Origin: an uncultured Reyranella sp.
GTDB lineage: Bacteria > Pseudomonadota > Alphaproteobacteria > Reyranellales > Reyranellaceae
Length of the DNA: 32,475 nt
Assembly: GCA_937915145.1 (NCBI GenBank)
Contig: CALDNT010000056.1
Coordinates: 1-32,475 of the forward strand
Direction of reading: 5' to 3'
How positions within the stretch are numbered: position 1 is the first letter of the stretch; each line of letters opens with the position of its first letter. The notes below the pieces were generated by a model. It searched no databases. It saw only the letters and a program-made list of their open reading frames with translations, and was not told the origin of the DNA. Below are positions 1-32,475 of the stretch, in pieces. Made by a program: the position numbers and the translations under genes.

Positions 1-13
1 CTTGCTTGCCACC

Positions 14-57
14 GATGCCTCGAGACGCGGCCCTGCAGGCCGCTCCTCTGCATGAGG
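14..57. repeat. Degenerate half copy of a palindromic intergenic repeat
   Basis: Read on the minus strand, this stretch begins CCTCATGCAGAGGAGC and ends GCGTCTCGAGGCATC around a central GGCCTGCAGGGCC stem. The same ends and layout (CCTCA...GAGGAGC, GCGTCTCGA) occur in both halves of the repeat at 1502-1605, so I read it as a diverged single unit. It lies just downstream of the VOC gene. Together the two repeats bracket the Bug and VOC genes. Confidence 0.6.
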
Positions 58-71
58 TCCATTCGCAAGCT

Positions 72-479
72 TTACGGGCGGATGCCCTCGGCGGGATTGG
101 AACAATAGATCGCGATCTTGTTGCCCACCGGGTCGCGCAGGTAGGCAACGTAGAAATGGGCGCTGTACTGGGCGCGGAAGCCGGGCGCGCCTTCGTCGGC
201 GCCGCCCGCCTCGACGCCAGCGGCGTGGATCTCGCGCACGAGCGCCTGCGTGTCCACGCGGAAGGCGACCATCGAGCCGTTGCCGGCCGTCGCCTTCCGC
301 CCGTCGTAGGGCTTCGTGACATAGACCGCGCCGAGGCCGTCGAGCCTGTCGGCTGGCGGCTCGAAGGCGATACCGTCCGGACCCGCCTTCTTGCCGTAGC
401 CCAGCGGCGCCAGCACGGCGGCGTAGAATCGCTCCGAACCGGCGAGGTCGTCGGCGCCTATCGTGACGTAGCCCAGCAT
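72..479 (-). CDS. VOC-family (glyoxalase/bleomycin-resistance-like) protein
   Basis: This 135-aa protein has the size of a single vicinal-oxygen-chelate module pair. It opens MLGYVTIGADDLAGSERFYA, the usual first beta-alpha unit, and closes with YLRDPVGNKIAIYC, the usual last strand. The first metal ligand position, normally His, appears to be Tyr4, so metal-dependent lyase or dioxygenase chemistry is doubtful and the protein may be a non-metal VOC member. Its start lies only 3 bp beyond the stop of the Bug-family gene on the same strand, so the two are very likely co-transcribed and translationally coupled. A GGAGTAGG-like ribosome site lies in the end of that gene. The substrate cannot be told from sequence. 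Confidence 0.85.
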   Translation of the reverse strand: MLGYVTIGADDLAGSERFYAAVLAPLGYGKKAGPDGIAFEPPADRLDGLGAVYVTKPYDGRKATAGNGSMVAFRVDTQALVREIHAAGVEAGGADEGAPGFRAQYSAHFYVAYLRDPVGNKIAIYCSNPAEGIRP

Positions 480-482
480 CGC

Positions 483-1457
483 CTACTCCGGTTTCACCCC
501 GGCTTCCGTGAGGAGCTTCGACCAGTACGCCACTTCCGACTTGAGCTTGGCGGCCAGCGCGGCGGGAGTCGCCTGGTCCTGCGACACCGGCTCCATGCTG
601 AGCTGGGCGAAGCGGGTCTTCACGTTGTCGTCCTTGAGGGCGCCCTGCAGGGCGGCGGCGAGCTTGTCGATGGCGGCCGCCGGCGTGCCCTTGGGCGCGT
701 AGAGACCGTACCAGGTGGTGATGCCGATCTCGGGGAAGCCCGCCTCGGCGGTCGTCGGCACGTCGGGGAGGGTGGCGACGCGGCGCTTGGTCGTGACGGC
801 ATAGGGCTTGATGCGGCCGGCCTGGATGTTGGCGGTCGTGCCGGTGGCCGGCTCGCAATAGACGTCGATGCGTCCCGCCAGCAGATCCTTCATGACCTCG
901 CCGCCACCCTTGTAGGGGATGACGGTCATCCTGGTCTTGGTCGCGCTCATGAACATCAGGCCGCACAGATGCGCCACCGAGCCCAGGCCGGAATGGGCGT
1001 AGTTGGCCTCGTCGGGGCGCTCGCGCACCCAGGTCACGAGCTCCTTCATGTCCTTCGCGGCGAGGTCGGGCTTGCCGACGATCGTCATCGGCACGTCGGT
1101 GATCAGGCCGATGGTCTCGAAGCTGTTCACCGGATCGAAGGGCAGCGACTTGTAGAGGCTGCTCATGGTCGACTGGCCGACATGGCCGAGCAGGATCGTG
1201 TAGCCGTCGGGCTTGGCCTGGGCCACGCGGGTGGTGCCGATCGTGCCGCCGGCGCCGCCGACGTTGGTGACGATGACCTCCTGTCCCAGGCTGCGCCGCA
1301 TCGCCTCGGCGACGAGGCGGGCAATGATGTCGCCCGGCCCGGCGGCGGCGAACGGCACCACCAGGGTGACGGGGCGGTTCGGATAGTCCTGCGCCTGCGC
1401 CGTTGCGCTCCCGCACAGAAGCAGCAATGCGGCCGCGATCGATTTTGCGATTTTCAC
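483..1457 (-). CDS. Bug-family tripartite tricarboxylate transporter substrate-binding protein
   Basis: This is a periplasmic solute receptor of about 324 aa. The signal peptide is VKIAKSIAAALLLLCGSATAQA, followed by the family hallmarks: YPNRPVTLVVPF near the mature N-terminus, a D-x-x-AR helix, LGQEVIVTNVGGAGG, and AQAKPDGYTILLG. I chose the GTG at 1457 because GGAAGGA lies 9 nt upstream and the signal peptide then starts correctly. A longer reading from 1502 adds 15 residues with no support. No TctA/TctB membrane genes are nearby, which is common for orphan Bug receptors. The usual AGG of the ligand loop is replaced here by AAAGPGD. The ligand is probably a carboxylate, by family knowledge only. 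The gene is followed at 3 bp by the VOC gene. Confidence 0.93.
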   Translation of the reverse strand: MKIAKSIAAALLLLCGSATAQAQDYPNRPVTLVVPFAAAGPGDIIARLVAEAMRRSLGQEVIVTNVGGAGGTIGTTRVAQAKPDGYTILLGHVGQSTMSSLYKSLPFDPVNSFETIGLITDVPMTIVGKPDLAAKDMKELVTWVRERPDEANYAHSGLGSVAHLCGLMFMSATKTRMTVIPYKGGGEVMKDLLAGRIDVYCEPATGTTANIQAGRIKPYAVTTKRRVATLPDVPTTAEAGFPEIGITTWYGLYAPKGTPAAAIDKLAAALQGALKDDNVKTRFAQLSMEPVSQDQATPAALAAKLKSEVAYWSKLLTEAGVKPE

Positions 1458-1501
1458 TTCGATGTTTCCTTCCCTGTAGTCTCGTTGATTACACAAACTC
1501 A

Positions 1502-1605
1502 CCTCACCCTGAGGAGGCGCGGAGCGCCGTCTCGAAGGGCGGGACCAGTCTTGCTGCTGCCCATCCTTCGAGACGCGCCGCTTCGCGGCGCTCCTCAGGA
1601 TGAAG
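1502..1605. repeat. Large inverted (REP/BIME-like) intergenic repeat
   Basis: Two inverted halves lie between the dioxygenase and Bug genes. The left half (1502-1543) runs CCTCACCCTGAGGAGG to CGTCTCGAAGGGCGGG. The right half (1560-1605), read on the minus strand, runs CTTCATCCTGAGGAGC to GCGTCTCGAAGGATGGG and contains its own GCGCCGCGAAGCGGCGC stem. Both halves have internal palindromes, so the RNA would form strong stem-loops and could attenuate read-through from the dioxygenase gene into the Bug gene. I recognise this type as a dispersed repeat of GC-rich alphaproteobacteria. A diverged half copy lies at 14-57. Confidence 0.85.
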
Positions 1606-1620
1606 TGGTGATGTGACTCC

Positions 1621-2484
1621 TCATGCCGGCGCCAGATGAGCCGAACGCGTGGCGTGCTTCGCTTCTTCCTCGAGGTAGCCGTCGCGGTAGAGGCCGATGG
1701 CGCGCTCGTGCGTTCCGACTTCGTTTTCGCCCAGCTCGTCCTGCGGCCAGGCGGCCGGCTCGAAATTTCCGTAGCGATCGGTGCCGCGGACCAGCAGTGC
1801 GGCCTGCCGGACCGAACCGGCCGGCCTTGCGTGGGTCGGGATGTAGTTCAGTCCGAGGCCGATGCGGCGATGCGACGAGGTGTTGGGCCCGGAGCGGTGC
1901 GGGCAGAGGCCGTGATGCATCGAGAACCAGCCGGGCGCGAGCGGCATCGCCACCGGCGCGCCTTCGTCGAGCGGCTCGGTGATGACCTGGCCGGCGCGGT
2001 TGACGCTGTTCTTCACGACCCGCGACAGGTGGCTGAGCTGGCGCGGCCTGCCGCGAAAGGACAGCGCATCCATGCAGCCGGCCGCTTCGCTGGCCTCGGT
2101 GAGGGCGATCCAGACCGTGACCTCTTCCCGGGGCTCGAGCCCGTAGTAGGTCGAGTCCTGATGCCACGCGGCGACGGTCGGCGAATGCGGCTCCTTGATG
2201 AAGAAGGTGCTGGTGAAGATCAGGATGTCCGGTCCGAGCAGATCCTCGACCCTGTCGAGGATGCGCGGGTCGCGCGCCAGCCGGGCGGCCCACGGCAGCA
2301 GGAGATAGGGCATCGACCGCCATTTCATGTCGGGATGGGCGTTGACCGGGGAGCCGAGCCACGCCTCGTAGCGCGCGACGCCCTGCCGGCACGCTTCCAG
2401 CTCCGCCTCGTCCAGCATCGGGAACGGCGAGAGAAATCCGTCGTACTTCCACTGCGCGACCTTGTCCGCCGGCAATGTGGTCAT
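1621..2484 (-). CDS. Phytanoyl-CoA dioxygenase (PhyH) family protein
   Basis: A 287-aa Fe(II)/2-oxoglutarate oxygenase. The iron-binding facial triad is visible: WHQD supplies His108 and Asp110, and the distal PHRSGPN supplies His196, followed by the 2-oxoglutarate-binding arginines in SSHRRIGL (206-207). The ATG at 2484 was chosen because CGAGGAGA lies 7-8 nt upstream and the protein then begins like its relatives; the open frame continues upstream with no support. The gene is divergent from an IclR regulator across 138 bp holding a promoter and palindrome, and it precedes the Bug and VOC genes. It may hydroxylate a small acid imported or processed by this locus. The substrate is unknown. 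Confidence 0.93.
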   Translation of the reverse strand: MTTLPADKVAQWKYDGFLSPFPMLDEAELEACRQGVARYEAWLGSPVNAHPDMKWRSMPYLLLPWAARLARDPRILDRVEDLLGPDILIFTSTFFIKEPHSPTVAAWHQDSTYYGLEPREEVTVWIALTEASEAAGCMDALSFRGRPRQLSHLSRVVKNSVNRAGQVITEPLDEGAPVAMPLAPGWFSMHHGLCPHRSGPNTSSHRRIGLGLNYIPTHARPAGSVRQAALLVRGTDRYGNFEPAAWPQDELGENEVGTHERAIGLYRDGYLEEEAKHATRSAHLAPA

Positions 2485-2536
2485 TGGAACATCTCCTCGT
2501 TGACACCGGCGGCGGCCGGATCCACATTCCGGTGAG

Positions 2537-2583
2537 CGGGATTTAATCCCGAAACTATCGCAAGGGCGGCCGTCCGTTGTCAA
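2537..2583 (-). promoter_or_regulatory. Promoter of the dioxygenase gene with candidate IclR operator
   Basis: On the minus strand there is a perfect -35 TTGACA (2578-2583) and a -10-like GATAGT (2554-2559) with an 18-bp spacer. Directly downstream, over the predicted transcription start, is a 15-bp palindrome at 2537-2551: arms CGGGATT and AATCCCG around one central base. Its length and symmetry match known IclR-family boxes (six- to seven-base arms around one base). The IclR gene lies immediately on the other side, so this is the likely control site for one or both genes. Confidence 0.65.
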
Positions 2584-2622
2584 CCCGGACCGGCACCCGT
2601 GCCCGGCTCGGGGAGGCGCTGC

Positions 2623-3420
2623 ATGGTCCGGAGAGCCCGCGGGGCGCAGACGGCGGATACGTCGGGCACGGTGGCGCGCACGCTCGCGGTATTGACGGTG
2701 ATGGCGGAGGCCGGCGGTTCGGTCGGCGTGACGGATGTCGCCAGGGCGCTCGACCTGCCCATGAGCACGGCGCACCGCCTGCTCGACCTGCTGCGCGGTG
2801 CGGGCTTCGTGGAGCGCGATGCCACGCAACGGCGCTACCGGCTCGGCCTGCAGTTCCTGCGCGTCGCCAACCTGGTGACGCAGAACACGTCCTTCGCGAC
2901 ATTGTGCCAGCCGGCGCTCGAACGGCTTACGGCGCAAACCGGCGAGACCGCGATGTATTGCGAGTATCTGCCCGACAATCACCCCGACAATCACATGGCC
3001 GCCTACGCGGCCAAGTGCGACAGCCCACATTCACTCAGGTACCGCATCGCGCTGTTCGAACCCGCACCGATCGAGTGCGGCGCTTCCGGGTTGGCCATAC
3101 TGTCGTTCCTTCCTGAGCCGATTCGCGCCGGCGTGTGCGCGACGCCACGCCCATCGCCGCTGACCGGCAAGCGCCCGTCGAGCCGCGCCCTCGCGGATCT
3201 GATCGAGGTCACGCGGCGAAAAGGCTTCGCCTTCAGCAGCGGCGAGAAGCTGCCCGATTCGATCGGCGTTGCGGTGCCCATCAGACTGTCCGAGGAACGG
3301 CCGATCGGATCCCTGACGTTGACGGTACCGCTGACGCGTTTCGTGAAATCGAAACTGAAAACCTATGTCGCCCTGCTGTCGCAAGAGGCCCGATTGCTGT
3401 CGGGCGCGGGGATAGCCTGA
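2623..3420 (+). CDS. IclR-family transcriptional regulator
   Basis: About 265 aa in the two-domain IclR layout. An N-terminal winged helix-turn-helix (roughly 14-75) contains VTDVARALDLPMSTAHRLLDLLRGAGFVER. It is followed by a C-terminal effector domain with the family's SGLAIL and GVAVPI segments. I prefer the ATG at 2623, which has GGGAGG six bases upstream, over the GTG at 2599, which adds eight residues and has no ribosome site. It is divergent from the PhyH-family gene and probably regulates the 2484-to-72 unit through the palindrome at 2537-2551. IclR proteins usually sense small carboxylic or aromatic acids; the effector here is unknown. The effector domain contains an unusual YLPDNHPDNHMA repeat. 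Confidence 0.92.
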   Translation: MVRRARGAQTADTSGTVARTLAVLTVMAEAGGSVGVTDVARALDLPMSTAHRLLDLLRGAGFVERDATQRRYRLGLQFLRVANLVTQNTSFATLCQPALERLTAQTGETAMYCEYLPDNHPDNHMAAYAAKCDSPHSLRYRIALFEPAPIECGASGLAILSFLPEPIRAGVCATPRPSPLTGKRPSSRALADLIEVTRRKGFAFSSGEKLPDSIGVAVPIRLSEERPIGSLTLTVPLTRFVKSKLKTYVALLSQEARLLSGAGIA

Positions 3421-3504
3421 GCATTTCCCGCGATGTGTCCTGCGGTTCGGAATCTCCTTGGCGATCGGCAAGTTGATGCGCACGGCATGAACATTTTCGC
3501 GACC

Positions 3505-3533
3505 CCTTGCAATGAGTCGCGCATGTTGCAAGG
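3505..3533 (+). other. Perfect inverted repeat downstream of iclR-type gene
   Basis: CCTTGCAA (3505-3512) and TTGCAAGG (3526-3533) are perfect 8-bp inverted arms separated by 13 bp, followed by TTTG. It may be a weak terminator for the regulator or a protein-binding site upstream of the 3631 gene. Nothing else recognisable was seen in the 210-bp gap. Confidence 0.4.
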
Positions 3534-3630
3534 TTTGAAACAGTCAATGCGTTGATGGGTGACCACGCCAGGTGGAAGGCCGCGCTGGAGATGCGGCCGC
3601 GTTTGAAACCCCAATCAGAGGAGACGTGCG

Positions 3631-3918
3631 ATGAGACTGAACCCCGCACAGATCGAAAAGACCCTCCAGCAGTTCCCGGCCCAGGCCGTTCCGGCCGCAC
3701 ATCCGGCGATGTCGCAACTCGAGCGGCTGTTCGGCGAGCACACCTACTTCCTCGACGGCAGGGGATTGAACATCGTGGAACCCGCCGATACCGCCGAAGC
3801 CGGCGGCCGGGCCGTGGTGGTGAACGTCGCGAACTGGAAGAACGCGAGCGAGGGAGACCTCGAACCGCACCCGCCCGAGGAAACCGACGTGGTCATCGAA
3901 CTGGACCTGCGCCACTGA
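3631..3918 (+). CDS. Hypothetical small protein, 95 aa
   Basis: A soluble, acidic 95-residue protein with no signal peptide, membrane segment or cysteine. I do not recognise the family. It is supported as a real gene by a strong AGAGGAGA ribosome site 5-8 nt before the ATG and by coding-like base use. Segments that look conserved in style are AHPAMSQLERLFGEHTYFLDGRGLNIVEP (about 22-50) and VVVNVANWKN (about 61-70), suggesting one small alpha/beta domain. The C-terminus VVIELDLRH ends as a strand. It stands alone between the IclR gene (same strand, 210 bp upstream) and a convergent membrane-protein gene. Confidence 0.75.
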   Translation: MRLNPAQIEKTLQQFPAQAVPAAHPAMSQLERLFGEHTYFLDGRGLNIVEPADTAEAGGRAVVVNVANWKNASEGDLEPHPPEETDVVIELDLRH

Positions 3919-4047
3919 CGGGTTGGCGGCCGGGCGCAGAGGTCCACTGCATCGGCCAACAGGCCATCGAGGCAACCGTCCCGTCTGCTCAACGGGCGGG
4001 GCGGCTGTCGGCGCCCGGCAGTTTGCGGCGAGCCGCAGCGCCGTCGC

Positions 4048-4809
4048 TCAGTCCATCGACTGGAGGAGTTCCACGTAGGGCTGCTCGCTGACGCGGATGA
4101 GGCCGTGACGCGGGCGGTCGAGGTCGATCGTCATCCACAGCGATACCGCCGCCACGAGTCCGAATACGCCGCTCAGGAGAAAATAGCGCCTGCGGCCGAG
4201 GCCGTTGTCGTAGCCGATCATCGCCATGCCGAGCGCCGCCATGGCGACGATCACGGCGATGATCGGCGTGGGAACATGGCGCCGTGCCGCCGACAGATGC
4301 TCCGCGTGAATGTCGATCACGTCGTTCAGCGGCGGCAGCATGAAGTTGGCGAACGTGCGGTCGGTGCCGACACCCTCGATGCCGGCCTTCCAGATGCGCT
4401 TCTGCGTCGCATCGGCTTTGGCGAACAGCGGTTGGACGTTTTCCACCCCATGGCTGTGCAGCAGCTCCAGACGATTGCCGACATACTGCTTCAGCGCCGC
4501 CTGCAGGTCGCTGCGCTGCGGCTCGGGCAGCAGCATGGCGCGCAGCCACGAAGTGCCGATGGCGTTCGCCTCCTTCACGATCATGTCCTGGCGGTCGATG
4601 TAGCGGCTGCCGGCGGCCGCGAAGCTGAAGCCGACGAGGAAGGTCACCAGCGCCAGGATCGCGTTGCGGATCATGTCGACGCGTGCCCGGTAGTCGGCAT
4701 CGACGCCCTCGACGCGCCGGCCGAGGCGATAGCCGACCTCGTGGGAGGCCAGCATGATGGCGAGAAGGGCGACGGCAACGAACAGCGGCAACGAGGTCAG
4801 GGTCTGCAC
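4048..4809 (-). CDS. DUF4239 (bestrophin-like) membrane protein
   Basis: 253 aa with about four hydrophobic segments: near residues 8-22, 49-67, 183-199 and 208-225. The two pairs enclose a long soluble loop. The signature of the DUF4239 family is present: FLVGFSFAAAGSRYIDRQDMIVKEANAIGTSWLRA (about 57-91), then a P-x-x-R-x-x-L segment and a C-terminal TIDLDRPRHGLIRVSEQPYVELLQSMD. The start is a GTG at 4809 with GGAG nine bases upstream. The family has been likened to bestrophin channels, but no substrate is established. It is divergent from the TauD-like gene with about 210 bp between starts and has no obvious partner. Confidence 0.85.
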   Translation of the reverse strand: MQTLTSLPLFVAVALLAIMLASHEVGYRLGRRVEGVDADYRARVDMIRNAILALVTFLVGFSFAAAGSRYIDRQDMIVKEANAIGTSWLRAMLLPEPQRSDLQAALKQYVGNRLELLHSHGVENVQPLFAKADATQKRIWKAGIEGVGTDRTFANFMLPPLNDVIDIHAEHLSAARRHVPTPIIAVIVAMAALGMAMIGYDNGLGRRRYFLLSGVFGLVAAVSLWMTIDLDRPRHGLIRVSEQPYVELLQSMD

Positions 4810-5010
4810 AGGCCGAGGCTCCGACTGGATGATGTCGCGACCATACTACTCCGCCGCCTGGCCTGCCGTCTGTCCCGCCGCCTGGCTGCCGCCGCCCAGG
4901 CAGGCGAGCGCGATCCTGGGCTTCGACATCGATCCGGACCCTCAGTCCCCGGCTGGTCCTCGGCGCGAGCAGCTTTCCCACCCCACTGGCGGCCGCCCGG
5001 AATTCGGGCC

Positions 5011-5022
5011 TATGCTTGCACC
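5011..5022 (+). promoter_or_regulatory. Candidate leaderless promoter -10 of the TauD-like gene
   Basis: TATGCT at 5011-5016 lies six bases before the GTG start at 5023, which puts the predicted transcription start on the start codon. No Shine-Dalgarno is present. The -35 region is weak. The same TANNNT-N6/7-start arrangement occurs at five other genes in the window. Confidence 0.45.
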
Positions 5023-5895
5023 GTGAGCCTCATCGTCACCCCCCGCCATCCCGCGCTCGGCGCCGAGGTCCGCGGCCTCGACCTGCGCCGGCCGATGGAC
5101 GCCGCGACCCGCCAAGCCGTGATCGACGCCTGGACCAGGCATCTGGTCCTGGTGTTCCCGGAGCAGCCGATCAGCGACGAGGAGCATGTCGCCTTCACGC
5201 GCCAGCTCGGCGAGCCGGAGATCTTCCAGCAGACCTCGCTCGGCCTGCGTTCGGACCGGGTGAAGGAGATCTTCCTGGTCTCCAACGTCGACAAGCACGA
5301 CCGGCTGATGACGCCGGCCGAGCCGTCGCAGAAGCAGCTTTCCTCGGCGCGGCAGTGGCACACCGATTCGAGCTACCTGCCGACGCCCTCGGTCGGCTCG
5401 CTGCTGCACGGCATCGAGATCAGCCGGACCGGCGGCCTCACCCAGTTCATCAATATGTACCTGGTGTGGGAGGAACTGCCGGACGCGCTGCGCCGCCAGG
5501 TCGAGGGAAAGCGCGCGCGGCACGATTTCGGCATGATGTCGCGGCTGGTGGGCTCACCGGCGCCGAGCGGCGCGGAGCGCGCCGCCCTGCCGCCGGTGTG
5601 GCATCCGCTGGTGCGCCGCCACCCGGTGAGCGGCCGCACCTCGCTCTACATCAGCTCGATCTACAACGACGCGGTCGAGGGCATGGAGGAGGGTGCGGCG
5701 CGGCGGCTGATCGAGGAGCTGAGCGAATTCGCCGCCCAGCCGCAGTACATGTACCGCCACGCCTGGGAGCCGCACGACGTGCTGATGTGGGACAACCGCT
5801 GCACCGTCCATGCCGTGACGTCGCACGATCCCACCGAACGCCGGGTCATGCACCGCACCACCATCGTCGGCCGCGAGCCGGTGGTCGCGGCGTAG
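5023..5895 (+). CDS. TauD/TfdA-family Fe(II)/2-oxoglutarate dioxygenase
   Basis: A 290-aa enzyme of the taurine/alpha-ketoglutarate dioxygenase family. The facial triad is visible: QWHTDSSY gives His113 and Asp115, and TVHAV gives His263. The 2-oxoglutarate-binding Arg is in RVMHRTTI (Arg278). The N-terminal HPALGAEVRGLDL matches the usual start of the fold. The start is a GTG at 5023; much of the open frame upstream is antisense to the DUF4239 gene. There is no ribosome site, and a TATGCT -10 lies six bases upstream, so the mRNA is probably leaderless. The family members cleave sulfonates, aryloxyacetates or similar compounds; this one's substrate is not evident. The trehalose glycosyltransferase follows 87 bp later on the same strand. 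Confidence 0.95.
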   Translation: MSLIVTPRHPALGAEVRGLDLRRPMDAATRQAVIDAWTRHLVLVFPEQPISDEEHVAFTRQLGEPEIFQQTSLGLRSDRVKEIFLVSNVDKHDRLMTPAEPSQKQLSSARQWHTDSSYLPTPSVGSLLHGIEISRTGGLTQFINMYLVWEELPDALRRQVEGKRARHDFGMMSRLVGSPAPSGAERAALPPVWHPLVRRHPVSGRTSLYISSIYNDAVEGMEEGAARRLIEELSEFAAQPQYMYRHAWEPHDVLMWDNRCTVHAVTSHDPTERRVMHRTTIVGREPVVAA

Positions 5896-5982
5896 CGTCT
5901 TCGCGGCGCCGGCGACGCGCGGTTCTTCGATGGGCCATTGCGAAGGGCCGGGCGTAGCGGGTTGCGCAAGGAGGCCCGGCTT

Positions 5983-7470
5983 GTGCAAGAAGGCTCGATG
6001 GGAACCCTGATCGAACGCGTCGACGTGGCGCCAGGCTACCGCCTGGAAGATTACGCCGAGTACAACTACCTGGCGCCGCAGGTCGCGGAGCTCGAGGCCG
6101 CCGCGCGCGAGGCGGTGCCGCGGTTGGGCGGCCGCACGATATGGATCGTCAGTTCGACCCGCCAGGGCGGCGGCGTCGCCGAGGGCATGCCCCGCATCAT
6201 TTCGTTGATGCGGCAGCTCGGGCTCTCTGTGGAGTGGGTCGTCATCCACAGTCCGGACCCGGCTTTCTTCCCGCTGACCAAACGCCTCCACAACCAGCTG
6301 CACGGGATGGGCAAAGGCGGGCTCGGCCGAAGCGATCGCCAACTCTATGACGCGGTGAGCGACCGGCTGGCCGATGCCCTGGCGAACGAGGTCGGGTCGC
6401 GGGACATCCTGATCGTCCATGACCCGCAGCCGCTCGGAACCGGCGCCCGGGTCAAGAAGAAGCGCGGTATCCCGGCGATCTGGCGGTGCCACATCGGCGT
6501 CGATGGCCCCACGCCGGCCAGCGAGGAGGCGTGGCAGTTCCTGTCGGCCGACACTCTGGCCTACGACCGCAGCGTCTTCACGCTGCCGGGCTACGTGCCG
6601 CCTTTCCTGTCGGGCGCGGCGACCATCATGACGCCCGGAATCGACCCGCTGACGCACAAGAACCGGGAACTCTCCGTGCACAAGACTTCCGGCATTCTGG
6701 TCGACGCCGCGCTGGCCGCCACGGTGCATCCGACGGTAGCGCCGCCCTTTGCGGCGCAGGCCCTGCGACTGCAAGCCGACGGCAGCTTCAAGGCCGCCGT
6801 ATTCCCCGAGGATCTGGGGCTGCTCTTCCGTCCGGTCGTGACCCAGATCTCGCGGTGGGACCGCCTGAAGGGCTTCGGCCCCCTGCTGGACGGTTTCGTG
6901 CTGCTGAAGGAACGCAAGCCGGCCCGGACCCGGGGCGCCCGACATCAGCTGTCCATCGATCATGCGCGCCTGGTGTTCGCCGGCCCCGACCCCGCCGGCG
7001 TGCAGGACGATCCCGAGGCCGCGGAAACGCTGGCCGAACTGTGCCGCAAATGGACCGGCCTGCCCGCCGGCCTGCAGCATGATATCGCCATCCTGACGCT
7101 GCCCATGGCGTCGGTGAAAGAAAACGCGCTGATGGTGAACGCCCTGCAACGCTGCTCCACGATTGTGGCGCAAAATTCCATTCGCGAGGGGTTCGGCCTC
7201 ACCGTTGCCGAGGCCATGTGGAAAACCCTGCCGGTCATGGGAGGGGCCGCGGCAGGCATCAGAGCCCAGGTCGAAGACGGGATCACCGGCCGCCTCGTCG
7301 ATGACCCTGAAAATCCGGAGGCGGTGGCGGGCACGCTCGATGCCATGTTCATCGACGACAAGGAGCGCGAGGTCTGGGGGCGAAATGCCCGCGACCGCGT
7401 GAGCCGCGAGTCCCTGATTTTCGGCGAGGTCAGGCGCTGGCTGCAGCTCCTTGCAACGGTGAGCCGTTGA
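5983..7470 (+). CDS. TreT-like trehalose synthase, GT4 glycosyltransferase
   Basis: About 495 aa. The N-terminal half has TIWIVSSTRQGGGVAEGMPRI and LTKRLHNQLHG, characteristic of trehalose glycosyltransferring synthases, which join NDP-glucose and glucose to make trehalose. The C-terminal half has the GT-B donor-binding segments: QISRWDRLKGF, LVFAGPDPAGVQDDP and QNSIREGFGLTVAEAMWKTLPVMGG. A GTG at 5983 was chosen because a full AAGGAGG lies eight bases upstream. An ATG at 5998 is the alternative and is preceded only by a close AAGAAGG. An insertion of about 40 residues between the two domains (LAATVHPTVAPPFAAQ onward) looks longer than I expect. The product would act in osmotic or desiccation protection. 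It could be another GT4 with a related acceptor. Confidence 0.85.
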   Translation: MQEGSMGTLIERVDVAPGYRLEDYAEYNYLAPQVAELEAAAREAVPRLGGRTIWIVSSTRQGGGVAEGMPRIISLMRQLGLSVEWVVIHSPDPAFFPLTKRLHNQLHGMGKGGLGRSDRQLYDAVSDRLADALANEVGSRDILIVHDPQPLGTGARVKKKRGIPAIWRCHIGVDGPTPASEEAWQFLSADTLAYDRSVFTLPGYVPPFLSGAATIMTPGIDPLTHKNRELSVHKTSGILVDAALAATVHPTVAPPFAAQALRLQADGSFKAAVFPEDLGLLFRPVVTQISRWDRLKGFGPLLDGFVLLKERKPARTRGARHQLSIDHARLVFAGPDPAGVQDDPEAAETLAELCRKWTGLPAGLQHDIAILTLPMASVKENALMVNALQRCSTIVAQNSIREGFGLTVAEAMWKTLPVMGGAAAGIRAQVEDGITGRLVDDPENPEAVAGTLDAMFIDDKEREVWGRNARDRVSRESLIFGEVRRWLQLLATVSR

Positions 7471-7492
7471 TTTAATTGGATTTTACCGCCTC

Positions 7493-7522
7493 TTGACAAA
7501 CATACCGACTGATCGGTATGTT
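7493..7522 (+). promoter_or_regulatory. tetR-type promoter with perfect palindromic operator
   Basis: A consensus -35 TTGACA (7493-7498) is followed after 18 bp by -10 TATGTT (7517-7522). A perfect palindrome with 10-bp arms AACATACCGA (7499-7508) and TCGGTATGTT (7513-7522) around four bases fills the spacer and the -10. Binding there would directly block RNA polymerase, so autorepression is the natural reading. The ATG at 7529 is only six bases past the -10 and lacks a ribosome site, so the transcript should begin on or next to the start codon. Confidence 0.88.
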
Positions 7523-7528
7523 CTTTTC

Positions 7529-8149
7529 ATGGCCCCACAAGCCCCCCACCAGTCGCGCCTGAAAATCCTCGAAGCGGCGACAGATGTCGTCCGTTCCAAG
7601 GGTTATGCCGCCACCACGGTCGACGATCTCTGCGCCGCGGCGGGCGTCACCAAGGGCAGCTTCTTCCATCATTTCAAAAGCAAGGAAGAGATGGTGTTAC
7701 AGGCAGTGGCGCACTGGGGCAGCTGGACCGACGGGATCTTTGCGGCAGCACCCTACGCCGTCGCCGCCGACCCGCGCGACCGCGTGTTCGGCTATCTCGA
7801 TTTCCGCCGCGACCTGCTCGACCACACGGTGCCGCAGTTCACCTGCCTGATGGGCACGCTGGTGCAGGAGACCTACGACACGCATCCCGCCGTGCGCGAA
7901 GCCTGCGACCGCGGCATGTCCTCCCATGTGGCCGTGCTCACGCGCGACATCGAGGCGGCGCGGCTCAAGCACGCGCCCGACGCGACCTGGAGCGCCGAGA
8001 GCGTCGGCTACTTCATCCAGGCGGTGCTGCAGGGCTCGTTCATCTTCGCCAAGGCCAAGCAGGACGCTGAAGTCGCGCGCGGGAGCCTGGCGCACCTAAG
8101 GCGCTATCTCGAAAACCTGCTCGGCTCACCGGATTCCAAATCTCGATAA
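7529..8149 (+). CDS. TetR/AcrR-family transcriptional repressor
   Basis: 206 aa. The N-terminal helix-turn-helix is textbook: RLKILEAATDVVRSKGYAATTVDDLCAAAGVTKGSFFHHFKSKEEMV (about 9-55). The C-terminal domain contains FTCLMGTLVQETYDTHPAVREAC, as in the TetR_C_16/YcdC-like ligand-binding group. The ATG at 7529 was chosen over an upstream GTG-type reading at 7493 because the promoter and operator occupy that interval. It lies upstream of an SRPBCC-family gene by 11 bp on the same strand, so the two form an operon under the operator at 7499-7522. The SRPBCC protein probably handles or modifies the compound sensed here; the ligand is unknown. Confidence 0.95.
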   Translation: MAPQAPHQSRLKILEAATDVVRSKGYAATTVDDLCAAAGVTKGSFFHHFKSKEEMVLQAVAHWGSWTDGIFAAAPYAVAADPRDRVFGYLDFRRDLLDHTVPQFTCLMGTLVQETYDTHPAVREACDRGMSSHVAVLTRDIEAARLKHAPDATWSAESVGYFIQAVLQGSFIFAKAKQDAEVARGSLAHLRRYLENLLGSPDSKSR

Positions 8150-8160
8150 GGAGACTCGTC

Positions 8161-8607
8161 ATGTCCACCGGCACCGTCCGCTTCCATCGCGTCCTCATCG
8201 CGCCGCCGGAGCGCGTCTACCGCGCCTTCCTCGATGCCGATGCCATGGCCAAGTGGCTACCGCCGCACGGCTTCACCGCCCACGTGCACGAGCTCGATGC
8301 CAGGGTGGGCGGCCGCTACCGTATGTCCTTCACCAATTTTTCTTCCGGCAAGAGCCATGCCTTCGGCGGCACCTTCCTCGAACTGGTGCCGAACGAGCGC
8401 CTACGCCACAGCGACAGCTTCGACGACCCCAACCTGCCCGGCGAGATGCAGACCACGATCACGCTGAAGAAGGTGTCGGTCGGCACCGCGATCGACATCG
8501 TGCAGGAGGGCATTCCTGCGGTGATTCCGACCGAGGCCTGCTGTCTCGGCTGGCAGGAATCGCTCACCCTGCTGGCACAGCTCGTGCAGCCGGAAATTCC
8601 CGACTGA
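8161..8607 (+). CDS. SRPBCC / AHSA1-like domain protein
   Basis: A 148-aa single-domain START-like protein. The pattern is clear: VLIAPPERVYRAFLDADAMAKWLPPHGFTAHVHELDARVGGRYRMSF, then LRHSD, and a final EACCLGWQESLTLLAQLV helix that closes the hydrophobic cavity. Family members bind lipophilic ligands or assist small-molecule reactions; no enzyme activity can be assigned. An AAGGAGA ribosome site lies seven bases before the ATG. The gene sits 11 bp after the TetR gene and should be co-expressed and autorepressed with it. It converges on the secreted-protein gene with 21 bp between stops. Confidence 0.92.
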   Translation: MSTGTVRFHRVLIAPPERVYRAFLDADAMAKWLPPHGFTAHVHELDARVGGRYRMSFTNFSSGKSHAFGGTFLELVPNERLRHSDSFDDPNLPGEMQTTITLKKVSVGTAIDIVQEGIPAVIPTEACCLGWQESLTLLAQLVQPEIPD

Positions 8608-8628
8608 CACGAGGCGGCGCGGCGCGTT

Positions 8629-9222
8629 CTAGCCGCCGAAGCGCACCGACTTCAGCACGGAACGCACCGCCGCCTGGCCTTCGGCGGCGATCGGCACGAC
8701 GCCGGGGCCCCAGACGAGCTGGACCTGGTACTGACACTCGCCGTCGTAGCCGGTGAAGAACTCGCCAGACAGCTTCGTGGGCGGCTGGGCACAGTCGGCC
8801 TGTATGTAGGTGCCGATCATGCCCATGCCACCGATCTCGGCAACGCCATGAACCCTTCCCTGGATCTTGCAGCCCGGCGAGGACCGCAGCTCCGAGCGCA
8901 GCACGCTGCGGAGAAAACCTTCGCGCTGCACCTCGTCAGCGACGACCGTCCGGGCCCACGCCATGCCGGATTTCTTGCCGGCCGGCATGTTCTGCAGCGC
9001 CGGCGAGGCCGGCCCGGCGACGAGCAGTATCGAGACCTCGGGCTTGCAGCCGAGGCAGCGAAGATGGGTCGTGGTCTTGAGGGCGGCGTCCGGCGACGTG
9101 GTACCGAGCGGCGCGGCGCTCCAGGTGGCATCGGGCGCCTGGGCGGTCGCGGTGCACTGCTGTGCCAGGGCGGCGCCTGCCCAGCCCAGCAGGGCGATCG
9201 ACACGGCGGTCACTTTCAGCAT
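8629..9222 (-). CDS. Secreted hypothetical protein with six cysteines
   Basis: 197 aa beginning with a clear Sec signal peptide (MLKVTAVSIALLGWAGAALAQ, cleavage near residue 20-21). The mature part has six cysteines: QQC, LRCLGC, PGC, ADC and GEC. An even number in an exported protein suggests disulfide bonds. I do not recognise a family. Mid-protein RVHGVAEIGGMGMIGTYIQADC and C-terminal GEFFTGYDGECQYQVQLVWG look like a compact beta-rich domain. GAGGAGGGATCC precedes the ATG, so the start is secure. It lies 75 bp downstream of the acyl-CoA dehydrogenase on the same strand, with a GC hairpin between, so linkage to that gene is uncertain. Confidence 0.8.
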   Translation of the reverse strand: MLKVTAVSIALLGWAGAALAQQCTATAQAPDATWSAAPLGTTSPDAALKTTTHLRCLGCKPEVSILLVAGPASPALQNMPAGKKSGMAWARTVVADEVQREGFLRSVLRSELRSSPGCKIQGRVHGVAEIGGMGMIGTYIQADCAQPPTKLSGEFFTGYDGECQYQVQLVWGPGVVPIAAEGQAAVRSVLKSVRFGG

Positions 9223-9270
9223 GGATCCCTCCTCGATGGCGTTGCTGACGCCATAGTGCCGGCCGCGGCC

Positions 9271-9286
9271 GCGGGCGCAAGCCCGC
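9271..9286 (-). terminator. Weak GC hairpin after the acyl-CoA dehydrogenase gene
   Basis: GCGGGC (9271-9276) and GCCCGC (9281-9286) form a 6-bp stem around a four-base loop. CCCGCC/GGCGGG at 9282-9295 gives a competing fold. No T-tract follows on the minus strand, so any termination would be Rho-assisted or partial. Confidence 0.3.
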
Positions 9287-9297
9287 CAAGGCGGGAA

Positions 9298-11121
9298 TCA
9301 GGCGACCAGCAGCGCCGCCGCGCGGTCGAGCGACACCGGGGTGTCGTCGAGCAGGGCAGCGATCGCCCCGTCTTCCCAGGCGCCACCGTCGGCGCTGAGC
9401 CTGGGTCGGTCCGACAACCGGTGTTCGAGGACGAAGCGCGCCATCAGCAGGCGCCGCGCATCGCCGCCGGCGGCGCCGAGACGGAAGCCCTCGTTGGCCA
9501 TCAGCACCATGGTGGCGGCATGATAGAGCCCGCTCGCTGCGACGCGACTGAAGCGCTCCTTCTCCGGGGCGTCGGCGACTTCCCCGGCGAAGCGGATCGC
9601 TTGCGCCAGCGTGCCTTCCAGCCGCGTGCGGAACTGGCCGGGCAGGCCGCGCGCTTCGGCCAGCCGTTCGCCGAGTTCCTCGCCCAAGGCGAGATGCGCG
9701 CGTTCCTTGCCGACGGCGCGCTGGATGACGTCGAGCGCATTGACGCTCGAGGTGCCGTCCCAGATCACGCCGAGATGGGCGTCGCGCACCAGGCGGGCGT
9801 TGGGCCAGTCCTCAATGTAGCCGTTGCCGCCGCGCGCCTCCATCGCCGCCGTGGCGACGGCGATATTGTCGCGCGAGGCGCGGTACTTGCAGACCGGCGT
9901 CATGACCCGCACCAGCTTCGCCGCGCGCGCGTCGTCGGGCCGCGCCATCGCCGTCGAGACCAGCATCAGCGCCGACAGTGCCTGCTCGGTCTTGATCGTC
10001 ATCTTGGCGAGCTGGCGGCGCATCAGCGGATATTCGACGACGCGGCGGCCGAAGGCATTGCGGTGGCGCGCCACCTGCATCGCCTCGTTGAGGCAGCGCC
10101 GCATCATGCCGGCGGCGCGCGTGAGGTGCGAAACGCGGCTGGGGTTCACCATCTCCAGCATCTGCTTCATGCCGCGGTCGAGCTGGCCCAGTGGCCAGGC
10201 GACGGCGCCGTCGAACACGATCTCGCCGCTCGGCATCGACTTACTGCCGAGCTTGTCCTTCAGCCGCACGATGCGATAGTCGTTGCGCGTGCCGTCGGGC
10301 AGGGTGCGCGGCATCAGGAACAGGCCGAGCCCGCGGCTGCCAGCCGTGGCGCCATCCGGCCGCGCCAGCAGCACCGCCACGTCGCCGTCGGCATTGGAGC
10401 AGAACCACTTCTCGCCATAAAGCCGCCAGTTCTGCCCGTCGTGCACCGCCTTCAGCTCGGCCGCGCCCGCGTCAGAGCCACCGATCTTCTCGGTCATGAA
10501 CTGCGCGCCGTAGAGCAGCCGGTTCATGTCCTGGGTCCACATGCGATCGAGGTAGCGTTCCTTGAGCTCGGGACTGCCGAAGCGCTTCAGCAAGTCGGAG
10601 GTGCAGTCGGTCAGGTTGACCGGGCAGAGCACGCCGAACTCGGCCTGGGAGAAGAGATAGAAGAAGGCCTGCTTGGCGATCTGCGGCATCGGCTGGTCCC
10701 AACCCAGCACGCCGGCGCGATGGGTCATTGCGTGCATGCCGAACAGGCCGAAGGCGATGTGGCGGATCTCGTCGTAGGCAGGATGGACCTCGATCCATTC
10801 CTCGTCGCGGCCGAAGCGGTCGCGCTGATGCAGCCTGGGCGGATGCTTGTCGGCTGCATCGGCGAGATCGTTCAGGCGCCCGCCCGCCAACGCGCCCAGC
10901 CGCTGAAGATGCGGCCCGAGATACGCCAGCAGCGGCGCTTCCATGTAGAGCGGCAGCAGGTCACGCAGGCTGCGGTCGAGGGCGTAGAAATCGAGGCCGC
11001 TGCAGTCGGGTGCGACATGGCGCGAGCGTTCGGCGACGGCACCACGGCCGGCGAGCGGCGAGAAGGCGGCGGAGGACACGTTGACGGCAGTGGCGGGCGG
11101 GATCGGCGCGAGATCGTTCAT
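9298..11121 (-). CDS. Acyl-CoA dehydrogenase, AidB-like
   Basis: 607 aa, longer than typical 380-aa acyl-CoA dehydrogenases and similar in plan to AidB-type or C-terminally extended members. Visible segments are an N-terminal HPAYDEIRHIAFGLFGMHAMTHRAG, the FAD/substrate segment FMTEKIGGSDAGAAELKAV, WFCSNADGDVAVLLARP, and RLKDKLGSKSMPSGEIVFDGA. The flavin-binding C-terminal helices contain EARGGNGYIEDWPNARLVRDAHLGVIWDGTSSVNALDVIQRAVG. The last 120 residues form an extra helical domain. The start at 11121 has GGAG ten bases upstream. It is divergent from a LysR regulator with 98 bp between starts and is likely its target. It oxidises an acyl-CoA or, as in AidB, may have a non-catabolic role; the substrate is not evident. 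Confidence 0.93.
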   Translation of the reverse strand: MNDLAPIPPATAVNVSSAAFSPLAGRGAVAERSRHVAPDCSGLDFYALDRSLRDLLPLYMEAPLLAYLGPHLQRLGALAGGRLNDLADAADKHPPRLHQRDRFGRDEEWIEVHPAYDEIRHIAFGLFGMHAMTHRAGVLGWDQPMPQIAKQAFFYLFSQAEFGVLCPVNLTDCTSDLLKRFGSPELKERYLDRMWTQDMNRLLYGAQFMTEKIGGSDAGAAELKAVHDGQNWRLYGEKWFCSNADGDVAVLLARPDGATAGSRGLGLFLMPRTLPDGTRNDYRIVRLKDKLGSKSMPSGEIVFDGAVAWPLGQLDRGMKQMLEMVNPSRVSHLTRAAGMMRRCLNEAMQVARHRNAFGRRVVEYPLMRRQLAKMTIKTEQALSALMLVSTAMARPDDARAAKLVRVMTPVCKYRASRDNIAVATAAMEARGGNGYIEDWPNARLVRDAHLGVIWDGTSSVNALDVIQRAVGKERAHLALGEELGERLAEARGLPGQFRTRLEGTLAQAIRFAGEVADAPEKERFSRVAASGLYHAATMVLMANEGFRLGAAGGDARRLLMARFVLEHRLSDRPRLSADGGAWEDGAIAALLDDTPVSLDRAAALLVA

Positions 11122-11200
11122 GGGGCGGCTCCGGCGAAAAATGAGGCCCTACCCTGCGTGGAGTTTTATACGCTGCCAATCGATATGATGGCCTCACGTT

Positions 11201-11215
11201 TTGAGTTAAACTCAA
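11201..11215 (+). promoter_or_regulatory. Palindromic site and -10 immediately before the LysR gene
   Basis: A perfect 15-bp palindrome, arms TTGAGTT and AACTCAA around one base, ends four bases before the ATG at 11220. TAAACT (11207-11212), a 4-of-6 match to the -10 consensus, lies inside it with seven bases to the ATG. There is no ribosome site, so a leaderless, autoregulated transcript is plausible. A further TATGAT at 11184-11189 could be an alternative -10. The divergent dehydrogenase gene shares this 98-bp region. Confidence 0.5.
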
Positions 11216-11219
11216 TTCT

Positions 11220-12095
11220 ATGACGACCCGCCGCCTGCCGCCGCTCCATGCCGTGCGCGCCTTCGAGGCGGCGGCGCGCCATCTCTCCGTCACCCGCGCG
11301 GCCGGTGAACTCGGTGTGACGCCGGGCGCGGTGAGCCGCCATGTACGCGGCCTGGAACGCGACCTTGCCGCCGTGCTGTTCGTGCGCCGCTCGACCGGGC
11401 TGGAGCTGACGCCGGTCGGGCGCGCGCTGGCCGACGGCACGCGCGAGGCGCTCGATCGCCTGGAGGAGGCCACCACCGGTGTGCGCCTGCGTCGGCCGCG
11501 GCGGCTATCGCTGGGCGTCTACGGTCACTTTCTGACGCGCGCGCTGCTGCCGGTACTGCCCCAGATGCGCCGCAGCCTGCCGGGCCTCGATGTCGATCTG
11601 CACGCCAGCACGAACCCGCTGGAAATGCTGCCCGGCCGCTTCGATGCGGTGATCGCCGTCGGCGGCACCGGCCGGCAATCCGGCCTGGTGGTGCGGCCGC
11701 TGATGCCGATTACCACCGTGGCGGTGATGGCACCCCGGCGACTGAAGAAGGGCGCGGTCGATTTCGCGCGAGTGCCGTTGTTGCACACGCGGCCGCGGCC
11801 CGACGACTGGCGGCGCTGGCTCGACCATGCCGGCCTCGGCGCAGTGCCGGTCCACGGCGGCTCGAGCTTCGAAAGCGCCAGCCAGACGCTGGAGGCCGCC
11901 GCCGCCGATCTCGGCGCCGCCATTGCCATCGAGTGCCTGCTGGCCCCGGACCTCGCGAGCGGTCGCCTCGCCATCGCCCATCCAGCGCGACGGCCGACGC
12001 GGCGCTCCTTCGTCCTGCAATACGAGACGCGGCTCGCCGCCGATCCGGCGCTCACCGCCTTCGCCGACTGGCTGTGCGAAAGGCTGGCCGCCTAG
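11220..12095 (+). CDS. LysR-family regulator, GcvA-like
   Basis: 291 aa. The N-terminal winged helix is RRLPPLHAVRAFEAAARHLSVTRAAGELGVTPGAVSRHVRGLERDLAAVLFVRR, whose PPL-x-A-x-RAFEAAAR-HLS opening is typical of the GcvA subgroup. The rest is a periplasmic-binding-protein-like co-inducer domain with FDAVIAVGG at its first lobe. It is divergent from the acyl-CoA dehydrogenase gene across 98 bp, the classical arrangement for control of the neighbouring gene. It probably also represses itself through the palindrome at 11201-11215. Its stop is ten bases from the convergent nitrilase-fusion stop. The co-inducer is unknown. Confidence 0.95.
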   Translation: MTTRRLPPLHAVRAFEAAARHLSVTRAAGELGVTPGAVSRHVRGLERDLAAVLFVRRSTGLELTPVGRALADGTREALDRLEEATTGVRLRRPRRLSLGVYGHFLTRALLPVLPQMRRSLPGLDVDLHASTNPLEMLPGRFDAVIAVGGTGRQSGLVVRPLMPITTVAVMAPRRLKKGAVDFARVPLLHTRPRPDDWRRWLDHAGLGAVPVHGGSSFESASQTLEAAAADLGAAIAIECLLAPDLASGRLAIAHPARRPTRRSFVLQYETRLAADPALTAFADWLCERLAA

Positions 12096-12104
12096 GAGCG
12101 CCTC

Positions 12105-13676
12105 TCAGGCGTCGGCGCGCCAGCGCACCGAGTAGAGATCGAAGCGCCGATCACGCAGCTGCTGGACGGCGCCAGCATTGCGGCCGGTCCACAGCGCCGA
12201 GAGCTGCAGGTCGACCACCGCCGTGGTCTCGCAGTTGGGTTCGAGTTCCAACGCCACGCCGTCGGGCGGAAACATCACGTCGCAGGGCGTGAGCACGCAG
12301 CTCTGCGCGTAGTGGGCGTCCAGATTGCCGACCCCGTCGAGATTGCCGACGGTGCCGGCGACGGCCACGAAGCACTGATTCTCGACGGCGCGGGCGGCCG
12401 CGCAATGGCGGACGCGCATGAAGGCTTGGCGGCTGTCGGTACAGGCAGGAACGAACAGAATCCGCGCACCCTGGTCGACGAGATGGCGGGTGACCTCGGG
12501 AAATTCCGCGTCGTAGCAGATGGCAACACCGATCGGGCCGCAGTCGGTCGGTATGGCGTCGAGGTCGGTGCCGCCGGCCACGCCCCAGTGCCGGCTTTCG
12601 TCGGGCGTCGGGTGCAGCTTCACTTGCTCATGCACGGCACCGTCGCGCAGATAGATGCGGCAGACGTTGCGCACCGCGCCGTCGGCGCCCAGCACGAGCT
12701 GCGAGCCGGCGACGATGTTGATGTTGCGGCGTACCGAGAGGCCGGCCATCAGCTCGTGCAGCGCCGGCCCGTGGTCGGTCATGCGCCGGACCGCCGCCTC
12801 GGCGTCGAGCTTCTCGCTTTCCATCGACAGGAGCTGCAGCGTGAAATGCTCGGGCAGCAACAGGAAGTCGGACGAATTGACCGCGGCGGTCTCGACGGCG
12901 AAACGCACCTGGGCGGCGAAGGCGGCGAAACTGGCGACCGGCTTCATGGCGTACTGGGCAAGCGCCACGCGGATCGTCTGGACGGCGGCGCTGCGGCGGC
13001 GCTTGGCCTCGAGGCGGGCGGAGTCGTCGAGTTGCGGGTTGCGCCACACCATCAGGGCGGCAAAGCCCGCCGATTCGGCGTCGCTGGGCAGGTAGTCCGG
13101 CAGCAGGCCGCGGACCTCGAAATCGTTGGCGATCTGGAAGGTGGCGACCGGGTCGCGGCGGCGGCCGGTCCTCACCTCCTCGAGATACTGCGCCGCCCCG
13201 CCACCCTGCTTCAGAAACCGGGCAAGTCGCGGCAGCCGCCCAGCGATCACGATGCCACGTAGCCCATGGGCCTGGCAGACGCGGCGGCGTTCGTCGTAGA
13301 GGCGCCGGCCGATGCGCATGCCACGCACGGAGGGATCGACGAAGGTCTCCATGCCATAGAGCCAGTCGCCGAGCGGCCGGTGCCGCGAGGCGAAGCCATC
13401 GCCGGTGATGCTGCGCCAGGTGTGGGGCGAGAGCGCGTCGGCCTCGTCGGCGATGAAGGTCGCGCAGTAGCCGACGACGCGGCCGTCGTAGACCGCCACG
13501 AACTGGCCTTCGGGGAAATTGTTCATCTGGCCCTGGAGTTGGTCAGCCGGATAAATCGCCATGGTAGGGTAAGCGTTGCGCATCACCGCCTGGATCTCCG
13601 CAATGTCGCGCGGCTCGGCCTGGCGCGTTATCAGCCGCACGGCCTGGCGGATCGACTTGCCCTTCTTCGCGGCCAT
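12105..13676 (-). CDS. Bifunctional GNAT acetyltransferase / carbon-nitrogen hydrolase
   Basis: A 523-aa fusion. Residues about 14-215 form a GNAT acetyltransferase-like domain with the acetyl-CoA loop region VDPSVRGMRIGRRLYDERR (113-131). Residues about 235-515 form a nitrilase-superfamily domain with the complete Glu-Lys-Cys triad: LLLPEHF (Glu276), VKLHPT (Lys353) and AICYDAEFPE (Cys387). The start is secure: GGGGGAGGA lies five bases before the ATG. This domain pairing is known as a recurrent bacterial family whose substrate is unsettled. It probably cleaves an amide and acylates or recognises an amine, but this is inference. It is divergent from the gamma-glutamyltranspeptidase-family gene (180 bp), which may be functionally linked through amide or glutamyl-amine turnover. 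Confidence 0.93.
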   Translation of the reverse strand: MAAKKGKSIRQAVRLITRQAEPRDIAEIQAVMRNAYPTMAIYPADQLQGQMNNFPEGQFVAVYDGRVVGYCATFIADEADALSPHTWRSITGDGFASRHRPLGDWLYGMETFVDPSVRGMRIGRRLYDERRRVCQAHGLRGIVIAGRLPRLARFLKQGGGAAQYLEEVRTGRRRDPVATFQIANDFEVRGLLPDYLPSDAESAGFAALMVWRNPQLDDSARLEAKRRRSAAVQTIRVALAQYAMKPVASFAAFAAQVRFAVETAAVNSSDFLLLPEHFTLQLLSMESEKLDAEAAVRRMTDHGPALHELMAGLSVRRNINIVAGSQLVLGADGAVRNVCRIYLRDGAVHEQVKLHPTPDESRHWGVAGGTDLDAIPTDCGPIGVAICYDAEFPEVTRHLVDQGARILFVPACTDSRQAFMRVRHCAAARAVENQCFVAVAGTVGNLDGVGNLDAHYAQSCVLTPCDVMFPPDGVALELEPNCETTAVVDLQLSALWTGRNAGAVQQLRDRRFDLYSVRWRADA

Positions 13677-13856
13677 CCATTCCTCCCCCGGTGGTTTCCG
13701 CCCGCCGCATCACGACGGGCCGTCCGGCGGAACCATCTAGACCACGCGCCGCCACGCACGCCAATTGCCTTCTGGGCCGGCCTTCCGGGGCGGCGTGGCC
13801 CGAGTGGCGCCCGGCCCTGTGCCGTGCCAGATTTTCCGGCAAAGGGGACCGGACAC

Positions 13857-15542
13857 ATGACCAAATCGAACTGGCGCGACCGCGCGGGAACGAAATTCAC
13901 CTGCGAGAAGCAGCCTGCGCAGGGCAAGAGCGGCATGGCCGTGTCGAACCATCCGCTGGCTTCGGCCGCCGGGCTGGAAATGCTGGCGGCAGGCGGCAAC
14001 GCGATCGATGCCGCCGTTGCCATGCAGTTTGCGCTCACCGTCGTCGAGCCGATGATGGTCGGGCTGGTGGGTGGCACGACCTGCCACATCCGCCTCGCCG
14101 ATGGTAGCCACCGCATCCTGGACGGCATGAGCGCGGTGCCGAAGTCGGGCCATCCCGACATGTACAAGCCCATCAGGGGCGCCGCGCCCGAGGTCTACGA
14201 CGTCGAGGGCCAGGAGAATCTCATGGGGCCGAAATCCGTCGCCGCCCCCGGGTCGCTGCGCGCCTGGTGCCTGGCCCTGGAGCGCTTCGGCACGATGGGC
14301 CTGGCCGACGTGATGCAGCCCGCGATCCGCCACGCCACCAGAGGCTTCGCCGTCACACCCTATCTGGCGGACTGCATCAAGGACGCCGCCCCCGACCTCG
14401 CGAAGGACAAGCTCGCCGCTGCCCGCCTCCTCCCCAACGGGATGCCGCTGAAAGCCGGCGCCAAGCTGGTAACGGGCGACTATGCCGAGGCGCTGACGCT
14501 GGTCTCGCAGCAGGGCGAGAAAGCGCTGCACGGCGGCGCCCTGGGCGATCTTCTGGTGGCGTGCATGGAGAAGAATGGCGGCTTCGTCGGCCGTGACGAT
14601 CTCACGCAATACAAAGTGGCGGAGCGCGCGCCGATCCGCGGCCGCTATCGCGGCTGGGAAATTTTGGGCCCGCCACCGCCCGCCGCCTCAGGCGTGCACA
14701 TCGCGCAGATGCTGAACATCCTCGAAGGCTACGACGTGGCGAAGCTGGGCTTCGGCACGGTCGACACGCTGCACCTGCTGGCCGAAGTGCTGAAGATCGC
14801 CTTCGCCGACCGCGCCGAGGCGAGCGGCGATCCGGACTTCGTGAAGGTGCCGGTCGAGCGCATCGTCAGCCGCGACTATGCCGACCAGCGCCGCAAGCTT
14901 TTAGACATCGCGCGGGCGACGAGATGGAGTGGCGGACTGCAGGCGGCCGAAGGCGCCGACACGACGCATCTCACCGTGGCCGACGGCAAGGGCAACGTGG
15001 TCAGTACCACGCAGACCATCAACAGCCTGTTCGGTGCGCGCTTCATCGTGCCGGGCACCGGCATGATCCCCAACAACTACATGAACAACTTCGACCCCAG
15101 GCGCGGCAACGCGCTCTCGATCGAGCCGGGCAAGCGGGTTACCACCTCGATGTCGCCGATGATGGCGATGAAGGACGGCAAGGTGCGCTATGCGCTGGGC
15201 CTGCCGGGCGGCCGGAAAATCTTCCCCTCGGCGCTGCAGGCGCTCGTCAACCTGATCGACCACGGCATGGAACTGCAGGAAGCGGTGGAGGCGCCGCGCG
15301 TGTGGACCGAGGGACCGGTGCTGGAAGTCGAGCACGGCATTCCGGCCCCCGTGCGCGAGGGCCTCGAGGCGCGTGGCCATACGCTCAAGATAATGCCGAC
15401 GGTGGCCGGCGGCATGAACGCCATCGAATTCCACGACGACGGCGGCATGACGGGTGCTGCCTGCTGGCGGGCCGACGGTGCGGCGGCGGCGATGGGCGGC
15501 GGGTTGGCGCGCGCGGGCGTGCGGTTCGAGTTGCCGGGGTAA
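13857..15542 (+). CDS. Gamma-glutamyltranspeptidase-family Ntn hydrolase
   Basis: 561 aa, the normal length. The large-subunit start GKSGMAVSNHPLASAAGLEMLAAGGNAIDAAVA is diagnostic. The autoprocessing site is ADTTHLTVADGKGNVVSTTQTIN, so Thr369 should become the N-terminal nucleophile of the small subunit (192-193 residues). GARFIVPGTGMIPNNYMNNF follows as in the family. No signal peptide is visible, whereas classical glutathione-degrading GGT is periplasmic. A cytoplasmic amidohydrolase role (for example on glutamyl-amides, oxamate-type or acyl-amide substrates) is therefore equally possible. AAAGGGGA lies nine bases before the ATG at 13857; the open frame upstream is antisense to the nitrilase fusion. 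It converges on the gene at 15565. Confidence 0.93.
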   Translation: MTKSNWRDRAGTKFTCEKQPAQGKSGMAVSNHPLASAAGLEMLAAGGNAIDAAVAMQFALTVVEPMMVGLVGGTTCHIRLADGSHRILDGMSAVPKSGHPDMYKPIRGAAPEVYDVEGQENLMGPKSVAAPGSLRAWCLALERFGTMGLADVMQPAIRHATRGFAVTPYLADCIKDAAPDLAKDKLAAARLLPNGMPLKAGAKLVTGDYAEALTLVSQQGEKALHGGALGDLLVACMEKNGGFVGRDDLTQYKVAERAPIRGRYRGWEILGPPPPAASGVHIAQMLNILEGYDVAKLGFGTVDTLHLLAEVLKIAFADRAEASGDPDFVKVPVERIVSRDYADQRRKLLDIARATRWSGGLQAAEGADTTHLTVADGKGNVVSTTQTINSLFGARFIVPGTGMIPNNYMNNFDPRRGNALSIEPGKRVTTSMSPMMAMKDGKVRYALGLPGGRKIFPSALQALVNLIDHGMELQEAVEAPRVWTEGPVLEVEHGIPAPVREGLEARGHTLKIMPTVAGGMNAIEFHDDGGMTGAACWRADGAAAAMGGGLARAGVRFELPG

Positions 15543-15544
15543 AG

Positions 15545-15559
15545 CTGCCGCAACGGCAG
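15545..15559. terminator. Hairpin between convergent genes
   Basis: CTGCCG (15545-15550) and CGGCAG (15554-15559) pair around CAA, two bases after the stop of the GGT-family gene and six before the convergent stop. There is no T-tract on either strand. Its position between two convergent stops supports a short bidirectional terminator. Confidence 0.45.
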
Positions 15560-15564
15560 GTACG

Positions 15565-16176
15565 TCAACCGCACAGCCAGATGTTCACCGCGAAGCGGCC
15601 GTCGGCGAACGCGCCGCCGGGACAGGAGACCGCTTCCACTTCATGCTGCGCGGAGGATGGGAAGACGAGCAGGCTGTCGTGCGTCGGCTCGATCTCGATC
15701 GATTGCCCGCCGCCCCGATCAAACAGCCGCAATCGGCCACCCGTGAAGCGGCACGGCTTGCGATGGAGATAGTAGACCATCGTCAGGCGGCGGCGGCCGC
15801 CGGGCGTGTATTCGTCGCCGGTGTAGGTGTCGGTATGCGGCCGGTAGAAGGCGCCGTCGCCGTGCACCACCATCTCGATCTGCGTGCTGTTGGCCGGTGT
15901 GTGCTGCATGTCGAACGCAGTTTCGAGACCTTCCTGAAGGGCCAGCGCCTTGCGGCGCAGCGGACCGGCGAAGGCGCCGAGGTCCTTCAGAACCGAGGAT
16001 TGCCGGACGACTGTGTCCAATCGGCCTGCCCCGTGATCGTCGAGCCTGGTCGGCGTGAAGCGCGCTTCGGCAGCCAGGCTGTAAGCCAGCAGGCGGGCCG
16101 CCTGCGTCGCGCCCAACCAATCGGGAAGGATGCGATGAGGCAGAAACCGCCCGGCGAGGAATGACGGCTCCGACAT
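15565..16176 (-). CDS. Prolyl-4-hydroxylase-like Fe(II)/2-oxoglutarate oxygenase
   Basis: 203 aa. The facial triad of the P4H/PKHD-type double-stranded beta helix is visible: RPHTDTY (His114, Asp116), SSAQHEVEAV (His178), and RFAVNIW with the 2-oxoglutarate-binding Arg194. GGRRRLTMVYYLHRKPCRFTGGRLRLF is the usual core between ligands. An AGAGGGG ribosome site precedes the ATG at 16176. It is transcribed in the same direction as the malonate decarboxylase operon and begins 123 bp after mdcB, but the gap contains a gpx remnant, so it is probably a separate unit. The substrate is a protein residue or small molecule and cannot be told from sequence. Confidence 0.9.
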   Translation of the reverse strand: MSEPSFLAGRFLPHRILPDWLGATQAARLLAYSLAAEARFTPTRLDDHGAGRLDTVVRQSSVLKDLGAFAGPLRRKALALQEGLETAFDMQHTPANSTQIEMVVHGDGAFYRPHTDTYTGDEYTPGGRRRLTMVYYLHRKPCRFTGGRLRLFDRGGGQSIEIEPTHDSLLVFPSSAQHEVEAVSCPGGAFADGRFAVNIWLCG

Positions 16177-16231
16177 GGCCCCTCTGTCGGCGTCTTCGTC
16201 GCGGCGGGCAAGAGCGAACTGGCGGCGGGGC

Positions 16232-16297
16232 GCCGACTACACGGGCAAGGTCGTGCTGACGGGCGTGCGGTCGAACGATTTCGGCCAAGGCTCCTGA
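16232..16297 (+). pseudogene. Decayed glutathione peroxidase fragment
   Basis: This plus-strand frame reads ADYTGKVVL then TGVRSNDFGQGS and a stop. The intact gpx at 21533-22105 has ADYKDKVVL and, 34 residues later, VVLGVPSNDFGGQEP. Bases 16261-16284 match 21799-21822 of gpx at 23 of 24 positions. The interior, including the catalytic Cys, is missing. The deletion could have run between the two similar GTGGT-CTG stretches of gpx. The frame can be extended back to an ATG at 16175, but those residues do not resemble Gpx. The fragment ends two bases before the mdcB stop and has the same orientation as intact gpx on the other side of the operon. Confidence 0.8.
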
Positions 16298-16298
16298 C

Positions 16299-17195
16299 CT
16301 AGCCGTCCGTCGCGCCGGGGTCACAGCAGCGCGAGACGAGGATCGTGCAGGCGAGCAGGTCGGCGCAGCCGCCGGCCGAGAGATTGCGCGCCACGAACTC
16401 GCGATGGAGCCGTTCCGCCGGCTCGCGCCAGCCTGAGCGCCGGCAGCCGCCGCCGGCGAGGAAGGCCGCCGCCGACGTGCGGACGAAGCGGCCGGCCGCG
16501 AGGCCGCCGCGATAAAGCACGGTGGTGTCGTCGACCGCCGCCATCAGGGCGAACAGCGTCTGCACGCTCGCGGCATTGGCGTCGAGCCCGGCCTGCAGCG
16601 CCGCGCGATAGGCCGGCACGCCGACCTCGAAGACGCCGGGAAAGCCCAGGGCCGCCTCGTGCCGGGCGCCATCGCGGCCGGTCGTGCGGCGGACGAGCGC
16701 GCCGTGGCTCGCCGAGGCCGCGCCGCGGGCGGCATGGGCCTGGAGCGCCGCGCCCCATTTGCGCATGAGGGTGGCGCGCACAGTTTCCGGAGAGACGGAC
16801 GAGGACGCGGCCTGCGTGCGCGCGACGGCGGCGACGACGAGGCCCAGCGAGAAGATGGCGCCGCGGTGCGTGTTGACGCCGCCGGTAACGGCCAGCATGC
16901 GGCGCTCGGCCGCGATGCCGAGCGGCACCAGGGCGGCCTCGAAGGAACAGCCGGCGCGGCCGGCGGCGGCAAGCGCGGCGAAGGGCCCGAGGAGCGAGTC
17001 GGCCGACCGGCACATCAGGGCGAAATCCATGTCGGCGTGCGCGCCGGAATCGACGGGGCTGACGAGGCCGGGCTTGGGCCAGGCCGCGAGCTCATCGCGC
17101 ATCGCCGTCACCGCCGCGCGACCCAGGCGCTCGTCGTGCGGGCAAATGGACTGGTCGACGGGCCGGTCGACAGCCAGGGCGGCCTCCGGGCTCAC
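16299..17195 (-). CDS. mdcB: MdcB: triphosphoribosyl-dephospho-CoA synthase
   Basis: 298 aa, CitG/MdcB family. It makes 2'-(5''-triphosphoribosyl)-3'-dephospho-CoA from ATP and dephospho-CoA, the precursor of the malonate decarboxylase prosthetic group. Family signatures are KPGLVSPVDSGAHADMDF (about 41-58), GGVNTHRGAIFSLGL (about 104-118), a GFPGVFEVGVPAYRAAL segment and VDDTTVLYRGG. The GTG start at 17195 overlaps the mdcG stop (GTGA), indicating translational coupling. It is the last gene of the mdcACDEGB operon. A plus-strand gpx fragment begins directly beyond the stop. No mdcH follows, whereas in several Gram-negative mdc clusters mdcH is the next gene. Confidence 0.95.
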   Translation of the reverse strand: MSPEAALAVDRPVDQSICPHDERLGRAAVTAMRDELAAWPKPGLVSPVDSGAHADMDFALMCRSADSLLGPFAALAAAGRAGCSFEAALVPLGIAAERRMLAVTGGVNTHRGAIFSLGLVVAAVARTQAASSSVSPETVRATLMRKWGAALQAHAARGAASASHGALVRRTTGRDGARHEAALGFPGVFEVGVPAYRAALQAGLDANAASVQTLFALMAAVDDTTVLYRGGLAAGRFVRTSAAAFLAGGGCRRSGWREPAERLHREFVARNLSAGGCADLLACTILVSRCCDPGATDG

Positions 17196-17827
17196 GGCCG
17201 AAGTTCCGTCCGTGGAACCAGGCGCAGCGCGTCGATCGATTTCAGCAGGACGTCAGCCTTGTCCTGGCGAACCTCGCGCCAGTGGACCTCGCCGAGGCCC
17301 TCGATGGAGAGCTCACCGTCGATCCTGAAGGGCAGCTCCGTTTCGGCGCGTTCGAGGAAGGCGGCCGCCCGCGCCGCCGCATCGGCGTCGGCGACGTCGA
17401 TCAGCACGTCGAGGTCGGACGAGTCGTGGACGTGGCGCTCGCCGGTCAGGGCCTGCCACATCCAGCTTCCGTAGATGCGGGTCTCGAGCCCCGCGCCGGC
17501 CGCCGCCTCGCCCAGGCGGGCGAAGGCCTCGGCATGCGGACGGGCGGCGGGACAGCGCGCGATCTCGGCGAGCAGCGGCGGACGGGCCCGTTCGGCGACG
17601 TGGCCCGGATCGGCATGGGCGGCGACGCGGCGCGGCCGCAACTCGGGATGGAGAGGATCCGTCGTGCAGAAGCCGAGGCCGATGCCATGTCCATCGTCGC
17701 GGCGGCGGGTGACGACGAAGGGGCGACGCGCTGCCTGCCAGTCCGCTGCGCGCCGGAGGTCGTCGCCGGTTCCCGCGCCGGGCGCCTGCGACAGCCAGAC
17801 CAGCGTATGGCGCCGCAGCGTCGTCAT
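17192..17827 (-). CDS. mdcG: MdcG: phosphoribosyl-dephospho-CoA transferase
   Basis: 211 aa, MdcG family of nucleotidyltransferase-like holo-ACP synthases. It transfers the phosphoribosyl-dephospho-CoA moiety from the MdcB product to the acyl carrier subunit MdcC. The nucleotidyltransferase motif is visible: RIYGSWMWQALTG (Gly120-Ser121) followed by SSDLDVLIDV with Asp138 and Asp140. Like other MdcG proteins it begins with RRHTLVWL. ATG at 17827 overlaps the mdcE stop by four bases (ATGA), and its own stop overlaps the mdcB start, so the three genes are translationally coupled. Confidence 0.95.
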   Translation of the reverse strand: MTTLRRHTLVWLSQAPGAGTGDDLRRAADWQAARRPFVVTRRRDDGHGIGLGFCTTDPLHPELRPRRVAAHADPGHVAERARPPLLAEIARCPAARPHAEAFARLGEAAAGAGLETRIYGSWMWQALTGERHVHDSSDLDVLIDVADADAAARAAAFLERAETELPFRIDGELSIEGLGEVHWREVRQDKADVLLKSIDALRLVPRTELRP

Positions 17828-18564
17828 CTCGCGGATTCGGCGAGAACCCTCTTGGCGATGTCGAGAGCGAGCCGGCGGCCGCCACGCTTCTTGCCGAGCG
17901 CGGCGCGATTGTCTTCCGTCGTGGCGGCGGCGATCGCGCGGGCAAGCCTGGCTGGCACGTCGTCTTTCGCCGACCAGACCTCCTCGACGCCGCCCAGCAG
18001 GGCGAACGGCTTCGCTCCGAACTCGAGCGAAGGCATGGTCTTCGAGAGCTTGCGCAACACCGGCACGGGGATCTTGGTGACGGCCGACATGGCTTCGACC
18101 GGCATCAGGCCCACGCTCGCACTGTCGAGCGCGTAGATGCGGTCGCCGAACATGCCGTAGCAGATGAAGGCGCCGCCCACGGCCTGGCCGGTCGCGATGG
18201 TGATCAGCTTGTGGCCCTTGCGGCGCGCCAGCTCGAGGCAGCTCAGCAGGTGGCCGAAGTAGCTGGCCAGCCCTAGCATCTCGGCGACGCGGTTGGGCTC
18301 CTGGCCGGCGCTGTCGACCAGCATGACGATCGGCGTTTTCGGGTGTTTCTCGATGCAGTCGATGACGTGGGCGGCGAGACGAAGTGCTGCAGCGTTGTCG
18401 ACATAGGTGCCGTCGCAGGTGCCGATGACGCAGACCGGGGCGCCGCCGGCCTGAGCATAGCCGGTCAGCACGGACTTCTCGACGGCGATACCCCGCGCGG
18501 ACGGACCGAACAGGCGGGCGAACAGGGTGCGGGAGGTCGACTTCTTCGGGGCGGGCTTCTTCAT
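17824..18564 (-). CDS. mdcE: MdcE: malonate decarboxylase gamma subunit
   Basis: 246 aa with a crotonase/carboxyltransferase-like fold. Together with MdcD it forms the decarboxylase that converts malonyl-S-ACP to acetyl-S-ACP and CO2. Segments supporting the call are VMLVDSAGQEPNRVAEMLGLASYFGHLLSCLELARRKGHKLITIATGQAVGGAFICYGMFGDRIYAL, with the oxyanion-type GG, and SVGLMPVEAMSAVTKIP. The N-terminal KKPAPKKSTSR tail is basic and may be disordered. A GGGAAG ribosome site overlaps the end of mdcD, four bases upstream on the same strand. The gene's end overlaps the mdcG start. Confidence 0.95.
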   Translation of the reverse strand: MKKPAPKKSTSRTLFARLFGPSARGIAVEKSVLTGYAQAGGAPVCVIGTCDGTYVDNAAALRLAAHVIDCIEKHPKTPIVMLVDSAGQEPNRVAEMLGLASYFGHLLSCLELARRKGHKLITIATGQAVGGAFICYGMFGDRIYALDSASVGLMPVEAMSAVTKIPVPVLRKLSKTMPSLEFGAKPFALLGGVEEVWSAKDDVPARLARAIAAATTEDNRAALGKKRGGRRLALDIAKRVLAESAR

Positions 18565-18568
18565 GATG

Positions 18569-19447
18569 CTACTTCCCGCGCCTGGTCATGGCGGCGAACT
18601 CAGGGCCCGAGGCGAGCGAGGCGGCCGCGACGTCGCGCACGCCCATGCCCTTCCACACGTCGTTCGGGTCAGTCGTTGCGCCGAAGCGCTTCAGGCGCTT
18701 CTCCAGCTCCTTCTGGCGCGCCTTGACGGACTTCAGCGTCACGGCGCTTGACCTGCCGAGCAGCTTCGCGACGGCGTCGCGGATCGCGCCGGCATCGTCG
18801 TGGACCAGTGCATCGGCGTCGCCCAGAAGGTACTTGGTCTTGCCGCCGCTGGTCTTCCAGACGAGGGCGCGGTTGGACGAGTCGTAGGCCTTCTTGCCCA
18901 TCCACTTCTCGATGACGATGGGCCCCGAGATGCCGAGGCGACCATGCTCGCTCATGACGCGGAAGTCGCAGCAGGTCGAGAGGATGCCCATGCCGCCGTA
19001 GGCGCCGATGTCGGAGCCGATGACGGCGATGGTCGCGACCTTTTTCGCGCGGCACTCGAAGATGGCACGCATGGTCTCGGCGATGGCGATCTCGCCAGCC
19101 GAGCCCTCGTGCAGGCGCACGCCGCCGCTCTCGATCAGCAGCACGCACGGCGCGCGATCGCGTGCCGCGGCCTTGAAGAGGCCGGTGAGCTTGGCACCGT
19201 GGATCTCGCCGACCGCGCCGCCGACGAACTGGCCGACCTGGGCGGCGATGTAGATCTTCTTCCCGCCGAGCTTCGCGCGGCCGATGACGACGCCGTCGTC
19301 GAACGACACCGGGATACCGAGCTGGGCGAGGTAGGGGCTGGTGATCCGCTCGGGTGGCGGCAGCAGCTCGCCGAACGAGCCGGGATCGACGAGGGCGGCG
19401 ATGCGCTGGCGCGCGGTCTGTTCATGGAAAAGAGGCCCGCGGGTCAT
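18569..19447 (-). CDS. mdcD: MdcD: malonate decarboxylase beta subunit
   Basis: 292 aa. This is the other half of the malonyl-S-ACP decarboxylase, homologous to acyl-CoA carboxyltransferase subunits but acting without biotin. Key segments are RQRIAALVDPGSFGELL, GVVIGRAKLGGKKIYIAAQVGQFVGGAVGEIHGAK, LLIESGGVRLHEGSAGEIAIAE and IGSDIGAYGGMGILSTCCDFRVMSEHGRLGISGP. The ATG at 19447 was chosen because it overlaps the mdcC stop (ATGA) and gives the family's usual N-terminus; the open frame upstream is a shadow of mdcC and mdcA. The C-terminal KSVKARQKELEKRLKRFGATTDPNDVWKGMG is also typical. Confidence 0.95.
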   Translation of the reverse strand: MTRGPLFHEQTARQRIAALVDPGSFGELLPPPERITSPYLAQLGIPVSFDDGVVIGRAKLGGKKIYIAAQVGQFVGGAVGEIHGAKLTGLFKAAARDRAPCVLLIESGGVRLHEGSAGEIAIAETMRAIFECRAKKVATIAVIGSDIGAYGGMGILSTCCDFRVMSEHGRLGISGPIVIEKWMGKKAYDSSNRALVWKTSGGKTKYLLGDADALVHDDAGAIRDAVAKLLGRSSAVTLKSVKARQKELEKRLKRFGATTDPNDVWKGMGVRDVAAASLASGPEFAAMTRRGK

Positions 19448-19767
19448 TTGTCGCCCTTGATGAGATGGTCGTAGGCCTGACGCAGGCGCAGATTGACGAG
19501 GACCGGCGGCGCGCCCTGATCGTTGATCGTCACCTTGGTGCCACCGGCCGGGTAGTTGTGCGCGAAGTCGGCGAGGGCTGCGAGCCACGACGCCTTGTAG
19601 CCGGGGATCGAGGTCTCGACGTGGCACTCCATCGTGCCCGAGGGACGGCCGCCGCGCTCGAGCAGCACTTCGAGGTTGCCGGAGCCCACGACGCCGGCCA
19701 GCGCCCACGGCTTGGCCGTCCTGGCCGCGAGCGGCTTCGACGGAAAGGCCTTTGCGAACTTCTCCAT
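19444..19767 (-). CDS. mdcC: MdcC: malonate decarboxylase acyl carrier protein (delta)
   Basis: 107 aa. This is the dedicated acyl carrier subunit; it bears the 2'-(5''-phosphoribosyl)-3'-dephospho-CoA group on which malonyl and acetyl residues are exchanged. The attachment motif is AGVVGSGNLEVLLE, with Ser29 as the modified residue. Typical later segments are ECHVETSIPGYKASWLAALADFAH and GGTKVTINDQGAPPVLVNLRLRQAYD. It starts 11 bp after mdcA and its stop overlaps the mdcD start, consistent with tight stoichiometric expression. Confidence 0.95.
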   Translation of the reverse strand: MEKFAKAFPSKPLAARTAKPWALAGVVGSGNLEVLLERGGRPSGTMECHVETSIPGYKASWLAALADFAHNYPAGGTKVTINDQGAPPVLVNLRLRQAYDHLIKGDK

Positions 19768-19778
19768 GTTGCCCAGTC

Positions 19779-21428
19779 CTACCAGTCGACGAATTGTGGG
19801 GGCGGATCGTAGAGACCGTTGGACCAGCGCACGAGGCCCTTGATGTCCTGCGCGGCGAGCAGGCTGCGGCTCGCCTCCGACGGGCGGACGCCGACATCCT
19901 CGGGTAACTGCACGATGCCGCGGCGGCGCAGCTCCTCGGTCTCGCGCTTCTTGCGCTTCAAGCCGACCGGCGTATAGCCCGCGACGGCGCGGATGGCGGC
20001 CTGGCGTTCGGCGATCGAGCGGCAGGCGGCGAGGTTGGCGATGCCTTCCTCGGTGACGATATGCGTGACGTCGTCGCCGTAGATCATCACCGGCGCCACG
20101 CCATGCAGCGCCTTGCGGATCGAAGGATCCTGGGCGTCGAGCCGCTCGACGAAAGTCGGCACGCGGCCGGACTGGAAGGTCTCGACCATCTGCACAACGA
20201 GCTTGCGGCCGGGCAACGCGCCCGGGCCGGGATTGGCTTCCGCGCCCACCTTCAGCCAGGCCTTCGACGGATGGCGGCGGCCGGTCGGCTGGCAGCCCAT
20301 GTTGGGCGCGCCGCCGAAGCCAGTGATGCGGTTCTTCGAGACCGTCGAGGAATTGCCGTTGATGTCGATCTGCAGCGAGGCGCCGATGAACATGTCGATG
20401 GCATAGTGGCCGGCGAGCTGGCCCATGGCGCGGTTGGAATGGAAGCTGCCGTCGCGGCCGGTGAAGAAGACGTCGGAATGGGCGGCCGTGTAGCGTTCCA
20501 TGCCGACCTCGCCACCCACGGCGAAGACGCTCTCGACCCAGCCCGATTCGATGGCGGGGATCATGGTGGGCAGCGGATTGACCATCCAGTACTTGCAGAT
20601 CTTGCCCTTGAGCCCGAGCCGCTCGCCGTAGGTCGGCAGCAGCAGCTCGATGGCGGCGGTGTTGAAGCCGACGCCGTGGTTCAGCGACTGGACCTCGTAC
20701 TTCTCGTAGATGCCGCGCAGCGCCACCATGGCCATCAGCACCTGCACGTCGGTAATGGCGGCGGGATCGCGCGTGAACAACGCCTGCAGATGCATCGGGT
20801 ACGGTGCCTCGACGACCAAATCGACCTGGTCGGCCGGGATGTCGATGCGCGGCAACCTGTCGACGATCTCGTTGACCTGCGCGAACACGATGCCGTCGGA
20901 GAACGCCGTCGGCTCGACGATGGCCGGGGTATCCTCGGTGTTGGCGGCGAGGAACAGGTTGCCCTTGCGGTCGGCCTGGGCGGCGGCGATCAGCGCGACG
21001 CGTGGCGTCAGATCCATGTAGTAGCGGGCGTAGAGCTCATTGTAGGTGTGGATGGCGCCGACCGGGAACTTTTTGGCCTTCACCAGGTCCGCCACGGCGG
21101 TACCCTGCGGACCCGCGTAACAGAAGTCGACCTGGCGGATCATGCCCTTCTGGAAGAGCTGGATGTGGGCGGGCAGCGTGATGCAGGACATCACGAGATG
21201 GATGTCGTGCAGGTCCTTCCTATTGAGCGTGGCGAGCTGATTCGCAAGGAAATCGGCCTGCTTCTGGTTGTCGCCCTCGAGGCAGAGGATGTCACCGGAT
21301 TCGATGATGCGCTTGAGAACTTGGGGCACATTGTTGGGGGAAACGAACTTGCCCCGAGCGAGCTTGCCGACTCTTTCCAGGCGCTGCGCCTTGTTCTGGC
21401 GGCGCAGGGCGGATTTTGCAGTATTCAT
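19779..21428 (-). CDS. mdcA: MdcA: malonate decarboxylase alpha subunit (acetyl-ACP:malonate ACP transferase)
   Basis: 549 aa, normal for MdcA. It exchanges acetyl for malonyl on the carrier protein and resembles CoA transferases. Supporting segments are RGKFVSPNNVPQVLKRIIESGDILCLEGDNQKQADFLA near the N-terminus, the central GGAPNMGCQPTGRRHPSKAWLKVG, and YGDDVTHIVTEEGIANL. I chose the ATG at 21428 because AAAGGA lies four bases upstream and MNTAKSALRRQNKAQR fits; the frame extends 18 codons further with no support. It heads mdcACDEGB, divergent from gpx across 104 bp. That gap holds a loose GACAT-N6-ATGTC symmetry (21478-21493) as a possible regulator site. No mdcR-type regulator is adjacent. 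Confidence 0.96.
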   Translation of the reverse strand: MNTAKSALRRQNKAQRLERVGKLARGKFVSPNNVPQVLKRIIESGDILCLEGDNQKQADFLANQLATLNRKDLHDIHLVMSCITLPAHIQLFQKGMIRQVDFCYAGPQGTAVADLVKAKKFPVGAIHTYNELYARYYMDLTPRVALIAAAQADRKGNLFLAANTEDTPAIVEPTAFSDGIVFAQVNEIVDRLPRIDIPADQVDLVVEAPYPMHLQALFTRDPAAITDVQVLMAMVALRGIYEKYEVQSLNHGVGFNTAAIELLLPTYGERLGLKGKICKYWMVNPLPTMIPAIESGWVESVFAVGGEVGMERYTAAHSDVFFTGRDGSFHSNRAMGQLAGHYAIDMFIGASLQIDINGNSSTVSKNRITGFGGAPNMGCQPTGRRHPSKAWLKVGAEANPGPGALPGRKLVVQMVETFQSGRVPTFVERLDAQDPSIRKALHGVAPVMIYGDDVTHIVTEEGIANLAACRSIAERQAAIRAVAGYTPVGLKRKKRETEELRRRGIVQLPEDVGVRPSEASRSLLAAQDIKGLVRWSNGLYDPPPQFVDW

Positions 21429-21532
21429 GATTCCTTTCTCGCGCATGACGTCGTGGGGGTCAATTGCCCGAGGGGGTGACATTTTGGGATGTCGTTGTGA
21501 CCGACCGGCCCGTTCGTCTGTAAAGATGAAAC

Positions 21533-22105
21533 ATGAAAATCATCCGCATGCTCGCCTTCGCCGCCATCGGCGCCCTGCTCTCGGCCGTGAGCACCGCCTG
21601 GGCGCAGGCCGGGCGGCAGCCGGTCGACTGGTCAGCGGTGTCACTCGACGCGATCGGCGGTGGACCACTGCCGACCGCCGACTACAAAGACAAGGTGGTT
21701 CTGCTGGTGAACACGGCGTCGCAGTGCGGCTTCACCGGCCAGTACAAGGGGCTGGAGGCGCTGTGGCGCCGCTACAGGGATCAAGGTCTCGTGGTGCTGG
21801 GCGTGCCGTCGAACGATTTCGGCGGCCAGGAACCCGCCACGGCGGAGGAGATCAAGCGCTTCTGCGAGGCGAGCTTCGACATCACCTTTCCGCTCGCCGA
21901 CAAGCAGGTCGTGAGCGGGCCCAATGCGCACCCACTCTACAGATGGGCCGCGGCGCAGACCGGTGCCTTGGGCACGCCGTCGTGGAACTTCCACAAGATC
22001 CTGATTGGCCGCGACGGCTGCATCGTCGACTGGTACTCGGCCGCGGGCGGCATGGGACCCAAGCTCGATCGCGCCATCGAGGCGGCGCTGGCGGCGAAGG
22101 AATAG
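21533..22105 (+). CDS. Exported glutathione peroxidase family protein
   Basis: 190 aa. A Sec signal peptide (MKIIRMLAFAAIGALLSAVSTAWAQA) is followed by a thioredoxin-fold peroxidase domain of about 160 aa. The catalytic tetrad is visible: NTASQCGFTGQY (Cys), GVPSNDFGGQEP (Gln and upstream Asn) and TPSWNFHKILIGRDG (Trp, Asn). The nucleophile is cysteine, not selenocysteine. It would reduce hydroperoxides in the periplasm, probably with thioredoxin-like donors. It is divergent from mdcA. A decayed partial copy lies at 16232-16297 on the far side of the mdc operon. A clear ribosome site is lacking; TAAAGA is six bases before the ATG and is a poor -10. An internal ATG five codons later is an alternative start. 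Confidence 0.93.
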   Translation: MKIIRMLAFAAIGALLSAVSTAWAQAGRQPVDWSAVSLDAIGGGPLPTADYKDKVVLLVNTASQCGFTGQYKGLEALWRRYRDQGLVVLGVPSNDFGGQEPATAEEIKRFCEASFDITFPLADKQVVSGPNAHPLYRWAAAQTGALGTPSWNFHKILIGRDGCIVDWYSAAGGMGPKLDRAIEAALAAKE

Positions 22106-22217
22106 ACGGCGACTGCAGAGCAGGCGGCGGCACGGACAGGAACAACGGACGGTATCCGGCCGGAGTTCACAGATGAACCCACCGGGAGTTGGACTGAGGT
22201 GCGCCCGCGACTACACT

Positions 22218-22250
22218 CCTGGATGCGGGATCATCTCTCCCGCGTCCAGG
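22218..22250 (+). promoter_or_regulatory. Long hairpin touching the adenylate cyclase ribosome site
   Basis: Arms 22218-22230 (CCTGGATGCGGGA) and 22238-22250 (TCCCGCGTCCAGG) form a 13-pair stem, with one G-U pair, around a 7-base loop. The last three bases of the stem are the AGG that opens the AGGAAGGG ribosome site of the gene starting at 22260. The hairpin could terminate gpx transcription (no T-tract follows) or limit translation of the cyclase. Confidence 0.65.
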
Positions 22251-22259
22251 AAGGGTGGC

Positions 22260-23543
22260 ATGACGGCAGAGAAGCCCTATCCAGTTCCGGACAACGAGGC
22301 AGAACGCAACCAGGCCCTGCGTTCGTACAAGGTCATGGACTCGCCGCCGGAGATTGCCTTTTCGGAGATCGGCGAGCTGGCGGCGCAGATCTGCGAGTGC
22401 CCGGTTTCCTATGTGTCGTTCATTGAGGAAGACCGGTTCTGGTTCAAGGCCAAGTACGGCCTGCCGGACGACTTCAAGGGCTGCCCCCGCGAGATCGCCT
22501 TCTGCTCGATCACGGTGTGCGGCTCGGAGATTGTGCTGGCGCCCGACCTTGCGACCGACGAGCGCTATCGCGACTTCCCTTTCGTAGTCAACGACCCTCA
22601 CTTTCGCTTCTACTGCGCGATGCCGCTGATCACGCCGGAAGGCTACGCGATCGGCACCATCTGCGTCATGGACTTCAAGCCGCAGAACCTGTCGATCGAG
22701 AAGCAGGAGACGCTGCGGCGGCTGGCCCAGCAGCTCGTCAGCCTGCTCGAGCATCGCCGCCGCATGATCGAGCTCGACGAGACGATGCGCGAGCTCGACA
22801 AGGCGCATGTGGCACTGGCTCGGGAGAAGGCGCAGGCCGAGGAGTTGCTGAACCGCGTCCTGCCGGTCCGCATCGCCGACGAACTCAAGGCAAATGGCAA
22901 GGTTGAGCCGCGCTTCCATCCGTCCGCCACGATCCTGTTTGCTGACGTCAAGGGATTCACCAGCTTCACCGAGCGCGCCGAGCCGGCCATGTTGATCGGG
23001 ATGCTCGACCGCTACTTCGCCGCTTTCGACGAGGCCGTGGCGCGTCACAAGGTCGAGAAGCTGAAGACGATCGGCGACGCCTATGTCGCCGTCGCCGGCG
23101 TGCCGGAGCTGGACCGCCTGCACGTGCTGCACGCCTGTCTCGCCGCCCTGGAGATGCTCGAAGCCACCGCAAAAATCCGGGCCGAGCGCGAAAGGCTTCG
23201 CCTGCCATTCTTCGAACTGCGCATCGGCATCCATACCGGCCCTCTGATTGCCGGCGTGGTCGGCCGCCAGCGCTTCACCTACGACATCTGGGGCGATGCC
23301 GTGAACGTCGCGGCACTCATGGAAAGCAACGGCGAGCCGGGACGGATCAACGTCTCCGAGCAGGTCTATCACTATGTGAAGCAGTACTTCGAGTTCGCCG
23401 GGCGCGGCTCGGTCGAGGTCAAGAACAAGGCCGCCCTAGGCATGTATTTTCTAGAACGGCTGAAGCCCGACTTTGCCATGGATGCGGCAGGCCGGCGCCC
23501 CTCCGACCGTCTGATCGCCCTGGTCAATCCGCTGCCGGGCTGA
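22260..23543 (+). CDS. GAF-domain class III adenylate cyclase
   Basis: 427 aa. Residues 11-165 are a GAF sensor domain (DNEAERNQALRSYKVMDSPPE opening, GTICVMDFKPQNLS close), 165-205 a helical linker, and 220-400 a class III cyclase domain. Metal-binding aspartates are Asp229 (LFADVKGFTSF) and Asp273 (TIGDAY). The adenine-selecting pair is Lys269 and Asp342 (YDIWGD), so ATP rather than GTP is expected. Asn349 is present, but the transition-state Arg of the N-x-x-x-R motif is Leu353 (VNVAALMES). The ATG at 22260 follows AGGAAGGG. The GAF domain contains several cysteines and might sense a ligand or redox state. It follows gpx by 154 bp with a strong hairpin before its ribosome site. Confidence 0.93.
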   Translation: MTAEKPYPVPDNEAERNQALRSYKVMDSPPEIAFSEIGELAAQICECPVSYVSFIEEDRFWFKAKYGLPDDFKGCPREIAFCSITVCGSEIVLAPDLATDERYRDFPFVVNDPHFRFYCAMPLITPEGYAIGTICVMDFKPQNLSIEKQETLRRLAQQLVSLLEHRRRMIELDETMRELDKAHVALAREKAQAEELLNRVLPVRIADELKANGKVEPRFHPSATILFADVKGFTSFTERAEPAMLIGMLDRYFAAFDEAVARHKVEKLKTIGDAYVAVAGVPELDRLHVLHACLAALEMLEATAKIRAERERLRLPFFELRIGIHTGPLIAGVVGRQRFTYDIWGDAVNVAALMESNGEPGRINVSEQVYHYVKQYFEFAGRGSVEVKNKAALGMYFLERLKPDFAMDAAGRRPSDRLIALVNPLPG

Positions 23544-23646
23544 AGTAGCAAGCGGTAGCGGGCTTCGCAGAGCGGGTGGCGGCGTTTGGCTGCCGGCGTG
23601 CAACGGGGCTATCGTCGGTGGCTTCCCGCACCCTGGAGAGCTTGCG

Positions 23647-24825
23647 ATGGCAATGACCGAAGCCGCCCCGATCCAGACCTCCCCGCCGTTCACCGCCGCC
23701 GATCATCTGAGGGCGATGGCCGATTACAGCCGTGCCGGCGAGGCGCGCGCCCAAGCGCTCGGCAACCGCGGGCCGATCCGGTTCGGCGCCGACGGCAGGC
23801 TCGCGCCCGAGATCGTGGACTCCTACTGGATGCACGGCTTCTACGTGCTCGAAGGCGTGGTCGGAGCCGAGGAGCTTCGGGAGCTGCGCGCCGATGTCGA
23901 TGCCGTGCTGGCGCGCGCGCCGGTCGAACCCGGCGCGGCACTGGATGGCAGCGGGCGACCGGCACTGGGCGAGGGCATCGTGAAGCCGCCCTACAAATTC
24001 GCAAAACCGTTGAGCGATCCGCTGGGCGGCACCGACAAGAACAACGGCCGTCACCCGGCCGCCATGCTGCAGCCGACCCCGGGCGAGGGCGGCCCGGCGT
24101 GGACCGTGGAACTGCTCGACGGCAATCTGCACCTGATGGACGCCGCCCTCAGGCTCTACGGCCATCCCGGGCTGCTGGGCGTGGCGGCGGGACTCCTGGG
24201 CGACGATTTCGTGCCCTACAACGAGGTGACGTTCGTCAAGGAAGCAGGCCTCGGGCCGTCGGTGGCCTGGCACCAGGACGGCACGACGCATTGGAACGCC
24301 CCGGACTGGGACCACGGCGCGCACGGCTTCAACTTCATGACGCAGCTCTATCCTTCCACGGCGGGTAACGGCGTCTGGGTGTTGCCCGGCAGCCACAAGC
24401 TCGGCAAGGCCGACATAAGAAAGCTGGTGACCGCGAGTGGCTCCGACCGAATCGACGGCGCCGTGCCGATGCTGTGTGCAGCTGGCGACACGATCGTCAC
24501 CAACCGCCAGCTGCTGCACGGCTCCTTCGCCAACTCATCGCCCGACCGCCGCATCACGTTGAACGAGGGCTTCTTTCCCAAGAAGCGCGTGCTGGGTGTG
24601 ACGGCAAAGCGGCTGAACGGCGTGGTCGAGACCTACGATCAGGCACGCATCGACGCGCGCTGCCGCATCCTGCAGATCGCCATCGATGCGCGGAAGCAGC
24701 GCTTCCCACAGGAGCAGAGCCATGTCTATCGGCCGCTGGCCGGCCGCGAGGACGAGAATCGCTGGAACGAGACGACACGCCTGGCGATGCTCAGGAACTA
24801 TAACCAGCGCGACATGTTCATCTAG
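23647..24825 (+). CDS. Phytanoyl-CoA dioxygenase (PhyH) family protein, long form
   Basis: 392 aa, longer than the PhyH-type protein at 1621-2484. Residues 1-50 are an extra N-terminal segment. The Fe(II) ligands are AWHQDGTTHW (His209, Asp211) and LLHGSFANSSPDRRITL (His291), with Arg301/302 for 2-oxoglutarate. NGVWVLPGSHKLGKADI is the usual segment before the third ligand. GGAGAG lies six bases before the ATG. It lies 103 bp after the cyclase and converges on the Tat-exported protein gene, with a strong hairpin between. The substrate is unknown; it probably hydroxylates a small organic compound. Confidence 0.92.
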   Translation: MAMTEAAPIQTSPPFTAADHLRAMADYSRAGEARAQALGNRGPIRFGADGRLAPEIVDSYWMHGFYVLEGVVGAEELRELRADVDAVLARAPVEPGAALDGSGRPALGEGIVKPPYKFAKPLSDPLGGTDKNNGRHPAAMLQPTPGEGGPAWTVELLDGNLHLMDAALRLYGHPGLLGVAAGLLGDDFVPYNEVTFVKEAGLGPSVAWHQDGTTHWNAPDWDHGAHGFNFMTQLYPSTAGNGVWVLPGSHKLGKADIRKLVTASGSDRIDGAVPMLCAAGDTIVTNRQLLHGSFANSSPDRRITLNEGFFPKKRVLGVTAKRLNGVVETYDQARIDARCRILQIAIDARKQRFPQEQSHVYRPLAGREDENRWNETTRLAMLRNYNQRDMFI

Positions 24826-24875
24826 GATCGGCGGCGCGTCCTGCCATCGTCCGACTCGCAGTCGTCCCAAACGAA

Positions 24876-24899
24876 CACCGGGACCTTGCGGTCCCGGTG
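24876..24899. terminator. Strong bidirectional hairpin between convergent genes
   Basis: CACCGGGACC (24876-24885) and GGTCCCGGTG (24890-24899) form a perfect 10-bp stem around TTGC. On the minus strand it is followed by TTCGTTTGG, a partial T-run, so it suits termination of the 25563-to-24922 gene best. It also lies 51 bp past the stop of the convergent PhyH-family gene. Confidence 0.75.
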
Positions 24900-24921
24900 C
24901 CGTCGCAATGGGCCGCCATTG

Positions 24922-25563
24922 CTAGCGGATGATCGTGACCTTGATTGCGGTCTGCTGGCTGAACACGGTGGTGATCAGATCGCCCGGCTTCAACGTCCGC
25001 AGCGCCGCCTTGCCGGCATCCGTGACGATCTGCGGCATCTGGATGACCTCGCCGCTGTCGGGCGAGGGCTTGTCGGGCTCGCCACCGGAGGCATTGATCA
25101 GATAGACGACGTTGTTCGCCAGATCGACCTTGGTGCACATGCCGTTCATGTTCCACAGCAGGATCCGCTGCTGGGCGCCCGGAATACCTTCGATCCTTGC
25201 TCCCTTGGCCATCATCGCCTTGGCCTGCGCCGTGACTGTGGGCGTGGTCTTGGCGATCAGGAAATCGACGTAGTCGTACCACTGGACGTCGACGACCTGG
25301 CCGACCTTGAGCGACGAGAAGTTGGCCACGAGGTCGGCGGCCTTCAGCTTCACCCGGCCGAGATCCTCCCAGATGATGACGAAGCTGCGCCGGTCGGGAT
25401 GCATGCTGTGGATCGTGCCACGCTTGAAGTTCTGGTAGACGGCGGCGACGAAGAGATCCTCCGCCTGCGCGGCCGCCTGATGCGACAGGACAGGCAGGGC
25501 GGCCGCCGTCAGCGCGGCGCCTCCCAGCAGCTTCAGGGCCGAACGACGATTAGCTTGCGACAT
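24922..25563 (-). CDS. Tat-exported protein of unknown function
   Basis: 213 aa beginning with a twin-arginine-like signal, SQANRRSALKLLGGAALTAAALPVLSHQAAAQA (Arg6-Arg7, hydrophobic core, AxA cleavage near residue 31-33). The mature part has VYQNFKRGTIHSMHPDRRSFVIIWEDLGRVKLKAADLVANFSSLKVGQVVDVQWYDYVDFLIAK, resembling small beta-barrel surface or metal-handling proteins, but I do not recognise a family. The ATG at 25563 was chosen because it starts the signal peptide and GAGAGGGGG lies upstream; the frame's extension to 25635 has no support. Export by Tat suggests it folds in the cytoplasm, perhaps with a cofactor. It lies 143 bp downstream of the GH5 gene on the same strand. Confidence 0.82.
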   Translation of the reverse strand: MSQANRRSALKLLGGAALTAAALPVLSHQAAAQAEDLFVAAVYQNFKRGTIHSMHPDRRSFVIIWEDLGRVKLKAADLVANFSSLKVGQVVDVQWYDYVDFLIAKTTPTVTAQAKAMMAKGARIEGIPGAQQRILLWNMNGMCTKVDLANNVVYLINASGGEPDKPSPDSGEVIQMPQIVTDAGKAALRTLKPGDLITTVFSQQTAIKVTIIR

Positions 25564-25702
25564 GACAATATCCCCCTCTCGTTGCAAAAACGTCATACTC
25601 GATGCTGGTACGCTACTTGAGCACCCCCTACTCACGTGCGGTGCGTCTGCTCAGTATACTTGCAGTTTTATCGATGCTTTGCGTTGGATCAAGCGCCCGC
25701 AT

Positions 25703-25727
25703 GGCCTCAGGGGTGGCCCCTGAGGCC
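25703..25727 (-). terminator. Hairpin overlapping the GH5 stop codon
   Basis: GGCCTCAGGGG (25703-25713) and CCCCTGAGGCC (25717-25727) form a perfect 11-bp stem around TGG. The GH5 stop (25707-25709) lies inside it. No T-tract follows on the minus strand. It may act as an mRNA 3'-end or stability element, or as a Rho-assisted terminator. Confidence 0.6.
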
Positions 25728-26894
25728 GAGCGACGCCAGATAGCTCCAGCGGACCGTGCCGTTCCTGAATTTGATGCCGTCGAGATACTGCGCGACGGCA
25801 CGATCGATCAGCGCCTGCGGCGGCTTGTCGACCCGCTTGCCGTCGGCATAGGCCACGATCTGGTCCCACCCGTCGGGGCGCGAGATCGAGACGACCGTCG
25901 AGGACGTGTCGAGGTTCTTGTAGGTCCAGAACGACCAGCCGATGCCGTGCAGCTCGTGCAGCGTGCGGAAGCGTTCGTTCCATTCGTCGGTGAGTTCACC
26001 GGTCTCGCCCAGAAACAGCGGCACGTCATGGAGATTGGCGAAATTGAGATGGCGCTGGATCGAGTCGCGCTTCGTGGAAGCCCAGAACGAATGATAGGTG
26101 TAGGCGAGGTTCTTCGCGAAAGGCGGGCCGAGCATGGCGAAGCTCGAACTCCATTGCCCGCCCGCCAGGAAGACGATGCGGCCGGGATCGACCTCGCGGA
26201 TGGCCTCGGTCGCGCGTTTGTAGAACGGTTCCAGCCGCGCGTTCAGCGTGGCCACATCATGGTAGGGCGCAATCGGCTCGTTCAGGATGTCATAGCCCAG
26301 GATCGTCGGGTTGCCGCTGTAGCGCGCGGCAATGGCGCGCCACAGCCGGACCGTCAGTTCGCGGTCGCGCGGCACATAGAACATCAGCGGATAGCCCGGC
26401 CCGTCGTCGTGGTTGATACCGGTCTGGCCGCCGGGTGCGGCATGCAGATCGGGGATCACATAGAGGCCTGAAGCGGCGGCCCAGCCGACAACACGGTCGA
26501 GCAGCGCCCAGCCCTCGCCGGCCATGATGCCGTCTGCCGTCATGAACAGGCGCCAGTGCAGCGGCACGCGCACCATGTTGAAGCCGACCGATTTGATGAA
26601 GCGGATGTCGTCCTGGGTGATGTAGCTGTCGCGATACTGCGTCCAGAAGGCCGCCGCCTGCTCGGGCCCGAGCAGGCGGTCGAAGGCGGCAAGAATCTGG
26701 CGCGGCGCCTTGGCGACCTCGAACTTGAACATGTAACCCTCGGGCATCAGCCAGTTACCGAGGCTGATGCCTTTGAGATGAATCGTGGCGCCGTCGGGGG
26801 CGACGAAGTTCTTGCCTTCGATGCGCACCAGCGGATCGGCAGACGCCGGAACGACGAGGCCAAGAATCAACAGCAGGGCGACGAGGAGGCGCAT
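25707..26894 (-). CDS. Exported glycoside hydrolase family 5 (cellulase-like)
   Basis: 395 aa. A signal peptide (MRLLVALLLILGLVVPASA) precedes a TIM-barrel glycosidase. The N-terminal IHLKGISLGNWLMPEGYMF, GFNMVRVPLHW and VIPDLHAAPGGQTG are GH5 landmarks. The acid/base is in YDILNEP (Glu206) and the nucleophile in PLFLGETGE (probably Glu297). It would cleave beta-linked glucans or related glycosides in the periplasm or outside the cell. No carbohydrate-binding module is seen. The ATG at 26894 lies only 33 bp from the divergent GntP start. It has no ribosome site but has TACAGT six bases upstream, suggesting a leaderless mRNA. The last codons lie within a hairpin. Confidence 0.93.
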   Translation of the reverse strand: MRLLVALLLILGLVVPASADPLVRIEGKNFVAPDGATIHLKGISLGNWLMPEGYMFKFEVAKAPRQILAAFDRLLGPEQAAAFWTQYRDSYITQDDIRFIKSVGFNMVRVPLHWRLFMTADGIMAGEGWALLDRVVGWAAASGLYVIPDLHAAPGGQTGINHDDGPGYPLMFYVPRDRELTVRLWRAIAARYSGNPTILGYDILNEPIAPYHDVATLNARLEPFYKRATEAIREVDPGRIVFLAGGQWSSSFAMLGPPFAKNLAYTYHSFWASTKRDSIQRHLNFANLHDVPLFLGETGELTDEWNERFRTLHELHGIGWSFWTYKNLDTSSTVVSISRPDGWDQIVAYADGKRVDKPPQALIDRAVAQYLDGIKFRNGTVRWSYLASLGLRGHP

Positions 26895-26927
26895 GACGCC
26901 ACTGTAACAGCCGACTAAGCTCGCGCC
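26893..26927. promoter_or_regulatory. Back-to-back leaderless promoters for GH5 and GntP
   Basis: The two start codons are separated by 33 bp. For the plus gene, ATGACG (26893-26898) and TAAGCT (26916-26921) are separated by 17 bp, and TAAGCT lies six bases before the ATG. For the minus gene, TACAGT (26901-26906, minus) lies six bases before its ATG; its -35 would have to lie within the first codons of gntP and is weak. The transcripts diverge, but their promoters overlap and should compete. Confidence 0.5.
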
Positions 26928-28118
26928 ATGGTTCTTGCCGCCCTCCTCCTGCCGATCGCCGTTGCGATGATCGTGTTCATGACGCAGCGCCTGCGGCTGT
27001 CGGCATTTCTGGCGATCATGGCCACCGTCGTGGTCTACGGCATCGCCGCCAGCATGACTTTCCAGTCGGTCGGCAAGGCGTTCGGCCTGGGTTTTGCTGC
27101 CGCGATCGAGCAGATCGGGCTGCTGGTCGTGGCCGGCGCGCTGGCGGGTACGGTGCTACTGCGCACGCCGCTCGGCACCGGCACCTCGGCGATTGCCGGC
27201 GCGCTGGCGGGACTGGGCGGCTCGGCGGCCGGCGGCCTCGCGCTGCTGCAGCCGACCGGCCAGAATTCGCCGCGCCGGGCGCTCGGCCTGGCGCTCACGT
27301 TGCTGGCCTTCAGCGCGCTGGTGATGCCCTCGCCGCTGGCGGTTGCGGCGGGATCGGTGCTGAAGGCGAACCTCTGGACGATGCTGGCGGTCGCCCTGCC
27401 GGTGGCGGTGATCGCCGCGGCGCTGGGCTGGTTGCATGTCATGCGCCAGGTGATCCCGGGCGCTGCGCCGGGGCGGCTCTCATGGGCGTGGCTTGCGGTA
27501 GCTATTCCGATCGCCCTGCTGATCGTGCAATCGATTGCCCAGATGCCGAGCGAGCCGCTGGGCAAAGGCGGGGCGCGGGAATTCTATACCGGCATTTCCA
27601 AGCCGCTGATCCTGGCAGCCCTCGCGGTCACGCTGGCGGTCGTGCTGGCGCGACGCTGGCAGCCCTCGGCGCTGGCGAGCCGCAGCTGGGCGCCGCTGCT
27701 GCTGGCGGTCGGCGCGGCCGGCGGGTTGGGCCGCGTGCTCGACGAGACCGGCATGGCCGAGTTGCTGGCCGAATATGCGCTACAGCCGCAGTTCGGCCTG
27801 CTGACACCGTTCCTGGCGGCGGCGGTCGTCAAGACCATACAGGGCAATTCGCTCTCCGCGGTGCTGACGGCCACCGGCATGGTCGAGCCGATGCTGCCGG
27901 CGCTCGGCCTCGACAGCGAGTTCGGCCGCGCCTTGGCGGCGGCCGCGGCCGGTGCGGGATCGATGGCGATCTGCCATGTGAACGACCCGTTCTTCTGGAT
28001 CGCCGCCCATATGGGCGGGCTCACGCCGACTCGGGCGCTGTGGATCGTGTCGCTGGGCAGCCTGGTGATGGCGGTCGGCGCGCTGGTGGTGCTGGCGGCG
28101 GTGCGCCAGTTCATCTGA
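26928..28118 (+). CDS. GntP-family (gluconate-type) permease
   Basis: 396 aa, very hydrophobic, with about 11-12 membrane segments. Family hallmarks are KTIQGNSLSAVLTATGMV (the usual QGS region), CHVNDPFFWIAAHMGGLTP (the HVND-FW motif), and the early hydrophobic GAL-x-GTVLLRTPLGTG. GntP members are proton symporters for gluconate or related hydroxy acids. At 396 aa it is shorter than the common 440-450 aa, mostly at the N-terminus. It lies between GH5 and zwf and could bring in sugar acids for the 6-phosphogluconate route. No ribosome site; the -10 at 26916-26921 fits a leaderless mRNA. It converges on zwf with a repeat between. Confidence 0.88.
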   Translation: MVLAALLLPIAVAMIVFMTQRLRLSAFLAIMATVVVYGIAASMTFQSVGKAFGLGFAAAIEQIGLLVVAGALAGTVLLRTPLGTGTSAIAGALAGLGGSAAGGLALLQPTGQNSPRRALGLALTLLAFSALVMPSPLAVAAGSVLKANLWTMLAVALPVAVIAAALGWLHVMRQVIPGAAPGRLSWAWLAVAIPIALLIVQSIAQMPSEPLGKGGAREFYTGISKPLILAALAVTLAVVLARRWQPSALASRSWAPLLLAVGAAGGLGRVLDETGMAELLAEYALQPQFGLLTPFLAAAVVKTIQGNSLSAVLTATGMVEPMLPALGLDSEFGRALAAAAAGAGSMAICHVNDPFFWIAAHMGGLTPTRALWIVSLGSLVMAVGALVVLAAVRQFI

Positions 28119-28122
28119 CGGC

Positions 28123-28191
28123 GATTTGTGGACACCTGAATGCAACGCCGTGTCCACAAATCCCCTGTCCACAAATCGGTGTCGACAAATC
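28123..28191. repeat. Stem-loop with three tandem TGTCSACAAATC motifs
   Basis: GATTTGTGGACAC (28123-28135) and GTGTCCACAAATC (28150-28162) are perfect 13-bp inverted arms around a 14-base loop. The right arm's motif recurs twice as direct copies, TGTCCACAAATC at 28166-28177 and TGTCGACAAATC at 28180-28191. The unit fills the 71-bp gap between the convergent gntP-type and zwf genes and covers the zwf stop, so it may serve as a terminator. A related sequence lies at 31643-31667 (23 of 25 bases shared). Confidence 0.85.
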
Positions 28192-29581
28192 AGCCGCTGC
28201 CCCCGGGATCATGCCAGCCGCGCTCATCCGCGATCAGTGCGGCCGCGGCGGCGGGGCCCCAGGTGCCTTGGTCGTACTCGATCAGCGGCGCGTCGGGGCG
28301 CAGCGCCGGATCGATCACCCGCCAGGTCGCCTCGACGCTCTCGCGGCTGGTGAACAGCGCTGGATCGCCGCGGATGGCATCGCCCAGCAGCCGCGCGTAG
28401 GGCAGGTCCTCGCCGCCCAGCAGCGAGCGCGCCACCAGTTCGGTCGCCCCGCCCCGCATCTCCTCGCCCGGATGCTTGACCAGGGTGCCGGCCGAGATCA
28501 CCACCTCGGGGCTGAGGCGAAAGCGGAAATAGTTGGCGGGCGGCCGGCCGCCGTGACCGTCATTGTCGTCGAAGATCGCCAGCGGCGGCCGCTTCAGCCG
28601 CACCATGACCTCGGTGGTGGTGACCGGCAGGCACTTGCCGGCGCGGATGTAGAAAGGCACGCCAGCCCAGCGCCAGGTATCGATTTCCAGGCGCAGCGCC
28701 GCGAAGGTCTCGACCTGCGACCCCGCGGCCACGCCCTTCTCGTCGCGATAGCCGCGGAACTGGCCGCGCACCACCTGGGCCGGGTCGAGCGGCCGCATGG
28801 CGCGGAACAGCCGCAGCTTTTCCGCCCGCATCGACTCGGCATCGTTGCCGACCGGCGCATCCATCGCCAGCAGCGCCGTCACCTCGAGCAGATGGTTCTG
28901 CACCACGTCGCGGATCGCGCCCACTTCCTCGTAGAAATTGCCGCGGCCCTGGACGCCGAAACTCTCGGCCATGGTGATCTGCACGCTGTCGACATGGTCG
29001 CGGTTCCAGATCGGCTCGAGGAAGGCGTTGGCGAAGCGGAAATACAGAAGGTTCTGCACCGCCTCCTTGCCGAGATAATGGTCGATGCGAAACACCGCGC
29101 TCTCGGGAAAGACCTTCAGCAGCGCGCCGTTGAGCGCCTGCGCCGAGGCGAGGTCGCGGCCGAACGGCTTTTCGACCACGACGCGCGCATCCCCGGCACA
29201 ACCCGCCGCCGCCAGCCCCTGCATCACGTCGCCGAACATGCTGGGCGGGATGGCGAGATAATGCAGCGGGCGCCTCGCCTCCCCCAGCGCCTGGCGCAGG
29301 CGTTGATAGGTCTCGGGGTTCTGGTAGTCGCCCGAGACGAAGCGCAGCTGCGCCGACAGTTTCTCGAATGCCGCGGCATCGAGCCCGCCGGCATCGACCA
29401 GGCTGGCGCGCACCCGCTCGCGCAGCCGGTCGAGCGTCCAGCTCGGCCGCGCCATGCCGATCACCGGCATGTCGAGCTCGCCGCGTTTGATCATCGCCTG
29501 CAGCGCCGGGAACAGCTTCTTGTAGGCGAGGTCGCCGGTGGCACCGAAAAACACCAGGGCGTCCGAGCGGGGTTCGGTCAT
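28190..29581 (-). CDS. zwf: Glucose-6-phosphate 1-dehydrogenase
   Basis: 463 aa, slightly shorter than the usual 480-500. It oxidises glucose-6-phosphate to 6-phosphogluconolactone with NAD(P)+. The N-terminal dinucleotide-binding motif is [18 protein letters not shown] (10-27). The active-site signature is [14 protein letters not shown] (164-177), with catalytic His and Lys. [10 protein letters not shown] and [11 protein letters not shown] are also present. AAAGGAGCC lies about nine bases before the ATG at 29581; the frame upstream is antisense shadow. No pgl, edd or 6-phosphogluconate dehydrogenase gene is adjacent, so it is an isolated copy, perhaps a second one. It converges on the GntP gene. 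Confidence 0.96.
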
Positions 29582-29715
29582 CGGGTTCGGCTCCTTTATT
29601 GGCGGTGTTCGGGCGCGGCCCCGGAATCGCATCCATTCTGGCCCCCATCCCTTCCCATCCGGGCCGATCGGGCGCAACTTTGCCGCGGTCGGAAAATCAT
29701 CCGGGGAGAGTTGTG

Positions 29716-30117
29716 ATGAAGCGCATCGCCGCCGTCCTTCTGTTCTGCCTCGCCGCCGCACCGCAGGCCGAGGCCGGAGCGCCCGAGTTCTACAGCTGGA
29801 CCGGATACGCCACCGGCCCGGCGCGCTGCTCGCTCTATCGCCTGACCGTCGACGTCAAGGTCGAGGATGCGCAAGTGACCGGCCGCTTCGGCATGGAAAG
29901 CCGTGCGGTGCAGCGCTTCGACGCCACAAGGACCGCCGACGGTGCGTTCCAGGCCAAGGCCGAGTTCGGCAGCCGCGGCCCGATCGAGATCACCGGCACC
30001 CTGCGCGACGGCAAGGGCGAGGTGGTGCTCGACGGCTTCAGGGGCAACCGCTGCGTCTGCCGCTTCGAGGCGACGCTGGCACCGGTGACGCCCAAGGTCG
30101 CCCTCACCACGCAGTAG
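29716..30117 (+). CDS. Small secreted hypothetical protein
   Basis: 133 aa with a Sec signal peptide ([20 protein letters not shown]). The mature part looks like a single beta-sandwich or barrel: [33 protein letters not shown], then [38 protein letters not shown]. It has three cysteines, of which NRCVCRF could form a local pair. I do not recognise the family. GGGGAGAG lies five bases before the ATG at 29716, which supports the start. It is divergent from zwf and 46 bp upstream of the MFS gene, but that gene seems to have its own promoter. Confidence 0.78.
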
Positions 30118-30150
30118 GTAACACCTCGGGCGACACCCTGCGGGGTGCGC

Positions 30151-30156
30151 TAGACT
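30151..30156 (+). promoter_or_regulatory. Candidate leaderless -10 of the MFS gene
   Basis: TAGACT lies seven bases before the ATG at 30164, which lacks a ribosome site. GCGACA (30130-30135) is a 4-of-6 match to the -35 consensus, but with only 15 bp between. A small CACCC-TGCG-GGGTG hairpin lies between the two, probably the end of the preceding gene. Confidence 0.4.
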
Positions 30157-30163
30157 GGCCGCA

Positions 30164-31405
30164 ATGGACTCACCGATCCGGGAGCTGTTGCGGCAGCCCG
30201 ACTTTTTGCGGCTGTGGCTGGTCGGCGCCTTTGCCAATGCCACGCGCTGGCTCGAACTGCTGGTCTCCGGGCTGTTCGCCTGGGAGGTGACGCACTCGGC
30301 GCTGGCCGTTGCCGTGGTGGTGGCGGCACGGCAACTGCCGCAACTGCTGTTCGGCGCCTTCGCCGGCGCGGTCTCCGAGGCGATCAACCGCAAGCTGATC
30401 GTGATGGCGGCCCTCATCGTTCCCGCCGTGGTCTCGACGCTCCTCGCCAGCTTCGCAATAACCGGCACGCTGCAGCTCTGGCACGTCATGCTGGGCAACC
30501 TGGTGAGCGGCACCATGTGGGCGACCGAAATGTCGACCCGCCGCCGCATGGTGGGCGAGGTCGCGGGCCCCGAGCGCATCGTGCCCGCCATCGCCCTCGA
30601 CGCCGTCACCTCGGCCGCCACCCGCCTGGTCGGGCCGCTGCTGGGCGGGGCGGCCTTCGAATGGCTGCACATGAGCGGCGCCTATACCTTCACCGCCCTG
30701 ATCCAGTTCGCCGGCGCCTTCGCCATGGCGGGGCTGGTCCACCGGCAGATCACGCGGCGGCTCGACCTGCTGCGCATCCCGGCCGAGATCGCCGAGGGCC
30801 TGGCCTTTGCCCGCACGCGCCCGACCATCCTGCTGGTGTTCGGCATCACGGTGGTGACCAACGCCTTCGGCTTCGCCTACTCCGGCCTTCTTGCCCCGCT
30901 GGGCCTCGCCTCGTTCAAGGTCTCGCCGGCGCTGGTGGGCGTGCTGGCGGCCGGCGAACCGCTGGGCGCGCTTTTGGGCGGCGGGCTGATCGCCACCGGC
31001 CTGCTCAGGCTCGACAGCCCGGCCGGCCGGCGCCTCGCCTTCACCGGCGGGGCGCTCTTGTTCATGGCGTCGCTGATGGCGATGGCGGCGAGCCCCTCCT
31101 TTTGGCTCGCCTTCGCCGCCCTGGTGATCGGCGGCGTGGGCTCGGCGGGCTTCGCCAACATGCAATCGACCCTGATGCTGACCGAGGCGCCGCCGGAAGT
31201 GCGCTCGAGGCTGATGGGCATCGTCACGGTGTGCATCGGCACCGCGCCGCTGGGCGTGCTGGCGGCCGGCGCGATCTCCGACGGCATCGGCCCGAGGGGC
31301 GCCGTGCTGGCGATGGCGGCGGCCGGCGTGGCGACCACGGCGGTGCTGGCGTGGCTGCTGCGGCCGCGGACGCCCGCATCGACATTGGGGCCGCCGCCGG
31401 TCTGA
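30164..31405 (+). CDS. MFS transporter (MFS_3/EntS-like exporter)
   Basis: 413 aa with about 12 membrane segments. The N-terminal IRELLRQPDFLRLWLVGAFANATRWLELLVSGLFAWEVTHSALAVAVVVAARQLPQLLFGAFAGAVSEAINRK is typical of the MFS_3 group that includes the enterobactin exporter. The second half has GFANMQSTLMLTEAPPEVRSRLMGIVTVCIGTAPLGVLAAGAISDGIGPRGA, the usual R-x-R-x-MG-x-x loop. The direction is probably export; the substrate cannot be assigned. No siderophore synthesis genes are nearby. No ribosome site precedes the ATG; a TAGACT -10 lies seven bases upstream. Confidence 0.92.
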   Translation: MDSPIRELLRQPDFLRLWLVGAFANATRWLELLVSGLFAWEVTHSALAVAVVVAARQLPQLLFGAFAGAVSEAINRKLIVMAALIVPAVVSTLLASFAITGTLQLWHVMLGNLVSGTMWATEMSTRRRMVGEVAGPERIVPAIALDAVTSAATRLVGPLLGGAAFEWLHMSGAYTFTALIQFAGAFAMAGLVHRQITRRLDLLRIPAEIAEGLAFARTRPTILLVFGITVVTNAFGFAYSGLLAPLGLASFKVSPALVGVLAAGEPLGALLGGGLIATGLLRLDSPAGRRLAFTGGALLFMASLMAMAASPSFWLAFAALVIGGVGSAGFANMQSTLMLTEAPPEVRSRLMGIVTVCIGTAPLGVLAAGAISDGIGPRGAVLAMAAAGVATTAVLAWLLRPRTPASTLGPPPV

Positions 31406-31421
31406 CTCCTCACAGCATGAC

Positions 31422-31461
31422 TTTTCAGACACGGGTTGTCCGAGATGTGTCTGTCTGAAAA
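31422..31461. repeat. Stem-loop repeat with TGTCTGTCTGAAAA arm
   Basis: TTTTCAGACA (31422-31431) pairs perfectly with TGTCTGAAAA (31452-31461). An alternative register pairs CAGACAC (31426-31432) with GTGTCTG (31447-31453) around exactly 14 bases, the same loop length as the repeat at 28123. The right arm holds the motif TGTC/TCTG twice. It lies 17 bp after the MFS stop and may terminate that gene, although no T-run follows. Confidence 0.7.
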
Positions 31462-32181
31462 TTCACAAAGCGACGGCCCGGTTGAAGCAAAAGATTCTTT
31501 TCAACGACGGCCGAAATCGCGGACCTGTCCAACAATTCACGCGCCTGCGAACCTCCTCTCCCGGGCTCTCGCGGGGGCGTGCTGCTCGAACGGCCGGGAT
31601 ATCGGCCAGGTCGATGCCGTGTGTGCACGGCCTTATCGGATTATTTGTGGACGCCTGAATGTAACGCGTTCTGTCCGGAAACCTGTCCGGAACGCCGTTG
31701 CAAAACGGTCACAAGCCGATCGTCCTGGCCGACGTTCGCCGTCGGCATTGTTTGCTGTTTGGGCCGTGGTCGGTGTCGAGGGCATGGTCAGGACCATGCC
31801 AGGCGCAGGCGCTCTCTGAAGAGCTTTTGGGGCCCGCCGGAGGGAGTTCCGGTGGCACGGACGCCTTGTGGTGGATGAACGCGTGCGACGGTTCCCGTGG
31901 GAACCCCGCAAGAGATTTCGATTGTCCGGCACCCCCGGAACGGCCGGATGAGGGAGGCGCTGGCCATGTTCTTGATCGGCAGGGACTGCACCCTGCCCCG
32001 GTGGCACCGCGGCCGCGTCCGAAGACCTGGCCCCTTGCTTCGCCCGCATGGAGAGCAGGACGTCCCCCGGTCACGACAGGGAGCCATCCCGGGCAAGTGA
32101 ACGGGAGGCTCGGCCTCTCGGACAAACCTCGCGCAATAATAGCGGAAATATAACCCGTAACCTGCTGAACTAGAAGTCACA
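31462..32181. other. Gene-free, hairpin-rich region
   Basis: About 720 bp with no convincing gene; the open frames have no ribosome sites or recognisable products. It holds several perfect inverted repeats: CCGTT/AACGG around GCAA (31695-31708), GCCGACG/CGTCGGC (31728-31746), GGCATGGTC/GACCATGCC around two bases (31781-31800), GGTTCCC/GGGAACC (31890-31905) and GGCAGGG/CCCTGCC (31978-31997). A CTGTCCAACAATTC (31525-31538) resembles the neighbouring repeat motifs. Its last 50-60 bp (about 32134-32198) are distinctly AT-rich. It may be decayed mobile DNA or encode a structured RNA. Confidence 0.6.
31643..31692. repeat. Second copy of the ATTTGTGGAC repeat with CTGTCCGGAA pair
   Basis: Bases 31643-31667 match 28124-28148 at 23 of 25 positions (ATTTGTGGAC, then CCTGAATG, then AACGC). 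In the first copy the match is followed by CTGTCCACAAAT direct copies; here it is followed by CTGTCCGGAA twice (31671-31680 and 31683-31692). The flanking arm therefore has changed sequence while the TGTCC core and tandem layout remain. Confidence 0.75.
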
Positions 32182-32475
32182 TTATCGCAAATCAGCGTTG
32201 CGCGTTGCGCAAGGCTGCTGGCAGTGCCAGCACATGCCGCTGGAAAGAAGCAAGGTGTCGATCGTGCCTTTCTGGACCCACGGATTGACCACGATGACCT
32301 GGGCCGAGGTGTAGGACAGCGTGTAGTCCTCCGGCCTGGCGGCGGCGACGGCCCGCGGGCCGAGGCTGCCGTTGGCGCCGCCCTTGTTGTCCGCGACGAT
32401 CTGCTGGCCGAGGATCCGCGGCATCAGCCGCGCCAGTTCGCGCGCGTTGATGTCATTGCTGCCGCCCGGGGCATA
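32182..32475 (-). pseudogene. Truncated Bug-family substrate-binding protein gene (partial at window edge)
   Basis: The frame enters from beyond the window and reads YAPGGSNDINARELARL, then PRILGQQIVADNKGGANGSLGPRAVAAARPEDYTLSYTSAQVIVVNPWVQK. These are the N-terminal lobe signatures of tripartite tricarboxylate receptors (PGG-x-x-D-x-x-AR, LGQ-x-IV-x-DN, PxDYTL). After VQK the remaining 28 residues (GTIDTLLLSSGMCWHCQQ onward) do not resemble the family, and a stop follows at 32182. About 200 residues of the C-terminal part are therefore missing. The break lies beside the gene-free region, so a deletion or insertion there is likely. The signal peptide end of the gene lies outside the window. 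Confidence 0.8.

Follow-up and report, generated by a model that had tools for sequence, protein, structure and literature searches.

The window, a stretch of 32,475 nucleotides from an uncultured Reyranella sp. (assembly GCA_937915145.1, contig CALDNT010000056.1), carries a malonate decarboxylase (mdc) operon between a gene for a 2OG-Fe(II) oxygenase and an intact glutathione peroxidase gene (gpx); in addition, a short gpx-like sequence lies at the operon end distant from gpx, as the earlier sequence-only reading of this DNA had proposed (Table). Using Pfam and NCBIfam models, we recognized mdcA, mdcB, mdcC, mdcD, mdcE, and mdcG, i.e., the genes for all four subunits together with mdcB and mdcG, as in biotin-independent malonate decarboxylase operons. 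For mdcH, the model gave no match over its cut-off in the genome of the window and two matches below it, elsewhere in the genome; 10 of 14 control genomes likewise stayed below the cut-off. Based on a comparison of its C terminus with those of nine relatives, mdcB is complete to its natural stop, and mdcA occurs only once in the genome, at the site described here. None of the ORFs read inside the insert encodes a regulator or transporter, and a scan for promoters and terminators found 0 and 2, respectively, with 0.2 and 2.3 expected, i.e., no excess over shuffled sequences.

Table. Features of the mdc insert, its joints and its neighbors, in window positions
Feature	Position	Strand	Basis
2OG-Fe(II) oxygenase gene, left neighbor of insert	15565..16176	-	Pfam PF13640, E 5.7e-19
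Native oxygenase-gpx spacer to left joint	16177..16236		Alignment with G082 continuous to 16236
gpx piece 1 (ADYTGKVVL codons)	16231..16258	+	27/28 to G075 gpx
gpx piece 2 (GVRSNDFG codons, Pro to Arg)	16261..16284	+	23/24 to own gpx
mdcB, triphosphoribosyl-dephospho-CoA synthase	16299..17195	-	TIGR03132 over cut-off
mdcG	17192..17827	-	TIGR03135 over cut-off
mdcE, gamma subunit	17824..18564	-	PF06833 over gathering score; TIGR03134 below cut-off
mdcD, beta subunit	18569..19450	-	TIGR03133 over cut-off
mdcC, delta subunit (acyl carrier)	19444..19767	-	PF06857 over gathering score; TIGR03130 just below cut-off
mdcA, alpha subunit	19779..21428	-	TIGR01110 over cut-off
Right-joint zone	21472..21530		mdcA-upstream similarity to relatives ends ~21471; G082 similarity from 21531
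Intact gpx	21533..22105	+	PF00255; export-type N-terminal leader, judged by eye

The site without an operon is found in relatives. In 9 of 17 oxygenase loci examined (G029, G031, G023, G082, G085, G075, G080, G062, and G088), the oxygenase gene lies directly beside an intact gpx, and the two genes are head to head (divergent) in all nine, with 79-134 bp between the match ends; mdc is present at the oxygenase locus in 0 of the 17. Relatives with gpx and no mdc at this locus, which the sequence-only reading had recommended looking for, thus exist. Five of the nine (G029, G023, G082, G075, and G062) carry mdcA elsewhere, while the mdcA search gave no match in the remaining four. Positions 9056-16236 and 21531-23044 of the window align to one contig of G082, the closest relative, with 41 bp between them. 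The insert begins at 16237, ends at a point within 21471-21530, and takes the place of no more than 41 bp of G082-type spacer. The spacer alignment with G029 and G031 also ends at 16236 and that with G023 at 16225. The right joint is placed to about 60 bp: G082 aligns poorly over the last 33 bp ahead of gpx, and the right flank possibly starts near 21500 relative to G029 and G031, with weak similarity. In the eight loci with no adjacent gpx, a search for gpx fragments beside the oxygenase gene gave weak matches, none of them convincing (the best blastn match, at E 2.4e-4, lay on the opposite strand, and the best tblastn match had E 0.005; G064 covered by 1.2 kb). The joint itself was found in the window alone as a full-length match in DNA searches with 16150-16320 in 65 genomes of the genus and with 16150-16350 in 61 genomes; the arrangement is known from one metagenome-type assembly.

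The flanks and the operon differ in their kinship. The flanks are 91.5% (7214 bp) and 90.4% (1548 bp) identical to G082, and the intact gpx of the window is sister to the G082 gpx (support 0.989); the mdc operon is only 78.2% (4574 bp) and 82.1% (592 bp) identical to that of G082. In a tree of 32 operons based on concatenated proteins, G082 mdc groups with those of G075, G029, G019, G018, G081, G062, and G023 with a support of 1.0, and the window mdc falls outside this clade with no supported partner. The closest operon among the loci compared is that of G069 at 83.6%, arguing that the donor is absent from our sample; a further search for mdcB covered 76 genomes of the order as well as GTDB contigs, the latter yielding 16 loci, possibly with the window's own record left out. 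Two of the genes, mdcA and mdcD, discriminate weakly when taken alone. Over its final 352 residues, MdcA shares 97% identity with G082, the top value in that comparison; the DNA identity of 89.3% is unexceptional. The second-best match of mdcD is G075, a member of the native clade. At the DNA level, mdcA hardly separates the genomes; the conflict with the backbone is carried by the other mdc genes. To judge from these trees and alignments, the mdc operon in the window is not the copy inherited with this lineage, for which the kinship with G082 and the backbone were judged from two loci. Within the flanks, the oxygenase gene is 90.6% identical to that of G029 and 90.0% to that of G082; at the protein level, oxygenase and gpx share 89-90% identity with G082, compared with 96-98% for the neighboring proteins. 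Together, these values make an exchange over a wider tract possible.

Where the inherited operon would have been is indicated by contig C225 of the window's genome (G000), on which the genes that flank mdc in G082 are found with 91.6% (3385 bp) and 92.5% (5682 bp) identity and no mdc operon between them. In place of mdc, about 2.7 kb (about 6473-9154, L159) is present, in which an M23-type peptidase gene lies among other ORFs; this replacement has no nucleotide match among the loci compared, the overlapping locus of the same contig excepted. On the mdcB side, homology to G082 stops about 50 bp beyond the mdcB stop, at a point 7 bp past a tRNA-Pro(cgg) gene; on the mdcA side, it breaks off 5 bp short of the start codon. 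Both flanks are kept around mdc in G029 and G018 and one each in G019 and G075, where contigs end, supporting that this is probably the older location of mdc in the clade. By this comparison, the older mdc site of the lineage, beside the tRNA-Pro gene, has evidently lost its operon.

The gpx-like sequence consists of two pieces. Piece 2 is identical to the gpx of the window (21799-21822) at 23 of 24 positions, the same count as reported previously, and piece 1, which had been described as resembling upstream gpx codons, matches 21676-21703 at 23 of 28. Together, the pieces score 46/52 against the window's own gpx and up to 50/52 against the gpx of relatives. A distance of 123 nt separates the two pieces in each of the 21 gpx genes of this family that were measured, i.e., the window's own and those of 20 relatives; here, they are separated by 30 nt. 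The sequence therefore lacks 93 nt (31 codons), in frame and including the catalytic-Cys region, in agreement with the suggestion that two gpx segments are joined without this region. We also considered a contiguous alignment to gpx 21757-21823 (81%); however, the two-piece reading fits the relatives better (27/28 + 23/24 for G075). Piece 2 carries a Pro-to-Arg change in a motif that is unchanged among the gpx compared. The sequence-only reading had the remnant end two bases before the mdcB stop; rather, the clear match stops at 16284-16285, about 14 bp before it, and of the remnant only its stop codon (16295-16297) comes within two bases of the mdcB stop (16299-16301).

The sequence-only reading had named a match no better than to random GC-rich coding DNA as a reason to discard it. 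In 998,600 bases of control DNA (both strands of 35 loci and two window stretches), the best pairs reached 34/52, 37/52, and 36/52 with the pieces from the window, G075, and G082, respectively, compared with 46/52, 50/52, and 49/52 for the remnant. For the 24-mer of piece 2 alone, the best match in the control DNA was 19/24. In a local alignment across 630 segments, the two segments containing the remnant scored 35, ahead of a next-best score of 20, and the separation was smaller when long gaps were made cheaper (38.7 versus 30.5). These paired-piece and local-alignment controls rule out a chance match as the source, and the gpx-like scrap at 16231-16284, about 55 bases long, is real.

Which gpx the scrap resembles is a narrower matter. 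Piece 2 matches four gpx paralogues with 47-50% protein identity at 22-23 of 24 positions, and because it is nearly invariant across gpx families it indicates a gpx without indicating which, leaving only piece 1 informative on the source. Piece 1 is identical at 27 of 28 positions to the gpx of G075, at 26 to that of G082, and at 23 to the window's own. Piece 1 alone also fits other genes (93-96% over 27-28 bases), and three translated non-gpx matches have what we take, from the motif, to be a TlpA-type thioredoxin look; its assignment to gpx is based on order, frame, and place. Five genomes hold the best mdc matches (G069, G020, G079, G021, and G086), and gpx was compared in four of them, G069, G079, G021, and G086. 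These gpx match the remnant at 44-48 of 52 positions, slightly below G075 (50) and G082 (49), and piece 1 at 23 (G069), 22 (G079), 23 (G021), and 25 (G086) of 28; the gpx of G034, like that of G086, reaches 48/52, near the value for G082. The best fits among the gpx compared, G075 and G082, are the two nearest in the gpx tree; given the piece 1 scores of the other genomes, the preference for the native clade, which rests on 28 bases, is slight. The second gpx of the genome (contig C85) was rejected as a source with only 15/28 + 22/24.

The best explanation, and on balance a probable one, is that a divergent mdc operon was inserted, that gpx filler was added at one joint, and that the older mdc was lost. 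According to this model, an mdcBGEDCA operon, complete in itself, would have come from a different Reyranella lineage and inserted into the oxygenase-gpx spacer, with no site-specific machinery in evidence. The two gpx pieces (28 + 24 nt or slightly more) would most likely be filler copied from the neighboring native gpx by template switching while ends were being joined, and the original operon would have been lost from its other place. At the left joint, the order is native spacer, 54-60 nt of gpx-derived mosaic, and mdc operon, which one insertion with filler explains in few steps. Piece 1 overlaps the end of the native spacer alignment by about 6 bp, which is compatible with microhomology and proves nothing. 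From the arrangement, we infer that a single event took place, how the filler formed, in which order loss and gain occurred, and that the new operon works. The sequence-only reading had suggested that the operon came in together with or next to a gpx duplication, or that recombination between gpx copies rearranged the neighborhood. Arrival of the operon is borne out by the empty sites in relatives; arrival through recombination between gpx copies is not supported, and the native left flank up to 16236 and the grouping of gpx with G082 fit one insertion into the spacer rather than an exchange within gpx. Long identical repeats at both ends, as expected for homologous recombination between gpx copies, are absent. 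Looping-out of the operon between direct copies is unlikely because the longest exact run shared by the remnant and gpx is 16 bp; the product would, moreover, lack the first half of gpx.

Alternatively, the scrap could be the last trace of a once complete second gpx, the left copy having decayed by deletions after a duplication or after a circle with mdc and gpx had integrated at gpx by a single crossover. We consider this possible, yet clearly the lesser candidate. The direct orientation, the preserved gpx order and frame, and the native spacer immediately in front would all be expected, and a Pro-to-Arg change in an otherwise unchanged motif would suit a dead copy. However, at least three deletions would be needed, the native sequences on the left and right together make up nearly the whole empty site (41 bp apart in G082), and a full second gpx beside the oxygenase gene was found in none of the 17 loci examined.

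That the gpx piece came with the operon, from a donor with gpx just after mdcB, seems unlikely to us. The remnant directly adjoins mdcB, gpx neighborhoods are fluid within the genus, and the 48/52 fit of the G086 gpx comes from a genome with one of the five best mdc matches; the gpx of G075 and G082, however, fit slightly better, and no gpx match was found beside mdc in 35 other mdc loci (thresholds E 1e-10 and 1e-8; flanks bounded by contig ends). The earlier suggestion that the operon arrived with gpx is possible and gains no positive support from these loci. An assembly chimera might be suspected in an assembly of 317 contigs; however, both flanks return to one locus, at which G082 has them 41 bp from each other, mdcA is single in the genome, and the older site lacks the operon, making this source of the arrangement exceedingly improbable.

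Xenologous gene displacement denotes the loss of a native copy and the gain of a divergent copy elsewhere. The older site devoid of mdc, the divergent mdc at the new site, and the conflict between the mdc tree and the backbone (two loci) all resemble such a displacement; here, in contrast, a whole six-gene operon moved, and one joint lies at the end of the operon. Templated filler insertions are known from illegitimate joints, and the joint described here, with its short stretches similar to neighboring sequence, resembles them; unlike exact copies, the pieces are diverged (46/52 to the window's gpx). Altogether, the locus represents a known kind of operon displacement that left a scar, and it looks like ordinary bacterial gene acquisition, not a new system. 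Its value lies in documenting an operon swap fairly completely, before and after, through the empty site, the emptied older site, the divergent operon, and the scar, and in the caution that a neighboring gene can have a short "remnant" nearby without any recombination between gene copies. A literature search for Reyranella together with malonate listed a single paper, which, judged by its title, concerns Acetobacteraceae.

The insertion may have changed the expression of the oxygenase gene and gpx: mdc now shares a strand with the oxygenase gene at a distance of about 120 bp, and a divergent spacer of about 104 bp lies between mdcA and gpx. More broadly, mdc occupies several different neighborhoods in the genus (loci L057-L148). 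With the window included, its flanks fall into 9 clusters for mdcA and 12 for mdcB, counts that are too high because they depend on the BLAST threshold and contig ends; for instance, mdcB-side clustering splits G018 from G082 despite the same site by flank alignment. We speculate that Reyranella mdc could move as an operon-sized cassette, with replication-based cutting at operon ends leaving short templated scraps behind. Such cutting would explain the joints at the older and the new site alike; we regard this reading as quite doubtful.

Several observations concern the same genes in other settings. Adjoining gpx in both the window and G082 is a gene for a protein with a GAF and an adenylate/guanylate cyclase domain (22260-23543 in the window), which has no match between gpx and the next shared gene in G029 and G031. 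In G017 (L066), mdcA and mdcG are apparently broken into several frames, possibly reflecting a decaying or poorly assembled operon. In G021 (L184), the sequence before gpx resembles, by eye, the end of a gamma-glutamyltranspeptidase gene, another arrangement of the same neighbors.
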